From the NCBI RefSeq assembly GCF_029263665.1, contig NZ_JAJUFQ010000002.1, forward strand, positions 186,001-250,000: a DNA stretch of 64,000 nt, given 5' to 3'. Both the position numbers and the translations under genes were made by a program. The notes beneath the pieces are model-generated. The model ran no database searches. It saw only the letters and a list, made by a program, of their open reading frames with translations, and had not been told where the DNA came from. Every line of letters starts with the position of its first letter. Position 1 is the stretch's first letter. This document shows positions 1-64,000 of this stretch, in pieces. The DNA is from Halomonas sp. Lineage in GTDB: Bacteria; Pseudomonadota; Gammaproteobacteria; Pseudomonadales; Halomonadaceae.

Positions 1-444
1 GACCTGGCTTCCGGTAGACGCCACCAGCGTCCCATGAAAGCGGCGATTGATATCGCTCCAGGTGGCAATGTCATCAACCGTGAGATACCCCTTTCCCAAC
101 AGCTCCTCCCCCTGGTGCAAACATTCCAGCAATCGCTTTGCGACTTCCTCAGACATACCGCGCTCTGCTAATCGCCGGGCTGCCAGTCCTTCGAGAGCAC
201 CCCGTACTTCTACCGCGATCTGTACATCTTCTTCGGTAAATTCGCGTACGACATAGCCACGTTTACCCGCTCGCTGAAGCAGTCCTTCCTGCTCCAGCGT
301 ACGAAAAGCAAGTCTCACCGGGGTTCGGGAAACTCCCAGTTTTTCAGCTACATGAAGCTCAGCCACACGTTCTCCCGGACAGTAGTGACCATCGCTGATG
401 AGCTTCCTCAAGCTATTCACGATATCGGATGAACTGCGACTCAC
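1..444 (-). CDS. vanR: VanR-type GntR/FCD transcriptional regulator (3' end beyond window)
   Basis: Not in the ORF track because it runs off the left edge; read on the minus strand from a GTG at 444 preceded by AGGAGA. The N-terminus is a winged-helix GntR domain (VAEKLGVSRTPVRLAFRTLE, about residues 26-45), followed by the start of an FCD ligand domain (EVRGALEGLAARRLAERG) with the metal-site type motif INRRFHGTL near the edge. It is divergent from vanA, and the gap holds two copies of the palindrome TTGGATCCAA, the known operator type of VanR in Caulobacter. It is therefore most likely the vanillate-responsive repressor of vanAB. About 148 codons are visible; the FCD domain is incomplete here. 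Confidence 0.85.
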   Translation of the reverse strand, partial: MSRSSSDIVNSLRKLISDGHYCPGERVAELHVAEKLGVSRTPVRLAFRTLEQEGLLQRAGKRGYVVREFTEEDVQIAVEVRGALEGLAARRLAERGMSEEVAKRLLECLHQGEELLGKGYLTVDDIATWSDINRRFHGTLVASTGSQV

Positions 445-484
445 TGTCTTCTCCTATCCGGTTGCATTGGCTTCCTTCCATCAA

Positions 485-494
485 TTGGATCCAA
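485..494. promoter_or_regulatory. VanR operator candidate 1 (TTGGATCCAA)
   Basis: Perfect 10-bp palindrome TTGGATCCAA in the gap between vanR and vanA. It matches the VanR operator core (ATTGGATCCAAT) known from Caulobacter, here with A at the left flank and C at the right. It lies closer to vanR, so it could autoregulate that gene. Confidence 0.7.
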
Positions 495-535
495 CCAATG
501 TCTAAATTGACGAACCAGTACCCTCAGAGCTTAAC

Positions 536-547
536 TTTGGATCCAAA
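536..547. promoter_or_regulatory. VanR operator candidate 2 (TTTGGATCCAAA)
   Basis: Perfect 12-bp palindrome containing the same TTGGATCCAA core as the site at 485, 51 bp away centre to centre and about 40 bp before the vanA start. Its position suggests it overlaps the vanA promoter or transcription start. Confidence 0.7.
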
Positions 548-585
548 AGATAATATTTCCCGTGACGCTAATGAGGACAATGATA

Positions 586-1650
586 ATGTTCCCCAAGAAT
601 ACTTGGTATGTTGCCTGTACGCCCGATGAGTTCGAACAGGCGCCGCTGGGGCGGAAAATCTGCAATGAATCCATCGTCTTCTTCCGTGATGAGGAAGGCA
701 GAGTAGCAGCCGTGGAAGACTTCTGTCCCCATCGTGGCGCACCCTTGTCATTGGGCTTCGTACGCGATGGCAAGTTGGTATGCGGCTACCATGGCCTCGA
801 AATGTCCCGTACAGGTCATTGCTCCAGCATGCCGGGCCAACGCGTCAAGGGGTTTCCTGGCATCAAGGCCTACCCCGTTGTAGAACGCCACGGCTTTGTC
901 TGGGTATGGCCGGGGGATGCCTCTCTGGCCGACCCCGAGAAGATTCCTCACCTGCACTGGGCAGAAAGCCCTGACTGGGCCTATGGCGGTGGCCTTTATC
1001 ACATCCACTGCGGATTTCGACTCATGGTCGATAACCTCATGGATCTCACGCATGAAACCTATGTCCATGCCTCCAGCATCGGCCAGCCGGAAATCGAGGA
1101 AGCCGCTCCAAAAACCGCGGTCAATGGTGAGGAAGTCGTCACTTCACGGACCATGGAGAACATTCCTGCGCCACCGTTCTGGCAAGCCGCCTTGCGTGGC
1201 AATGACCTGGCGGACGATGTCCCGGTGGATCGCTGGCAAATCTGCCGCTTCACGCCTCCCAGCCATGTCATGATTGAAGTGGGTGTGGCCCATGCCGGTA
1301 AAGGTGGCTACGACGCCCCCGCGGATGCCAAGGCATCCAGCATCGTGGTCGATTTCATCACCCCGGAGACAGAAACCTCGATCTGGTATTTCTGGGGCAT
1401 GGCCCGCAACTTCAAGCCTGAAGATGACCAACTGACAGCCACCATTCGTGAGGGCCAGGGAAAGATCTTTGCCGAGGATCTCGACATGCTCGAGGCCCAG
1501 CAACGTAACCTCTCGACCTACCCCGACCGCCAACTGCTGAAGCTCAACATCGACGGTGGCGGCGTGCAGGCAAGGCGCATCATCGAACGGCTGATTGCCG
1601 AGGAGCAAGCCACTGCCGAAACCACACTGAAAAAGGTAGGGTCAGCATGA
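586..1650 (+). CDS. vanA: Vanillate O-demethylase, oxygenase subunit
   Basis: Rieske-type oxygenase that removes the O-methyl group of vanillate to give protocatechuate and formaldehyde, using electrons from VanB. The ATG at 586 is chosen over the track's GTG at 562 because the family begins MxPKNTWYVACTPDE and GAGGA lies 9 bases upstream. Rieske ligands C47-x-H49 and C66-x2-H69 are visible (CPH, CGYH), and the mononuclear iron site is DLTHETYVH (H156, H161). The length of 354 residues is normal. The stop overlaps the vanB start in ATGA, so the two are translationally coupled. A related aromatic methoxy-demethylase is possible, but the regulator and operator support vanillate. Confidence 0.92.
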   Translation: MFPKNTWYVACTPDEFEQAPLGRKICNESIVFFRDEEGRVAAVEDFCPHRGAPLSLGFVRDGKLVCGYHGLEMSRTGHCSSMPGQRVKGFPGIKAYPVVERHGFVWVWPGDASLADPEKIPHLHWAESPDWAYGGGLYHIHCGFRLMVDNLMDLTHETYVHASSIGQPEIEEAAPKTAVNGEEVVTSRTMENIPAPPFWQAALRGNDLADDVPVDRWQICRFTPPSHVMIEVGVAHAGKGGYDAPADAKASSIVVDFITPETETSIWYFWGMARNFKPEDDQLTATIREGQGKIFAEDLDMLEAQQRNLSTYPDRQLLKLNIDGGGVQARRIIERLIAEEQATAETTLKKVGSA

Positions 1651-2612
1651 GTCAGCCAACGCTTTCCCTGATAGTCGAAGTGGCACGCAAGGAAATGGGT
1701 GCCGAGGACATTGCCGTTTTCGAGCTTATAGATCCCCATGGCCGGCAACTGCCGGCCTTCAACGCCGGGGCGCATATCGATGTGCGCGTGAGCGACGACA
1801 TCATCCGGCAGTACTCACTGTGCAACCGCTCTGAAACGCCCTATTCCTATCGAATTGGCGTGCTGAAGGACCCTGAATCGCGAGGCGGTTCGGTGGCCAT
1901 GCACGACAGTCTCGAGCCAGGAGACCTCCTGCAGATCAGCGCACCGAAGAATCACTTTCCGCTGGAACCCGCCCCTCATACCCTGCTGTTTGCAGGTGGA
2001 ATCGGTATCACGCCGATTCTCTGCATGGCTGAGCACCTGGCTCATGGCGCAACGGAATTCTCTCTGCACTACTGCACCCGTAGCCGACCGCGAACCGCTT
2101 TCGCAGAATACCTCGAGACCTCCGCTTTCTCTTCGCGAGTGAACTTCCACTTCGACGACCAGCCCGAGACCCAGTTGAACCTCGTAGAAACACTGCGTGA
2201 TGCGCCCGACAACTCGCATGCGTATGTCTGCGGCCCCAAGGGCTTTATTGATGCCGTGCTGTCGGCCTGCCGTGAACAAGGCTGGGAGGAATCTCGCCTG
2301 CATTGCGAATACTTTGCCGGGGCAACGACGAGCAGCGATGACGATGGCAGTTTCGAGGTCGTCATCGCCAGCAGTGGCGACTGCTATACCGTGCCAGCTG
2401 ACAAGACGGTTCACCAGGTGCTGGAAGAGAACGGCGTCGAGATCATGGTCTCCTGCGAACAGGGCGTTTGCGGCACATGTCTGACCGGTGTGCTCGAAGG
2501 CACCCCCGATCACCGTGACCTTTACCTCGACGATAGCGAGCATGCCGCCAATGACCAGTTTACCCCCTGCTGCTCAAGAGCCAGGTCGTCCCGGCTCGTC
2601 CTCGACCTTTGA
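1647..2612 (+). CDS. vanB: Vanillate O-demethylase, reductase subunit
   Basis: NAD(P)H-dependent phthalate-dioxygenase-reductase-type flavoprotein that feeds electrons to VanA. The order is a flavin-binding barrel (RQYSLCN, about residues 54-60), a nucleotide-binding domain (FAGGIGITPI, YVCGPKGF), then a C-terminal plant-type [2Fe-2S] domain with C270-x4-C275-x2-C278-x29-C308. The start overlaps the vanA stop by four bases. The length of 321 residues fits the family. Confidence 0.92.
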   Translation: MSQPTLSLIVEVARKEMGAEDIAVFELIDPHGRQLPAFNAGAHIDVRVSDDIIRQYSLCNRSETPYSYRIGVLKDPESRGGSVAMHDSLEPGDLLQISAPKNHFPLEPAPHTLLFAGGIGITPILCMAEHLAHGATEFSLHYCTRSRPRTAFAEYLETSAFSSRVNFHFDDQPETQLNLVETLRDAPDNSHAYVCGPKGFIDAVLSACREQGWEESRLHCEYFAGATTSSDDDGSFEVVIASSGDCYTVPADKTVHQVLEENGVEIMVSCEQGVCGTCLTGVLEGTPDHRDLYLDDSEHAANDQFTPCCSRARSSRLVLDL

Positions 2613-2657
2613 TCATGCCAGGTCACCAGCACACGGATAAGCGGCCGCTGACGGGAG

Positions 2658-2666
2658 AACAACAAG
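2658..2666 (+). promoter_or_regulatory. Crc/Hfq catabolite-activity motif AACAACAAG at the transporter start
   Basis: AACAACAAG lies between the GGGAG ribosome binding site and the ATG at 2670. It matches AANAANAA, the A-rich motif bound by Hfq with Crc in Pseudomonas to block translation of catabolic genes. A crc gene lies 5 kb away. The function here is inferred. Confidence 0.5.
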
Positions 2667-2669
2667 ACA

Positions 2670-4010
2670 ATGAACACCCAAGACCCTCGAGACAGCCTGC
2701 ACTCAAGGCCCATGTCTCGCTATCAAATATGGATCATCACGCTATGTACTCTCATCGCAGCACTGGATGGCTTCGATGTGCTAGTCATGGCCTTTACCGC
2801 ACCAGCTATTGCCGAGAACTGGTCTGTCAGTGCCTCTTCACTGGGAATTCTCTTCAGTGCAGGCCTGCTCGGCATGGGGCTTGGTGCCTTTCTGGTGGCG
2901 CCATTAGGAGACCGCTACGGCAGACGACCAACGGCATTACTCTGTGTCAGCCTGTTGATGGTATCCATGCTGTGCTCGGCTTTGGCCCAGAATGTCGTAC
3001 AGCTGTTCATTACCCGTCTGTTCACGGGTATTGGCGTCGGAGCTGTGCTGGCTACGGTGAATATCGTGGTAACGGAGTACGCCAATGACCGCCGCCGCAG
3101 CCTATGCAATGCCATCATTTCACTCGGCTATCCGGTTGGCGCCACCCTCGGAGGGCTGGCATCTGTCGAGCTGATAGAGCACTTCGGTTGGCGAGCCCCC
3201 TTTGTGTTCGGCGGGCTTGCCGCGTTGTTGCTGCTGCCTCTCGTATGGTGGGGCTTTCCAGAATCGCTGGAATTCCTGATCGAGAAACGCCCACGCAATG
3301 CACTGGGCCGGCTCAATACCATTTTCCCCAGGCTTCACCTGGCCGAGTTGAAACAGCTTCCGCAACAACGTCAAGGCGGCGCAGAACGTTCCGGGCCGAA
3401 AGACCTCCTTGTCGGTGAGTACCGTGTTCCTTTTCTGGCGTCCTGCGGTCTCTACTTCTGCGTGATGATGAGCTTCTATTTCATGATCAGTTGGACGCCG
3501 AAGATCCTGACGGACGCAGGCTTGAGCCTTGGCGGAGGTATTTCCGGCGCCATGCTGCTCAATATTGGAGGAGCCATCGGTTGTCTGCTCTACGGGCTGC
3601 TGGCGACAAGACTCGGGGCACGACGCCTGGCCGTTGTCATCATGCTGGCCCTGTTCGCGACCATGGTGCTGTTCAGCAACATTCCTTATGAACCGCTTCT
3701 ACTCACCACCGTTGCGCTCGCATTGGGCTTCTTTCTGTTCGGCGCCATCGCGGTGCTCTACGTCATCGTCCCTACCACCTTCCCGGCAGCATTGAGAAGT
3801 ACCGGCACCGGACTGGCAATGGGGATGGGACGAGTCGGCTCGGTGATTGGCCCTGCTCTTGCTGGCGTACTCATGGACGAGGGCTGGCAGCGCCCCAGCT
3901 ATTTTCTGGCGTTGGCTGCTCCGCTGTTGATCGCTGCGGCACTGGTAGGACTGCTGGCCACAAACACCCGTCGGCAATCTTGCAGGCAACCAGAAAGCTC
4001 AATCCAATAA
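2670..4010 (+). CDS. MFS aromatic acid:H+ symporter, probable vanillate uptake carrier
   Basis: Twelve-helix major facilitator of the AAHS type (VanK/PcaK relatives). The family signature is seen in helix 1 (ALDGFDVLVMAF, about residues 31-42) and the loop 2-3 motif GDRYGRRP follows. The length of 446 residues is typical. It starts 57 bp after vanB on the same strand, so it probably belongs to the van operon and imports vanillate. The start is ATG with GGGAG 12 bases upstream and an AACAACAAG motif between, a candidate for translational repression by Hfq/Crc. The exact substrate among aromatic acids is inferred from context. Confidence 0.85.
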   Translation: MNTQDPRDSLHSRPMSRYQIWIITLCTLIAALDGFDVLVMAFTAPAIAENWSVSASSLGILFSAGLLGMGLGAFLVAPLGDRYGRRPTALLCVSLLMVSMLCSALAQNVVQLFITRLFTGIGVGAVLATVNIVVTEYANDRRRSLCNAIISLGYPVGATLGGLASVELIEHFGWRAPFVFGGLAALLLLPLVWWGFPESLEFLIEKRPRNALGRLNTIFPRLHLAELKQLPQQRQGGAERSGPKDLLVGEYRVPFLASCGLYFCVMMSFYFMISWTPKILTDAGLSLGGGISGAMLLNIGGAIGCLLYGLLATRLGARRLAVVIMLALFATMVLFSNIPYEPLLLTTVALALGFFLFGAIAVLYVIVPTTFPAALRSTGTGLAMGMGRVGSVIGPALAGVLMDEGWQRPSYFLALAAPLLIAAALVGLLATNTRRQSCRQPESSIQ

Positions 4011-4055
4011 AACCCATCCAACAAAATCAGTCTAATAAAATCGATCCGATAAGCA
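4000..4055. repeat. Imperfect tandem array, 4 x 14 bp, at the MFS stop codon
   Basis: Units caatccaataaaac, ccatccaacaaaat, cagtctaataaaat and cgatccgataagca follow each other without gaps. The first unit carries the TAA stop of the MFS gene. This is one of a series of private tandem arrays in this window. Confidence 0.8.
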
Positions 4056-4062
4056 GAAACAG

Positions 4063-4084
4063 CAAGGGCGGGAGACCGCCCTTG
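4063..4084. terminator. Bidirectional hairpin between the van carrier gene and rep
   Basis: Perfect 9-bp stem CAAGGGCGG / CCGCCCTTG with a GAGA loop, between two convergent genes. The T-tract is weak on both sides (TCTTAT and CTGTTTCTG). Confidence 0.65.
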
Positions 4085-4125
4085 TCTTATCCACACCCGG
4101 AGCAGATCAACCGACTGGGGATAAC

Positions 4126-6201
4126 CTAATCCAGCAACGAACGCAGTCCGGCAATGGCGCTCTTGCCACGTTCCTGCTTACGTTCTGGATCTTCCCGATC
4201 AGCGCGCCCTTCCCACTCGAGGTCTTCCGGCGGCAGTTCATCAAGGAAGCGGCTGGGTACACAATCCAGCATTTCACCGAACGCCTTGCGCTGGCGAGCC
4301 AGGGTCATGGTCAGGGTCTGGCGTGCACGGGTGATGCCCACATAGGCCAGACGCCGCTCTTCCTCGACGGTACCCGACTCAATGGAGTTTCGATGCGGCA
4401 GCAGTTCCTCTTCCAGCCCCATCAGGTAGACATGCGGAAACTCGAGACCCTTGGAAGCATGCATGGTCAGGAGTTGCACACGGTCGGAGTCATCCTCCTC
4501 GGCCTGCTGTTCGAGGATGTCGCGCAGTACCAGGCGCGAAATCGCCGCTTCCACGCTATCGGTTTCAGTGTCCTCGCTGGCGGTACTCTCTTCCGGATCC
4601 GCCTGCATCGACTTCTCGAGCTGATCGATCAGGATCCACACGTTGCCCATGCGCCGTTCGGCGATAGTCGGTGCGCTGGCATTCTGGTAGAGCCAAGCCT
4701 CGTAATCCATCTCACGCATCATGTCGCGAATGGCGGCAATGGCATCGCCGCCGTCCATGCGTCGGCGCACCCCTTCGATAAAGTGGGTAAAACGCGTCAG
4801 GCGCTCCACGGCACGCGCAGGCAACTGCTCCGCCAAGCCCAGTTCCTGACAGGCCGCAAACAGCGATACATTGCGCTCAGTGGCGTAATTGGCCAACTTT
4901 TCCAGTGTGGTGGGACCGATCTCGCGGCGCGGCACGTTGACGATACGCAGGAAGGCGTTGTCATCGGCTGGATTGATCAACAGCCGCAGGTAGGCCATGG
5001 CGTCCTTGATCTCGCCACGCGAGAAGAACGAGGTGCCGCCTGAAAGCTTGTAGGGAATCTGGTAGTGCTGGAGCTTGAGCTCCAGCAGCCGCGCCTGGAA
5101 GTTGCCGCGATAGAGCACGGCAAAATCGCGCCACTCGGCCCGTTCCTTGATGCGGCGCGTCAGGATCTCACTGGCAACCCGCTCAGTCTCGGCTTCCTCG
5201 TGGCGGGTAACCACAATGCGGATCGGGTCGCCCTTGCCCATCTCCGACCACAACGTCTTGTCATAGACGTGGGGGTTATTGGCGATCAGGGTATTGGCGG
5301 CATGCAGAATGATGCCGGTAGAGCGATAGTTCTGCTCCAGCTTGATCACGTTGAGGCGCGGGAAGTCCTCGCCGAGAGTGACGAGGTTCTCCGGCCGTGC
5401 GCCACGCCAGGCGTAGATCGACTGGTCATCATCCCCCACCACGGTAAAGGTCTGACGCTCGGCCATCAGCATGCGCACCAACATGTACTGACTGATGTTG
5501 GTGTCCTGGTATTCGTCGACCAGCATGTAGTGAATCTTGCGCCGCCAGCGCTCCAGCGCCTCGGGGTTATCGCGCAGCAGCACCACTGGCAGCAGGATCA
5601 GGTCATCGAAGTCCACCGCGTTGTAGGCCTTGAGATGGCGCACATAGGCCTCGTAGACCCGGGCAGCATAATGCTCGTCCTCACTGGAGGCATGCGACAG
5701 CGCCTGACCGGGCAACACCAGGTCGTTCTTCCAGTTGGAGATAGCCGCCTGTACCTGGTTGATCTGATCGGCATCGACCTGGGCATCCTTGTTCATCAGG
5801 TCACGCAACAGGGCCTTGGCATCTTCCGGGTCGAACAGCGAGAAGCCCGGCTTGTAGCCGAGTGCCTTTAGCTCACCGCGGATGATGTTGAGGCCAAGGG
5901 TGTGGAAGGTGGATACGGTCAGGCCATGCCCTTCACGTCCCCTGAGCATGCCACTGACACGTTCCTTCATCTCCCGGGCGGCCTTGTTGGTAAAGGTCAC
6001 CGCGGCAATGCGCCGTGCGCTCATGCCACATTCCTGGATCAGATAGGCGATCTTGGTGGTGATCACGCTGGTCTTGCCGGAACCCGCACCTGCCAGTACC
6101 AGGCAAGGACCATCGATATAGCGCACCGCTTCCTGCTGACGCGGGTTCAGCTTGCGCAGCCGCTGGGCGATGGTCAGAGGAGCAGGATCGGGGGCACTCA
6201 T
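4126..6201 (-). CDS. rep: ATP-dependent DNA helicase Rep
   Basis: UvrD-family superfamily 1 helicase that unwinds DNA 3' to 5' and helps replication forks pass bound proteins. Visible motifs: Q-motif and LNPRQQEAV, Walker A GAGSGKTS (about 39-45), motif Ia [21 protein letters not shown], motif [16 protein letters not shown], and motifs V and VI ([27 protein letters not shown]). At 691 residues it is slightly longer than the E. coli protein (673), with an N-terminal extension of about 17 residues. The start ATG overlaps the trmL stop in ATGA, so it is the last gene of pyrE-trmL-rep. Sequence matches Rep better than UvrD, especially near the N-terminus. Confidence 0.93.
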
Positions 6202-6686
6202 GGTTCATCCTTGGCTGCGGGCAAGGCCGCGCCATTGAAGTCGAGCTGTCGCCAGGCCTCATAGACCAGTACCGCACAGGCATTGGACAGGTTGAGGCTA
6301 CGGCTGTCCGGCAACATGGGAATGCGTAGGCGTTGCTCGGCAGGTAGCGCATCAATCATGGCTTGAGGCAGGCCTCGGGTCTCAGGACCGAACACCAGCG
6401 CATCACCCGGACGATAGTCTGGCTCGTGATAGCCACACCGCCCCCGGGTGGACACGGCAAACACACGTGCGGGATTCACCTTGGCCATGAAGGCATCCCA
6501 GTCCTGGTGCACCTGAACCCGAGCCCACTCGTGATAATCCAGGCCGGCACGACGCAAACGCTTGTCATCCAGTTGAAAACCCAACGGCTCGATCAAGTGC
6601 AGGCGGAAACCTGTGTTGGCACACAGGCGAATCAGATTTCCGGTATTCGGGGGAATTTCCGGCTGATAAAGCACCACGTCAAGCAT
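6198..6686 (-). CDS. trmL: tRNA (cytidine/uridine-2'-O-)-methyltransferase TrmL
   Basis: Small SPOUT methyltransferase that 2'-O-methylates the wobble base (position 34) of leucine tRNAs using S-adenosylmethionine. At 162 residues it is close to the family norm. Diagnostic stretches are the N-terminal [19 protein letters not shown], the knot region [11 protein letters not shown], and [16 protein letters not shown] at the C-terminus. It lies 15 bp downstream of pyrE and overlaps rep by four bases, so all three are probably cotranscribed. The ribosome binding site is weak, consistent with coupling to pyrE. Confidence 0.93.
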
Positions 6687-6701
6687 GGTAGATACCCAAC
6701 G

Positions 6702-7400
6702 TCAGGCGCTTACGCCATAGCGATCACGATAGGTTCGGATAGCCTCGGCATGGACATTCAAGGTGTCCTCGGCCTGCTCTTCAAGGTAAGCAAGGACCTG
6801 TTCAAGGCTGACGATGCTGACGACCGGTATGCCATAGCGTGCTTCGACCTGCTGGATGGCGCTGGCATCGGTCTCTTCACTGGCACGCTCCTGGCGATCG
6901 AGTGCTACCACCACGCCCGCTGCCTGGGCATCAGCTGCGTCGATCAATTGCATGACTTCACCGATGGCCGTACCGGCAGTGATGACGTCATCGATGATCA
7001 GGATGCGACCTTTTAACGCAGCCCCGACGATGTTTCCGCCTTCACCGTGATCCTTGGCCTCTTTGCGATTGAACGAAAAGGGCATATCGCGGTCATGATG
7101 ATCGGCCAGCGCGACCGCGGTCGCAGCCGCCAGAGAAATTCCTTTGTAGGCCGGTCCGAACAGTACATCGGCAGAGATGCCGCTGGCTTCGATGGCCTGG
7201 GCATAGAAACGTCCGAGGCGTGCCAGGGCCCGACCTGTCTTGAACAGGCCAGCATTGAAGAAATAAGGGCTCACCCGGCCCGACTTGAGGGTGAACTCAC
7301 CAAAACTGAGTACGCCTTGTTCGATGGCGAATTCGATGAATTCCCGCTGATAGGATTCGAGGCGCGTCGCGCCTGACGGTTGAGTTGCCTTGTCAGCCAC
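6702..7400 (-). CDS. pyrE: Orotate phosphoribosyltransferase
   Basis: Converts orotate and PRPP to orotidine 5'-phosphate in pyrimidine synthesis. Diagnostic stretches are [19 protein letters not shown], the lysine/glutamate loop [12 protein letters not shown], and the PRPP-binding motif [16 protein letters not shown]. The track starts at a TTG (7418); GTG at 7400 is preferred because GGGAGG lies 5-6 bases upstream. This gives 232 residues, about 19 more than E. coli because of N- and C-terminal additions. It is divergent from crc, the arrangement known from Pseudomonas. Confidence 0.93.
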
Positions 7401-7611
7401 TAGGCCTCCCGACTGCAATACCTTGATTTATGGCTTTTCGACGCGGAGCTCTATCCTGACTAATGAGGCATGGCAAACCAAGTCGCCATCGTGAAAGAAA
7501 GGGGCCTCTCTCTATAAGGCGCGCCTATCTATCACGTTTATCGATTCTAGCCATTTACCCAAACGTCGAAACGTCAGGTATCATACACGCGCGACGCAAA
7601 AGGGACCATGT

Positions 7612-8379
7612 ATGAAAATCGCCAGTATCAATGTCAACGGCATACGTGAGGCCGTCGGTCGAGGCTTTCTCGACTGGCTTGCCAATCAGGACGCCGACGT
7701 CGTCTGTGTACAGAACCTCAAAGCCAAAAGCTTCGAACTAGACGACAGTATCCTCTATCCAGAAGGCTACGAGGGCTATTTCCTCGATGCCGAACAGGAT
7801 GGTTTCTCCGGCGTAGGACTTTACTGCCGCAAGATTCCCAAGGCCATCATGTACGGCCTGGGCTTCCCGCAGTGCGACCATGAAGGCCGCTTTCTGCAGG
7901 CAGACTACGACCGTTTCAGCATCGCCAGTTTCCTGATGCCCGACGGTAGCGACCCCGCTGCCAAGCAGGCCTTCATGGCGCAGTATCAGGAATATCTGGC
8001 CAAGATGGCGCGCAAGCGCCGCGAATATATCATTTGCGGCACCTGGCACATCGCCCACAAGACACTGGATCTGGCCAATTGGTCCGATAACCAGACGACG
8101 CCCGGCTTCAAGCCGGAAGAACGTGCCTGGATGGATCAGGTGTTCGGCCCTACCGGCTTCATCGATACCTTCCGCGAGATCAACCGCGATGGCGATGAGT
8201 ACACCTGGTGGCCGAAACTGGATCAGGATGAGCCGCGCTCCCGTCAGGAAGGTTGGCGCCTGGATTACCAGGTCGTCGGTCCGAACTTCCGCCGTCACGT
8301 GAAGGACGCCTGGATCGACTACGACGCCACCTTCTCCGAGTTCGCGCCTCTGATCATCGAATACGACCTGCCATTGTAA
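7612..8379 (+). CDS. crc: Crc, catabolite repression control protein (ExoIII fold without catalytic residues)
   Basis: Whole-length match to the exonuclease III/AP-endonuclease fold (KIASINVNGI, SGVGLYCR, PEERAWMDQVFG, WRLDYQVVGPN) but the active site is dismantled. The catalytic QETK becomes QNLK (E to N35), GDxN becomes GTWH, and SDHAP becomes SEFAP. This is what distinguishes Crc, which with Hfq represses translation of catabolic mRNAs in Pseudomonas. Context agrees: divergent from pyrE and next to rph, as in Pseudomonas. The length of 255 residues is normal. AGGGA lies before the ATG. An inactive nuclease with another role cannot be excluded by sequence alone. Confidence 0.88.
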   Translation: MKIASINVNGIREAVGRGFLDWLANQDADVVCVQNLKAKSFELDDSILYPEGYEGYFLDAEQDGFSGVGLYCRKIPKAIMYGLGFPQCDHEGRFLQADYDRFSIASFLMPDGSDPAAKQAFMAQYQEYLAKMARKRREYIICGTWHIAHKTLDLANWSDNQTTPGFKPEERAWMDQVFGPTGFIDTFREINRDGDEYTWWPKLDQDEPRSRQEGWRLDYQVVGPNFRRHVKDAWIDYDATFSEFAPLIIEYDLPL

Positions 8380-8423
8380 TCCCGTTCGCGTCGCCGTCTG
8401 GCCCGGATACGGGCCGGATAACT

Positions 8424-8449
8424 CAACGCCGGCCCGAGGGCCGGCGTTG
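8424..8449. terminator. Hairpin between convergent crc and rph
   Basis: CAACGCCGGCCC followed by GGGCCGGCGTTG forms a very stable GC-rich stem with a tight loop, followed by TCGTTTCC. It sits 45 bp after the crc stop and serves the plus strand; it could also end rph transcripts. Confidence 0.75.
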
Positions 8450-8489
8450 TCGTTTCCAGGGAGACATGAGAGAGAGGAGAAGGTGGCTC

Positions 8490-9230
8490 TCAGCCGCGAA
8501 CCCCCAGGGCTTCGCGCTGATGCTCGAACAGCTCGGTACCCGCTTTCTCGGCCAGGTCGAGCATGGCGTTGAGCTGTGACCGGGTAAAGGTACCGGCTTC
8601 AGCCGTTCCTTGTACCTCTATCAGCTCACCACTTTCGGCAATCACGACATTCATGTCGGTATCGGCCTTGGAGTCTTCCGGGTAATCCAGGTCGACAACG
8701 GGTTGTCCCTTGTACAACCCGACCGATACGGAACTGACCAGTTGCTTGAACGGATCGCTCTTAATCAGTTTCTTGCGCTGCAGATGGCGAATGGCGTCGA
8801 CCAGCGCGACACAGCCTCCTGTGATAGAAGCCGTGCGTGTACCACCATCCGCCTGGATCACGTCGCAGTCCAGGGTGATGGTGAACTCACCCAGCTTTTT
8901 CAGATCCACCGCCGCGCGCAGCGAGCGGCCGATCAGACGTTGAATCTCCAGCGTCCGCCCACCCTGCTGGCCACGCGCCGCCTCACGCCCACTACGGGAA
9001 TGAGTTGCCCGCGGCAGCATGCCATATTCTGCCGTCACCCAGCCTTGGTGCTTGCCGCGCAACCAGCGTGGTACACCCGCCTCGACAGAAGCATTGCACA
9101 GCACTTTGGTATCACCGAACTCCACCAGCACCGAGCCTTCGGCATGGCGGGTGTAGTCACGGGTGAGTCGGATTTCGCGGGTCTGGTCGAAAGCGCGTCC
9201 GCTGGGACGGCAAATGTCCGATGAAGACAT
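8490..9230 (-). CDS. rph: Ribonuclease PH
   Basis: Phosphorolytic 3'-5' exoribonuclease that trims tRNA 3' ends. The protein is 246 residues (E. coli 238) and shows [19 protein letters not shown] at the N-terminus, the substrate-binding stretch [35 protein letters not shown], and the acidic catalytic region [19 protein letters not shown] and [17 protein letters not shown]. It is convergent with crc and divergent from yicC, the usual order in pseudomonad-like genomes. Confidence 0.94.
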
Positions 9231-9396
9231 GGCACCTCACTTGGCGCCCACCACCGAGCACAGGAAGACAAGTCCATGGGGTGGTAGACAGGAAAATTGG
9301 CAATGGGCCGCCATTCTACCGCAATCATTCCCCGGGTAGGCCAGCCAATCAGGTAAACTGGCCATAACCCCGATTTTTTTCATTCAGGAGCCCGCC

Positions 9397-10260
9397 ATGG
9401 TTCACAGCATGACCGCCTTCTCACGCCAGGAACATGAAGCCGACTGGGGCAGCCTGCAGCTGGAGTTGCGCAGTGTGAACCAACGCTACCTGGAACCGCA
9501 CTTCCGCCTGCCGGAAAGCCTGCGCGACCTGGAACCGGCATTTCGCGAGGCTCTGCGCCATCGCATCGCCCGCGGCAAACTGGAGTGCAGCCTGCGCTTC
9601 GAACCCAGTGAAGCCAGTGAAACCCTGACGGTCAATGCAGAGCGCCTCAAGGCCTTGTCCGGCGCCTTGAAGGAAGTGCGAAAAGCGCTCCCCGAAGCCC
9701 CCATGCCCGACGCCCTGGCCCTGCTCGATCATCCTGGCGTGCTGCAAAGCTCCGGACTGGACATGGAAGCCATCAAGCAGGCCGCTACCGAACTGTTCAA
9801 GCAATCTCTCAATGACCTGATCGAAGGTCGTCAGCGCGAAGGCCAGCGGCTCAGGGAACTGATCGAGGAACGCTTGTCCGCGATCAGCGAAGTCGTTGCC
9901 GAGGTACGCACCCGTATGCCCGAAATCCTCGAGCGCCAGCGCAAACAGCTGGAAGAAAAGCTCGAAGCATTAAGTGTGGAACTCGATCCCCAGCGCCTCG
10001 AAGCAGAAGTGGTATTGATGGCACAGAAGGCCGACGTCGCTGAAGAGCTCGACCGCCTCGACACCCACGTTGCCGAAGTGGCTCGCCAGCTCCAGCAGAA
10101 AGGCCCCGTAGGCCGCCGCCTCGACTTTCTGATGCAGGAACTCAACCGTGAAGCCAACACCCTGTCATCCAAGTCCGTGGTCGCCGACACCACCCGCTGC
10201 GCCGTCGAGCTCAAGGTGCTGATCGAACAGATGCGTGAGCAGATTCAGAATATCGAGTAG
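9397..10260 (+). CDS. yicC: YicC-family endoribonuclease
   Basis: At 287 residues, exactly the E. coli YicC length. The N-terminal domain begins MVHSMTAFSR with ELRSVNQRYLEPHFRLP, and the C-terminal DUF1732 part carries VLMAQKADVAEELDRLDTH and GRRLDFLMQELNREANTL. Members are endoribonucleases acting on small RNAs. In related genomes gmk normally follows directly; here gmk is 45.6 kb downstream. The last 11 codons recur in altered form at 26918-26952, marking this 3' end as a probable integration site. Confidence 0.93.
   Translation: MVHSMTAFSRQEHEADWGSLQLELRSVNQRYLEPHFRLPESLRDLEPAFREALRHRIARGKLECSLRFEPSEASETLTVNAERLKALSGALKEVRKALPEAPMPDALALLDHPGVLQSSGLDMEAIKQAATELFKQSLNDLIEGRQREGQRLRELIEERLSAISEVVAEVRTRMPEILERQRKQLEEKLEALSVELDPQRLEAEVVLMAQKADVAEELDRLDTHVAEVARQLQQKGPVGRRLDFLMQELNREANTLSSKSVVADTTRCAVELKVLIEQMREQIQNIE
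10226..10258. repeat. Left copy of a 33-bp direct repeat at the yicC 3' end (att-like)
   Basis: AACAGATGCGTGAGCAGATT... up to the yicC stop. It matches 26918-26950 at 30 of 33 positions in the same orientation, and every difference is a silent third-codon change (CGT/CGC, GAG/GAA, ATC/ATT). Confidence 0.75.
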
Positions 10261-10280
10261 AGCTCCAACCCAGCCCAGGA

Positions 10281-10309
10281 AAACCCTATATTGCTGCAAT
10301 ATAGGGTTT
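10281..10309. terminator. Terminator after yicC
   Basis: Perfect 13-bp stem AAACCCTATATTG / CAATATAGGGTTT around a CTG loop, 20 bp after the yicC stop. A-tract before and T-tract after make it usable on both strands, serving yicC and possibly the SDR gene. Confidence 0.85.
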
Positions 10310-10384
10310 CTGCGCGGAGGCTTATCGGCTGCTCAGTGATTATGAGACAGAATACGCGCATTATCCTGAAACACAGGTAGTTAC

Positions 10385-11149
10385 CTACTCCGCTGTCCAA
10401 CCACCATCGATTCTCAGCGACGTACCCGTTACCAGCGCAGAGGCATCAGACGCCAGATATACAGCGGCGCCCATGATGTCCTCGACCGTTCCCACTCGAC
10501 CGAGCTTTATCTTTTCCATTAGCCACGAGACCTTTTCCGGATCGTCGAACGTCTTCTCGGTCAACGGCGTTCTGATGAAGGTCGGGCAAATGGTGTTGAT
10601 GCGAATGCCGTGCCGTCCCCATTCGATTGCCATGGCCTTGGTAAAGCCCTCGACAGCATGTTTGGTGGCACAGTAAACCGCTCGATCTGGCCCACCGACA
10701 TGCGCCATCTGGCTGGAGATATTGATCAGTGAGCCACCACGCCCTGCCGCAATCAGGCCTCGGGCAACCGCCTGACTCAAGAAGTACGCACCCTTGAGAT
10801 TAACTTCGGCAACGGCGTCGAAGTCATCGCTAGCGGTTTCCAGAGCCGGACCATGCCGCGCCAACCCTGCCGAATTGACCAGGATGTCGTAAGGCCCACT
10901 GCGCTCGATTTCAGCTTGCATATGGGCAATATCCGCGACATCGAGTACCAGCGAATCTGCCTGCTGGCCACGCGCGCGAAGTTCACTGACGCAGGCATCG
11001 AGCTTTTGCGTCGAGCGCGCTGCCAGAACAGTGTGAGCGCCGGCATCCGCCAGCGCTACAGCACACCCCAGCCCAATGCCGGAAGAGGCGCCCGTCACCA
11101 GCGCCCGCTTGCCCGAAAGAGAGAAGGACGGTGGGTTAGGCAGAGACAT
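10385..11149 (-). CDS. SDR-family dehydrogenase
   Basis: Classical short-chain dehydrogenase of 254 residues with cofactor motif [10 protein letters not shown] (about residues 17-26), NSAG, ISSQ and the catalytic YxxxK in [10 protein letters not shown], ending with the usual TSLRIDGGW. The ATG at 11149 (GGAGGA upstream) is chosen over the track start, which lies inside the preceding gene. It overlaps the HisD-like gene by 14 bp and ends the four-gene minus-strand operon. It may oxidise a secondary hydroxyl or epimerise the substrate of the HisD-like enzymes, as HpsO does in dihydroxypropanesulfonate degradation; the substrate is not readable from sequence. Confidence 0.85.
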
Positions 11150-12473
11150 TGGACTCCTCCAACTCTCCCGCAGGCTCACCGTAGCCAACCTCTTGCTTGC
11201 CATAGCGGCGAACACGAAGGTTGGCTTGCTCCGCATGACCCACAAAGCCTTCAAGCAGGCAGAGTCGGGAGCAGTATGCACCGATACTGGCGGCCGCCTC
11301 GTCGCTGGTGACTCGCTGATAGCTATGCGTTTTCAGGTATTTACCCACCCATAGTCCGCCGGTATATCGACCTGCCTTGCGAGTGGGCAAGGTATGATTG
11401 GTACCGATGACTTTGTCACCGTTGGCAACATTGGTGCGCGGACCAAGGAACAACGCGCCATAGGCCGTCATGTTGTCGAGGAACCAGTCATCACGATCCG
11501 TCATGACCTGGACATGCTCAGAGGCAAGATCATTAGCAACATCGAGCATCTCCTCGTAGCTGTCGCATACGATGACTTCACCGTAATCGCGCCAACTTAC
11601 CGATGCGGTTTCTGCGGTAGGCAGGATCTTCAGGATGCGCTCGACTTCGCTAAGGGTATCTTCTGCCAGTTGCCGCGAGTTGGTCACCAGTACAGCGGGC
11701 GAATCGTAACCATGCTCCGCCTGCCCCAACAGGTCAGTGGCGCACATTTCCGCATCGACTGTCTCGTCGGCAATGACCATGGTCTCTGTCGGTCCCGCGA
11801 ACAAATCAATTCCGACGCGTCCAAAGAGCTGACGCTTGGCTTCCGCGACAAAGGCATTACCCGGTCCTACCAACATGTGGACGGGATCAATGGTTTCTGT
11901 CCCCAGCGCCATGGCGCCGACGGCTTGAATGCCCCCCAGCACGTAGATTTCATGCGCCCCACCGAGGTGCATCGCGGCAATCACCGCGGGATTCGGTTCG
12001 CCATGAAATGGCGGTGTTGCTGCGACGATACGCGGTACACCCGCAACCGCTGCCGTTGCCACCGACATATGCGCGGAAGCCACCATCGGAAACTTGCCGC
12101 CGGGCACGTAACAGCCAACAGACTGAACCGGGATGTTCTTGTGGCCAAGAATGACACCGGGCAGCGTTTCGACTTCGACATCACGCATGGAGTCACGCTG
12201 AATCTGTGCAAACGCCTTCACCTGCTGCTGCGCAAAGCGAATATCATCCATCTGCTGCTTCGGAACCTTGGCAATCAGTTGCTCGATTTCCGAGTCCGAT
12301 AGACGAAAGCTCTCCGGCGAGTATTTATCGAACTTCTCCGACATCTCACGGACTGCGATATCACCGCGCGCTTCAATGTCGGCCAGCGCGGACTCGACCG
12401 CCTGCCGAGTGTTGAGATGATTTGTGGAGCGCTCGGCTTCGCTTTTGCCACGCTTGAGGTAGGTTACTGCCAT
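11136..12473 (-). CDS. HisD-like (histidinol/sulfopropanediol dehydrogenase family) enzyme, copy 1
   Basis: A 445-residue zinc-dependent NAD dehydrogenase of the HisD superfamily. The zinc and catalytic positions are kept: QAEH, the glutamate-histidine pair in [14 protein letters not shown], and the C-terminal EGFVGHAEQ. Other landmarks are [11 protein letters not shown] and [16 protein letters not shown]. No other histidine genes are nearby, and the paralog, aldolase and SDR context indicates catabolic oxidation of a polyol-type alcohol to the carboxylate, as for HpsN. ATG at 12473 with GGGAG; the track start upstream reads through tandem repeats. Confidence 0.8.
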
Positions 12474-12501
12474 GACGTCAACTCCCGGTGACTGCACTCT
12501 A

Positions 12502-12555
12502 TTTGTTGGATACTGATTATTCGTTGGATACTGGTTATTTATTGAATGCTGGCTG
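12502..12555. repeat. Imperfect tandem array, 3 x 18 bp, between aldolase and HisD-like copy 1
   Basis: Units tttgttggatactgatta, ttcgttggatactggtta and tttattgaatgctggctg. The third unit encodes the last codons and stop of the aldolase (minus strand), so the array extends from the gene end into the gap. Read in frame it gives the repeated NNQYPT seen in the track ORF. Confidence 0.85.
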
Positions 12556-13341
12556 GGTGGATATGTCGTTAGTCGCTGCCTGATCGGTAGCGGCCTGAAA
12601 ACGCTCAACCAATGCATCTGCACCCTGAGCCATGAGGGTATGGTCCGAGCCAACGACCATGAAACTGGCCCCTGCTGCCATCAACGGCTGCAAGTCTTCT
12701 CCTGGCGCACAATAAAGTCCGGTTGCCGCCTGTTCTGCACCAAGAATCTGTTGCACCTGTCCGACAATCTCCTCGGCGAAGAAGCTGTCATAGCCACTGG
12801 AAACAGCGAGATCCGCCCGGCCGATAAAGAGCGCATCCACACCGTCAACCGCGGCGATCTGCTGATACTCCTGCGCCCCCTCGACATCCTCGATCTGACA
12901 GATCAGGCAGGTTTCCTGAGCGGTATCACGCAGGTGTTCAGCAAAGGGACGGCGCCCATAGGATGCGGCTCGCGTGGTGCCAGCAAAACCGCGTCCACCA
13001 GGCCCATAGTGCATCGCTCTAGCCAGTTCTGCAGCCTGAGCTGCGGATAGCACGTGTGGCACGATGACACCGGCAGCCCCGCTGTCGAGCACCGCCAGCA
13101 GCCACTCAGGAGAGCCCGTCGGAACACGTACCAGCAGTGGGCATTGCACAGCACGGCCGGCGATCATCGCTGCATCCAGCGTCCCGCGATCAAAAGGTGC
13201 GTGTTCCATATCGAGTATCAGGAAGTCGAGACCGGACGCCCCCATCACTTCGATGATGATGGGGTGAGGTGTCTTGATGAAAGCACCAAGCAAAGGCTCA
13301 CGACGCTGAAGCCGCGACTTGAAATCGCCAAGAACATTCAT
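12535..13341 (-). CDS. HpcH/HpaI-family class II aldolase
   Basis: Metal-dependent aldolase of 268 residues related to 4-hydroxy-2-oxo-heptanedioate aldolase, which cleaves 4-hydroxy-2-oxo acids to pyruvate and an aldehyde. Visible are LDMEHAPF (catalytic histidine), [26 protein letters not shown], the metal-binding glutamate in QIEDVEG and the aspartate in [10 protein letters not shown]. The C-terminal 20 residues ([10 protein letters not shown]...) look like low-complexity extension, and the last codons fall inside an 18-bp tandem repeat. Its place between two HisD-like dehydrogenases suggests it cleaves the oxidised product; the true substrate is unknown. Confidence 0.85.
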
Positions 13342-13382
13342 GAGAAATCCCTAAGTGAAGGCAGGTCTAGAGCGCTGGGGAA

Positions 13383-13407
13383 CATTGCCTCCCGACAGGA
13401 GGCAATG
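13383..13407. other. Intergenic hairpin between HisD-like copy 2 and the aldolase
   Basis: Perfect 10-bp stem CATTGCCTCC / GGAGGCAATG with a CGACA loop and no T-tract on the minus strand. Inside an operon this may be an RNA-stabilising or attenuating element rather than a terminator. Confidence 0.6.
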
Positions 13408-13414
13408 ACACTAC

Positions 13415-13474
13415 GTATCAAAAGGTCAGGTATCAAAAGGTCAGGTACCAAAAGATCTCGCACCAGAAGATCAG
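13415..13474. repeat. Tandem array, 4 x 15 bp, at the HisD-like copy 2 stop
   Basis: Two identical units gtatcaaaaggtcag, then gtaccaaaagatctc and gcaccagaagatcag. The last unit contains the stop codon of HisD-like copy 2, so the array lies immediately 3' of that gene. Confidence 0.88.
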
Positions 13475-14793
13475 GCCCCGAGTCGATCCAGTCGAATCTG
13501 CGCCGCCCTGCGATGTCCTTCTAGGCCTTCACTGGCGCTCTGACGTGCGGCCGGCGGAGCGACCTGCTTGATCCCTTCATCCGTCAACCACTGATGGGTC
13601 GCGGTCTTGATGTAGGTTCCTACCCACAGACCACCGGTGTAGCGACCTGCCGCCATGGTCGGCAGCGTATGGTTGGTGCCGGAACATTTGTCGGAATAGA
13701 CGACACTGGCGGCCTCACCGATGAACAGTGAGCCATAGCTCGACAACTTTTCGGCGAGTGCTTGAGCGTCCTCGGTATGCACTTGGAGATGCTCGGCGGC
13801 AACATAGTCAGAATAGGCAATCATTGCCGTCTCGTCGGCGACCAGCGCAATTTCGCCATAATCCTGCCAGGCCGGGCCTGCGGTCTGAGCGGTCGACAGG
13901 CTCTCGAGCTGACGATCAACCTCGGCCAGAACGGCCTTCGCCAGGGCCTCGTCGGTGGTAATCAGTCCAACACGCGTTCTGACATCATGCTCAGCCTGGG
14001 CCAACAGGTCGGTAGCGATCAGCTCCGCATCACCAGTGTGATCGGCGAGAACGAAAATCTCAGAAGGTCCTGCCAACTGATCGATGCCGACGGGACCGAA
14101 GACCTGACGCTTGGCCTCGTTCACGAAGGCATTGCCAGGACCAACGATCTTGTCGACGCGCGGAACGCTCTGAGTACCAAATGCCATAGCGGCAATGGCC
14201 TGCGCGCCGCCGATGCGGAAGATACGATCGGCACCGGAAAGGTGGCAGCCCGCAATCATCGCTTCGTGGGCATTGGGCGGCAAACAGGCGATCACTTCGC
14301 CAACACCCGCTACCTTGGCCGGAACGATGGTCATGATGGGCGCCGAAAGCAGCGGATAACGACCACCAGGTACATAACAGCCCACACGCTCGATCGGAAT
14401 GTTGCGGTGCCCCATATGCACGCCCGGCAGGATCTCGACATCGATCTCCGACAGCGACCCGAGCTGCGCTTTGGCAAAGGTGCGCACATTATTGATCGCA
14501 AACTCGGTGTCCTTGCGCGTCTGGGGATCGAGATTGACAACAGCTCGCTCTCGTTCGCTATCCGTAACCTCGAAGGCTTCAAGATCGGCATTATCAAACT
14601 GACGCGAGAACGCTCTGACAGCGTCATCACCCTGTTCACGTACGCGTGAAAGGATGTCTGCCACCAGGCGCTCTACCTGTCCGCTATCGGCCCCAGCATC
14701 GCTCTTGGGTGCTTTGATGAAGTTCGGTTTCAGCGTCCCGGCCTCTTGAACAACCTGTGCCTCTTGAACACCAGCGGCCTGATCAATGCTCAT
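13471..14793 (-). CDS. HisD-like (histidinol/sulfopropanediol dehydrogenase family) enzyme, copy 2
   Basis: A second 440-residue HisD-family protein in the same operon, clearly a distant paralog of the one at 11136-12473. Zinc and catalytic positions are retained ([36 protein letters not shown]), with GCYVPGGRYPL and GPGNAFVNEAKRQVFG. ATG at 14793 follows GAGAAG; the track start at 14853 is unlikely because it would place a putative LacI-type operator inside the coding region. It has an N-terminal extension of about 25 residues without homology. Two such enzymes may act on opposite stereoisomers or on successive alcohol groups. Confidence 0.8.
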   Translation of the reverse strand: MSIDQAAGVQEAQVVQEAGTLKPNFIKAPKSDAGADSGQVERLVADILSRVREQGDDAVRAFSRQFDNADLEAFEVTDSERERAVVNLDPQTRKDTEFAINNVRTFAKAQLGSLSEIDVEILPGVHMGHRNIPIERVGCYVPGGRYPLLSAPIMTIVPAKVAGVGEVIACLPPNAHEAMIAGCHLSGADRIFRIGGAQAIAAMAFGTQSVPRVDKIVGPGNAFVNEAKRQVFGPVGIDQLAGPSEIFVLADHTGDAELIATDLLAQAEHDVRTRVGLITTDEALAKAVLAEVDRQLESLSTAQTAGPAWQDYGEIALVADETAMIAYSDYVAAEHLQVHTEDAQALAEKLSSYGSLFIGEAASVVYSDKCSGTNHTLPTMAAGRYTGGLWVGTYIKTATHQWLTDEGIKQVAPPAARQSASEGLEGHRRAAQIRLDRLGA

Positions 14794-14837
14794 GATTTCT
14801 TCTCTTGCAGGAGGATTTCCCTTATAAGTACCAAGCA

Positions 14838-14853
14838 TTGAATACGTTTTCAA
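14838..14853. promoter_or_regulatory. Candidate LacI-family operator upstream of the HisD/aldolase operon
   Basis: TTGAATACGTTTTCAA is a 16-bp palindrome with one mismatched pair and the central CG typical of LacI/GalR-family operators. It lies 45-60 bp before the ATG of HisD-like copy 2, and a LacI-family gene is adjacent. Confidence 0.55.
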
Positions 14854-15093
14854 TTTTGTTCTTAAAACATCGCCTACGACCTTAGCCTAACGAGACGATC
14901 ACAATATTATATATTTATGATAATCAAGGTTATTTTTGATAATGAGCGCCAACAAAGACACCGCATCATCCATTGCTTTCTAATGAATTCGTACCCAAAA
15001 AATTATGCAAAAGAATCATGCCCCCAGCAGCGTAGCCTGACTGCATGGGGAGCATTCGCAGGAAGCGAAGAGGGATATTTGGAAAGGGGGTCA

Positions 15094-15111
15094 ACAACCC
15101 CCAGGGGTTGT
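15094..15111 (-). terminator. Hairpin downstream of lacI-type gene
   Basis: ACAACCCCCAGGGGTTGT, an 8-bp stem with a minimal loop, about 35 bp after the regulator's stop codon on the minus strand. No clear T-tract. Confidence 0.5.
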
Positions 15112-15144
15112 CTCAAAAGTCGGCGAGCGATAGCCAGACAAGGC

Positions 15145-16152
15145 CTAGTCGCGAGTGGTGCCGCGCCGAACCAGAGTCGGCGGAATTCTCAGCTTGATCG
15201 GCAATGGCGTCTCGGGCTCTTCGATAGCAGTAATCAGCTCGGAGACCGCCTTGGATACCATCAGGTTGACGTGCTGACGAACCGTGGTCAGGTTGAAGCT
15301 GGGCCACGCCGCTTGAGGAACATCATCAAAGCCGACCACCGATACATCCTCCGGTATTCGCAGGCGGAACTCACTACGAATGACGTCCATGGCCGCAAAG
15401 GCCATATGATCATCGGTGACGAACAAGGCATCAGGCGGATCGGGGCGATCGAATAGCTCATGCGTGGCCTCGACCGCCTCGGCGTAATGAAAGTTACCAA
15501 CAGCGCGAGAGTGCAACTCCTGACCTCCCGCCTTGAGCTCTTCCAGAAAGCCGCGCTCACGTTCGATCTGAGTCGAAGCACCTTCGTAACCCGCTAGATG
15601 GGCAATGCGCTTTGGCCGTGAGGCAAGCAGTGCCTGGGCGGCAAGAGAGCCACCACGCAGGTTGTCAGTCGTTACCGCCATCAGATCCAGGTCCGGCTGA
15701 TCACGATTGAACAGCATCACCGGGATCGACAGATCGGCACAGCGCTGTGCCAATACCGAGGACATCGACACCGAAACCATGATGATCCCGTCGACTCGGT
15801 AATCCAGTATCTGCTGCATCACGGGCTTGACGTCACCGACAGTGCGCGAGGACATGAACAGGAGAACGTGATAGCCGCTCTCCTGCAGAGCAGCCGACAG
15901 CTTCTCGATGACTTCCGGGTAGAACTGGTTCTCCAGGTAATAGACCACCAGACCAATGATCCGGCTCTTGCCAGTAATCAATGAGCGAGCCAGAACGTTG
16001 GGGCGGTAGTCAAGCTCCTCTGCCGCCTTGCGAATCTTCTCTGCCATTTTGGCCGAGAGTGAAGCCCCCGGGGTAAAGTAACGTGATACCGCCGACTGGC
16101 TGACACCCGCATGGCGAGCTACATCCACCGAAGTTACGCTTTTACCCGCCAT
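15145..16152 (-). CDS. LacI-family transcriptional regulator
   Basis: The N-terminal helix-turn-helix VTSVDVARHAGVSQSAVSRY is followed by the hinge RPNVLARSLITGKS and a periplasmic-binding-protein-like effector domain (GFDDVPQAAWPSFNLTTVRQ). At 335 residues it is normal for the family. ATG at 16152 with GGAG six bases upstream; the track's first codon is a TTG. It follows the ABC ATPase gene after 56 bp filled by a tandem array and precedes the HisD-like operon, whose promoter region has a palindrome of LacI type. It probably senses the substrate or an intermediate of this pathway. Confidence 0.9.
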   Translation of the reverse strand: MAGKSVTSVDVARHAGVSQSAVSRYFTPGASLSAKMAEKIRKAAEELDYRPNVLARSLITGKSRIIGLVVYYLENQFYPEVIEKLSAALQESGYHVLLFMSSRTVGDVKPVMQQILDYRVDGIIMVSVSMSSVLAQRCADLSIPVMLFNRDQPDLDLMAVTTDNLRGGSLAAQALLASRPKRIAHLAGYEGASTQIERERGFLEELKAGGQELHSRAVGNFHYAEAVEATHELFDRPDPPDALFVTDDHMAFAAMDVIRSEFRLRIPEDVSVVGFDDVPQAAWPSFNLTTVRQHVNLMVSKAVSELITAIEEPETPLPIKLRIPPTLVRRGTTRD

Positions 16153-16162
16153 CAAGATCTCC

Positions 16163-16210
16163 GTTCATCAGTGCTCTTGTTCATCAATGCCTTTGCTCAT
16201 CAATGCTATC
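16163..16210. repeat. Tandem array, 3 x 16 bp, between ABC ATPase and lacI-type gene
   Basis: Units gttcatcagtgctctt, gttcatcaatgccttt and gctcatcaatgctatc. The last unit ends at the ATPase stop codon (minus strand), so the array lies directly 3' of that gene. Confidence 0.85.
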
Positions 16211-17306
16211 AAGTTGCCATTGCCAAGGGAGTGCTTACATCACTGCATTCAGCCGATGTATAAATGGCAGCCCCTGTCTCATGGTCGAAAAGCTTGCATA
16301 GCGAAGGATCGAGACGCGCCGAAACATCTGTGCCAATTCGAGCCCGAAAGTCCTTGGGAGCCTTGAGATTGACCAACTCGTTCGCGACTCGCACCGCCAC
16401 CATCGAAGAGTCCCCCAGCAACTCAAGGGTATAGATCGGAGCATTGATCTGCCCTTCCTTGGCAACCAGCTCGACATCCTCGGCCCTGAACCCCAGCGTC
16501 ACTTTGCCGGAAACCTCCGTGGGAAGCCCGTCAATGCGCATATTCTCTGCAGTGAAAATACCCTGCGAGATGTCACCACTGACAAGATTCATGGCGGGAG
16601 AACCGATAAAGCTGGCCACGAAGGTATTGGCGGGACAGTCATAGATCTCCGTCGGCGTGCCCACCTGTTGGACCACGCCTCGATTCATGACCACCACACG
16701 ATCCGCCAGTGTCATCGCTTCGATCTGGTCGTGGGTAACGTAAATGGTGGTGGTTTTCAGCCGATGCTGAAGATTCTTGATCTCCGCACGCGTTGTGACG
16801 CGTAGTTTAGCATCTAGATTGGATAGCGGCTCATCCATCAGAAACACCGTCGGCTCCCGAACAATCGCCCGCCCCAGCGCGACACGCTGACGTTGGCCTC
16901 CCGATAGCTCCGCCGGGCGACGCTCCAGCAATTCGGTCAAATCTACCATTTCCGCCGCTTCCATGATGCGTTCGTGATGCTCGTTTTTGGGCACCTTGCG
17001 CACTTTCAGTGGAAAGCGAATATTTTCGTAAACACTCAGGTTCGGATAAAGCCCATAACTCTGGAAGACCATGGCAATGTCTCGATCCTTGGGTTCAAGG
17101 TCATTTATGACACGATCCCCAATCAGAATCTCACCATCGGAGATACTTTCCAGACCTGCGATCATGCGCATGGTTGTGGATTTTCCACAACCTGAAGGCC
17201 CCAGAAGAACAATGAATTCCTGGTCGGCTATCTCGAGATTAAAATTATCGACGCCCACCACCGAACCCCAGCGCTTACATACATTCTTGAGATGAATACT
17301 GGCCAT
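16209..17306 (-). CDS. ABC importer ATP-binding protein (MalK/UgpC type)
   Basis: ATPase of a carbohydrate-type importer, 365 residues. Walker A GPSGCGKST (about 36-44), signature LSGGQRQRVALGRA, Walker B VFLMDEPLSNLD and the H-loop YVTHDQIEA are intact. A C-terminal TOBE-like regulatory region (TLGFRAEDVELV) follows. It starts 6 bp after the second permease, so it belongs to the SBP-permease-permease-ATPase operon. The substrate is probably the compound handled by the neighbouring HisD-like enzymes; this is inference from position. Confidence 0.92.
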   Translation of the reverse strand: MASIHLKNVCKRWGSVVGVDNFNLEIADQEFIVLLGPSGCGKSTTMRMIAGLESISDGEILIGDRVINDLEPKDRDIAMVFQSYGLYPNLSVYENIRFPLKVRKVPKNEHHERIMEAAEMVDLTELLERRPAELSGGQRQRVALGRAIVREPTVFLMDEPLSNLDAKLRVTTRAEIKNLQHRLKTTTIYVTHDQIEAMTLADRVVVMNRGVVQQVGTPTEIYDCPANTFVASFIGSPAMNLVSGDISQGIFTAENMRIDGLPTEVSGKVTLGFRAEDVELVAKEGQINAPIYTLELLGDSSMVAVRVANELVNLKAPKDFRARIGTDVSARLDPSLCKLFDHETGAAIYTSAECSDVSTPLAMAT

Positions 17307-17312
17307 GATTTC

Positions 17313-18203
17313 TTATCCTTTTACCGCGCCGGCGGTAAGACCGCTGACAATATAACGTTGGAAAAACATCACGAGCATGAACAGTGGCACGGTGGCTGAT
17401 ACCACCGCCGCAACCGCGTACATGATGGCCCCATCAGACTGTACAGTGCCGAGGAATGAGTTGATTTTTGGCACCATGGTCTGGTTGTCCTGGCTAAGCA
17501 GCATCGAAGTAACGGCAAAGTCGTTATAGGAGAGCAGGAAACTGAACAGCCCTGTTGTGATGACACCGGGCCACATTACCGGCATCACCGCCAGCCGGAA
17601 GGCCTGAAAGCGTGTGCAGCCATCGACCATTGCACTTTCATCGAGATCCTTGGGTATCGATAGGAAAAAGCTGTGCAACATCCACAAGGTAAAGGGCTGA
17701 TTGATAGCAACCAGCACGATGATGGAGGTCGGCAGCGCACCCCAGATATTCATTTCGAAAAACGGCATCAGGTAACCAGACACCAGCGTGATATGCGGCA
17801 TGGCTCGGAACACCAGCGCTGCAATCAATATCCAGAAAACATATTTCTTCCTGGAGCGTGATAACGCATAGCCGCCAAGCGTACCGAACACCAGGCTGAT
17901 GGCTGTCACACTCACCGTGACAATGGCTGTATTGAGGAATGCACGCCAGAATTCTCGATCAATCCAGGCACCCTCATAGCCATCCATGGTGAAGGCAGAG
18001 CCGGTCGCCTGAAGCGTCTTCACACCATAGAGAGCATTCTCCCAGGTTTGACGACTGAAGAAGTCCGCCTCTACCTTGAAGGACCCCCAGAGTGTCCACA
18101 GGAAAGGGAATGCTGCGACGACCAGCCATATCGCCAGCAGAGCAAAGGCAATGACTGACGTCTTGTTGCTTTTGGAGTCAGCAGGTGATGCCGCAATAAT
18201 CAT
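17313..18203 (-). CDS. ABC importer permease (MalG type)
   Basis: Inner-membrane permease of 296 residues with an N-terminal helix (IAFALLAIWLVVAAFPFLWTL) and the EAA loop that contacts the ATPase (DLDESAMVDGCTRFQAFRLAV). Six transmembrane helices are expected. The start overlaps the stop of the MalF-type permease by four bases. Partner of the permease, ATPase and binding protein in the same operon. Confidence 0.92.
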   Translation of the reverse strand: MIIAASPADSKSNKTSVIAFALLAIWLVVAAFPFLWTLWGSFKVEADFFSRQTWENALYGVKTLQATGSAFTMDGYEGAWIDREFWRAFLNTAIVTVSVTAISLVFGTLGGYALSRSRKKYVFWILIAALVFRAMPHITLVSGYLMPFFEMNIWGALPTSIIVLVAINQPFTLWMLHSFFLSIPKDLDESAMVDGCTRFQAFRLAVMPVMWPGVITTGLFSFLLSYNDFAVTSMLLSQDNQTMVPKINSFLGTVQSDGAIMYAVAAVVSATVPLFMLVMFFQRYIVSGLTAGAVKG

Positions 18204-19246
18204 GATGCGCTCCCATCAGGATTCTTTTGTTTGAAGCTGCGCCAGGTTCTCAGAAGAACGGGGATCAAGAGGATAACGACGCAGATAACGGTGAGTACTG
18301 ATGTCGATGCTGCCGATCCATAAAGCTTGTCGACCTGCCCATTCAAATCGTTGTAGATGGACCATGAAAGCGATGTCGCATTGGCTTCCGCAGAGAAACC
18401 AACAATAGGCTCGAAAATACGGAAATTATCCATCATCAATACCAACGCCAGGAAGGTTGTCAGTGGGAAAAGATGTGGAATTACAACATAGCGAATCCGT
18501 TCCCATTTACTGGCACCATCGATCATTGCGCTCTCCATAGTATCTTGCGGGATGGTCTGGAGGCCGGCGTAGTAGACGACGAAGGGAAAGGGCGCCATGT
18601 GCCATATCCCGTAAACAATCAATGTCACCCACGTCAACACAGGGGATGCCTTGAGCGACAGGTCTGGATCATTGAAGATGAACTGCAACGTAGCACCGAT
18701 GATGCCATTGGAGTTGATCATCCAGAATAATGTCAGTGAGCCAATCAGCGGCGTAACGATATAGGGAAGCAGTGAAAGAAATATCACTGGCCCCTTGATC
18801 TTCTTCGGAATATTGTTGACCGCCATGGCAACCAAAAATCCAACCATCATGGCCAGCGGCGTCGCAAAGAAGGTATAGGCGATCGTAAAGGAAAGTGCCT
18901 TGTAGAAAGGCAGGTTGTAGATACGTGATACAACCTCACCGGCACTTTCACTTTCTTCGAATATCTTGCTGATCTCATCGACGGCCAGGTGAGCACGATC
19001 AAGATAGGTTCCAAGCCCGTTGAACTTCCCCAACGGGGCCTCTTCCCTCAGTTCTTCTGTTATTGCTAAATCAATATGCGTTGTCTGCTCACAACCGAAG
19101 GGGCCACAGTTCTCCGCCAGGCTCAGCGCCTTGCCATGCTCGGTATAGAAGGATTGAACGATGATCGATCCTGTTGGCAAGACGATAAAAAGAAACATGG
19201 CCAGCAATGATGGCAACATGAATGAAAAGAAGCTGCGATGCGTCAT
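18200..19246 (-). CDS. ABC importer permease (MalF type)
   Basis: Permease of 348 residues with an N-terminal signal-anchor helix (LPSLLAMFLFIVLPTGSIIV), a periplasmic segment of about 100 residues, and the EAA motif (TMESAMIDGASKWERIRYVV) near the C-terminal half. The periplasmic segment between helices 1 and 2 (residues 30-110) is relatively long and contains two cysteines (NCGPFGCEQ) that could form a disulfide. It lies 96 bp after the binding protein and is coupled to the MalG-type permease. Confidence 0.9.
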   Translation of the reverse strand: MTHRSFFSFMLPSLLAMFLFIVLPTGSIIVQSFYTEHGKALSLAENCGPFGCEQTTHIDLAITEELREEAPLGKFNGLGTYLDRAHLAVDEISKIFEESESAGEVVSRIYNLPFYKALSFTIAYTFFATPLAMMVGFLVAMAVNNIPKKIKGPVIFLSLLPYIVTPLIGSLTLFWMINSNGIIGATLQFIFNDPDLSLKASPVLTWVTLIVYGIWHMAPFPFVVYYAGLQTIPQDTMESAMIDGASKWERIRYVVIPHLFPLTTFLALVLMMDNFRIFEPIVGFSAEANATSLSWSIYNDLNGQVDKLYGSAASTSVLTVICVVILLIPVLLRTWRSFKQKNPDGSAS

Positions 19247-19342
19247 GGGGCGCCTCTAGTAGCAAGATGGGGCGAAGTCATCAGTCGATGTCCGTCGTCA
19301 GCATTTGTTATCGGTTGCTGGTGCTGAGGGTTGGCGAGTTTT

Positions 19343-20584
19343 CTAATCTAGAAAGCCCGATGCACGAGCACTGGTTCGATAAGCCGCTTCAACGTCGGCC
19401 AGTGCCTGTTCTGCGCTTTCCCGCCCTTGCATGAAATCGGTCAATTCCGAACCGAGCGCGGCATGCATGATCCCCATGAATGGGTTCATCGGATAAGGGC
19501 GACCACCGCTGCTGATGGTATCAAGCACACCTTTTGCCCCCTCCGGCGCCTGGTAGCCCTTGATCAACCATGTTGCGGCGTTCGGGTGTTCATTGGCGAC
19601 GCTCGAGCGCATGCCATACATCATCGCCCGGAAGCTGGCTTCAGCATCCTCGTCAGAAACATTCTTCGCGATAGTGAACCCATCCCACCACAACGCTGCA
19701 GCAGGGATATCGTACCCACCCAGCGTAGGGGCAGGCGCAATCAGCGTCGCATCACTTATCTCCGGAGCTGCGCCATTGGGGTCAAGATGCGAGTTCACCA
19801 TTGATCCCCACTGATTGATGATCGCGACCTTGCCATCCAGATACAGCTTCTTGAGGTCATCAGCCGTCAGGGTCAAATACTCCGGCGGCATGTATTCCGT
19901 CATCTCCTTCATGAGCTGCAACACCTGAACGCCCTTGGGATTATTGATCGAGGGTTCAGCGCTGCCGGGCTCGAAGAACTGGCCGCCCAGGCCCAGGTAG
20001 TTGTTTACAAATTCATTTCCGAGATACCAACCGGCCTCATAAGCCGCCGCCAGCGGGTACTTCATGATCCCCGCTTCCTTGATGGTACGGGCCGCATTGA
20101 GGACTTCCTGGTATGTCTTCGGTGGTGGGATACCAAGATCACTCAAGATATCGCCGCGCATGAACAAGTGCTGACTATTGGCCATGAAGGCGATAGCAAC
20201 AGTCTTGCCGTCGATCTTGATCAACTGATCGGGCTTGAGATCCTGGCCATATTTCTCAACATACTCGTCGAGAGGTCTCACCAGCCCTGCAGACAGCAAC
20301 GGTGGTAATGTGTTGGTTGATACCATCGCAACACTATAGATAGCGGGGTCTATCGCCAGGGCTGAAACTTGAATGCTCTTGTGCTCAGTCGTCCTGTTGA
20401 TTCTGACATTTACCGTATCGGACACACATTGCCGGGCCTCATTCAGAACGACGCCCAATGAATCTATGTCATTCGACAGCACGCGTACCGAGCCGCTCTC
20501 GATACCACATTCGGCAGCAGCAAAATTTGAAGCGCATATCAGGGGTAAAAGGCAAACCGTCGCCAAGGCACATAATCTTGTCAT
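19343..20584 (-). CDS. ABC importer substrate-binding protein (extracellular family 1)
   Basis: Periplasmic binding protein of 413 residues with a signal peptide (MTRLCALATVCLLPLICASNFAAA, cleavage about residue 24). The mature chain has the family 1 features KTYQEVLNAARTIKEAGI, WGSMVNSH and WWDGFTIAKNVSDEDAEASFRAM. ATG at 20584 follows GGAG; the track start 93 bases upstream would bury the signal peptide. First gene of the importer operon. The family covers sugars, polyols and glycerol-phosphate-like compounds, so the ligand cannot be named. Confidence 0.88.
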   Translation of the reverse strand: MTRLCALATVCLLPLICASNFAAAECGIESGSVRVLSNDIDSLGVVLNEARQCVSDTVNVRINRTTEHKSIQVSALAIDPAIYSVAMVSTNTLPPLLSAGLVRPLDEYVEKYGQDLKPDQLIKIDGKTVAIAFMANSQHLFMRGDILSDLGIPPPKTYQEVLNAARTIKEAGIMKYPLAAAYEAGWYLGNEFVNNYLGLGGQFFEPGSAEPSINNPKGVQVLQLMKEMTEYMPPEYLTLTADDLKKLYLDGKVAIINQWGSMVNSHLDPNGAAPEISDATLIAPAPTLGGYDIPAAALWWDGFTIAKNVSDEDAEASFRAMMYGMRSSVANEHPNAATWLIKGYQAPEGAKGVLDTISSGGRPYPMNPFMGIMHAALGSELTDFMQGRESAEQALADVEAAYRTSARASGFLD

Positions 20585-20823
20585 GATATTATCTCCCTCC
20601 AGATCGTGCCGGATCATTCGGATATTTATATTTTTTTGCCTGCCAGCTTTTAGTCTGGCAATTCTTGTAATGTGCACAACGCAATTGATTCAGCAGCCCG
20701 ATTCACTCAACAATGCTGCTGATCCGTCATTTTTTACTTAACAACGCTATTCTTCTGAAGGCTCTGTTGGCTTGACAGCGTCTTTTTCCAGCCGTTTTAT
20801 TATCCAAGCTCTTTGATCCAGAA

Positions 20824-20861
20824 GCGCCTGACCGGGCCAACATTACAGGCCCGGCGTGGCG
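20824..20861. terminator. Hairpin downstream of the SnoaL-like gene
   Basis: GCGCC-TGA-CCGGGCC paired with GGCCCGG-CGT-GGCGC, a two-part stem with a 9-base loop just after the SnoaL-like stop (minus strand). No T-tract, so termination strength is uncertain. Confidence 0.55.
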
Positions 20862-20868
20862 CATTTTC

Positions 20869-22035
20869 TCAAGGCTCGGCAGGTGCATCAGCCAGTTGGG
20901 CAAGTTTGATCTGAACCAGCATCGACAGCTCGTCATAGACCGTCCACTCATCCACGATACGGCCCCCCCTGTAATGATAATGAGAGATACCCATTACCTG
21001 GACGCGTTTGCCCGTCGGATCACCAAAGCTTTCGATGCCGCCATAACCGAGGTGATGACCTTCCATGACCCAGCGTACGGCAACCTTTGTCCCGCCTTCG
21101 ACGCAAGGAACAGAGCAGATGTGCTGAGGTTCGAAGCGTGCATCAGGAAGTGATCCGACCAAGCCAATCACTTGATGGGTCACGGCATGAGTGCCGTACA
21201 GTTCTTTCATCAACGGGCCGTGATACATGACAGTTGGCGCGTAGACTTGGCGAATCTTACCGAACATCTTGCGGTTCCAGACATCGTGCAACCACTGCAA
21301 TGTCTCGCGCTCGATATCATTATTGGCAATCGACAGATCGGCATGCTCGGCCGGCGGGTACTGGCCCAGCATCAGCCCGTTCTCACCGATATCAAGCGCC
21401 TTGACACCTTGCGCAAGCTTGGTGCTGGCGATCTTCTCGGCATATGCCTGAGGGTCGAGCCCCAGTTGCTGGACGATGGCCATCTGATCCGCAACGACCC
21501 ACTCACGATAGATCTTGTTCTCGAAGATCATGCAATCGGCAACGGTTCTCGAAGTGAACGGCTTGCCATTGGCCGGGCCAAAGTGACCGTTCTGTGTATA
21601 GCGGCCGGAGCCTGTGACCAGATGCGAGGTGTAGAACCCGTCCTGATCATTACCGTTCCAGATCACCTGTGTGGCCATACCACGGCGCTCAGGAAAACTC
21701 ACCAGCCGCTGGATGGTGTCACGTACGACGTCCTCGCGGTTATACATCGTGCCCATGGTGCCGTAGAGCACGCAGTTATTGGTGTAGTGGGTATAGATGA
21801 GTCCCACATCACGCTCATCCCAGATCTTGTGGGTGCAGCGAACGATGTAATCGACGATATCGGTGTAGCAATCATCGAACCCCTTCAGAGACTGTGAGCG
21901 CGGACGACTGTCGCTGACCAGATCCACGAAATCCAGACGCTCGCTCTGCAGCACCTGCTCGCTGGGTGCTGCCTTGGGGCGAGACGGAGTAGCCTCCTTC
22001 GGAGTCGCAACTGTCTCTTCTTGTTTACTGGCCAT
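20869..22035 (-). CDS. Tandem SnoaL-like (NTF2-fold) protein of unknown function
   Basis: 388 residues from the ATG at 22035 (AAGGA upstream); the track start is 57 codons too early. After a charged, proline-rich leader (about 40 residues), two SnoaL/NTF2-like domains follow: IVRCTHKIWDERDVGLIYTHY and, in the second half, WLHDVWNRKMFGKIRQVYAP with HHLGYGGIESFGDPTGKRV and ISHYHYRGGRIVDEWTVYDEL. This fold serves in polyketide cyclases, dehydratases and binding proteins, so activity cannot be assigned. It is divergent from the bicupin operon and lies beside the importer, suggesting a shared pathway. Confidence 0.75.
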   Translation of the reverse strand: MASKQEETVATPKEATPSRPKAAPSEQVLQSERLDFVDLVSDSRPRSQSLKGFDDCYTDIVDYIVRCTHKIWDERDVGLIYTHYTNNCVLYGTMGTMYNREDVVRDTIQRLVSFPERRGMATQVIWNGNDQDGFYTSHLVTGSGRYTQNGHFGPANGKPFTSRTVADCMIFENKIYREWVVADQMAIVQQLGLDPQAYAEKIASTKLAQGVKALDIGENGLMLGQYPPAEHADLSIANNDIERETLQWLHDVWNRKMFGKIRQVYAPTVMYHGPLMKELYGTHAVTHQVIGLVGSLPDARFEPQHICSVPCVEGGTKVAVRWVMEGHHLGYGGIESFGDPTGKRVQVMGISHYHYRGGRIVDEWTVYDELSMLVQIKLAQLADAPAEP

Positions 22036-22348
22036 GATTCCTTCCAATGTTTGCAAATTTAGGCTGGCGTGCCACCGCAAAATGGCATGCACTGCATAAG
22101 TATGCAAATATTTTTCCTTCTCTTCTACCAAGGTATTATTCCGCCATATATCAGTAAACATGATGCTATCTGGCGGATCATCGGGAAGAAGCACGATACG
22201 CGCCAAGCGTCTTATTCAAGAATTTGTTGAAAATATCTGACTACGTATTCATTCTGAGGTAATACAAGCTCAATGCTTTGCCGCCACGACAACAAACTTG
22301 CTTCGTGACAACAAACTTTCTTCACGACAACAACAGGGAGCATCCGCA
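22036..22348. other. 313-bp divergent promoter region, SnoaL-like / bicupin
   Basis: Contains both start regions and the 3 x 19 bp array at 22285. No LacI-type CG-centred palindrome was seen here, unlike upstream of the HisD-like operon. No gene seen. Confidence 0.55.
22285..22341. repeat. Tandem array, 3 x 19 bp, ending at the bicupin ribosome binding site
   Basis: Units cacgacaacaaacttgctt, cgtgacaacaaactttctt and cacgacaacaacagggagc. The array multiplies the A-rich element ACAACAA, and the last copy AACAACAGG abuts the GGGAG site. This resembles a Crc/Hfq AANAANAA target. Confidence 0.8.
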
Positions 22349-23320
22349 ATGACTCTGAGCCCAGAACAGATGGAGGCGCGAATCGTCCGCTATGGCGATC
22401 TGAAGCCCTGCCGCAGCGCTTTCATCGACGCACATACTCCTGGCTCTAATCAGAAGGAAAACTTCACCATCGTCGGCGGTGGCGTGAGTGAAAGCGCTGA
22501 CCAACATGTTCACATCAGTGACACGCCTGGCTTCAACATTGGTGCCGCAGGACAACCACCGAAATGCCTCAACAGCCTGCATACCCATCGCACTGCTGAA
22601 GTGTTCTTTGTTCTCAGCGGTCGTTGGCGCTTCTTCTGGGGGCGCTTTGGGGACGCGGGGGAAGTCGTGCTGGAAGAGGGCGACATCATTAATATCCCGA
22701 CCGGCATCTTTCGTGGCTTCGAGAATATCGGCACCGACTACGGCATGATCATGGCGATTCTCGGTGGTGACGATGCCGGAGGCGGCGTGGTCTGGGCACC
22801 GCAAGTCATCGAGGACGCCAAGGAGCATGGTCTGGTACTTGGCGAGAACGGCAAACTTTACGACACCAAGGCTGGCCAATCACTGCCGGAAGGCGTGCAG
22901 CCGATGCCGCTTCTCACCGAATCGGAGTTGGTCCAGTACCCGGAACTTCCGGTAAGCGAAGTGGTACCCCACTATGTCGCTCGCTACTGGGACCTGATGG
23001 CCCTGGCATCCAGCGGCCCCGCCAAGGTCATCGGTGAAAATGCCCTGCTGCGTGACAAGCCCGGCTTCGAGGTCGAACTGCTGACGAGAGGCTCTGTTTC
23101 CACACAACCCGCCAGCAGCGATCAGCATGAAATACTGATGGTGATGCGAGGGCACTGGAAGCTGAGCTGGCAAGGCGGCACCAAGGTATTGGCCCCCGGT
23201 GATACCTGCGCGATCCCCCCTCAGTTGGCCTATGCCATCGAACCTTCGATGAGCGGAGAAGCCAGTCTCTACCGGGTACGCTCCACTGATGATCCGGCAG
23301 GCCCAACATGGCAAGGCTGA
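22349..23320 (+). CDS. Bicupin protein (gentisate-dioxygenase-like fold)
   Basis: 323 residues with two cupin barrels. Cupin motif 1 in the first domain is HTHRTAEVFFVLSG (H-x-H-x3-E), and motif 2 is EGDIINIPTGIFRGFEN, where the usual histidine is an arginine. The second domain (QHEILMVMRGHWKLSW, APGDTCAIPP) lacks the paired histidines. ATG at 22349 with GGGAG ten bases upstream. It overlaps the hydrolase gene by 13 bp and leads the bicupin-hydrolase-amidase operon. It could be a dioxygenase or isomerase with one metal site; the substrate is unknown. Confidence 0.75.
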   Translation: MTLSPEQMEARIVRYGDLKPCRSAFIDAHTPGSNQKENFTIVGGGVSESADQHVHISDTPGFNIGAAGQPPKCLNSLHTHRTAEVFFVLSGRWRFFWGRFGDAGEVVLEEGDIINIPTGIFRGFENIGTDYGMIMAILGGDDAGGGVVWAPQVIEDAKEHGLVLGENGKLYDTKAGQSLPEGVQPMPLLTESELVQYPELPVSEVVPHYVARYWDLMALASSGPAKVIGENALLRDKPGFEVELLTRGSVSTQPASSDQHEILMVMRGHWKLSWQGGTKVLAPGDTCAIPPQLAYAIEPSMSGEASLYRVRSTDDPAGPTWQG

Positions 23321-24030
23321 ATCCGCAGCAATCGTGCCCTCCTCTGCTGATGCTTCCCGGCATGATGTGCGATGCTCGCCTGTTCACGCCACAGATTGCG
23401 GCGCTTTCTGCCGGGCGCAGCCTGATGGTGCCGGATTTGAGCGGCGAGAAAAGCATCGCAGCACTAGCGGAAAAAATCCTTGATGAGGCGCCGCCACGCT
23501 TTGCACTGGCAGGGCTTTCCATGGGCGGGATCGTTGCCATGGAAATGCTCGCTCAGCAGCCAGAAAGAGTAGCTGGAATCGCGTTGATGAATACCAACCC
23601 TCGCGCCGAACTGCCAGAGGTTCGCGCAGGTCGCGGACCGCAAATCGAAGCTGCGCATCAAGGACAGATGCTCGCGCTGATGGAAGAACGCATGTTTCCG
23701 CTTTACAGCGCCAGTGGTGATCCATCGATCTCCGCTATCGCACGAGATATGGCGGCATCACTCGGGCCAGAGGCCTTCATTCGCCAGTCGCTGGCCCTGC
23801 GTGACCGTGAGGATCTCAGCGACGTGCTGCAACGGAGCCATATTCCGACCTTGATCCTCGGCGGGCACAACGATCTGTTATGCCCGCCTGAACGGCATGA
23901 ATACATGGCGTCGCTGATGCCACATGCAAAGCTGGTGATGCTCGCAGAAACAGCACACCTGTCGACACTGGAGCGGCCGGTCGAAACGTCTGCCGCATTG
24001 AATGAATGGCTGGAGACGTTGCATGACTGA
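23308..24030 (+). CDS. Alpha/beta hydrolase
   Basis: 240 residues with the nucleophile elbow AGLSMGG (S71), an oxyanion-type LPGMMCDARLF near the N-terminus, the acid region LILGGHNDLLCPP and the catalytic histidine in AETAHLSTLE. It resembles carboxylester/lactone hydrolases of the MhpC-like type. The start lies inside the bicupin gene, and its end overlaps the amidase start by eight bases, so it is translationally linked to both. Confidence 0.8.
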   Translation: MARLNPQQSCPPLLMLPGMMCDARLFTPQIAALSAGRSLMVPDLSGEKSIAALAEKILDEAPPRFALAGLSMGGIVAMEMLAQQPERVAGIALMNTNPRAELPEVRAGRGPQIEAAHQGQMLALMEERMFPLYSASGDPSISAIARDMAASLGPEAFIRQSLALRDREDLSDVLQRSHIPTLILGGHNDLLCPPERHEYMASLMPHAKLVMLAETAHLSTLERPVETSAALNEWLETLHD

Positions 24031-25390
24031 ACTTCTCGACCTGAGCATCCGTGAACAACTGCATGAGTTGAACGCAGGGCACACCACGGCACAAGAGATG
24101 CTGGATGCAACGCTTGAGCGTATCCAGGAGCGAAATCAACGCCTGCGTGCCTATGTTCACATTGATGAGAGCGGGGCCAGAGCTCAGGCACAGCGCATCG
24201 ACCAGTTGCGGGCCGCCGGGTTGGATACGGGGCCTCTGGGCGGTATTCCTGTTGCGCTCAAGGACCTGATCAATGCCAAGGGACAGCCAGGATACTGCGG
24301 TTCTCATGCGTTTGATTCCAAACCAGCAGAGCACGATGCCGAGATCGTTGCTCGACTGCGCGGCGCCGGGGCCATCGTGCTCGGCAAGGTGGCCACCTAT
24401 GAGTTCGCCTTGAATGGCCCTACCTACGATCAGCCCTATCCGGTAGCACGCAACCCGTGGAACCTTGAGCATATTACCGGAGGCTCCTCCTCGGGCAGCG
24501 CCTCAGCCGTTGCTGGCGGTACCGTCAGAGCGGCGATCGGAACCGACACTGGGGGCTCGGTCAGAAGCCCGGCAAGCTATTGCGGCATTGTTGGGCTGAA
24601 GCCCAGTGCCAACCGCTTACCGCTCGATGGTGTCTTCCCGCTCTCGCAGTCTCTCGACACCCTCGGCGTACTGGCCAAGTGTGTCGATGATGCCGCCTTG
24701 TTGCTCGATGCCATGTCGGCCCGGCAAGGCCAGGAGGCTGCCGCCAGCCGCATCAACCAGCCTGTCTCGGGGCTGACGGTCGGCTACGCGCGTAGTTGGC
24801 TGACCGACGATCCGCACACGCACCCAGCCGTTATCGAACTGCTCGACGCCGCCGCATCCAGCCTGTCACTACTCGGCGTGCGGATAGCCACCGTCACCAT
24901 GCCAGACTATCCCGCCATCGAAGAGACCGGGCGCATCATCCTGCTGCACGAAGCGTTTCTGAACCACCAGCACGCATTGGAAGCACGCGGACAGGACTAT
25001 GGAAAAACGACCCGCGAGGTATTGAGAGAAGGAGAGACCATCAGCACGACGGAACTCAGCCTGGCTCGTGAGGCGGCTCTGCGCCTGCGAACCGAGATTG
25101 ATGAAGCACTTGGCGAGAGCGGCATTATCATGACCGCCACCACACTCGGCCCCGCTCCACCGCTGGGCGATGGTAAAGCCGCCTGGACCCCGATGCGCAC
25201 CATCCCGTTCAACATTACCGGCCACCCCGCTATCAGCATCCCATGCGGCTTCATCGGTGGCTTACCTATCGGATTGCAATTCATCGGGCGCCATGGCGAC
25301 GAAGCCAGCCTCTGTCAGCTCGCACATGCCTTTGAGCAAAACACGCTGCATTCCGTCCAGCACCCACCAATGTGGGATAGAGATTATTGA
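24023..25390 (+). CDS. Amidase-signature-family hydrolase
   Basis: 455 residues from the ATG at 24023 (GGAG upstream, eight-base overlap with the hydrolase). The Ser-cisSer-Lys triad is visible: K80 in VALKDLINAKG, the GGSSSGSASAV loop (S155-S157), and the nucleophile S179 in IGTDTGGSVRSPAS. Typical end GLPIGLQFIGRHGDE. It is similar to GatA-type amidases but not part of a GatCAB set. It probably releases ammonia or an amine from a pathway intermediate. Last gene of the bicupin operon. Confidence 0.88.
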   Translation: MTELLDLSIREQLHELNAGHTTAQEMLDATLERIQERNQRLRAYVHIDESGARAQAQRIDQLRAAGLDTGPLGGIPVALKDLINAKGQPGYCGSHAFDSKPAEHDAEIVARLRGAGAIVLGKVATYEFALNGPTYDQPYPVARNPWNLEHITGGSSSGSASAVAGGTVRAAIGTDTGGSVRSPASYCGIVGLKPSANRLPLDGVFPLSQSLDTLGVLAKCVDDAALLLDAMSARQGQEAAASRINQPVSGLTVGYARSWLTDDPHTHPAVIELLDAAASSLSLLGVRIATVTMPDYPAIEETGRIILLHEAFLNHQHALEARGQDYGKTTREVLREGETISTTELSLAREAALRLRTEIDEALGESGIIMTATTLGPAPPLGDGKAAWTPMRTIPFNITGHPAISIPCGFIGGLPIGLQFIGRHGDEASLCQLAHAFEQNTLHSVQHPPMWDRDY

Positions 25391-25672
25391 AAGGCGCTTT
25401 ACTGGAAAGCTGAAAAATTACCACACAGTGTCGTCACGTACTGTTTCTATTCTTCGCCCACTTATCAAATTAACAACAAGTCAATAGCACATTAAGCGCT
25501 ACCAAATATCTCTCTAAGAAAGGAGCCGTATAACCCTAGAAGCCCAACACTCTCACTAATATATGCTCGTACAATAAAGCACAGCGCGCAGCACTACTTT
25601 ATTCATAAAAACAAACTCTCCTTGGCAAAACAGGCCAGCGGAGATTAACCAACATCATCTCAAAGGAACACA

Positions 25673-26749
25673 ATGAACAACATAACAAAATTCCTGGTGA
25701 TAGGAAGCCTTTCTGTCGCAAGCATACCCACCGCCCTTGCATTTAACCTCTATAAGGATACCGATACAGAGCTATCTTTCAGCGGGCGTCTTCAAGCGAG
25801 ATACAACACCTACCAAGACGGCAGTAACATGTGGGATACAGGATCTACTCGCTGGGGACTTTACGCCAAACAGGGCATCAACGACGACCTGGATATCATT
25901 GCAGGCTCCGAATGGACGGTAACAGCCAATGAGGACAATTACGATGACGATCCTCATGTGCACCAACGCCTTCTTTATGCAGGGCTTGACCATGCAAGGT
26001 ATGGGAAGCTGATCTTCGGGCAACAATTGAGCGTCGTGTGGGACGTTGCCTGGTGGTCAGACATGGGAATGAATTATGGCAGCCGGGCATTCGGTATTTA
26101 TAACTATGCAGACTTTGGAGAAGCCAGCGGCACAGGCCGAGGGGAAAAAGCCCTTACCTGGCGGAAAGACTTTGGCGACTGGACGCTAGGCCTGCAGTAT
26201 CAAGGAGAGCGTACAGATACCAAACTTGCTCAAGGTGTGAAGGCGAATTTGGGGGACGGAGGGGGAGCATCGCTACGCTACTCATTATCTGAGAACATCG
26301 AGATCGGCACTGCTTATTATCAAAATCGCTATGACAATGTCACCCCTGGCCATGGTATCTCTGCAGGTGACGATGCCCAGCTATGGCTCGCAGGCTTCTT
26401 GTATACTGATGACAACTGGCATGTAGGGGCGACACTTGCACACAGCAACAACTGGGAGATGTCAGAAAGTGGGCAAATTTTCGATGCTCAAGGCGTCCAA
26501 GCGTATGTTTATCGGCATTTTGACAATGGGATAAGGCCAACCTTCAACTATAACTGGCTGGAAGATAGAGATGGACGTAGCGAGGGTGAAAAACGCCATA
26601 CCTACATCTACGGCCTTGAATATCACTTTGAGCGTGACAAATTCCTGGTGTGGGCAGAGTACCAGAACAACCACGGCACCAGCTGGAATGGCACCAGCTA
26701 CGAAGATAGTGACGATGAATGGACAGCAGGTATTCGCTATTACTTTTAA
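25673..26749 (+). CDS. Outer-membrane general porin
   Basis: 358 residues with a signal peptide (MNNITKFLVIGSLSVASIPTALA) and alternating beta-strand pattern through to a C-terminal aromatic RYYF, the outer-membrane insertion signal. Features such as ELSFSGRLQARYNTY and YGLEYHFERDKFLVWAEY fit OmpC/OmpF-like trimeric porins. It has its own upstream region of 282 bp and a strong terminator. It probably lets small hydrophilic substrates of the neighbouring importer cross the outer membrane. Confidence 0.85.
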   Translation: MNNITKFLVIGSLSVASIPTALAFNLYKDTDTELSFSGRLQARYNTYQDGSNMWDTGSTRWGLYAKQGINDDLDIIAGSEWTVTANEDNYDDDPHVHQRLLYAGLDHARYGKLIFGQQLSVVWDVAWWSDMGMNYGSRAFGIYNYADFGEASGTGRGEKALTWRKDFGDWTLGLQYQGERTDTKLAQGVKANLGDGGGASLRYSLSENIEIGTAYYQNRYDNVTPGHGISAGDDAQLWLAGFLYTDDNWHVGATLAHSNNWEMSESGQIFDAQGVQAYVYRHFDNGIRPTFNYNWLEDRDGRSEGEKRHTYIYGLEYHFERDKFLVWAEYQNNHGTSWNGTSYEDSDDEWTAGIRYYF

Positions 26750-26803
26750 ATCAAGGTCCATATAAGAGTCGAAGCGCCTCGGAGCACCTCGCAGAACGGG
26801 CAC

Positions 26804-26838
26804 GAGGGAGGGGCAATGCAGTTCCTCCCTCCTTTTTT
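26804..26838 (+). terminator. Rho-independent terminator of the porin gene
   Basis: GAGGGAGG / CCTCCCTC stem with a 12-base loop followed by CTTTTTT, 55 bp after the porin stop. Confidence 0.9.
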
Positions 26839-27398
26839 CAACTGAAAGAATACAGGGTAAGAACTTAAAACGCCCACAGAGCTTCTAGCTCAGCCGCTGT
26901 CATATCGCTTCTTATGTAACAGATGCGCGAACAGATTCAGAATATTGAGTGATCGTTTCTGGTCCAGACATTTAGCAGGAAAAGCACTCATCAGGACAAC
27001 ACCTCGTCTATGGAGTGGGCATGCGCCCAGTCGGCAACTCTGGCTCGGCCAGGCCCTGTTGAACCTCGATGGCAGAAGCAGAGCATCGGATCATAAGCCA
27101 GCAATATAGAAACATTTATGTCCAAAATCTGCATGAAATAACATGTTTAGACATTATTGTGTCCAAAATACTATTCCGATGCCGAGTCGCTTCCAGGAAT
27201 GGTCGTGCAAATTCTTCACCACATTTCGTACATCAGCATCAGGCCATGCCTACACACCTTCTGGCGTGGGCCTGATATCGTAGAGTCTGGATCAGCGGTC
27301 GTTAGCCCGTGTGCTGCTACCGCGCAGTCCAAAGTACTGCAGTTATTTCATGAATCTATGATTGTCAGTTGGATAAAATAAATTTCAAGGGAATTGAA
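26839..27398. other. Gene-poor junction between the catabolic block and the AT-rich lipoprotein
   Basis: 560 bp without a credible gene. It holds the yicC 3' fragment at 26918-26952, then about 200 bp of ordinary composition, then an increasingly AT-rich stretch leading into the lipoprotein gene. It looks like a junction of two insertions. Confidence 0.6.
26918..26952 (+). pseudogene. Fragment of a yicC 3' end (last 11 codons); right att-like repeat
   Basis: Encodes QMREQIQNIE-stop, identical in protein to the end of the intact YicC but with three silent base changes and TGA instead of TAG. The homology begins two bases before that reading (30 of 33 identical over 26918-26950) and stops at the stop codon. 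Same orientation as yicC. It is either a remnant of a displaced yicC or an attachment site carried by an element that integrates at the yicC 3' end. Confidence 0.75.
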
Positions 27399-28136
27399 AT
27401 GTATAACTTTAAAATTTTTGCATTTTTATTTTCAGCAATAATCTTATTATCTGGGTGTGCTAATAAGCAACCTAATGTGCCAATGGAGAAAACTTTCTGG
27501 AGCCAAAAAGAGGAGCGGATTGGTATTGGAATGAATAGAGCCCCTACTCCTGGATATTACAAAGTTGGTGCACAAGGGTTATTGGACATGGCGATCAATA
27601 GCGCTGTAACATCAGAGCTTGGAGAAGCGGTGAAATCTTGGAATTCACCAGATATTGCTATGCTCGCAAATGAGATAAAAGAAGACCTTGAAGATAAAGG
27701 CTATCATAACGTTTCTATCATCTCTCAATCACTAAAACATGATGACTTCAAACCTTTCGATGGTTATAAAGAAGGGTATTCCGATATAGATCTAAGTCCG
27801 TTGAAATCACGCTACAATATTGACAAGCTTGTTTTGCTTACTATAGGAAGTAGCGGAATATCACGTAGCTATTATGGTTTCATACCTACTTCTGATCCAG
27901 CTGTATTTGTTAATTATGGTGGCAGTGTTATCGATCTTGATGACAATCGTTATATTTATTTCAAACATGGAGTTTCTCATCAGGCCATAGAAGGCGAATG
28001 GGATCAACCACCTGAATTTTCAAATTTGAAAGCTGCATATAATTCTGCTGTTGAAAAAGCTTTGAATCAACTTGCACTGCCTTACCGTGTATCAGAAAAC
28101 GCATTGTCTCAGTCGGAAAGCTTGAGCCTGCAATAA
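27399..28136 (+). CDS. AT-rich orphan lipoprotein, unknown function
   Basis: 245 residues from the ATG at 27399 (AAGG upstream). The N-terminus is a lipoprotein signal with lipobox LLSGC (cysteine at about residue 20). The mature part has two regions, one around LANEIKEDLEDKGYHN and one resembling a beta-rich fold (KLVLLTIGSSGISRSYYGF). No family recognised. Base composition and codon use are much richer in A+T than all neighbours (for example aataatcttattatct), indicating recent transfer. It lies directly after the yicC 3' fragment. Confidence 0.8.
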   Translation: MYNFKIFAFLFSAIILLSGCANKQPNVPMEKTFWSQKEERIGIGMNRAPTPGYYKVGAQGLLDMAINSAVTSELGEAVKSWNSPDIAMLANEIKEDLEDKGYHNVSIISQSLKHDDFKPFDGYKEGYSDIDLSPLKSRYNIDKLVLLTIGSSGISRSYYGFIPTSDPAVFVNYGGSVIDLDDNRYIYFKHGVSHQAIEGEWDQPPEFSNLKAAYNSAVEKALNQLALPYRVSENALSQSESLSLQ

Positions 28137-28158
28137 AGTATCGTAGAAAAACTCTATG

Positions 28159-28181
28159 GGAAGGAGCTAAAGGCTCCTTCC
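28159..28181 (+). terminator. Hairpin after the lipoprotein gene
   Basis: GGAAGGAGC / GCTCCTTCC stem of 9 bp with a TAAAG loop, 22 bp after the stop. No T-tract follows. Confidence 0.6.
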
Positions 28182-28250
28182 ATGTCGATGCTCATGAGCA
28201 AATTCCTCTACGGATAATACTCTGAGCAGAAATTCACAGGGTCATTACAA

Positions 28251-29765
28251 TCATGCTTCATTACCGGAAGCGGTTTGAGGACGCCGGTTGGAGCGATGGT
28301 TCTGCCATAGTGTCAGCGCCAGCAACCCGACGGCGATGACCAGGAAGGTCACACTGATCGGGCGAGTGAAGAATGGGGTCCAGTCTCCTTCGAAGGCCTG
28401 CAACCCACGCCGCAGATTGGATTCCGCGATAGGCCCCAGAATCAAGCCGAGGATCACTGGCGCAGTACCGAACTGGTAGCGATTGAGGAAATAGCCAAGG
28501 ATGCCGAATCCGAGCATCAGAAAAAGATTGAAGACATCGCCGTCGACGCCATAGACCCCGATGAAGCAGAACACCAGGATCGCCGCCAGCAACTGCTTGC
28601 GTGGCACCATCAGCACACGAATGAACAGCTTGATCCCCAGGCACATGGTCAGCAGCATGAAGACATTGGCGACCAGATAGGCCACAAAAATGCCGTAGAC
28701 GGTGCCGCTCTGCCCGTCGAACAGAAGCGGCCCTGGTGTGACGCCCTGAATCATCAGGCCACCAAGCAGCACTGCGGTGGCCGCCTCTCCGGGAATGCCC
28801 AGTGCCAACGTAGGGATCAGTGCACCGCCCAATAACGCGTTGTTGGCGCTTTCCACCGACACGATACCGGGCGCATGGCCGGTACCAAACTTCTCCGGTG
28901 ACCTGGAGAAACGCCGCGTCTGGTCATAGGCGACCAATGAAGCGATGCTGCCCCCCGCGCCGGGCACAGGGCCGACGATAGAGCCCGAGGCCACACCAGC
29001 AACGATGGCCTTCCAGTGGCGCAGTGTCTCGATGAAACGTGGCCGAGCAATATCGATACGATGACCACTATCCTGCATTCGCTGATGTGGATCGTACTCG
29101 AATGCATCCTTGAGCACTTGAGCGACCGCGAACAGCCCGATCAACACGGGCAACAGATTGACCCCTGTCAGCAATGACAGCTGACCGAAGGTGAACCGGT
29201 CAACACCGGTGATCGGGTCAGTACCGATAGTGGAGACGAAAAAGCCGATCAGGCCGGCAATCAACCCCTTGAGCAATGACTTGCCTGCCACCGAGGCAAT
29301 GATCACCAAGCCAAAGATGCTGAGCGAGAAGTACTCGGCCGCGCCAAAGCGCAGCGCAAACTCAGCAATCGGCGGTGCCAGAAGACTCAGAATGACCATG
29401 CTCGCAACGCCGCCAAAAAAAGACGCGACAATAGCCAACCCAAGAGCACGCCCGGCCTCCCCCTTCTGGGCCATGGGAAAACCATCGAATGTGGTCGCCA
29501 CGGAAGATGGCGTACCGGGGATGTTGAGCAGAATCGCGGGGATCGATCCGCTGGCACCTGCTCCGCACAACGCTCCCAGCATCATCCCAATGCCCATGAC
29601 CGGGGGCATACCGAAAGTCACCGGCAACAGCAGCGCGACAGCCATGGCCGAGGTCAAACCAGGCAACGCTCCCATGACGATGCCAAGCAGAGTGCCACCA
29701 GCAATCGCCAGAAGCGTGCCCCATTGCAGTACCATCTCTAGGCCATCGAGATAACTGGAAATCAT
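28251..29765 (-). CDS. TTT-family transporter large membrane subunit (TctA type), glucarate operon
   Basis: 504 residues, the normal TctA size, with the family's glycine-rich stretches GALPGLTSAMAVALLLPVTFG, GASGSIPAILLNIPGTPSSVAT and GPVPGAGGSIASLVAY. About 12 helices. It is the last gene of gudD-tctC-tctB-tctA, so the likely cargo is glucarate or a related aldarate. The ribosome binding site and start (caggagaacatcatg) are duplicated just upstream, creating a six-codon mini-ORF whose TGA overlaps the real ATG. Confidence 0.88.
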   Translation of the reverse strand: MISSYLDGLEMVLQWGTLLAIAGGTLLGIVMGALPGLTSAMAVALLLPVTFGMPPVMGIGMMLGALCGAGASGSIPAILLNIPGTPSSVATTFDGFPMAQKGEAGRALGLAIVASFFGGVASMVILSLLAPPIAEFALRFGAAEYFSLSIFGLVIIASVAGKSLLKGLIAGLIGFFVSTIGTDPITGVDRFTFGQLSLLTGVNLLPVLIGLFAVAQVLKDAFEYDPHQRMQDSGHRIDIARPRFIETLRHWKAIVAGVASGSIVGPVPGAGGSIASLVAYDQTRRFSRSPEKFGTGHAPGIVSVESANNALLGGALIPTLALGIPGEAATAVLLGGLMIQGVTPGPLLFDGQSGTVYGIFVAYLVANVFMLLTMCLGIKLFIRVLMVPRKQLLAAILVFCFIGVYGVDGDVFNLFLMLGFGILGYFLNRYQFGTAPVILGLILGPIAESNLRRGLQAFEGDWTPFFTRPISVTFLVIAVGLLALTLWQNHRSNRRPQTASGNEA

Positions 29766-29794
29766 GATGTTCTCCTGAGCATGACGTTCTCCTG
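29761..29794. repeat. 17-bp tandem duplication of the TctA ribosome binding site and start
   Basis: Units atcatgatgttctcctg and agcatgacgttctcctg. On the minus strand each carries CAGGAGAAC-RTC-ATG, so the initiation region is present twice. Confidence 0.8.
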
Positions 29795-29825
29795 GAAGTC
29801 ACTCGTCCGTCCGTTACCCTCTCCT

Positions 29826-30332
29826 TCAATCAGGCAGCGGTATCTCAAACAGCTCGGTGAAGACATAGAAGACGGCGACCGCCAGCGTCACAGCGAATAC
29901 AGCCGCCAGGAGCACGCTCTTGAGCTGCGCCATTGCACTTAGTTGACGCCATGTTCCACTGATGACCGCCAGTCCGATGATGCAAAAGAAGGTGAATAAC
30001 GCAGTGCTCGGGATATAGCCGAATGCTTCGAAGATCAGGATATAGCCGGCGGCGAGGACAATGATGAGCCCCCACTGCGCCACATTCCGAGCGCTTCCAG
30101 CCCCTTGGCTGGCCGGGGAACCGTCTCCGGTAGCTCGCCACTCGCGGATATCCTTGATCAAACAGGGGATCACCAACAGAAAGATCAGCCCGGATATCAG
30201 CTTGGGAAAGAAGGACGCAGAAAGGTCACCGACGATCTCGACATTCCGCAACGTCGTGGAGAGCGCGAAGGCGGCCGCCGACGTGACCAGCAGCACGAGA
30301 TCAAACAGTGGCTTCCCGATATCACGTTGCAT
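29826..30332 (-). CDS. TTT-family transporter small membrane subunit (TctB type), glucarate operon
   Basis: 168 residues with four hydrophobic helices (for example LVLLVTSAAAFALST and GLIIVLAAGYILIFEAFGYI), matching the TctB pattern and size. Located between TctC- and TctA-type genes, 60 bp before the latter. GGAG nine bases before the ATG. Confidence 0.85.
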   Translation of the reverse strand: MQRDIGKPLFDLVLLVTSAAAFALSTTLRNVEIVGDLSASFFPKLISGLIFLLVIPCLIKDIREWRATGDGSPASQGAGSARNVAQWGLIIVLAAGYILIFEAFGYIPSTALFTFFCIIGLAVISGTWRQLSAMAQLKSVLLAAVFAVTLAVAVFYVFTELFEIPLPD

Positions 30333-30466
30333 GTTTCAACACTCCCATGTTTCCCCTGTTTCCATGCTGTTCCTGCTCCCATGCTTCTCCTCAGGGCAGC
30401 AGCGACACATCGCCACCGCCCGGTCAAGAAGTGAGAGCATCCGTCAGGTCCGACTTCCCTGAAACA

Positions 30467-31417
30467 TTACTGCGCCAGATCACCAGCGGCTTCGGCCATC
30501 ACCTCAGATGACTGCTCAATGAAGGTATCCAGCTCGTCGCCATAAAGCGGTGCAAGCTGGGTGCCTAGATTGGCTGCAGTATCTGCATAAGAGCCGTCTT
30601 CAATGATTTGCTGAATCGCTTCGACCCACTTTTGCCTGACGTCGTCGGAAATGCCCTTGGGAGCAGCAATGCCACGCCAGACGGTCAGCGTCAGGTCATA
30701 ACCGGACTCCTGGAAAGTCGGCACATCGGGCAGCGAGTCACTGCGTTGGTCATAGGTCATGGCTAATGCCTTGAGGCGCCCTGATTCCAGCGCAGAACGC
30801 AGCTCGGCTCCCCCCAGCACAACAGCATCGACGTGGCCGCCCATTGCCGCGGAAATTGCCTCGGAGCCTCCCGGGTAAGGGATGATGTTGAACTTGGCAT
30901 CGGTACGATTGGCCATGGCGACCGCAGCAATGTGTGCTGATGAGCCAACACCGGAGACACCGACCTTGAGCGTGGTGCCGGAAGTGGCAGCCTGGACCAG
31001 TTCTTTGAGATTCGCGTACTGGCTATCGCCACCGACAGCGATGACATAGGGCTCTTCGACCACCTTGGCGATGAAGTCGAAATCATCATGGCTAAAAGCC
31101 ACGTTGCCCATCGCCTCCAGTGTCAGCATGGCGTTACTGGCAGCGAGAAACGTGTAGCCATCAGGCTTTGATGCAACCGCGCGAGACATTCCGACGGCAC
31201 CGCCGCCACCGGCAAGGTTGCGAATGACCAGGTCTTCGCCCAGCTTTTCCTCCAGCAGAGGTTGCAGGGCACGCACGAAGGTATCGTTACCGCCACCTGC
31301 CGAAAACGGCACGATCATGTCGATGCTCTTGGTCGGGTAATCGTCGGCTACTGCTTGTCCACCTACTGCCAGCGTCATGGCAACCGTCAACATGCCAAGG
31401 CCAAGTAGCTTTTTCAT
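30467..31417 (-). CDS. TTT-family periplasmic binding protein (TctC/Bug type), glucarate operon
   Basis: 316 residues from the ATG at 31417 (AAGGAG upstream), starting with a signal peptide MKKLLGLGMLTVAMTLAVGGQAVA. The mature protein begins DDYPTKSIDMIVPFSAGGGND, the Bug-family hallmark, and has LPDVPTFQESGYD near the end. The track start lies inside gudD and is wrong. It is 73 bp after gudD, so it probably binds glucarate or a related sugar diacid. Confidence 0.9.
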   Translation of the reverse strand: MKKLLGLGMLTVAMTLAVGGQAVADDYPTKSIDMIVPFSAGGGNDTFVRALQPLLEEKLGEDLVIRNLAGGGGAVGMSRAVASKPDGYTFLAASNAMLTLEAMGNVAFSHDDFDFIAKVVEEPYVIAVGGDSQYANLKELVQAATSGTTLKVGVSGVGSSAHIAAVAMANRTDAKFNIIPYPGGSEAISAAMGGHVDAVVLGGAELRSALESGRLKALAMTYDQRSDSLPDVPTFQESGYDLTLTVWRGIAAPKGISDDVRQKWVEAIQQIIEDGSYADTAANLGTQLAPLYGDELDTFIEQSSEVMAEAAGDLAQ

Positions 31418-31490
31418 TGTGTTCTCCTTGTCTCTTGCTGAAGGAAAGTATCCTTGCTTCAGAAAATGCGGCATCCATCGTCGAATGGCC

Positions 31491-32831
31491 TCAGCGCACC
31501 AACGCCGGGCGCTTGGGGTCGAAGGTCCAGCCATCCATCAGGTACTGCATGGCCATGGCATCATTGCGGCCACCGGCGGGCAGGCTGCGATATAGCTGAT
31601 GCGCCTTGTCGATCTGCTCGCGATCAATCTCGATGCCCAGTCCCGGTGCGTCGGTGACCGCAACCCGGCCATCGACGATCTGAGGAGGATTGCGGGTGAG
31701 GCGTGCATCGCCTTCCTGCCAGATCCAGTGGGTATCGAGCGCGGTGGTACGCCCAAGGGCAGCCGCGCCTACCTGGGCGAACATCGCCAGGGAAATATCG
31801 AAATGGTTGTTCGAGTGAGAACCCCAGGTCATCCCGTGGTCCTGGCACAGCTGGGAAACACGAACCGCGCCGGAAAGTGTCCAGAAATGCGGGTCCGCCA
31901 GCGGAATATCGACCGAACGCAGCATCAGGGCATGAGCCATCTCGCGCCAGTTGGTGGCGACCATGTTGGTCGCAACCGGCAGGCCTGTAGCGTGGCGAAA
32001 CTCGGCCAGAATCTCGCGGCCGGAAAAGCCCTGCTCAGCCCCGCACGGATCCTCGGCGTAGGCGATCACGCCATGCAGGTCCTTGCACAACCGAATCGCC
32101 TCATCGAGTGACCAGGCGCCATTGGGGTCAATGGTCACGCGCGCCTCGGGAAAGGCTTCATGCAGTGCCGTGACCGCTTCGATTTCCTGATCGCCAGCCA
32201 GCGCGCCCCCCTTGAGCTTGAAGTCCTTGAAGCCATAGCGGTCATGGGTAGAACGAGCCAGCTCGACGATCTGCTGTGGCGTCATCGCTGCCTCGTCGCG
32301 CAGGCGATACCAGTCATGGTCGGCACCCGGCGTGCCACGGCGATAGTCCAGTGGTGTTGCATGGCCATCACCGATGAAGAACAGGTAACCCAGCACCTCG
32401 ACACTATCGCGTTGCTTGCCGTCGCCCAGCAGCTCGGCCACTGGCACATCGAGGAACTTGCCCATCAGGTCGAGCAGTGCCGCCTCAAGGGCTGCCACTG
32501 CATTGATTCGCAGTTCGAACGTCCAGGAGCCTTTACCGAAGTCCTCGAAGTCAGCACGCCGTCCGCTTGAATGCAGCGATGCCACCATGGAGCGCAACTT
32601 GCCGATTGGCTGTCCAAGAATCAGAGAACGCGCCTGCTCCAGAGATTGCTGGATCGTCTCTCCTCCAGGTGCTTCCCCAACCCCTACATGACCAGCGCTG
32701 TCCTCGAGAATGATCAGATTGCGCGTAAACCAGGGTGAGTGGGCGCCACCGATGTTGAGCAGCATGCTGTCGCGTCCAGCAACAGGAATGACCTGCATGT
32801 CGGTAATCGTGGGAGTTGCGTGGCTCGGCAT
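31491..32831 (-). CDS. gudD: Glucarate dehydratase
   Basis: Enolase-superfamily enzyme that dehydrates D-glucarate to 5-keto-4-deoxyglucarate. The match to E. coli GudD (446 residues) is full length: [33 protein letters not shown], the base lysine in FKLKGG, metal ligands in TIDPNGAWS and [17 protein letters not shown], and the catalytic histidine in [17 protein letters not shown] at 32831 with GGAGGA. It leads an operon with a TTT importer. The downstream steps (5-keto-4-deoxyglucarate aldolase or dehydratase) are not in the window. Confidence 0.95.
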
Positions 32832-33258
32832 ATGCCATCCTCCATGGTCATTTCGAGGCGCAGTGCATCCGCTGTTCTTGGCCAGGTCTGCGCAGAAAAG
32901 TGTCAGGGCGGTACAGCCCACTCTCGAGAAGATCGCAACGAAGCCATGCAACCGACCTCCTCGATGAGCAGCTCACCCTCATGCCCATAGATTGTCATAC
33001 ATAATATAAATAAGACCGTTAGACCTTAGATGGAAATAGCCTCGGTAATGCCAGGATGAACATACAACAGCCCACGCCATGCTGTTACAACTGAACCCAG
33101 TGGCAACTGACCCAGTAATAACTGGCCCAGTGACGACGGATCCCTGTAACAGCGGGCATCCATCAGACACACCATTCGGTAGCCTGACGCTCATTGCGGT
33201 ATGCTGATAGCATAATCAATAGCCTGCTTACTACTACCTTATATCTACAAGGTGCTTC
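32832..33258. other. 427-bp divergent region, gudD / FAD oxidase
   Basis: Contains the promoters of both genes and the 4 x 15 bp array at 33086. No regulator gene lies beside it. Nothing else seen. Confidence 0.5.
33086..33145. repeat. Degenerate tandem array, 4 x 15 bp
   Basis: Units tacaactgaacccag, tggcaactgacccag, taataactggcccag and tgacgacggatccct, about mid-gap between gudD and the FAD oxidase gene. Confidence 0.7.
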
Positions 33259-34689
33259 ATGTCCGACGCTGATGCCGCTTCCCCTGCCGAGTCATTCATC
33301 CAACTTCCTCCGCGACCGACGCCGAAGGTGATCGAAACACTGGTGACAGAGCTCGAACCACTGCTGGGCAAACGCATTACCACGGCGACAGGTATACGTG
33401 AGCAACACGGGCACGATGAGTCATGGCATACCCCCTCCCCGCCGGATGTGGTGTGCTTTCCACACTCGACCGAAGAAGTCGCCGCCGTGGTAAAGACCTG
33501 CGCAAGGCTTGACGTACCGATCATCCCCTATGGCGTCGGCACCTCGATTGAAGGCCAGGTCATTGCCCAGCATGGTGGCGTCTGCGTGGATCTTTCAGCG
33601 ATGGACCAGGTTGTCGAGGTGCGCCCTGAAGACATGGATGCGACGGTTCAACCGGGCGTGACACGCACGCAGTTGAATGCCCATCTGCGCGCCACCGGCC
33701 TGTTCTTCTCCGTCGACCCTGGTGCCGATGCCAGCATGGGCGGCATGGCCTCGACCCGCGCCAGCGGTACCAACACCGTGCGTTACGGCACCATGCGCGA
33801 GAATGTGCTGTCGCTGACCGCCGTCATGCCGGATGGACGCATCGTGCGTACTGGCGGAAGAGCCAGAAAGTCCGCCGCCGGTTACGACCTGACACATCTG
33901 CTGGTTGGCGCGGAAGGTACGCTTGGCATCATCACCGAATTGACCGTCAAGCTGCATGGCCTGCCGGAAGCCATCTCATCTGCCACCGTGGCCTTTGAGG
34001 ACGTGTCCGGAGCGGTCAATACCGTGATCGCCTCGATTCAATACGGCATTCCCATGGCCCGTATCGAACTGCTTGATGCGCTATCCATGCAGGCCGTCAA
34101 CCGCTTCTCAGGGCTCGACTATGCAGAGAAACCCACTCTGTTTCTGGAATTCCATGGCACCCATGCCAGCGTAAAAGAGCAGGCCGAAACCCTGGCGGAA
34201 CTGTGTCATGACTTTGGCGGCAGCGATTTTGCCTGGGCCACCCAGGAAGAGGAGCGTCAGAAGCTGTGGCAAGCCCGCCACGATGCAGCCTATGCCGCCA
34301 AGCAGTTGCGCCCGGGAATGGAGTTTCTGGCAACCGACATCTGCGTGCCGATCTCGAAGTTGGCGGAATGTATCGAAGCGACTCAGCAGGATGTTGAAGA
34401 AAGCGGTCTGGTCGCACCACTGCTCGGTCATGTCGGTGACGGCAACTTCCACCTGGTGGTCGTGATCGATCGCAACAGCGACGAAGAAATGGCCAATTTG
34501 AAGGCTTTCAACGAGCGCCTGGTGCAACGCGCGCTAGCAGCCGGAGGCACCTGTACCGGAGAGCATGGTATCGGACTGGGCAAACGCCGCTACATGGCCA
34601 GCGAACACGGCGAGGCCCTGAACGTCATGCGTGCCATCAAGGCGGCGCTGGACCCACAGGGCATCATGAACCCGGGCAAAATGGTCTGA
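33259..34689 (+). CDS. FAD-linked 2-hydroxyacid dehydrogenase (D-lactate dehydrogenase / GlcD type)
   Basis: 476 residues with a PCMH FAD-binding domain (PYGVGTSIEGQV, DPGADASMGGMASTRASGTNTVRYG) and a C-terminal domain ending TGEHGIGLGKRRYM and DPQGIMNPGKMV. The family oxidises D-lactate, glycolate or related 2-hydroxyacids and passes electrons to cytochrome or quinone. It is a single gene, closest to D-lactate dehydrogenase (cytochrome). It may oxidise tartronate- or lactate-like products of neighbouring pathways. AAGG before the ATG. Confidence 0.88.
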   Translation: MSDADAASPAESFIQLPPRPTPKVIETLVTELEPLLGKRITTATGIREQHGHDESWHTPSPPDVVCFPHSTEEVAAVVKTCARLDVPIIPYGVGTSIEGQVIAQHGGVCVDLSAMDQVVEVRPEDMDATVQPGVTRTQLNAHLRATGLFFSVDPGADASMGGMASTRASGTNTVRYGTMRENVLSLTAVMPDGRIVRTGGRARKSAAGYDLTHLLVGAEGTLGIITELTVKLHGLPEAISSATVAFEDVSGAVNTVIASIQYGIPMARIELLDALSMQAVNRFSGLDYAEKPTLFLEFHGTHASVKEQAETLAELCHDFGGSDFAWATQEEERQKLWQARHDAAYAAKQLRPGMEFLATDICVPISKLAECIEATQQDVEESGLVAPLLGHVGDGNFHLVVVIDRNSDEEMANLKAFNERLVQRALAAGGTCTGEHGIGLGKRRYMASEHGEALNVMRAIKAALDPQGIMNPGKMV

Positions 34690-34698
34690 TTCAAATCG

Positions 34699-34731
34699 GC
34701 TGCCCTGTCCGTGCCCCTGGACAGGACAGCC
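34699..34731. terminator. Hairpin between convergent FAD oxidase and aminotransferase genes
   Basis: GGCTGcCCTGTCC / GGACAGGaCAGCC, a 13-bp stem with one mismatch and an 8-base loop, directly after the oxidase stop and just before the aminotransferase stop. Confidence 0.7.
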
Positions 34732-34737
34732 CTCGAC

Positions 34738-36033
34738 TCAGCCGGTGACCAGAATCGCCTTCAATGCCACCAGACATGCATCCACCTCGGCGATGGTGTT
34801 GTAGTGGGCCATGGAGATACGCGTTACCGAGGACAACCCAAGGGGGCGCAGGATGTTGCCAGAAAAGGCGTCGTTCTTGCGTGCATGGGTGCGAATGCCA
34901 TGTTCCCCCAGCTTGGCCACGACGGTTGGCGCATCCATGCCATCCATGGCAAACGATGCCACTCCTTCCCGCCAAGGCGCATCAGTGCCACCGATCAGGC
35001 GCACACCAGGGAGTGCTCCAAGCCCTTCCACTTGTGGTGACCCCTGGATCAAGCGGGTTACCAACGCCTGCTCCTGGGCATGCATGGCCTCGCCTGCCGC
35101 CAATAGCCGCTGTCGACGTGATGTCTCCGCGGTGAACTGTGCGCCTAGCCACTCCAGGTATGCGACCATTTCCGACACTGCGGCAAAGGCCGAAGGGTCG
35201 CGACTACCCAGCTCCCAGGCATCATCCGGCTTGCCCAGCAGGCGATCGTGATCGACACAGGCCAGGCGAGGCGACAACCAGGCATAGCCGTTGTTGAACT
35301 GGCAGAACGTCTTGTACATCGACACCACATAGCCATCGACGTCATAGTTCGCCACATCCAGAGCGCCATGGGGAGCATGCTGAATACCATCGACAATGAT
35401 GAAGCAGTCCGGAGCGATGGCACGAATGGTCTCGGCGATGGCAGCGACATCCTGGGCCATGCCTGTCACGGGGCTGGTATGCAGAATCGTCGCCACCCGG
35501 GTATCCGGGCGCACTACCTCGGCATAGTGCTCGGCGGTAACGCGGCCGCTGGTGGTATCGAACGGCACTGTCAGCCACTCGCGGTGGGTGCGGCGCGCCC
35601 ATTGGGCGGTGCCATCGAAGCTGGAGGGGTGCTCCAGCTCACAAGCGACGATGCTGCCACCTTCTTCAGCCGCCGTGGCAGCGGCGCGGATCAGACGAAA
35701 CAGGCACTCACTGCCGGTTTCACCACTGAAGATCACCCCATCCTGCGCGCCGAAGAAATCGGCCAGAGCCTCGCGTCCGTCATCGACGATTTGTTCAATG
35801 GCACGGGAAGCGGCGTTGTCACGGTGAGCGTTATCCGGGACAGAAGCCACTTCCGCTACCCGCTGTACCACAGCCTTCAGCGTCAACGAACCACCGGCAT
35901 TCTCGAAGAAAACTCGCTTGCCGGAATAGGGACATTGATCAACGTGGTGAAAGCGCTCACGGATCTCACCCAGCAACTCGGTAGAAAAGGCATTGTCCAC
36001 TACGTCATGTGCGGACGTCAGGGTCAGCGTCAT
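34738..36033 (-). CDS. Class V aminotransferase (cysteine desulfurase-like)
   Basis: 431 residues. Fold-type I PLP enzyme of class V: VFFENAGGSLTLKAV near residue 41, FSGETGSECLFRL, the PLP-phosphate and aspartate region IIVDGIQHAPHGALDV, and the Schiff-base lysine in VVSMYKTFCQFNNGYAW. The C-terminal domain has GIRTHARKNDAFSGNILRPLG. It lacks clear cysteine desulfurase catalytic loop features, so it is more likely an aminotransferase, epimerase or lyase. It follows the TctA gene by 27 bp in a TctC-TctB-TctA-aminotransferase operon, which suggests an amino-acid-like or amino-acid-derived acid as the imported compound. Confidence 0.82.
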   Translation of the reverse strand: MTLTLTSAHDVVDNAFSTELLGEIRERFHHVDQCPYSGKRVFFENAGGSLTLKAVVQRVAEVASVPDNAHRDNAASRAIEQIVDDGREALADFFGAQDGVIFSGETGSECLFRLIRAAATAAEEGGSIVACELEHPSSFDGTAQWARRTHREWLTVPFDTTSGRVTAEHYAEVVRPDTRVATILHTSPVTGMAQDVAAIAETIRAIAPDCFIIVDGIQHAPHGALDVANYDVDGYVVSMYKTFCQFNNGYAWLSPRLACVDHDRLLGKPDDAWELGSRDPSAFAAVSEMVAYLEWLGAQFTAETSRRQRLLAAGEAMHAQEQALVTRLIQGSPQVEGLGALPGVRLIGGTDAPWREGVASFAMDGMDAPTVVAKLGEHGIRTHARKNDAFSGNILRPLGLSSVTRISMAHYNTIAEVDACLVALKAILVTG

Positions 36034-36060
36034 ATAGAAGTTCTCCAGTAACCTGAATGA

Positions 36061-37554
36061 TCAAGCGGCAACTCGGCGGCTCATCCGCCAGCGGCGCCAC
36101 AAGGGAACGAGCAGCGACAGCACCACGAGCAGACACAGCGCCACAGACAACGGGCGGGTGAAGAAAGTGGTCAAGTCCCACTGTGCAATCTGCATGGAGC
36201 GACGAAAATTGACTTCCAGAATCGGCCCGAGGATCAACGCAATCACCAGTGGCGCAGCAGGATAACGCCAGCGTTCCATGAAATACCCCACCAGCCCGAA
36301 GGCGATGGTGAGCCACACATCAAACATCTCGTTGCGCAGGGCATAACTGCCGACAACGCTGAACAGCAGGATCATCGGACCAAGAACCGCCCCTGGCACC
36401 CGCGTCACTGCCACCATATAGCGGCACAACCACAACCCCAGGACAGCGAACATCAGGTTGGCGAACAGCAACGATACGATCAGCGTGTAGGTGCTTTCGG
36501 CATGTTGAGTGAACAGCGACGGCCCCGGAATCATGCCGTGAATGGTCAGCCCGCCGACAAATACTGCCGTTACCGCATTGCCGGGAATCCCCAGCGTCAA
36601 CGTCGGGATCAGGGTGCCGCCGGTCACCGCATTATTGGCCGACTCCGAAGCGGCAACGCCTTCAATCTCCCCTTTTCCATAGCGTTCAGGAAAGGCAGAG
36701 TGACGACGCGCCTCGTTGTAGGAGATAAAAGCGGCGATGCTGGTCCCTGCTCCGGGCAGAATGCCGACAATGGAGCCGATCATCGAGGACCGCCACAGTG
36801 TACGCAGGCAACGCTTCAGGTCCGCCCAGTACGGCAGGCTACGCCCTTGCAGGTTCTGTGCCTCACCCGAGAGCACACCGCCATCCCGGGGTATGCAAAG
36901 GTTGAAGGCCTGAGAGACCGAGAACAGGCCAATCAATACCGGCAGCAGCGGTACACCATCGAACAGTTCATTCTGGCCGAAGGTAAAGCGCTGCAGGCCA
37001 GTGAAGGCATCCAGGCCAACACAAGCAAGGGCCAGGCCCAATGCCGCGGACAGCACGCCCTTCACCGGTCGCTCGGAGACCACCCCGACAATGGTGACCA
37101 GGCCAAAGATCGCCAGCCAGGTATATTCCTGAGGCCCGAAGGCCAGGGCGATGGTCGATAGCGGCGGGGCAATGGCCAGCAGAACAAAGACACTGACCAA
37201 GCCGCCGAACAGCGACGCCAGGGCCGCCATGCCAATGGCCTCCCCTCCTCGCCCTGCCACAGCCAACGGGTAACCATCCAGAGCCGTGGCAATAGACGCA
37301 TCCGTACCCGGTGTGCGCAGCAGGATCGCCGTCACTGATCCACCGAACACTGAACTGACATACACAGCGCCCAGCAGGATCAATGCCAGATCCGGCGGCA
37401 TATTGAAGGTGATGGGAATGCATAGCGCCACGCCCATGGTTGAGGAAAGCCCCGGTAGCGCACCGATCAGCATGCCCGCCAGCGTGCCCAGCACCAGCGT
37501 CAGCAACGCCATCGGCGTCAGCACATTGGCAAAAGCCGTCAATAGAATATCCAT
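36061..37554 (-). CDS. TTT-family transporter large membrane subunit (TctA type), second system
   Basis: 497 residues with GALPGLSSTMGVALCIPITFN, GGSVTAILLRTPGTDASIATAL and GILPGAGTSIAAFISYNEARR, the TctA hallmarks. It is clearly a different subfamily from the copy at 28251. ATG with GGAG, 24 bp after TctB. Part of the TctC-TctB-TctA-aminotransferase operon. Confidence 0.88.
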   Translation of the reverse strand: MDILLTAFANVLTPMALLTLVLGTLAGMLIGALPGLSSTMGVALCIPITFNMPPDLALILLGAVYVSSVFGGSVTAILLRTPGTDASIATALDGYPLAVAGRGGEAIGMAALASLFGGLVSVFVLLAIAPPLSTIALAFGPQEYTWLAIFGLVTIVGVVSERPVKGVLSAALGLALACVGLDAFTGLQRFTFGQNELFDGVPLLPVLIGLFSVSQAFNLCIPRDGGVLSGEAQNLQGRSLPYWADLKRCLRTLWRSSMIGSIVGILPGAGTSIAAFISYNEARRHSAFPERYGKGEIEGVAASESANNAVTGGTLIPTLTLGIPGNAVTAVFVGGLTIHGMIPGPSLFTQHAESTYTLIVSLLFANLMFAVLGLWLCRYMVAVTRVPGAVLGPMILLFSVVGSYALRNEMFDVWLTIAFGLVGYFMERWRYPAAPLVIALILGPILEVNFRRSMQIAQWDLTTFFTRPLSVALCLLVVLSLLVPLWRRWRMSRRVAA

Positions 37555-37578
37555 GCGATATCTCCAGAAGTTCTGGAC

Positions 37579-38013
37579 TCAGCTAGCCAATACGCCCATC
37601 GGCAATGGCACCGCCAGCAGCCGGGCAAACACCAGATAGATGACAAGACTGAAGCTTCCCGCCAGCACCACTGCCGGTAGCCAACGCAGCCTTGCCAGCC
37701 AGCGCAGGTTGAAGACCAGGAACAACGGCAACACAACGAAGGTACCGAGCGGCTCCATCAACCCCAGCAAGGCCAGCAGGCTCAGGCACCATAAGGTGAG
37801 ACGAGGGCCATCCAGCGGCGCAGGCCGCTCGTCCGGCGCTTCCTGGCGGCGGGTAAGTGCCAGCCAGAGGCATGCCACGATCCCCAGCGATGCACTGATG
37901 ATGGGGAAAAGCCCGGCATCGCCACGCATTCCCCAACCGATGGTGATCACTGCCAGGCAGAGAACGCCTCCCGCCAGGGCCACCGCACGGTCAATGCGTT
38001 GCAGCATCATCAT
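37579..38013 (-). CDS. TTT-family transporter small membrane subunit (TctB type), second system
   Basis: 144 residues with four hydrophobic segments (LAGGVLCLAVITIGWGM, FPIISASLGIVACLWLAL, LGTFVVLPLFLVFNL). The ATG at 38013 is preferred to the track's GTG at 38025 because it forms a four-base ATGA overlap with the TctC stop. Confidence 0.8.
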   Translation of the reverse strand: MMMLQRIDRAVALAGGVLCLAVITIGWGMRGDAGLFPIISASLGIVACLWLALTRRQEAPDERPAPLDGPRLTLWCLSLLALLGLMEPLGTFVVLPLFLVFNLRWLARLRWLPAVVLAGSFSLVIYLVFARLLAVPLPMGVLAS

Positions 38014-39053
38014 TGCTCGATCCACGGGTTCTCGTCCCAGAGCGCCTTGAAGCGTTCCTGGCTAGCCTCCAGCGACTTGACATATTCCTCGCCATACAGC
38101 GGGTCGAGCGGCATGTTGAGCCTGGCAAGCTCGGCTTCGAACTCAGGGTTCTCGATGACCTTTCGCGTCGCTTCAAGCAGTTGGGCGTAGACCTCGTCCG
38201 GAACACCAGCAGGCAGCGCCAGGCCACGCGAAGCCGAAGACATCACGTCATAGCCCAGCTCCTCACCGGTCGGCACATCAGGAATCGCCTCCATCCGCTT
38301 GCTTGACCACACCGCCAGGCCTCGAACATCACCCTCACGGATATGAGCAGCGGCTTCCGACATGTTGCCTTCGAAGGCGTCGATATGACCGCCGAGCAAC
38401 GCTGCTGTCGCCTCGGCATTGCCATTGAAGGACACGAAGTTGAGTTCGATACCGGCATCACCGGCAAAGTTGAGCGCGGCAAGGTGATCATCGCCACCAA
38501 CACCTTCGTGGGAGACGGTAACCGAGCGCGGTTCGGCCTTCACCGCTTCGACCAGCTCATCGAGCGTCTGCCAAGGACTGTCTGCAGCCACTGCCAGCAC
38601 GCCGGGGTCGGTAACCACATTGGCCAACGGCTGGAGGTCATCCATTGAATAGGCCACGGTTTCTGCACGAGTGAAGGGGTGAGTTTCCACCGAAGGCGAA
38701 TTGATCAGGCCAATGGTGTAACCGTCGGCATCGGCATTGGCCAGATAGGTCCAGCCCAGCTCGCCGCCCGCCCCCGGCTTGTTGACCACCACAACGCGCT
38801 GCCCGAGTTCTTCTTCAGCATATTTGGCGAAGATGCGCGCCATGGTATCGGTGCTGCCACCCGCACCGTAGGCCACGATCATCTCGATAGGTTTGCTGGG
38901 GTAGTTGTCTGCAAGAGCCTGCTGGGAAACCCCCAGCACCATACCCAAAGCGACCAGGGCCGCTCTTGCGTGATAGCGATTTCCACGATAGTGGCTTTCG
39001 CGGCAGGCACTGCTGCGATGGGGAATGCCGCGAAAGGTCATCGAATGTCTCAT
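38010..39053 (-). CDS. TTT-family periplasmic binding protein (TctC/Bug type), second system
   Basis: 347 residues. It has a long basic N-terminus (about 30 residues) before the hydrophobic signal core AALVALGMVLGVSQQALA, then DNYPSKPIEMIVAYGAGGSTDTMAR, the Bug-family start. AGGAG lies eight bases before the ATG. First gene of the second TTT operon, divergent from a LysR gene that probably controls it. The Bug family binds carboxylates; the ligand is unknown. Confidence 0.88.
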   Translation of the reverse strand: MRHSMTFRGIPHRSSACRESHYRGNRYHARAALVALGMVLGVSQQALADNYPSKPIEMIVAYGAGGSTDTMARIFAKYAEEELGQRVVVVNKPGAGGELGWTYLANADADGYTIGLINSPSVETHPFTRAETVAYSMDDLQPLANVVTDPGVLAVAADSPWQTLDELVEAVKAEPRSVTVSHEGVGGDDHLAALNFAGDAGIELNFVSFNGNAEATAALLGGHIDAFEGNMSEAAAHIREGDVRGLAVWSSKRMEAIPDVPTGEELGYDVMSSASRGLALPAGVPDEVYAQLLEATRKVIENPEFEAELARLNMPLDPLYGEEYVKSLEASQERFKALWDENPWIEQ

Positions 39054-39180
39054 CTTGACGCTCCTGATTGGTGTTATTGGAAGGAGTCTTGTGCTGATTC
39101 ACTATAAAAGCCCTGGAAAGATGAAAATAAGCGAATTAATTTCACCTACATACATTCGATAAATTCATCAAAGGTGTTTC

Positions 39181-40101
39181 ATGCTGACTCTGAAGCAACT
39201 GGAAAGCTTCGTGCAGATCGTCGAGCTGGGTACCTTCGAGCGAGCCGCGCAACGGCTCAACACCACCCCTTCGACCATTTCCAAGCGCATTGGAGAGCTT
39301 GAGGACACTACTGGAATGATCCTGTTCGACCGGTCACGGAGAGGAGCACAGTTGACCGAGGATGGCGAACGCCTGCTCGAGCATGCCCAGGCCACAGTCC
39401 AACAGGCTCAGCGCATCCTCGAACTCAAGCGTCAGCCGACACAATTACGCCGTATCAGGCTGGGGTTGACCGACCTCACCGCACTGACCTGGCTACCCGG
39501 CTTTCTCGGCTCCTTCACTCAGGAACGCCCCGACATACGCCTGGATATCACCATCGACATGAGCCGAACCCTGTATCAGCAATTTCAGGACGGAGAGCAG
39601 GATCTAGTCGTCATTCCCTCGGCACCCGATGCCTTTGCCCAGCCAGGTATCGTGTCGCGACTGGTGGGAGAGGTGGAAATGGCGTTCATGGCACGCCAAG
39701 GGCTGGTTACCGATGCACGCCCGGTCAGCTTGCGAACTCTGGAGCGCTACCCGCTGGTAGGGCAAGGCAAGCGCTCTGGCTATGCCCAGCATGTCAATCA
39801 CTGGCTGCATCAGCAGGGTGCCGCTGGCCCCAGCCTGACCGCCGACAACCTGCTGGCATTGGTGGGCCTGATCAGTGCAGGCCAGGGTATCAGTGTGCTG
39901 CCTCACCGGTGTGTGGAACACCTGACGAGAGGCAACTCATTGGAAGTCATCGACACGGCGCCATCGTTCCCCTCTCTGGGCTACTACGCCGTATTTCGCG
40001 ATGGTTCGCGTCTCAAGCTGATGGAAATGCTGGCCCAGTGCCTGACAGAAGCTGCCGACTTTACCCAGCCTTTCTTTGTGGCTCGCCAGGGAAATGCATG
40101 A
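39181..40101 (+). CDS. LysR-family regulator, probable control of the second TTT operon
   Basis: 306 residues with an N-terminal winged helix (LESFVQIVELGTFERAAQRL, TTPSTISKRIGELE) and a LysR substrate domain. It is divergent from the TctC-type gene with a 127-bp gap, the arrangement expected when a LysR protein regulates its neighbour in response to the imported compound. Confidence 0.88.
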   Translation: MLTLKQLESFVQIVELGTFERAAQRLNTTPSTISKRIGELEDTTGMILFDRSRRGAQLTEDGERLLEHAQATVQQAQRILELKRQPTQLRRIRLGLTDLTALTWLPGFLGSFTQERPDIRLDITIDMSRTLYQQFQDGEQDLVVIPSAPDAFAQPGIVSRLVGEVEMAFMARQGLVTDARPVSLRTLERYPLVGQGKRSGYAQHVNHWLHQQGAAGPSLTADNLLALVGLISAGQGISVLPHRCVEHLTRGNSLEVIDTAPSFPSLGYYAVFRDGSRLKLMEMLAQCLTEAADFTQPFFVARQGNA

Positions 40102-40133
40102 GCGGGAGGTGACATGCGAGTGGCGTTCTGGCA

Positions 40134-40943
40134 CTACTGGCCCTGAATCGCAGCTACAGCAGCACGTGCGGCGGCACTGACTGCCACGACCAATGGCACC
40201 TCGAAGCGTGGTTGCAGGCGGAGAGCCGAGGCGGAAAGAGGTCCTCCGCCCATGATCACGGCCTCGGCGCCATCCTCATCAATGGAGATCTGAACCGCCT
40301 CGGCCAGGGCTGCATCAAGTGCCTCTGGAGATTGCACCAGTTGTGTAGGGTCGCCCGGTGTTACCCGGGTACCGAGATAAAGGTCCGCATAACCGAGGTC
40401 GGCCGCTTTCTGGCGGAAGGATTCGATCAATCCCTGATCCGGGGTAACCGTCACGATGCCGAATGCACGCCCACCACGGGCAGCCTCATGAAAGACTTCT
40501 TCGCCAATGCCAAATACGGGGATATCGACAGCCTCTCTCAATGCTTCGAGTCCGGGGTCACTGAAGGCCGAGACGATGATGGCGGCCACTCTTTCATCCT
40601 TGGCAGCTTCAACGCCAATGGCAACGACACCTGATGCTGCCCTGGTCATGTCTTCCGGTGTCGTCAGCAAGGGGGGAGCCGAGCTATTGCTGCGTTCGAT
40701 CACATTGGCCACACCGATGGTTTCATGACGGGCCAGGTTGGCCATCGAGTGAGTCGCCTCGGCGTTCGAATTGGGATTGATCAGGACAATCGAGGGCAAG
40801 CTATCGTCATTGCTCAGAGGCAGTGTTGGATCATCGGACGCCAGGGCGATACTGGACAGAAGACATACGCCAAACAGGCCACCACTGGTGAATACGTTGC
40901 GCATCATGGCACTACACATACTGGAGAAGAACTGTCTGGGCAT
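40134..40943 (-). CDS. Exported Asp/Glu/hydantoin racemase-like protein without the catalytic cysteines
   Basis: 269 residues from the ATG at 40943. The first ~35 residues contain a signal peptide (MMRNVFTSGGLFGVCLLSSIALA). The rest follows the hydantoin/Asp-Glu racemase fold: INPNSNAEATHSM, DPGLEALREAVDIPVFGIGE, AFGIVTVTP. The two catalytic cysteines of the family are missing: ACF is VSAF here and GCAG is MGGGP. It is therefore probably not a racemase of the two-base cysteine type. It might be a binding or modified enzyme in the periplasm. It lies between two LysR genes; no operon partner. Confidence 0.7.
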   Translation of the reverse strand: MPRQFFSSMCSAMMRNVFTSGGLFGVCLLSSIALASDDPTLPLSNDDSLPSIVLINPNSNAEATHSMANLARHETIGVANVIERSNSSAPPLLTTPEDMTRAASGVVAIGVEAAKDERVAAIIVSAFSDPGLEALREAVDIPVFGIGEEVFHEAARGGRAFGIVTVTPDQGLIESFRQKAADLGYADLYLGTRVTPGDPTQLVQSPEALDAALAEAVQISIDEDGAEAVIMGGGPLSASALRLQPRFEVPLVVAVSAAARAAVAAIQGQ

Positions 40944-40968
40944 CACGGGGATACTCCATTTATTGTCA

Positions 40969-41883
40969 TTATGTTCGAGAAATGCGCCGGCATACGCTAT
41001 GCAGTGCAGCAGCCAGAGCCTGGGTGGCCGGGCCCGCATCATCACGCCTGGCATAGACCAGGAACAGTTCCTCGTGCCGACGGCCACCTTCGTTCAAGCA
41101 TAGCGGCTTGAGGGTCCCAGCTTCGAGCTCTTCCTGAATATGTTCGCTGGGTAGCCAGGCGAAGCCCAGACCATCCTTGACGAACTGAATGGAAGTCCTG
41201 AGGTGGGATACCGTCCAGCGCTGCTCGGCCACCAGCCAGCCGGCATCCTGACGACGCTTGATGCCAGTATCACGCACTACGAACTGGCGATGCTCACGTA
41301 GGTCATCTGGCGTCAGTTCCCGCCCCAGTTGGTGCAGAGGGTGGTCAGGATGGGCCACGGCGATGAATTCCACTTCCAACAGAGATTGCCCCAGATAGCC
41401 CGGCGGCAAACGATTGGTAATGATCAGGTCAGCCTCGCCATTGAACAGGGCCTCATGGGTACCGGAAAGCACCGATTCAATCAGTTGCACTCGGGTGGAG
41501 CGGCTTTCAGGAACAAAGGCGGCCAGGGCGCGACTGAGCAATACCGGAGGAAAAATGATCTCCACCGCCAAGCGCACTTCGGTTTCCCAGCCTTCTGCCA
41601 GATCGTGCGCCAGCCGCTCCAGAGCGAGCGCTTCGTCGATCAGTACTCGCGCACGACGCAGCAACACCTCTCCCGCAGGAGACAACTCGGCCTTGCGCCC
41701 ACGCATGGTCAATATCTCGACAGGCAGTTGCTCCTGCATGCCCTTCAATGCATAGCTTACCGAAGACTGGCTCTTGTTCAGCGCCTCCGCCGCCTGGGCA
41801 AAACTACCTTCATCAACGACAGCCTGAAGCGCAGCCCACTGTTCGAGGCTGATCCGGGGAATCCTGTTGGTCATGGGGTTCAT
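40969..41883 (-). CDS. LysR-family regulator divergent from pirin
   Basis: About 304 residues from MNPMTNRIPRISLEQW. The winged helix is seen in LQAVVDEGSFAQAAEALNKSQSSVSYALKGME-like sequence, and the effector domain follows (LLSRALAAFVPE). The track start at 42009 overlaps pirin and is not credible. ATG at 41883 or 41874 are both possible; neither has a strong ribosome binding site. Divergence from a pirin gene is a common LysR arrangement. Confidence 0.87.
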   Translation of the reverse strand: MNPMTNRIPRISLEQWAALQAVVDEGSFAQAAEALNKSQSSVSYALKGMQEQLPVEILTMRGRKAELSPAGEVLLRRARVLIDEALALERLAHDLAEGWETEVRLAVEIIFPPVLLSRALAAFVPESRSTRVQLIESVLSGTHEALFNGEADLIITNRLPPGYLGQSLLEVEFIAVAHPDHPLHQLGRELTPDDLREHRQFVVRDTGIKRRQDAGWLVAEQRWTVSHLRTSIQFVKDGLGFAWLPSEHIQEELEAGTLKPLCLNEGGRRHEELFLVYARRDDAGPATQALAAALHSVCRRISRT

Positions 41884-41989
41884 CCATCGGATTTTCCGTT
41901 CATCATGCGCTAAAACCTTCAACCATTCCTCTACTGGCCTTCGGTAAGCTTGCTTCAACACTGAAGAACATCCAACGAGGAGGTTCACC

Positions 41990-42679
41990 ATGATGCTTCG
42001 TCGTGCCAACGAACGCGGTTATGCCGACCACGGCTGGCTGCGTTCTTTCCATACATTCTCCTTTGCCAACTACTACGATCCGCAGCATATGGGCTTCCGC
42101 AAGCTGCGCGTGATCAACGAGGATCGGGTCAAGGGAGGCCATGGCTTTGGCGCTCATCCGCACCAGAACATGGAGATCATCTCCTACGTGCTGGAAGGTG
42201 AAATGGCTCACAAGGACAGCATGGGCAACGGCGCCACCATGCAACCAGGCGATGTCCAGCGCATGTCGGCAGGTACCGGTGTGGTGCATAGCGAGTTCAA
42301 CCACTCGGACGATCAGGGTCTGCATTTCCTGCAGATCTGGATCGAACCGAAGGCACTCGACATCGCTCCGGGTTATGAGCAGAAGACCTTTCCTGTCGCA
42401 GAGCGTCAGGGTAACTGGCGTTTGTTGGTGTCTGAGGATGGGCGTGATGGATCGGTCAGCATCAACCAGGACATCAATCTCTACGCAGGCATCTTCGATG
42501 CGGGCGAAAAGGCGGAAATACCGACGCTGCGTCATGCCTGGCTGCATATTGCCCGGGGTGAGGCAGAGGTCAACGGCCAACGGCTCAGTGCAGGGGATGC
42601 CGCTGCCTTCGAGCCCGGTGAGGCCATCGAGGTGACTGGCAAGGACAATGCCGAAGTCCTGCTGTTCGACCTGGCGTAG
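41990..42679 (+). CDS. Pirin-family protein (YhhW-like quercetinase fold)
   Basis: 229 residues, bicupin pirin fold. N-terminal RRANERGYADHGWLRSFHTFSF and the metal site GFGAHPHQNMEIISYVLEG with GVVHSEFNHS. E. coli YhhW has quercetin 2,3-dioxygenase activity in vitro; the physiological role is often redox or stress related. Very strong ribosome binding site GAGGAGG. Divergent from the LysR gene at 40969. Confidence 0.9.
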   Translation: MMLRRANERGYADHGWLRSFHTFSFANYYDPQHMGFRKLRVINEDRVKGGHGFGAHPHQNMEIISYVLEGEMAHKDSMGNGATMQPGDVQRMSAGTGVVHSEFNHSDDQGLHFLQIWIEPKALDIAPGYEQKTFPVAERQGNWRLLVSEDGRDGSVSINQDINLYAGIFDAGEKAEIPTLRHAWLHIARGEAEVNGQRLSAGDAAAFEPGEAIEVTGKDNAEVLLFDLA

Positions 42680-42685
42680 CTATTT

Positions 42686-42716
42686 CATGTGAGTAAAAGT
42701 CAATGTGAGTAAAAGC
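42686..42716. repeat. 15/16-bp tandem duplication after the pirin stop
   Basis: catgtgagtaaaagt and caatgtgagtaaaagc, starting 7 bp after the pirin stop codon. Confidence 0.75.
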
Positions 42717-42720
42717 CAAA

Positions 42721-42750
42721 CAGGGCCGGGGATACCCCGGCCCTGTTCTT
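42721..42750 (+). terminator. Terminator of the pirin gene
   Basis: Perfect 11-bp stem CAGGGCCGGGG / CCCCGGCCCTG with an ATA loop followed by TTCTTT. Confidence 0.9.
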
Positions 42751-42778
42751 TGCTGTGCTTTGTCTTTGCTGTGCTTTG
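42747..42778. repeat. Exact 16-bp tandem duplication
   Basis: tctttgctgtgctttg occurs twice in direct succession immediately after the pirin terminator stem, duplicating its T-rich tail. Confidence 0.9.
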
Positions 42779-42896
42779 GCAGGAGATATATCACTGACAC
42801 ATTTCATACAGATGTTTGCCTTTAGCGGACAATCATTTTGCCTGCACATTTGAAGCTGGTAGGGTGCTGCCACTCGCCGCGATGGACTGCGGCGCC

Positions 42897-42944
42897 CTTG
42901 TTCGACACAGCTCTTATTCGACATAGCCCTATTCGGCGCAGTAT
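42897..42944. repeat. Tandem array, 3 x 16 bp, upstream of the peptide transporter
   Basis: cttgttcgacacagct, cttattcgacatagcc and ctattcggcgcagtat, ending 13 bp before the start codon at 42958. Confidence 0.8.
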
Positions 42945-42957
42945 TGAGGCAAACACG

Positions 42958-44421
42958 ATGACGACCGAAAACGTCTCACGATCCGCCCCGGAGAAGCAGT
43001 TCTTCGGCCACCCACGATCCCTTGCCACGCTGTTCGGCATGGAGATCTGGGAACGCTTCTCCTTCTACGGCATGCAGGCCATCCTGCTGATCTATCTCTA
43101 CTACGAAGTCAGTCGTGGGGGCCTGGGCATCAGCCAGCCGGTCGCCATAGGCATCGTCGGTGCCTACGGCAGCGGTGTCTATCTGGCCTCGATCCTCGGC
43201 GGCTGGTTCGCTGACCGAATCTTTGGTGCAGAGCGCACCCTGTTCTATTCCGGCCTTGTGGTCATGCTGGGCCACATTGCGCTGGCGGTTCTGCCTGGCG
43301 TACATGGCGTTACCGCTGGCTTGATCTGCGTGGCGTTGGGCAGCGGTGGGGTCAAGGCCACCTGCTCCTCACTGGTGGGGGCATTGTACGAACCTGGCAG
43401 CGATCGCCGCGACGCCGGTTTCTCGATCTTCTATCTGGGTATCAACGTCGGGGGCTTTGTCGGCCCGCTGCTGACAGGACTGCTGCAACAGAACGCCGGG
43501 TTCCACTATGGCTTCGGCATCGCCGCCATCGGCATGGCGCTTGGTCTGACCCAGTATGCCTTCGGGCGCAAGCAGCTACCGGCGTCACAGAAGACTGCTC
43601 CCAACCCGCTGGAAGCCGGAAGGCTCAAGTATTATGGTCTGGCCGTTATCGCCCTGGTCGGCGCGCTGTTGGGGGCTGTTGCGCTGGGCTGGGTGCGCGC
43701 CGACAACCTGTCTGACGTACTGCTGGTGGTCATCGCCATCGCCGCCGTCGCCTATTTCGCCATCATCCTCAGCTCGCCCCGCATCAATGCCGAGGAGCGT
43801 CGTCGCGTACTGGCATTCATTCCGCTGTTTCTGACCAGCGGCGCCTACTGGGCCCTGTACAGCCAGTCCTATACCGTCATTACCGCCTTCTTCGACCAGC
43901 GTGTGGACCGCAGCGTGTTCGGCTGGGAAGTGCCTGTCGGCTGGCTGGTCTCTGCCCAGGCGTTGACCGTGATCGTCCTCTCCGGTGTCTTCGCCTGGCT
44001 GTGGACCACTCTCGGCAAGCGCCAGCCCAGCTCAGCCAGCAAGTTCGTCATCGCCATGTTCGTCATCGGCCTGACGTTCCTCGGCTACCTGCCCTACCTG
44101 GGCGCCGAAGGTGCCGCCATGCCGTTATTCATGCTGGTATTGCTGTTGCTGGGCTTCACTGCCTCCGAGCTGTGCCTGTCTCCCATCGGGCTGTCGGTGA
44201 CCACTCGTCTGGCGCCAGCTGCCTTCCAGACCCAGATGATGGCGCTGTTCTTCATGTCTCTGGCGTTGGGTTTCGCCGCTGGTGGCTCACTGGGCGCCTT
44301 CTACACTGAAGCCAATGAAGTGAACTACTTCATCGCCATGGCTGGACTCGGTATCGTCACGGCGGTATTGCTGATGCTGTGCCTGCCGTTCATCAAGCGG
44401 GCCTCTCGCGGTACGGAATAA
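42958..44421 (+). CDS. POT/PTR-family peptide:H+ symporter (DtpA/B-like)
   Basis: 487 residues from MTTENVSRSAPEKQFFGHP (GAGG upstream). POT hallmarks: the helix 1 ExxERFxYYG-type motif in MEIWERFSFYGMQAILLIYL, GGWFADRIFG, and the PTR2 motif region FSIFYLGINVGGFVGPLL. It imports di- and tripeptides with protons. The next gene, 9 bp downstream, is an S33 peptidase, so the pair forms a peptide use unit. Confidence 0.92.
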   Translation: MTTENVSRSAPEKQFFGHPRSLATLFGMEIWERFSFYGMQAILLIYLYYEVSRGGLGISQPVAIGIVGAYGSGVYLASILGGWFADRIFGAERTLFYSGLVVMLGHIALAVLPGVHGVTAGLICVALGSGGVKATCSSLVGALYEPGSDRRDAGFSIFYLGINVGGFVGPLLTGLLQQNAGFHYGFGIAAIGMALGLTQYAFGRKQLPASQKTAPNPLEAGRLKYYGLAVIALVGALLGAVALGWVRADNLSDVLLVVIAIAAVAYFAIILSSPRINAEERRRVLAFIPLFLTSGAYWALYSQSYTVITAFFDQRVDRSVFGWEVPVGWLVSAQALTVIVLSGVFAWLWTTLGKRQPSSASKFVIAMFVIGLTFLGYLPYLGAEGAAMPLFMLVLLLLGFTASELCLSPIGLSVTTRLAPAAFQTQMMALFFMSLALGFAAGGSLGAFYTEANEVNYFIAMAGLGIVTAVLLMLCLPFIKRASRGTE

Positions 44422-44430
44422 GGACACATC

Positions 44431-45720
44431 ATGCGACTCCAGGATCACCACCTCCCCGGCCTGCATCTCGTCGATCATCGTATCGAGGTCCCTCTGGACT
44501 GGTCACGGCCGGAGAGTGGCAAGACCATCGAGGTATTCTTCCGCGAGGTCTGTCACATCAATCAGCGTGATGCGGATCTGCCGTTGCTGGTCTACCTCCA
44601 GGGCGGCCCTGGAGGCAAGTCACCCCGCCCTTCCGAGAATGGGCCCGGCTGGCTGCTGGAAGCGGTCAAGCACTTCCGGGTGATACTGCCTGATCAGCGC
44701 GGCACTGGTCGCAGTTCTCGGATCACGGCTGCCACCATGGCAGCCTTCGACAGCCCCGAGGCCGGGGCCGACTACCTGGCCTGCTTCGATACCCATGCCA
44801 TCATCGCCGACCTCGAACACATTCGGAACGAGGTCTATGGTGGTGTGAGCTGGCACACGCTGGGGCAGAGCTATGGCGGCTTTCTCACGCTCAGCTATCT
44901 GTCCTGGGCACCGCAAGGCCTGGAGAAGTGTCTGGTCACCGGTGGTATTCCGAGCCTCACACCGGATGCCGATGAGGTCTATCGCCTCACCTACCAGCGA
45001 GTGCTGCGCAAGATGTCGGCATTTCGCGCCCGCTTCCCGGAGGACGGCCACAAGCTGGATGCTATTGCCGATTTCATCCAGCAGCATCAGCCACGTCTAC
45101 CCAATGGCGACCTTCTAACCATCAGGCGCTTCCAGACACTGGGAATGCTGCTGGGCATGGGAGATGGTGCCGAACGCCTTCACTGGCTGTTGGAAGAAGC
45201 CTTCACCGATGACAGCCAGCAGGCGCTCAATCATCATTTCCTGGTGGAGGTGATGAACCACACAGGATTCGATGAGAATCCGCTCTATGCCGCCATCCAC
45301 GAGCATATCTACGCGACTCCCGAGTCTTCCTGCGACTGGGCGGCACAACGCCAACGGGAGCAACACTCCGAGTTCGCGGAGTCGCACCGGCCACTGCAGT
45401 TGACCGGCGAGATGATCTATCCATGGATGTTCGACGAGATCCATGTCCTCAAACCGTTCCGGGATGCGGTGCATTGCCTCGCCCAGAGGCGTCTGTCCCG
45501 GCCCTTCTACGATCCCGAGCGGCTGGCAAATAACCAGGTCCCGGTCGCGGCCCTGATCTACTTCGATGACATGTACGTGGATGCAAGGCTGTCGGTGGCC
45601 AGTGCCGAAGCGATCGGCAACCTGCGCTACTGGATCACCAACGAGTACGAACATGACGGCCTGCGTCAGGATGCCGGCGTGTTCAAGAGACTTTGCGAAC
45701 TCATCGCAAATGCATCATGA
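44431..45720 (+). CDS. S33-family aminopeptidase (proline iminopeptidase-like alpha/beta hydrolase)
   Basis: 429 residues. Family S33 motifs: oxyanion loop LQGGPGGKSPRP (about 57-68), LPDQRGTGRSS, nucleophile elbow GQSYGGF (S147), and a large cap domain. The C-terminal acid and histidine lie in YFDDMYVD and NEYEHDG. It probably removes N-terminal residues, often proline, from small peptides brought in by the preceding POT carrier. AAGGA before the ATG. Confidence 0.88.
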   Translation: MRLQDHHLPGLHLVDHRIEVPLDWSRPESGKTIEVFFREVCHINQRDADLPLLVYLQGGPGGKSPRPSENGPGWLLEAVKHFRVILPDQRGTGRSSRITAATMAAFDSPEAGADYLACFDTHAIIADLEHIRNEVYGGVSWHTLGQSYGGFLTLSYLSWAPQGLEKCLVTGGIPSLTPDADEVYRLTYQRVLRKMSAFRARFPEDGHKLDAIADFIQQHQPRLPNGDLLTIRRFQTLGMLLGMGDGAERLHWLLEEAFTDDSQQALNHHFLVEVMNHTGFDENPLYAAIHEHIYATPESSCDWAAQRQREQHSEFAESHRPLQLTGEMIYPWMFDEIHVLKPFRDAVHCLAQRRLSRPFYDPERLANNQVPVAALIYFDDMYVDARLSVASAEAIGNLRYWITNEYEHDGLRQDAGVFKRLCELIANAS

Positions 45721-45774
45721 AAAGAGCTGGCGGATGACAACTGGTTTCATCTCAACTGCGAGATTTCAAATACG

Positions 45775-45969
45775 TCATCCGTCCGTTTTCTTCTTGTACG
45801 ACACACCACCTGCGCCGTAATGCTGCTTGTCCATTTCACTGATGATGACATGCACACTTTCCTTAGATGAACCGAGAGCTCGCTGGCAGGCTTCCGTGAG
45901 CTCATGAATCAGGGCCTCCTTCTGCTCGTCACTGCGGCCTTTGAGAATATTGATGTTGATGATTGGCAT
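45775..45969 (-). CDS. 4-oxalocrotonate tautomerase-family protein
   Basis: 64 residues beginning MPIININILKGRSDEQKEAL, with catalytic Pro-1 after Met removal. The ATG at 45969 is used instead of the track's upstream start because Pro-1 must be N-terminal. EMDKQHYGAGGVS is the usual C-terminal region. Members tautomerise 2-hydroxymuconate-type enols in aromatic meta-cleavage. No meta-cleavage gene lies nearby, so the substrate is uncertain. Confidence 0.9.
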   Translation of the reverse strand: MPIININILKGRSDEQKEALIHELTEACQRALGSSKESVHVIISEMDKQHYGAGGVSYKKKTDG

Positions 45970-46048
45970 GTTTTTACCCTTGATCATTCAATGTAAGACC
46001 AGTCGTCATGAAGCTTCTGGCATTGCGTCAGCCGATGTTACCTCACCC

Positions 46049-46099
46049 AGAGATACTTCCAGAGACACTTCTTAGAGGTACTTCTTAGAGATGCTTTTT
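46049..46099. repeat. Tandem array, about 4 x 13 bp
   Basis: agagatacttcc, agagacacttctt, agaggtacttctt and agagatgcttttt in direct succession. Confidence 0.85.
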
Positions 46100-46206
46100 A
46101 TAGAGGCACCAAGGCTCGATACAGCACAGTTTGTGTTGGTGACGCATATATCTGAAGGCTCTTAAGCACATGTATGATGGCAAAGTACGTCTCGAGAAGG
46201 CCAGGA

Positions 46207-46240
46207 CAGCGTCTATCAATCTCCAGCGTCTATCAATCGC
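46207..46240. repeat. 17-bp tandem duplication
   Basis: cagcgtctatcaatctc followed directly by cagcgtctatcaatcgc (16 of 17 identical). Confidence 0.85.
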
Positions 46241-46487
46241 CAAAATGTACATACATTTCCCCTCACCTTACTCTGCTATGTTCGCCACATTCAGAGTGTT
46301 TTGAAAGAAAGCACCTTGAGGAGATAAGAATAAAACCTAAATAATCAATCAATTAACAATAGGATGGTCATACTCCCGGTAAATCCGATAGTTTCTGCCT
46401 TGCACTAAAGGTGATGCAACCTCGCAAAATAATGTCTATACATAAAACTCAATAATCACAACGAACCATCACACAGTGGACGCAACA

Positions 46488-47918
46488 ATGAAGAAAACCA
46501 GCGCCATGTCATCGGCAACCAGCGATGCGCCACGTCGCGAGCTTCCGCATCCCTTTGTCATTCTGTTCTTTCTTGCCATCTTGGCGACCCTGGCCACCTA
46601 TCTGATTCCCAGTGGCGCCTATGAGCGCACGACCAACGAGCAGGGACGTAGCGTCATCGTCGATGGGACCTACCAGTTGATGGACAGCACACCCATTGGC
46701 CTGCTCGACTTCTTCAATGCCTTGTTCCAGGGCATGAGCGCTGGTTCCTCGATCATCTTCTACCTGATCATCATTGGCGGCACCTTCGGGGTCTTACGCC
46801 AGACCCGCGCCATTGAAGGCCTTGTTGCCTTGATTCTGCGCAAGCTTGCCGGTCGCGAGATTCTGATCATCCCGATCATGATGGTGTTCTTCGCCACTTG
46901 CTCCGCCACCTACGGCATGATCGAAGGCAGCATCATCTACATCTTCATCCTCTTGCCGCTGGTACGCCGGGCTGGCTACGACGCCATCGTTGCCGCCGCC
47001 ATTCCCCTGATCGGCACTGCCATCGGCTATACCGGCTCTTTCCTCAACCCCTTCAACGTCGGGGTTGCCCAGACCATTGCCGGGCTGCCGCTGTTCTCTG
47101 GCATGCCCTTTCGAATTCTGTGCTGGGTGATACTGGTCAGTCTCAGCGCAGGTTATGTGATGCTCTATGCCCGCCGTGTGCAGGCCAACCCGCTACGTAG
47201 TCATGTTCATGACATCGTCCATGACACCGCGCCTGCGGATGGCGGCGACGCTCCTGTCACCGCTGAGCTCAATCGTCGGCATCTGTGGATTCTCGCTGCC
47301 TTCGCTATTTCCCTGGCTGTCGTGATCTATGGTTCCAGCACGCTCGGCTGGTACCTCAAGGAAATGGCAGGCATGTTCTTCCTGCTGGGCATCGTCACAG
47401 GCATCCTTGGCGGCATGAGGGCCAACGACATCGCCCGAGCCTTCTCCAATGGCTGCAAGGACATGATGGAAGGTGCTCTGGCAGTAGGCCTTGCCTACAC
47501 CATCGTGGTGATCGTGCAGGAAAGCCAGACCATCGACACCATCATTCACTTCCTCTCGGATATCGTCAGCGGCGCATCTTCCACGTTGGCGTCACTCGGC
47601 ATGTTCGCCGCCCAAAGCCTGATGAACTTTATTGTCACTTCCGGTAGTGGCCAGGCAGCGCTGACCATGCCGGTCATGGTTCCCTTGGCAGATCTCGCGG
47701 ACGTCAACCGTCAGGTGGCAGTGCTGGCCTTCCAGTTCGGCGATGGCATCTCCAATGCCTTCACGCCTACTGCTGGCTGGTTGATGGCGGGGCTGGCCAT
47801 TGCCGGTATTCCCTGGAGCCGGTGGATGCGTTTCATGTTGCCATTGATCGTTGTTCTCTATGGTACCTGTGCCGTACTGGTACTGATTGCCAACCAGTTC
47901 GTATGGCCTGCGGCCTGA
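46488..47918 (+). CDS. YfcC-family carrier (C4-dicarboxylate/basic amino-acid type)
   Basis: 476 residues from MKKTSAMSS (track starts four codons earlier at GTG). The hydrophobic profile suggests 12 helices, with LPHPFVILFFLAILATLATYLIPSGAYER at the N-terminus, typical of YfcC and ArcD-like permeases, and TSGSGQAALTMPVMVPLADL near the C-terminus. Such carriers move amino acids or dicarboxylates. It is followed in the same direction by an M20 deacylase and a PhyH dioxygenase, so it probably imports an N-acyl amino acid or related compound. Confidence 0.85.
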   Translation: MKKTSAMSSATSDAPRRELPHPFVILFFLAILATLATYLIPSGAYERTTNEQGRSVIVDGTYQLMDSTPIGLLDFFNALFQGMSAGSSIIFYLIIIGGTFGVLRQTRAIEGLVALILRKLAGREILIIPIMMVFFATCSATYGMIEGSIIYIFILLPLVRRAGYDAIVAAAIPLIGTAIGYTGSFLNPFNVGVAQTIAGLPLFSGMPFRILCWVILVSLSAGYVMLYARRVQANPLRSHVHDIVHDTAPADGGDAPVTAELNRRHLWILAAFAISLAVVIYGSSTLGWYLKEMAGMFFLLGIVTGILGGMRANDIARAFSNGCKDMMEGALAVGLAYTIVVIVQESQTIDTIIHFLSDIVSGASSTLASLGMFAAQSLMNFIVTSGSGQAALTMPVMVPLADLADVNRQVAVLAFQFGDGISNAFTPTAGWLMAGLAIAGIPWSRWMRFMLPLIVVLYGTCAVLVLIANQFVWPAA

Positions 47919-47946
47919 ACCACCCTCATTCATGATGGAGCTTTGC

Positions 47947-49131
47947 ATGGTCGCGATGCCAACAGAAGAAAGCCTGGCGATGATAGAAAGGCTGATCGCC
48001 TTCGATACCACCAGCAGTCTCAGCAATCTTGAGCTGATTGACGATATAAAGACCATGCTGGAGGCAGAAGACATCCCTTGCACCCTGGTGCATAACGAGG
48101 CAGGCACCAAGGCCAATCTGATTGCCGAGATAGGCCCTCGGGATACCCCCGCCATCATCGTCTCGGGTCACACGGATGTGGTACCTGCTGATAGTGCGCA
48201 GTGGACTGTCACAGCTCCTTTCGAGGCCCGCCGTCTCGATGGCCGCCTGTACGGTCGAGGCAGTGCAGACATGAAGGGGTTCATCGGTATCGCTCTGAAC
48301 AAGCTGATCCCCTTGCACCATCAACTGAAGACCTCCAGTGTGGTATTGGCCCTGTCCTTCGATGAGGAGCTCGGCTGTCTGGGAGCTCCGCTGATGATGC
48401 CGCACTTGAGAGACCTGGCTCCGCGCCTGCGCGGCGCCATCATCGGTGAACCCACTGAGATGCGTATCGGCAATGCCCATAAGGGACATATCGCAGCCCG
48501 TGCGACGATCATCGGGAAGGGCGGTCATTCGGGATATCCGGAGCGAGGCATCAATGCCATCGACCTGGCAGCGGAACTCATCACCCACTTGCGCCGCTTT
48601 GGCATTCAGAAGCGCCTGGACCAACGGGACTCACGCTTCGACCCTCCCTACTCCACCGTCCATACCGGCTTGATTCAGGGTGGCAGTGCGCTGAACAAGA
48701 TTCCCGATCGCTGTACCTTCGATTTCGAAATGCGCACGTTGCCCGACCAGCGCCCTGATGAGTTGTTCGACCAGGTACGAGAGGCCTTTCCTGATGGGCT
48801 GGCTGAGGATATTCAGCCTCTGGCCCGACAGGCCAGCCTGGAGCTGGAATGCACAGGCCAATATCCCCAGCTCAATGAGACGTGCAGCAGCTATCTGCAC
48901 TGGATCGCTGAGCTGACCCAAGGCGATGCCACGCCGATGCCTCTCGGTTTCGGCTGCGAAGCCGGACTTTTTGCTCAACAGGGCATTCCCGCCGTGGTTT
49001 GCGGGCCCGGAAGCATTCACCAGGCACACCTGCCTGATGAATACATCACGCTGGATCAGATCTCTGCCTGCGAGGCATTTTTCGAGCGCCTGATCACCCA
49101 TTTGCACGCCGGTCTTCCTTCATTCAACTAG
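47947..49131 (+). CDS. M20-family deacylase (ArgE/acetylornithine deacetylase-like)
   Basis: 394 residues from the ATG at 47947 (GGAG six bases upstream; the track start lies inside the preceding gene). Zinc site motifs: GHTDVVPAD (H and D), GRGSADMKGFIGIAL (bridging aspartate), SFDEELGCLG (catalytic glutamate), GEPTEMRIGNAHKG. ArgE-like subfamily, but it lies in a transport operon with a dioxygenase and not with arginine genes, so it more likely removes an acyl group from the imported compound. Confidence 0.87.
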   Translation: MVAMPTEESLAMIERLIAFDTTSSLSNLELIDDIKTMLEAEDIPCTLVHNEAGTKANLIAEIGPRDTPAIIVSGHTDVVPADSAQWTVTAPFEARRLDGRLYGRGSADMKGFIGIALNKLIPLHHQLKTSSVVLALSFDEELGCLGAPLMMPHLRDLAPRLRGAIIGEPTEMRIGNAHKGHIAARATIIGKGGHSGYPERGINAIDLAAELITHLRRFGIQKRLDQRDSRFDPPYSTVHTGLIQGGSALNKIPDRCTFDFEMRTLPDQRPDELFDQVREAFPDGLAEDIQPLARQASLELECTGQYPQLNETCSSYLHWIAELTQGDATPMPLGFGCEAGLFAQQGIPAVVCGPGSIHQAHLPDEYITLDQISACEAFFERLITHLHAGLPSFN

Positions 49132-49154
49132 TGCTTCATGCGGAGAAATCGCCC

Positions 49155-50009
49155 ATGTCTGCCACGCTTTCCTCGTCAACCACCTCTTTCGGGCCCGAGA
49201 GTGCGGGACAAAAAGTCACCCCGGAGATCAGTGCCGCCTTTCAGCGGGATGGCGCAGTCTGCATCCGTGGCCTGTTCGATGCTCGGCTTCTCTCCGAGCT
49301 TTCTGAAGGTATCGAGCACAATCTCAACAACCCCAGCCCCAGGGCCAAGGTCGCCAGCCAACCGGATGATCCTGGCTGGTTCTTCGAGGATTTCTGCAAT
49401 TGGCAGGACAATCCGGCCTATCGCCGTTTCATTTTCGAGTCAGGATTGGGGGAAATTGGCGCAAGACTGATGAATAGCCGTCAGGTGCGTCTTTACCACG
49501 ACCATCTGCTGGTCAAGGAGCCTGGCACCCGCCAGCGCACGCCATGGCACCAGGATCAGCCGTACTACAACGTGGAAGGGCAGCAGAACGTCAGCATGTG
49601 GATGCCCGTGGACCCGGTTTCCCGGAAAGCCACGCTGGAATTCGTGGCCGGATCACACAAGGGCCCCTGGCTGATGCCGCGTACCTTCATGGACAATGAA
49701 GCCAAATGGTTTCCGGAGGGCTCATTGGCCGACCTGCCGGATATCGAGGCCAATCGTGAGCGTTACGATATTCTTGGTTGGGAACTGGAGCCGGGTGATG
49801 CCGTATTCTTCAACATGCTGACCTTGCACGCTTCCGGAGGCGTGAGCGGTAACACCCGACGTCGCGCCTTTTCCGTACGCCTGCTCGGTGATGACATGAC
49901 CCACGCACCACGCCAATGGACCACTTCCCCGCCCTTCCCCGGGCTCGACAAGGAATTGCCCGCGGGCGCCCCGATGGAGCACCCGCTGTTTCCTCTACTG
50001 TATGGCTGA
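49155..50009 (+). CDS. Phytanoyl-CoA-dioxygenase (PhyH)-family oxygenase
   Basis: 284 residues from MSATLSSSTT (GGAG upstream; the GTG in the track lies before it). Fe(II)/2-oxoglutarate enzyme: the iron motif HQD in TPWHQDQPYYN and the distal histidine in LTLHASGGVSGNTRRRAFSVR are present. It differs from ectoine hydroxylase sequences. It may hydroxylate the product of the M20 deacylase. Third gene of the YfcC-M20-PhyH operon. Confidence 0.85.
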   Translation: MSATLSSSTTSFGPESAGQKVTPEISAAFQRDGAVCIRGLFDARLLSELSEGIEHNLNNPSPRAKVASQPDDPGWFFEDFCNWQDNPAYRRFIFESGLGEIGARLMNSRQVRLYHDHLLVKEPGTRQRTPWHQDQPYYNVEGQQNVSMWMPVDPVSRKATLEFVAGSHKGPWLMPRTFMDNEAKWFPEGSLADLPDIEANRERYDILGWELEPGDAVFFNMLTLHASGGVSGNTRRRAFSVRLLGDDMTHAPRQWTTSPPFPGLDKELPAGAPMEHPLFPLLYG

Positions 50010-50034
50010 GATGGATAGCGCAGGAAAAGCCAAG

Positions 50035-50060
50035 GCCTGCACGACCTAGGATGTGCAGGC
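50035..50060. terminator. Bidirectional terminator between PhyH and the M43 protease
   Basis: GCCTGCAC / GTGCAGGC stem of 8 bp with a 10-base loop, between convergent genes; the right half lies inside the last codons of the protease gene. Confidence 0.6.
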
Positions 50061-50987
50061 TACCTGCTCACCGATGCTGCTACGAGCCCCATCAAGTGCA
50101 GCGTGCATTCTCTGCACCTGCCCACGGGTAAACATCACCATCGTATCGTCATCGACATAGTCCATGAAATTCATGAACATATCGCCATTCGGCCCGTTAT
50201 CGCAGGAAATGCTGGGGAACGTCGGCTTGCCACTGTTGGGCCCCGCCTGATTCGGTGTGTCATCAACAAAGTCACTGCCTGAACAGCCGTCTCCATCGTC
50301 TCCCCAGATATGGCGCAAGTTCAGCCAATGGCCAACTTCATGGGTGGTCGTGCGACCAAGGTTGGAAGGGGCTCTGGCAGTCCCCGTGGTACCAAAGGCG
50401 GTATAGGTGATCACCACGCCGTCGGTGGCAGCTGGTCCACCCGGGAACTGAGCATATCCCAGTAGCCCGGCGCGCAACTGGCAGACCCAGATATTGAGAT
50501 AGCGGTCCGCCGGCCAGGCATCCTGACCACCACTGGCACTGGATTTGACGCTATCGTCGACATCGAAGCTGTCATGCGATGTCTGGGTGCGGGTAATGCC
50601 CTCGGTGGGATTGCCATCAGGGTCGACCGTCGCCAGGGAAAACTGGAGCCTGGCATCACCTGCCAGTTCAGTGAAAGCTTCCGGGATCTGCTCACGATCA
50701 GGGTTCTGTTGGCGAAAATCCCGGTTCAACACGGCAATCTGGCTATCAACCTGTTCACGGGAGATGTTCTGCTCAGGCGTCTGGTAAACGACATGCACCA
50801 CCACCGGGATCCTTGTGCACCCTTCACGTAATGGAGCACTTGTACGCCTGGCACGATAAGCCAGCTCCTCGAGCTGTGCCTGTCGCCGAACATAATCTGG
50901 ATCACTATCGAGCAGGCGATGGTGTACCTGCATAGTGCCACAGCCACGGCAGACTGCCGCCGAAGATGTCTGCTGATTGTCAGCCAT
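50046..50987 (-). CDS. M43-family (pappalysin-like) zinc metalloprotease without signal peptide
   Basis: 313 residues from the ATG at 50987, preceded by a very strong AAGGAGGA. The catalytic motif [15 protein letters not shown] (HExxHxxGxxH type) and the Met-turn region [11 protein letters not shown] are intact. Two cysteine pairs typical of M43 are suggested by CSGSDF and ISCDNG. The N-terminus [19 protein letters not shown] is hydrophilic, with no signal peptide, unusual for a family that is normally secreted. It is preceded 25 bp upstream by a small gene, so the two form a pair. Substrate unknown. Confidence 0.87.
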
Positions 50988-51012
50988 GATGATCCTCCTT
51001 TGATCTGCGTGT

Positions 51013-51381
51013 TCAGTGATCCCCACCGTCTCCTGGCTGGAGTGACTGTTGTTGTGACTGTTGTTGTGACTGCAGTACAAGGGTATCCGCTGTCGCCTGG
51101 ATGATCTGGTAGTCACCTTCCCATCCCGGCAACGCCAACCTAAGCACCTGACCGACACAGCTCCAGTGTCCTTCAGACTCGCATTCAAGCCTATCGTCAG
51201 GAGCCCCTTTCAGCAGCATGGCATGACCATCGGCATTCAGGTACAGGCGTCGACGCGGTTGGCGTCGTGGAGCGATATTGGCGGATATCTCGCGCCATAC
51301 CCAATGGCCAGGCTGCTGCTGCTCCTGAATCTCCACCCATTGTCTCGCCAGTTGCTCGGGAGAAAAGTGGTTATTGCTCAT
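51013..51381 (-). CDS. Small hypothetical protein paired with the M43 protease (lipocalin-like)
   Basis: 122 residues from the ATG at 51381 (GTG at 51414 is an alternative). After a short charged helix ([15 protein letters not shown]) comes a beta-rich stretch, [35 protein letters not shown] and [16 protein letters not shown], compatible with a small lipocalin-like barrel. The C-terminus is the repeat [10 protein letters not shown], encoded by a 12-bp tandem array. No signal peptide and no named family. Upstream partner of the M43 protease; an inhibitor or chaperone role is speculation. Confidence 0.65.
51042..51073. repeat. 12-bp tandem array inside the small partner gene
   Basis: gtgactgttgtt occurs twice, followed by a partial third copy, near the 3' end of the gene; it encodes the repeated QSQQ. 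Confidence 0.85.
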
Positions 51382-51784
51382 GCTCGGTCTCGCTGGTAGT
51401 GGAACTTTGCTCACTCAGCAGTGGTGACTCCTGCCAGCTTCCAGTGGTCTTCACTCCATGCGACTCATGTATCTGCATAAAAGTGCCTGAAAAAATCCAC
51501 TTCATCTCGAGCGAGATTCCCCCTAATATTGCCAACCTGCTGCATCCAGCATGACTATTGCGGAATATTTCATGCTTTTCCAACCAAGCACTTCTCGGAA
51601 CATCAAATACGGATACTGGCCACTTCCGTTCTGTTAACTGCTGATTACAGCTTTTTAGCCTGCAGAACGCGACAAGTTTCTTGCTCATCTCTCGCAATGG
51701 CATTCTTCATGCCTTATACTTTGGTCGTAAATTAACCACTTTCAATCATCATCTCTGGCCACCATCCTGCGCCGGGAGGTCATC
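51382..51784. other. 403-bp divergent region, protease pair / MFS gene
   Basis: Promoters of the minus-strand protease pair and the plus-strand MFS gene are expected here. AT-rich between 51540 and 51740. No gene or repeat recognised. Confidence 0.45.
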
Positions 51785-53002
51785 ATGCCGTTCAAGATTA
51801 CTGCCATCCGAGCGCGCTACCCGCGCTTGGCAGAGCTCGCCCTGGCCCTCGGTGGGTTTGGTATTGGTACCAGTGAATTCGTCATCATGGGGTTGATGGA
51901 GCGCGTTGCAGGCGACCTTTCCGTCAGCGCTGCGGATGTCGGTTATGCCATTTCCGCTTATGCACTCGGTGTCGTGGTAGGTGCACCACTGATTTCAGCG
52001 CTCGCCGCCCGAGTGCCACGACGTACACTGCTGATATCCCTGATGCTGGTGTTTGCGCTTGGCAACATTGCCAGCGCACTGGCACCAGGCTTCTGGTCCT
52101 TCGTCGCGCTCCGCTTTATCGCCGGACTACCCCATGGCGCCTATTTTGGTGTTGCCGCACTGGTAGCCGCTGCCGCAGTCCCCATTGAAGAGCGTGCACG
52201 GGCTGTCAGCCGGGTCATGCTGGGCTTGACCACAGCGATTGTGATTGGTGCGCCACTGGCCACCTGGGCAGGTCAATGGATGGGGTGGCAGTTCGCCTTC
52301 CATGCCGTTGGGGTCATCGCTTTCATCACCATGGGCATGATCCGCCTGTTCGTGCCACGCCAGCCTCACGATGTCGAGGCCAGCCCAAAGCGCGAGCTGA
52401 CTGCCCTGGTCAAGCAACGTGTACTCTTTACGCTGGGAGTGGCGAGTATCGGCTTCGGCGGCATGTTTGCCGTCTTCAGCTATGTCGTGCCGACCCTGCG
52501 CGCTCAAGCCGACATGCCTGAAGTGGTAGGTCCATGGGTATTGGCCATCTTTGGTATTGGCGGCATCCTCGGCAACCTGATCGGAGCACGAGCCGCAGAC
52601 AAGAACCTGATGAAGGCTGTGCCACGCATTCTGCTGTGGTGCCTGATCGTACAGACAGGCTTTTATTTTGCTGCCAATAATCTCTATACCGGCATCCTGT
52701 TCGTCGGCCTGGTCGGTACCAGCATGGCTCTTGGCCCTGCCCTGCAGACCCGTTTGATGGATGTGGCCGGAGATGCCCAGACCATGGCTGCCTCCATGAA
52801 CCACGCCGCCTTCAATTGCGCCAATGCACTGGGAGCCTACCTGGCTGGCGTGACCATCAAGGCCGGCGCCACCTGGTCATCCAGTGGACTGGTCGGCGCA
52901 GCTCTGGCTCTCGGCGGAATCGTGGTGTTCTACATTGGCTTGCGCATGGAAAAGCGCAGTGACCGGCGCAAGGCCCTGAAAATGAACAGTAATGCTGATT
53001 AG
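51785..53002 (+). CDS. MFS transporter of the DHA1/AraJ-like type
   Basis: 405 residues with 12 predicted helices. FGIGTSEFVIMGLMERVAGDL at the N-terminus, VPRRTLL and the middle LTALVKQRVLFTLGVASIGFG fit the AraJ/NepI-like exporter group, which moves sugars, purine derivatives or drugs. Strong GGGAGG before the ATG. Single gene with its own terminator. Confidence 0.88.
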   Translation: MPFKITAIRARYPRLAELALALGGFGIGTSEFVIMGLMERVAGDLSVSAADVGYAISAYALGVVVGAPLISALAARVPRRTLLISLMLVFALGNIASALAPGFWSFVALRFIAGLPHGAYFGVAALVAAAAVPIEERARAVSRVMLGLTTAIVIGAPLATWAGQWMGWQFAFHAVGVIAFITMGMIRLFVPRQPHDVEASPKRELTALVKQRVLFTLGVASIGFGGMFAVFSYVVPTLRAQADMPEVVGPWVLAIFGIGGILGNLIGARAADKNLMKAVPRILLWCLIVQTGFYFAANNLYTGILFVGLVGTSMALGPALQTRLMDVAGDAQTMAASMNHAAFNCANALGAYLAGVTIKAGATWSSSGLVGAALALGGIVVFYIGLRMEKRSDRRKALKMNSNAD

Positions 53003-53027
53003 TCAGTAGCATTCATTCCCCACCTCA

Positions 53028-53052
53028 GATACCGCCATCAGGCGGTATCTTC
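53028..53052. terminator. Terminator after the MFS gene
   Basis: GATACCGCC / GGCGGTATC with an ATCA loop, followed by TTCATC. It overlaps the last codons of the minus-strand gene, so it can act for both. Confidence 0.75.
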
Positions 53053-53706
53053 ATCGTGGCCCCTTGCCACTTGTTGCCGCAAATGCCGATGAAGGCGTCG
53101 CCCTCGCAGCAGAGACGTCAAGGCACTGCCCAGGATGACGACCCATAACGCCAGCCATAATGGTTCGTCACGCCAATCCCACATAGGCGCAAAGACAGCA
53201 ATGATGCAAGCCGCTGTCAGCACCGCCATGCGTTGAGGTTTGGCCATGGGACCACCGAAATCGCCGCGATGACCGAGACTGTCGGCAAAAGCACGCGCAT
53301 AGGCCGTCAGAATGGCCATCGCGGCGGCAGTCCAACCCAGGGCCGGAGAACCGATGGCCAGCCCCGCACCAACAAGAATGACGGCATCTGAGACCCGGTC
53401 AGGCACTTCATTCCACAGAGCTCCTGTCGGTGAAGCCTTGCCGGATTCGATGGCGATCATGCCGTCGAAAAGGTTGCACAGAAGCCGCCCTTGTATTCCC
53501 AGTACGGCAATCACCAGCAACAGGATTCTCCCGGCACCTTCTGCACCATGGGATATCCATAGTGCCAGCCCGGCTATCGTCGCCAGAACCATGCTCAGTT
53601 GCGAGACCTGATTAGGGGTAATGGATGTACGAGCGAGGCGCTGGCTGATGGCTCGAGCCCAGGAAGTATCGCGACTGGCCAGTGGTCGCCGATCACCGTT
53701 CTTCAT
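53038..53706 (-). CDS. CDP-alcohol phosphatidyltransferase-like protein with altered motif
   Basis: 222 residues, six or more hydrophobic helices. The family motif DxxDGxxAR-x8-GxxxDxxxD appears as NLFDGMIAI...TGALWNEVPDRVSD: the first and third aspartates are asparagine and the arginine is isoleucine. It is similar in position to E. coli YnbA, which lies beside a CdsA-like gene. ATG at 53706 is preferred to the TTG in the track. Last gene of the plsC-cdsA-membrane-protein operon. It may still transfer a head group, or it may have become a binding protein. Confidence 0.75.
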   Translation of the reverse strand: MKNGDRRPLASRDTSWARAISQRLARTSITPNQVSQLSMVLATIAGLALWISHGAEGAGRILLLVIAVLGIQGRLLCNLFDGMIAIESGKASPTGALWNEVPDRVSDAVILVGAGLAIGSPALGWTAAAMAILTAYARAFADSLGHRGDFGGPMAKPQRMAVLTAACIIAVFAPMWDWRDEPLWLALWVVILGSALTSLLRGRRLHRHLRQQVARGHDEDTA

Positions 53707-54100
53707 CAAAGGATTTCCCCCGGGAGTGACGCTGGTTTCGTACCAACGTCAGGTTATACAAGGAGACATAGCTACTCGATACCAGCAGAGGCACCGCCAC
53801 CGTAGCAACGATGGCAGGGGTTCCTGCTACCAGATGTAGAGCAATCAGCAAGGCCGCCGACCCTGTCACAGCAACCAGAGGTGGCAACCATAGTGCCATA
53901 GCACCTTCGTAACGCTGATTGATGGCCTCGACAACACGCTTGAGATACAGCGTCAGCAGTGCAGAAAGCGCACCCTGCAGCAATGCTGCCCGCCACATCT
54001 GTGCGCTTGCATGGTCATGGTTGGCCCAGGCCGCCCAGGCCCCCATGGCCATGAAGGCCACCAACATGTGCAGTGGCGTGCTCGAGAACCGAGCCTTCAT
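53693..54100 (-). CDS. Small four-helix membrane protein of the phospholipid operon
   Basis: 135 residues. Hydrophobic segments near residues 12-27, 38-53, 71-89 and 93-115; the C-terminus is basic (RNQRHSRGKSFDEER). No family recognised. It overlaps both neighbours (by four bases with the CdsA-like gene and 14 with the CDP-alcohol gene), so it is obligately translated with them and probably acts in the same membrane reaction. Confidence 0.7.
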   Translation of the reverse strand: MKARFSSTPLHMLVAFMAMGAWAAWANHDHASAQMWRAALLQGALSALLTLYLKRVVEAINQRYEGAMALWLPPLVAVTGSAALLIALHLVAGTPAIVATVAVPLLVSSSYVSLYNLTLVRNQRHSRGKSFDEER

Positions 54101-55056
54101 GATATCGACCAGAAATAACGCACGACATGAAAGAAGATCGGTGCAGAAAACACAACAGAATCAAGACGATCGATAAAGCCTCCATGCCCTTCGATCAGGT
54201 GGCCCCAATCCTTGATGCCTCGATCTCGCTTGATCGCTGACATCACTAACCCTCCGAAGACGCCCAGCAGGGCAATCATCAGTGCCAATACCGCAGCTTG
54301 CAGCACACTGAAGGGGGTCATCCAGGCCAGGGCAGCACCCACCAGTGTGGCACTGAGAACCCCACCGGCAAAGCCTTCCAGGGTCTTGGATGGCGAAAGA
54401 TTGGGCGCAATCTTGCGCTTACCCAATAGCTTGCCCCAAACGTACTGGAGAACATCGCTCAGTTGCACGACCATGATCAAGAAGGCGATAAGCAGAACAT
54501 TGCGGCCCTCATACCCCGGAATATCCAGGCTCAATAGTGCCGGTACGTGGGACACACAAAAGACACAGATCATCAATGCCCACTGCACTTCACTGACACG
54601 TTCGAGATAACCCTGGCTATCCCCGCGCAATGTAGAAATCACAGGCAACAACAGGAAGGCATAGACAGGAATGAAGATCGAGTACATGCCGTAGTACTGC
54701 TGCCAGATGAATACATATTGAACCGGCAACACGACAAAAAATGCCAGGGCCAGCGTCCAGTGATCAGCGCGCCGCGCCGGTATCAGGCTGATGAATTCAC
54801 GCAGGGCAGAGAAGGATGCAAAGGCAAACAGCAACACGACTCCCGTCCGCCCTCCTAGCAAGGCCACCCCCATCAGGATCGCCATGATCCACCAGGAATG
54901 AATACGTTGATTGAGGTTCTCGATCACCTCATTGTCACCCTGGGGCGAGAATCGCCGCTGCAGGACATAGCCGGTCACGCTAGCCAGCACCAGAATGCCC
55001 ACGATCACACCAAGCAGGGTGACAAGCCCGGCGGGAACAATCACATTGCCCATCAT
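54097..55056 (-). CDS. Phosphatidate cytidylyltransferase-like (CdsA/YnbB family)
   Basis: 319 residues with about eight helices. C-terminal CdsA motif: LSPSKTLEGFAGG and IKDWGHLIEGHGGFIDRLDS. This makes CDP-diacylglycerol from CTP and phosphatidate. Overlaps the PlsC-like gene by four bases and the small membrane protein by four. The gene order resembles ynbAB of E. coli more than the primary cdsA locus, so it is likely a second, specialised copy. Confidence 0.85.
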   Translation of the reverse strand: MMGNVIVPAGLVTLLGVIVGILVLASVTGYVLQRRFSPQGDNEVIENLNQRIHSWWIMAILMGVALLGGRTGVVLLFAFASFSALREFISLIPARRADHWTLALAFFVVLPVQYVFIWQQYYGMYSIFIPVYAFLLLPVISTLRGDSQGYLERVSEVQWALMICVFCVSHVPALLSLDIPGYEGRNVLLIAFLIMVVQLSDVLQYVWGKLLGKRKIAPNLSPSKTLEGFAGGVLSATLVGAALAWMTPFSVLQAAVLALMIALLGVFGGLVMSAIKRDRGIKDWGHLIEGHGGFIDRLDSVVFSAPIFFHVVRYFWSIS

Positions 55057-55721
55057 TGGGTCCCCTCCCTGGCACTCGGATCAGACGAATTGGAAAGCGC
55101 AAGCAATGCCCGCTCAGCTCTGGCCAGAAAGACAGTCTTGTCCTCCCCTTCTTCAAGTGCCAAGGGGGCGCCATAGGTCACCGTGCACAACAACGGAATC
55201 GGGACTATCTCTCCCTTGGGCAATACGCGGTTGAGATTGTCGATCCACACGGGTATCAGCTCCACCTGTGGATGAGCCTTCGCGAGGCGATAAAGGCCAG
55301 ACTTGAATGGCAGCAGCGGCGTATCGCCAGTATTACGCGTACCTTCTGGAAACAGTATCAAGGAATCCCCGCCTCCCAGGACCTTTCCCATCTGCTCAAG
55401 AGGATCGTCTTGGCGCTGCTCGGGACGACGGTCAATCAATACGGCGTGGAACACATCTTCAATCAGGAAACGACGGACAGCAGAGGTCTGCCAATAGTCG
55501 GCACCAGCCACAGGGCGAGTCTGCGCTCGCATGCGTGGAGGCAAGGTCATCCAGATCAGCACGAAATCCCCATGACTCGCATGGTTGGCGTAATAGATTC
55601 GCTGCTTCGGCAATGGCTCAATGCCCTGCCATACAGGCCTGGCAGCGGTCACCAGGCGTGCCAGCAGACGCACCAGCACTCCAACGCCTACCGCACTCCA
55701 TCTTTGCAGAATCCCCTTCAT
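55053..55721 (-). CDS. 1-acyl-sn-glycerol-3-phosphate acyltransferase-like (PlsC family)
   Basis: 222 residues from MKGILQ (AGGGAA upstream; the track adds six residues). HxxxxD motif in YYANHASHGDFVLIW (residues 45-55), and FPEGTRN further on; both are catalytic and binding motifs of the family. It makes phosphatidate for the following CdsA-like enzyme. First gene of the four-gene operon and divergent from gmk. Confidence 0.87.
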   Translation of the reverse strand: MKGILQRWSAVGVGVLVRLLARLVTAARPVWQGIEPLPKQRIYYANHASHGDFVLIWMTLPPRMRAQTRPVAGADYWQTSAVRRFLIEDVFHAVLIDRRPEQRQDDPLEQMGKVLGGGDSLILFPEGTRNTGDTPLLPFKSGLYRLAKAHPQVELIPVWIDNLNRVLPKGEIVPIPLLCTVTYGAPLALEEGEDKTVFLARAERALLALSNSSDPSAREGTQ

Positions 55722-55854
55722 GTGCTGTTCCCTGTGCATATCAGGCCTGGTTCTTGTGCCAGGGCTCTGAGCATGTCCGTTGTGACCAGCTCCAGGATAG
55801 CCTGGCTACAGTCTCTCAAGGTTTTATGCGATACTTCGCGCCCTTCACCACTAG

Positions 55855-56493
<639 letters not shown>

Positions 56494-56551
56494 TCTTCTC
56501 CTTCCAAGTGCACCTGTGCTGAACAACACTCCGTCGACTGGCGTCAGAATC

Positions 56552-56581
56552 TTGTCAGAACCGCCTGAACTCAAGTAATCT
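56552..56581 (+). promoter_or_regulatory. Candidate sigma-70 promoter of rpoZ-spoT
   Basis: TTGTCA (56552-56557) and TAATCT (56576-56581) separated by 18 bp, downstream of gmk and about 120 bp before rpoZ. Confidence 0.55.
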
Positions 56582-56594
56582 AGACTGTCTCTTC

Positions 56595-56666
56595 GCAGGT
56601 GCAACCCCGGGCGCTGCGCGCCGCCGGGGCATAGCTCGTTAAGTTGCTCGTTAAATCGGCACCTGC
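56595..56666 (+). promoter_or_regulatory. Folded rpoZ 5' leader
   Basis: GCAGGTGC (56595) pairs with GCACCTGC (56659), enclosing a GC-rich inner stem CCCCGG / CCGGGG and a 12-bp duplication gctcgttaagtt-gctcgttaaatc at 56634-56657. The structure starts just after the expected transcription start and ends before the rpoZ ribosome binding site, so it could be a leader element. Confidence 0.5.
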
Positions 56667-56700
56667 CAGACACACTACATGTCACTTCAGGAAGGGCCCC

Positions 56701-56958
56701 ATGGCGCGAGTTACCGTCGAAGATTGTCTGGAACACGTAGAAAACCGCTTCAAGCTGGTGATGATTTCCTCCCGGCGCTCACGTCAGCTGTCTCGCGGCT
56801 CCCGCGATGCTCTGCTGCCTTGGGAAAACGATAAGCCCACGGTCATGGCGCTACGGGAAATTGCCGATGGCCTGATCGATGACAGCGTTCTCGACGAACC
56901 TGTCGAAGCACCACGCAGCTTCCGCCCTGCCTATACGGCCTCGCCCGCCGAGGAGTGA
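56701..56958 (+). CDS. rpoZ: RNA polymerase omega subunit
   Basis: 85 residues beginning [21 protein letters not shown], with [41 protein letters not shown] before the ATG. Omega aids RNA polymerase assembly and ppGpp response; it is followed by spoT as in many gammaproteobacteria. Confidence 0.95.
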
Positions 56959-57022
56959 TGTCCACCATTTGTTCTTGAGTGAGAGCACTTGAGGGACCCT
57001 CATCTAGATCAGGGCACGCCGT

Positions 57023-59158
57023 ATGTTCACCATCGATGATCTGTCCGACCGCCTCGGGGGCTACCTGCCCGCCGAAGAAATTCAGCAGGTCAGGCGTGCC
57101 TTCTATTATGCCGAGCAGGCCCATGATGGGCAGAAGCGCCGTTCTGGTGAGCCCTATGTGACTCACCCGCTGGCGGTTGCCAATATTCTGGCCAACATGC
57201 ACATGGACCATCAGAGCCTGATGGCTGCCATGCTGCATGACGTCATCGAAGACACTGGAGTATCCAAGGAAGCTCTGTCTCAGCAGTTCGGAGAACCCGT
57301 GGCAGAGCTGGTCGATGGCGTCTCGAAGCTGACTCAGATCACCTTCGAGGACAAGGCCGTCGCCCAGGCAGAGAACTTCCAGAAGATGGTGCTGGCGATG
57401 TCACGGGATATCCGCGTGATCATCGTCAAGCTTGCTGACCGCTTGCACAACATGCGCACGCTGGGAGCGCTGCGTCCCGACAAGAAGCGTCGTATCGCCC
57501 GCGAGACCCTGGAGATCTACGCCCGGGTTGCCAGCCGCCTGGGCATCAACACCATCCGCGTCGAGCTTGAAGACCTGTCGTTTCAAGCCATTCACCCGAT
57601 GCGGGCCGAACGTATCAAACGTGCGGTGGCCAGCGCCCGAGGCAATCGTCGCTCGGCCATTCGCCAAGTACAGAATGCGATCCAGTCACGCCTGGATGAA
57701 CATGGGCTCAAGGGCACGGTCATCGGGCGTCAGAAGCATTTGCTGTCGATCTATCGCAAGATGCGCGATCAACGCAAATCCTTTGCTGAAATCATGGATG
57801 TGTTTGGCTTCCGCATCATCGCTGATGACGTGGATAGCTGCTACCGCATCCTGGGGATGGTGCACAACCTGTACAAGCCGGTACCAGGGCGCTTCAAGGA
57901 CTACATCGCCATTCCCAAGGCCAACGGCTACCAGAGCCTGCATACCACACTGTTTGGTGCCAGTGGCATGCCGATCGAGGTACAGATTCGTACGCGGGAA
58001 ATGGAAGCCATGGCCAATAACGGCATTGCCGCGCATTGGCTGTACAAGGCAGGCCAGACTGACAAGCCCATCGCGGAAGGCAGTCGCGCCAGGGCTCGGC
58101 AATGGGTCAAGGGCCTGCTCGAGATGCAGCGCCACGCCGGCGATTCCCTGGAGTTCATCGAACACGTCAAGAACGACCTTTTCCCGGATGATATCTACGT
58201 GTTCACGCCAAAAGGCGACATCATGGAGCTGCCTCAGGGCGCAACCGTGGTCGACTTCTCCTATGCCGTGCATACCGAGATCGGTAATAGCTGTATTGCC
58301 TGCCGCATCGATCGGCATCTGGCACCCTTGTCATCTCGCCTGGAAAGCGGCCAGACACTGGAAATCATCACTTCTCCGGGTGGCAAACCCAACCTGTCCT
58401 GGCTCAACTTCGTTGTCACGGCCAAGGCACGTTCGGCCATTCGCCATGCCCTCAAGCATCGCCAGCATACAGAGGCGGTTCAGTTGGGGCGGCGTCTGCT
58501 GACCAAGTCCCTGGCCGAATTCGACATCAATTTCGAAGAGATAACCGAAGCCACCATGGACCAGCTGCTTAGCGAGCTGGATCTCAAGGACAGTGATACG
58601 CTGCTGGAAGCCATCGGCCTCGGTAATCGCGTCACCCATGTGATTGCACGACATCTGGTCGAGCTACATCGTGGCGAAGCCATCGACGGTGATGCTACCC
58701 ATCCAGCCGTTCATGGACCGATCACCATCAGTGGTACCGAAGGCCTGGTCATCAAGTTTGCTCGCTGCTGCCACCCCTTGCCGGGCGACCCTGTGGTGGG
58801 CCACTTGTCAGTAGGCAAGGGGATTGTGGTACATCGTGCCGAATGTCGTAACCTGCAAGAGCTCAAGGGCGATCCGGAAAAGCTGTTCTCTTTGAGCTGG
58901 TCCGACGATATTGACGAAGATTTCCCTGTCGCCCTGCGCCTGGAAGTCGAAGGCCGCCGTGGCCTGGTAGCCGAATTGGCAGGCTTGATCACCGATGCCG
59001 ATGCCAACATCGAGAGAATCGGTATCGAAGAGCGTGACGCACGCTTGGCGATCGTCAATCTGACGCTTCTGGTTCGTGACCGCATTCATCTGGCTCGTAT
59101 CATCAAGCGACTACGCAACTTGTCCCATATCGGCAAGATCACTCGATTAGGTAACTGA
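57023..59158 (+). CDS. spoT: Bifunctional (p)ppGpp synthetase/hydrolase
   Basis: 711 residues. Order: HD hydrolase domain ([23 protein letters not shown]), synthetase domain ([45 protein letters not shown]), TGS domain ([24 protein letters not shown]), and C-terminal ACT domain. The HD motif is intact, as expected for SpoT rather than RelA. It degrades and makes the stringent-response alarmones. In operon with rpoZ. Confidence 0.95.
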
Positions 59159-59167
59159 TGAAACCAC

Positions 59168-59211
59168 TGCCCCGGCTATCGTTGTGGCGATGGCCGGGGC
59201 AATGTTTTTTT
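59168..59211 (+). terminator. Terminator after spoT
   Basis: TGCCCCGGC / GCCGGGGCA with a 16-base loop followed by ATGTTTTTTT, 10 bp after the spoT stop. Confidence 0.9.
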
Positions 59212-59250
59212 CGCTGCCGATTTCCATCGGCATCCTTCAAGGAGCAAACA

Positions 59251-59640
59251 ATGAGTAACAAGGCCATCATCAATACCGACAAGGCCCCTGCCGCCATCGG
59301 TCCTTACTCCCAGGCCGTGAAGGCCGGCAATACCGTGTACATGTCTGGCCAGATTCCTCTCGACCCTGCCACCATGGAAGTTGTCTCCGAGGACTTTGAA
59401 GCCCAGGCTCGCCAGGTCTTCGCCAACCTCAAGGCCGTCTGTGAAGAAGCCGCCGGTTCTCTGCAGGACATCGTCAAGCTCAACCTCTATCTGGTCGACC
59501 TGAGCCAATTCGCCATCGTCAACAAGATCATGGAAGAGTACTTCCAGCAACCGTATCCGGCCCGTGCTGCTGTGGGTGTCCGCGAATTGCCGAAGGGCGT
59601 TCAGGTGGAAGCCGAAGCGGTCATGGTCCTCGGCGACTGA
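59251..59640 (+). CDS. ridA: 2-iminobutanoate/2-iminopropanoate deaminase
   Basis: 129 residues from the ATG at 59251 (AAGGAG upstream); the track begins inside the terminator. Family features: [27 protein letters not shown], and [21 protein letters not shown] with the conserved arginine. It detoxifies reactive enamine/imine intermediates. The rpoZ-spoT-ridA order is common. Confidence 0.95.
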
Positions 59641-59853
59641 CTCTGTCGCTGACAAGCGCTGGCTGTCGACGGTACTCGCGGCCCTCACTGACAGGCATGC
59701 AAGTTTCTCCTTGCATGCAGGCTTCAGTCAGCTGTGTTCCGACGGCAACCAGCCTCCTGTTGATCCATCGCTGGTTGGGAATGGCTCGCGGCATCACGCC
59801 GCCGCCTTCGGCGCACAGGCCTTTGTCATATTCCTGGGTATCGAGTATTCCCC

Positions 59854-60384
59854 ATGCGACTGTTTCTGGCCCTAACCCCACCACCTGAGTTTCGCCAACG
59901 CCTGGGAGCATTGGCGGACAGACTGCAGGCTGAATTGGGCGGGCGCCGCATGCCGGACGCCAATCTCCACCTGACCCTGGCATTTCTCGGCGAACAGGAT
60001 AGCGAGACCTCAGAACGCCTCACCACCTGGCTGCACAACCTGGAAGTATTTCCCTCCAGCCTCGAGCTGGATCACCTGGGGCAGTTCACAAGACCTGGCA
60101 TTGTCTGGATTGGCCCACAGCATCCACCCGATGCACTGTTGGAGCTGCGGGCCGGACTATCCAGAACGCTCAGCAGCATGGGCATCGCCCATCAGCCACA
60201 TCATCGCTTCACGCCGCATATTTCTTTATTGCGCAAAGTGCATTCACCTGTGCTACAGGACACCCGCCTCCCCGAAGATGACCTGCGCTGGCATTACGAT
60301 CAGGTACATCTGGTCCAGTCGACCCTGACAAGTGCAGGCAGTCACTATCAGTGCCTGGCGTCTTCAACACTATCTCGCAGATAA
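59854..60384 (+). CDS. thpR: RNA 2',3'-cyclic phosphodiesterase (LigT/ThpR family)
   Basis: 176 residues. The 2H phosphoesterase motifs are HLTLAFLG (HxT, about residues 38-45) and HISLLRK (HxS, in the second half). It hydrolyses 2',3'-cyclic phosphates and ligates tRNA halves in vitro. The stop lies in a 19-bp tandem duplication. Confidence 0.9.
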   Translation: MRLFLALTPPPEFRQRLGALADRLQAELGGRRMPDANLHLTLAFLGEQDSETSERLTTWLHNLEVFPSSLELDHLGQFTRPGIVWIGPQHPPDALLELRAGLSRTLSSMGIAHQPHHRFTPHISLLRKVHSPVLQDTRLPEDDLRWHYDQVHLVQSTLTSAGSHYQCLASSTLSRR

Positions 60385-60410
60385 TCCTTCATTCCGCAGA
60401 TAGTCCTGTC
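60373..60410. repeat. 19-bp tandem duplication at the thpR stop
   Basis: tctcgcagataatccttca followed by ttccgcagatagtcctgtc; the first unit contains the thpR TAA. Confidence 0.7.
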
Positions 60411-60420
60411 GCGAGCCGAG

Positions 60421-60446
60421 TCAATGTGGCAAGTGAATGTGGCAAC
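60421..60446. repeat. 13-bp tandem duplication at the 3' end of the epimerase gene
   Basis: tcaatgtggcaag and tgaatgtggcaac, abutting the minus-strand stop at 60447. Confidence 0.8.
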
Positions 60447-61322
60447 TCAGGCCCGCTCCGGATTGAGAAAACCGCCCATCTTGAGCACCTGTGCATAGCC
60501 GTCGCGATAGTTGGGATAACGAAAACGGTAGCCGCTCTCGATCAACAGGCTGGAATCACAACGCTTGCTGGCCCGACGCCGCAAGGGAGATTGGATGATC
60601 TCGGTGGTTTCGACCTTCAACTGCTTGGCCAGCCAGCTCATGACTTCATGCAAAGGAGCAGGGTCAGTGTCACTGGCCAGATACAGCGGCGCCACGCTCT
60701 CTCCATCGGCACATTTGCGAATCAAGTGCGCCAGTACGCCAGAGCAGTCATCACGGTGAATACGATTGGTGAACATGGTCGGAGAGGCAGGAGCGATACG
60801 CCCTTCACTGACCTGGCGAATCAAGCGATCGCGGCCAGGGCCATAGATGCCCGAGAAACGAACGACGGTACCGGGCAGAGAATGCTCCAGCAGTGCCTGC
60901 TCGGCTTCTCGCATCAAGGTCCCGGAGAAGCCGCTGGGTTCCGTTGGGCTCTCTTCGTCCACCACTTCGCCGTCCTGTTGCGCATAGACGCTGGTTGAAG
61001 ATACGAAGAAGACGCGGCGTGGTGGCGCCTTGTGCTTGGCCAGCACTGCCAGCGCTGCCTTGAGCCCATCTGGATAAGCCGCACGATATGCCTCTTCCTC
61101 GAAATGATCGGCACTGACGACATAGACCACGAAGTCAGCAGAGGGTAGAGTTTCCAAGGCAACTGGATCATTGAGGTCCAGGCTCACACCCTCAATACCC
61201 GTATCCACCAGTCGTTCGGCATGACGACGTACGCCAATCACCCTGTGGCCCTGTTCGAGCAGTTCGCTTCCCAGCTGTATGCCAATATCACCGCAGCCGA
61301 GAATCAGTGTCGTTGTCTTCAC
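60447..61322 (-). CDS. NAD-dependent epimerase/dehydratase-family protein (YeeZ-like)
   Basis: 291 residues from a GTG at 61322 with GAGG upstream. Extended SDR fold: GCGDIGIQLGSELLEQGHRVIGV for the cofactor, VFFVSSTSVYAQQDGEVVDE, and FSGIYGPGRDRLIRQ. The active-site YxxxK is not clear, as in other YeeZ-type proteins, so the catalytic role is uncertain. Divergent from oxyR. Confidence 0.82.
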   Translation of the reverse strand: MKTTTLILGCGDIGIQLGSELLEQGHRVIGVRRHAERLVDTGIEGVSLDLNDPVALETLPSADFVVYVVSADHFEEEAYRAAYPDGLKAALAVLAKHKAPPRRVFFVSSTSVYAQQDGEVVDEESPTEPSGFSGTLMREAEQALLEHSLPGTVVRFSGIYGPGRDRLIRQVSEGRIAPASPTMFTNRIHRDDCSGVLAHLIRKCADGESVAPLYLASDTDPAPLHEVMSWLAKQLKVETTEIIQSPLRRRASKRCDSSLLIESGYRFRYPNYRDGYAQVLKMGGFLNPERA

Positions 61323-61403
61323 CTGTACCTCGTCCCCTTGATATAAAATCCCTATTAGAAAAGACGCCCCAACCCTAAAACTTGAGATTGCCCTGGCGCC
61401 ACC

Positions 61404-62321
61404 ATGACTCTAACAGAACTCCGCTATATCGTAACCTTGGCTCAGGAGCGCCATTTCGGGCGTGCCGCAGAGCGATGCTTTGTTTCCCAGCCAACGCTTT
61501 CCGTTGCAGTGAAAAAACTGGAGGAAGAGCTTGATGTCGCACTCTTCGAGCGCTCCAAGTCTACGGTACAGGTCACCCCTTTAGGCGAGAAAATCGTTGA
61601 ACAGGCTCAACGCGTGCTGGAACAAAGCAGCATCATCAAGGAACTGGCTACTGCCGGCCGTGACCAGCTGGCTAGCCCGTTGCGCATTGGTGCGATCTAC
61701 ACCATTGGTCCGTACCTGTTCCCGCATCTGATTCCGGAACTGAGCAGGAGTGCGCCCCAGATGCCTCTCTACATCGAAGAAGGGTTCACCGGTGTACTGC
61801 GCCAGAAGCTACGCACCGGCGAACTGGATGCCATCATCGTGGCTCTGCCATTCACCGAGACAGATGTCGTGACCAAGTCCCTTTACGATGAGGACTTCGA
61901 AGTACTGATGCCGGCCGATCATCCCTGGGCCAAGCGTGATGTCATCGACAAGGAAAACCTGCTCGATGAGCGTCTTTTGCTGCTGGGCGAAGGCCACTGC
62001 TTCCGCGATCAGTTACTCGAAGCCTGCCCGGCCATCAGCCGCAAGCTCAACAGCCCCGACTCGACCCTCACTGCTGAAGGCGGATCGCTGGAGACCATTC
62101 GCCATATGGTCGCCTCGAAGCTCGGCATCACGGTACTCCCAAAGTCCGCTATCGGGACCAGCCACTACGAGGATGGCTTGCTGACCAGCCGGCCGTTCAT
62201 CGACCCGCCAGGACGTACCGTTGCCATTGCCTGGCGTGCCAGCTTCCCGAGGCCCAAGGCCATTGACGCCGTGACCGAGGCCATTGCCCGCTGCCGTGCA
62301 GCGGAGCCCAAGGCCGCCTGA
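61404..62321 (+). CDS. oxyR: Hydrogen peroxide-responsive LysR regulator OxyR
   Basis: 305 residues. LysR helix-turn-helix in the N-terminus (RHFGRAAERCFVSQPTLSVAVKKLE). The two redox cysteines fall at C199 (GHCFRDQ) and C208 (EACP), the same positions as in E. coli OxyR. oxyR next to recG is also the pseudomonad order. Confidence 0.95.
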   Translation: MTLTELRYIVTLAQERHFGRAAERCFVSQPTLSVAVKKLEEELDVALFERSKSTVQVTPLGEKIVEQAQRVLEQSSIIKELATAGRDQLASPLRIGAIYTIGPYLFPHLIPELSRSAPQMPLYIEEGFTGVLRQKLRTGELDAIIVALPFTETDVVTKSLYDEDFEVLMPADHPWAKRDVIDKENLLDERLLLLGEGHCFRDQLLEACPAISRKLNSPDSTLTAEGGSLETIRHMVASKLGITVLPKSAIGTSHYEDGLLTSRPFIDPPGRTVAIAWRASFPRPKAIDAVTEAIARCRAAEPKAA

Positions 62322-62322
62322 A

Positions 62323-62378
62323 GTTTGAAACACGACGTTTGAAACGCGACGCTTGAGACGCAATACCTGATACGCCAT
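62323..62378. repeat. Tandem array, 4 x 14 bp, after the oxyR stop
   Basis: gtttgaaacacgac, gtttgaaacgcgac, gcttgagacgcaat and acctgatacgccat, starting 1 bp after the oxyR TGA and ending about 20 bp before the recG ribosome binding site. Confidence 0.85.
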
Positions 62379-62409
62379 ACAAGGCAAGAAGCATGCACAA
62401 GGAGTCCAT

Positions 62410-64000
62410 GTGAGCAAACTGAGCAGCCCGGTCACGGCGCTGAAGGGGGTCGGAGAGGCCTTGGCCCTCAAACTTGCCCGGCTCAAGATAGCGAGCATTT
62501 CTGACCTGCTGTTCCACTTGCCATTGCGCTATCAGGACCGCACTCGCATCACCCCCATTGCCACTTTGCGTAGTGGGCATGAAGCCGTCATCGAAGGAGA
62601 TGTCGCCGCCGCCGAAGTGGTGCGCGGACGGCGGCGCAGCTTGCTGGTACGCCTGCGCGACGGTAGCGGCATACTCAGCTTGAGGTTCTTTCACTTCTCT
62701 CCCGCCCAACAGCAGCAGTTCCGGCCTGGAGTACGAGTACGTGCCTTTGGTGAGGCTCGCGCCGGGGCGACAGGGCTTGAAATCTATCATCCCGAATATC
62801 GCTTTCTGGGCCACGATGAGCCCCCGGTAGAAGACCACCTTACGCCCATCTACCCCACCACCGAAGGTCTCAACCAGGCTCGCTTGCGTGCCCTGATCGA
62901 CCAGGCAGTGGAGATTCTGGAAGCGGCTCCCGATGCCTTGCCCGACCATATTCCTGAACATCTGCGTCAGCGCTTTTCTCTGCCACCGCTGCTGGAATGC
63001 CTCAAAACACTGCATCACCCTCCACCGGACAGCGATGCAGAAGCTCTCAGTCAGGGCTTGCACCCAGCCTCTCGCCGACTGGCCATGGAAGAACTCCTTG
63101 CCCACCAGTTGAGCTTGAGAGAAGTGCGCCTGCGCATTCAGCATGATGGAGCGCCAGCACTCCCCAGCGGACGCAGTCTCAAGACCCGCTTTCTCGCCCA
63201 GTTGCCATTCTCGTTGACTACCGCTCAGCGCCGGGTGCTTGATGAAATCGGCCAGGACCTGGCTCGCCCAGCGCCCATGCTGCGCCTGGTACAAGGCGAT
63301 GTCGGCTCGGGTAAGACAGTGGTGGCAGCAATGGCAGCCTTGACCGCCATTGCCGGAGACTGCCAAGCAGCCTTGATGGCTCCCACGGAGCTGCTGGCAG
63401 AGCAGCACTATCGCACTTTCTGCAGCTGGTTCGAGCCGCTGGATATCGATGTGGCCTGGCTCTCGGGCAAGCTCAAGGGCAAGGCCCGCCTTGATACCAA
63501 AGCCGCCATCAGCGATGGTCGGGCACGCATGATCATCGGAACCCACGCCATCTTTCAGGATGATGTCAGCTTCCAGCGCCTTGGATTGGCCATCATCGAT
63601 GAACAGCACCGATTTGGCGTGCATCAGCGGCTATCGCTACGAGAAAAGGGCGAAGCGGGCGGTCTTACTCCACACCAGCTGGTCATGACAGCCACCCCTA
63701 TCCCGCGTACGCTCGCCATGAGTGCCTACGCGGATCTGGATGTCTCCGTCATCGATGAACTGCCTCCAGGGCGTACACCTGTCACTACCGCCGTGATCAG
63801 CGACGAGCGTCGCCCAGAGGTCATCCGCCGAATTCGCGCAGCATGCGCCGAAGGTCGGCAAGCCTATTGGGTATGCACCCTGATCGAGGAATCCGAAGTA
63901 CTGACCTGTCAGGCTGCCGAAGTCACCAGGGAGGAATTGGCCGAAGCTCTCCCGGAGCTATCCATCGGTCTTGTTCATGGTCGTATGAAAGCCAGCGAGA
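62410..64000 (+). CDS. recG: ATP-dependent DNA helicase RecG (3' end beyond window)
   Basis: Partial, about 530 residues visible. Starts at GTG 62410 with AAGGAG upstream (an ATG two bases earlier is followed by a stop). Wedge domain at the N-terminus (LKGVGEALALKLARL, LLFHLPLRYQDRT), Walker A in VQGDVGSGKT, APTELLAEQHY, Walker B-type DEQHRFGV and ATPIPRTLAM. It remodels stalled replication forks and recombination intermediates. The 475-aa minus-strand ORF over this gene is a shadow. Confidence 0.95.
   Translation, partial: MSKLSSPVTALKGVGEALALKLARLKIASISDLLFHLPLRYQDRTRITPIATLRSGHEAVIEGDVAAAEVVRGRRRSLLVRLRDGSGILSLRFFHFSPAQQQQFRPGVRVRAFGEARAGATGLEIYHPEYRFLGHDEPPVEDHLTPIYPTTEGLNQARLRALIDQAVEILEAAPDALPDHIPEHLRQRFSLPPLLECLKTLHHPPPDSDAEALSQGLHPASRRLAMEELLAHQLSLREVRLRIQHDGAPALPSGRSLKTRFLAQLPFSLTTAQRRVLDEIGQDLARPAPMLRLVQGDVGSGKTVVAAMAALTAIAGDCQAALMAPTELLAEQHYRTFCSWFEPLDIDVAWLSGKLKGKARLDTKAAISDGRARMIIGTHAIFQDDVSFQRLGLAIIDEQHRFGVHQRLSLREKGEAGGLTPHQLVMTATPIPRTLAMSAYADLDVSVIDELPPGRTPVTTAVISDERRPEVIRRIRAACAEGRQAYWVCTLIEESEVLTCQAAEVTREELAEALPELSIGLVHGRMKASE

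Follow-up and report, generated by a model that had tools for sequence, protein, structure and literature searches.

Genomic islands at the 3' end of yicC have been reported in Vibrio, Escherichia, Salmonella, Aeromonas, and Pokkaliibacter (PMC4207636, PMC8409611), which bears out the statement, in an earlier note on the DNA studied here, that mobilisable islands of Vibrio integrate at this site. The yicC-type islands of Shewanella have 21-bp att repeats (PMC8978831). The available portions of the literature on Halomonas, yicC, and genomic islands describe no such island. The window analyzed here is a 64,000-nucleotide stretch of a Halomonas genome (G000, C8:186001-250000) that lies within a 335-kb contig, and in it a block of catabolic and transport genes separates yicC from a second copy of the yicC 3' end.

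The islands MGIVflInd1 and MGIVmi1 (PMC8409611, PMC4207636) resemble the window in integrating at the yicC 3' end, with attL on the gene side, attR at the distal end, and the target gene kept, but they carry int and transfer functions, neither of which was detected in the window block. The SGI1-like yicC elements IEEcoMOD1, IESenUSA1, and IEPplInd1 (PMC8409611) share the window's target site; they are, however, 22.8-26 kb long and carry an integrase and the conserved genes mpsA, traG, traN, and sgaC, whereas the window's cargo is only catabolic and transport genes. GISpuPO1, GISspANA3, and GI21 of Shewanella (PMC8978831) are likewise of the yicC type and are bounded by short direct att repeats, which measure 21 bp in GISpuPO1 and GISspANA3, yet they have int and xis and their excision was shown, while the window's repeat is 35 bp. 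Within the genus, the integrase-bearing yicC islands of 17 genomes match the window in site and geometry, including a distal displaced yicC end in six of the ten examined, and differ from it in having an integrase of about 400 aa adjoining yicC and cores of 21-27 bp. Gammaproteobacterial islands at the yicC 3' end are a known kind of element, to which the window block adds an integrase-less example.

The features of the locus are given below; G066 is the closest relative found, and G029 is a relative with the same cargo at another site.

9397-10260, plus strand: yicC, the intact target gene (287-aa ORF; homologues in 54 of 58 relatives searched)
10226-10260, plus strand: probable attL, the substitute yicC 3' end from the island (differs from the G066 yicC where the second copy agrees)
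10261-10382, no strand: left margin of the island, not part of the shared cargo (unmatched in G066; homology to the G029 cargo begins at 10383)
10281-10309: near-perfect 29-bp palindrome AAACCCTATATTGCTGCAATATAGGGTTT next to attL on the island side, which may be a terminator or arm site
10385-11161, minus strand: SDR-family dehydrogenase (Pfam adh_short_C2)
11136-12653, minus strand: HisD-like dehydrogenase 1 (Pfam Histidinol_dh; ~80% aa identity to Rhizobium plasmid proteins)
12535-13341, minus strand: HpcH/HpaI-family aldolase (Pfam)
13471-14853, minus strand: HisD-like dehydrogenase 2 (Pfam Histidinol_dh)
15145-16155, minus strand: LacI-type regulator (Pfam LacI and Peripla_BP_3)
16209-20677, minus strand: ABC importer with ATPase, two permeases, and solute-binding protein (Pfam ABC_tran, BPD_transp_1 twice, SBP_bac_1)
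20869-22206, minus strand: SnoaL-like protein in two matched stretches (Pfam SnoaL; alphaproteobacterial homologues up to 81%)
22298-25390, plus strand: double cupin, alpha/beta hydrolase, and amidase (Pfam)
25673-26749, plus strand: outer-membrane porin (Pfam Porin_1)
26918-26952, plus strand: probable attR, the displaced original yicC 3' end (BLAST, shuffles, G066 comparison)
26953-27173, plus strand: native downstream flank of yicC, as in G066 (79-84% identity to G066 directly after yicC)

The two copies of the yicC end lie on the plus strand at 10228-10260 (the last 33 bp of yicC, CAGATGCGTGAGCAGATTCAGAATATCGAGTAG) and 26920-26952 (CAGATGCGCGAACAGATTCAGAATATTGAGTGA), and both encode QMREQIQNIE followed by a stop. 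The earlier note had described a 33-bp second yicC end in the same orientation and with its own stop, and its coordinates and description are right; it had also put the identity at 30/33 with only silent changes, which holds except at the stop. Read in the codon register through the stop, the two copies are identical at 28/33 positions, and the BLAST register, which starts two bases earlier and pairs 10226-10258 with the second copy, gives 30/33 (91%). The codon differences (yicC/second copy) are CGT/CGC, GAG/GAA, ATC/ATT, and TAG/TGA; the sense changes are indeed all synonymous, but the stop codon differs by two bases. Homology to yicC begins at 26918 (AACAG...), with identity further upstream at background level, and the repeat spans 35 bp and has a sharp edge. 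Longer homology upstream of that position, which the note had named as a sign of a decayed paralog, is absent, and the second copy is therefore not the end of a longer decayed paralog. Dinucleotide-preserving shuffles of the window give an expectation of 0 matches, and these two are the sole occurrences of the motif in the 4.69-Mb genome. Extra copies of the motif (at most 3 mismatches) were found in 4 of 90 genus genomes, always downstream of yicC on the same contig and strand, and a reversed control pattern had no matches in the same 90 genomes. Apparent second copies were discounted as chance or assembly duplication in G190, where the match is poor and on another contig, and in both G266 and G290, where the copies are identical and close to contig ends.

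The relative G066 has ~90-94% nucleotide identity to the window over 2940-10259 and then over 28250-64000. Directly 3' of its yicC stop it reads TCGTTCCTGGTTCAGGCC...CACCTCGTCTATGGAGGTGGGCATGCGCTCAGTCGGCGACTC, and the window 3' of the second copy reads TCGTTTCTGGTCCAGAC...CACCTCGTCTATGGAGTGGGCATGCGCCCAGTCGGCAACTC; these align at 84% over 142 bp, a stretch that takes in the repeat, and at 79% over another 133 bp. The DNA 3' of the window's own yicC stop, by comparison, had no match at the G066 locus. When the block is removed (9397-10227 joined to 26920-27173), a single continuous 970-bp alignment to G066 results, at 91.8%. This flank and the block-removed alignment together identify the second copy as the original end of yicC (attR) and 10261-26919 as an insertion. 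The search for the motif in a relative lacking the block, proposed in the note, finds an unoccupied site with the predicted junction in this close relative, which keeps one junction with the native flank directly after yicC. The displaced copy and the G066 yicC also agree at two sense positions, against the window's own yicC, so that, of the CGC/GAA/ATT ending that the note expected in some genomes, G066 has CGC and ATT. The further suggestion that the element carried a substitute 3' end was correct in that the element brought one; that end, however, now sits on yicC, and it is the host's own original end that stands at 26920.

We consider it probable, at roughly 85%, that a genomic island entered the chromosome within the last ~35 bp of yicC through site-specific recombination and that the two copies are its attL and attR. 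An incoming circle with its own version of the yicC end would have left yicC intact (attL, 10226-10260) and pushed the host's original end, together with the native downstream DNA, to 26918 (attR), 16.7 kb downstream. We infer that a tyrosine integrase catalyzed the insertion and that its gene was later lost, if it was ever carried. The note had likewise read the repeat as the att site of an island, and the empty site in G066, an integrase family found only at yicC, and islands with the same arrangement all support this. Against it, the block lacks an integrase, and the window's core of 35 bp exceeds the 21-27 bp of the integrase-bearing islands, and for this reason we do not assign the block to the integrase class of the genus; moreover, the same cargo in G029 adjoins a tRNA-Arg, not yicC.

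The yicC end is an integrase target in the genus. A Phage_integrase scan of 16 relatives placed integrases close behind yicC in many of them, and ten yicC-adjacent integrases, when compared, formed one family at 78-100% identity plus a G011 member at ~40%. A genus-wide search with the G084 member retrieved 17 matches in 90 genomes, and every one of these 17 copies lies 79-375 bp after the yicC stop on the same strand. The protein contains Arm-DNA-bind_3, Phage_int_M, and Phage_integrase domains. The six distal yicC ends lie at ~27.4 kb in G011, 31.6 kb in G096, 33.5 kb in G058, 38.7 kb in G033 and G086, and 46.0 kb in G065, each island having a sharp shared core; for the islands of G067, G073, G084, and G015, no convincing distal yicC end was present in the DNA fetched. 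Together with the empty-site comparison, these counts (an integrase-bearing island in 17 of 90 species genomes) mark the yicC end as a recurrent chromosomal entry point in the genus. The interval between yicC and gmk ranges from 51 bp to 82 kb, with a median of 7.4 kb, in the 74 genomes with both genes on one contig.

Two genomes, G017 and G018 (L053:5658-6940), have a 1.25-kb sodium/bile-acid-symporter segment between yicC and a degenerate second yicC end, with no integrase, and in G018 a third yicC end follows after another 6.5 kb. It is conceivable, if unlikely, that the yicC-gmk interval is a cassette-like landing zone in the family, to which integrase-less segments, each ending in a yicC 3' end, would be added by integrases acting in trans or by gene-end recombination, building arrays like the three yicC ends of G018.

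No integrase, excisionase, tRNA, or recognisable remnant was found in the block, and the position inside the element adjoining attL has no cognate tyrosine integrase. A tblastn search with the yicC-adjacent integrases (E<=1e-3) found no remnant in the window, and a lenient search (E<=5) with three of them found none at the block ends. Elsewhere in the genome there is no member of the yicC-integrase family that could act in trans, and Pfam detected no mobilisation genes among the 14 cargo proteins. The remark in the note that no integrase gene is visible thus holds by both Pfam and tblastn, and because neither an integrase nor a remnant was detected, the block looks immobile. Integrase loss is plausible by analogy with two precedents: G110 keeps only ~45 residues of an integrase, immediately after yicC, and in G289, which belongs to a different genus of the family, a 1.8-kb segment bearing hipA runs from yicC to a second yicC end. 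In the Shewanella island GI21, a hipA-hipB pair adjoins attR (PMC8978831). An att signature of this kind is of practical use, as it finds integrase-less islands that integrase-based island finders overlook.

The earlier description of 10.26-26.92 kb as a catabolic set agrees with the Pfam matches to dehydrogenases, an aldolase, an importer, a hydrolase, an amidase, and a porin. Most cargo genes have homologues clustered within 20 kb in Marivivens, Mesobacterium, Tropicibacter, and other alphaproteobacteria, and by these similarities the cargo is a gene cluster of the uptake and catabolism type that is otherwise common in alphaproteobacteria; an entire cluster of alphaproteobacterial type has been placed at the yicC end. 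An NCBIfam scan of the cargo assigned no specific pathway, and the gene content suggests that a small polar carbon compound is taken up and oxidized. Among the 90 genomes, the whole block is present only in G000 and, at another site, in G029, where a colinear copy of the cargo (C1:4636588-4652857; L138, L139) matches window 10383-26788 at 80-88%. That copy has the same orientation, is ~7 kb upstream of yicC, and abuts the 3' side of a tRNA-Arg(CCG); the same tRNA-Arg lies ~11 kb upstream of the yicC stop in the window's genome. No duplicated tRNA-Arg 3' end was found around the G029 cargo and no att repeats are visible there, and we therefore rejected the idea that it too is an att island. The two neighbouring cargo sites may be two hotspots or the product of local rearrangement.

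These neighbouring sites keep alive, at low probability, an alternative history in which the cargo first lay upstream of yicC, as in G029, the segment from the cargo through rep to yicC was duplicated in tandem, and deletions then put the cargo behind yicC and reduced the second yicC to a 35-bp stub. The position and orientation of the G029 copy are what this history would start from, but several events are needed, and the stub should be of arbitrary length, yet it ends inside the region targeted by integrases in other genomes of the genus. The flanks of the G029 cargo, furthermore, share no sequence with the island ends here, and G066 is without the cargo on either side of yicC; we regard such a history as quite improbable. 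Homologous (Campbell-type) integration, with no integrase, of a circle or of transformed DNA that bore the cargo and part of yicC is also very doubtful: the sharp-edged repeat, at just 35 bp, is short for homologous exchange, and it falls at a site proven to be an integrase target in the genus, although the integrase-less second yicC ends of G018 and G021, with longer decayed homology (roughly 45-100 bp), suggest that events of this type may happen here. Explanations by chance similarity, by a decayed paralog of yicC, or by an assembly artefact are scarcely credible, having nothing in their favour beyond the absent integrase, while the shuffles, the lack of yicC homology before the second copy, the native yicC flank after it, and the position of the region inside its contig all speak against them.

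Several observations concern the surroundings of the island. Near yicC, where the window has the island, G066 has other genes (L092:80-11677), namely genes for type I restriction-modification, for a DUF3800 protein, and for a protein of 2023 aa that combines DUF4011, AAA, and MTES_1575 nuclease domains, which together are a probable defence island. Between the native flank of attR and the shared TctA gene, the window has a 255-aa gene with a lipoprotein-like start (27369-28136), which had no Pfam match and lies in the lowest-GC stretch of the window (41%). The remainder of the yicC-gmk interval (28250-55875) contains two TctA/TctC transport sets, a racemase, a peptidase, and LysR regulators, and its variability between relatives suggests several older insertions.
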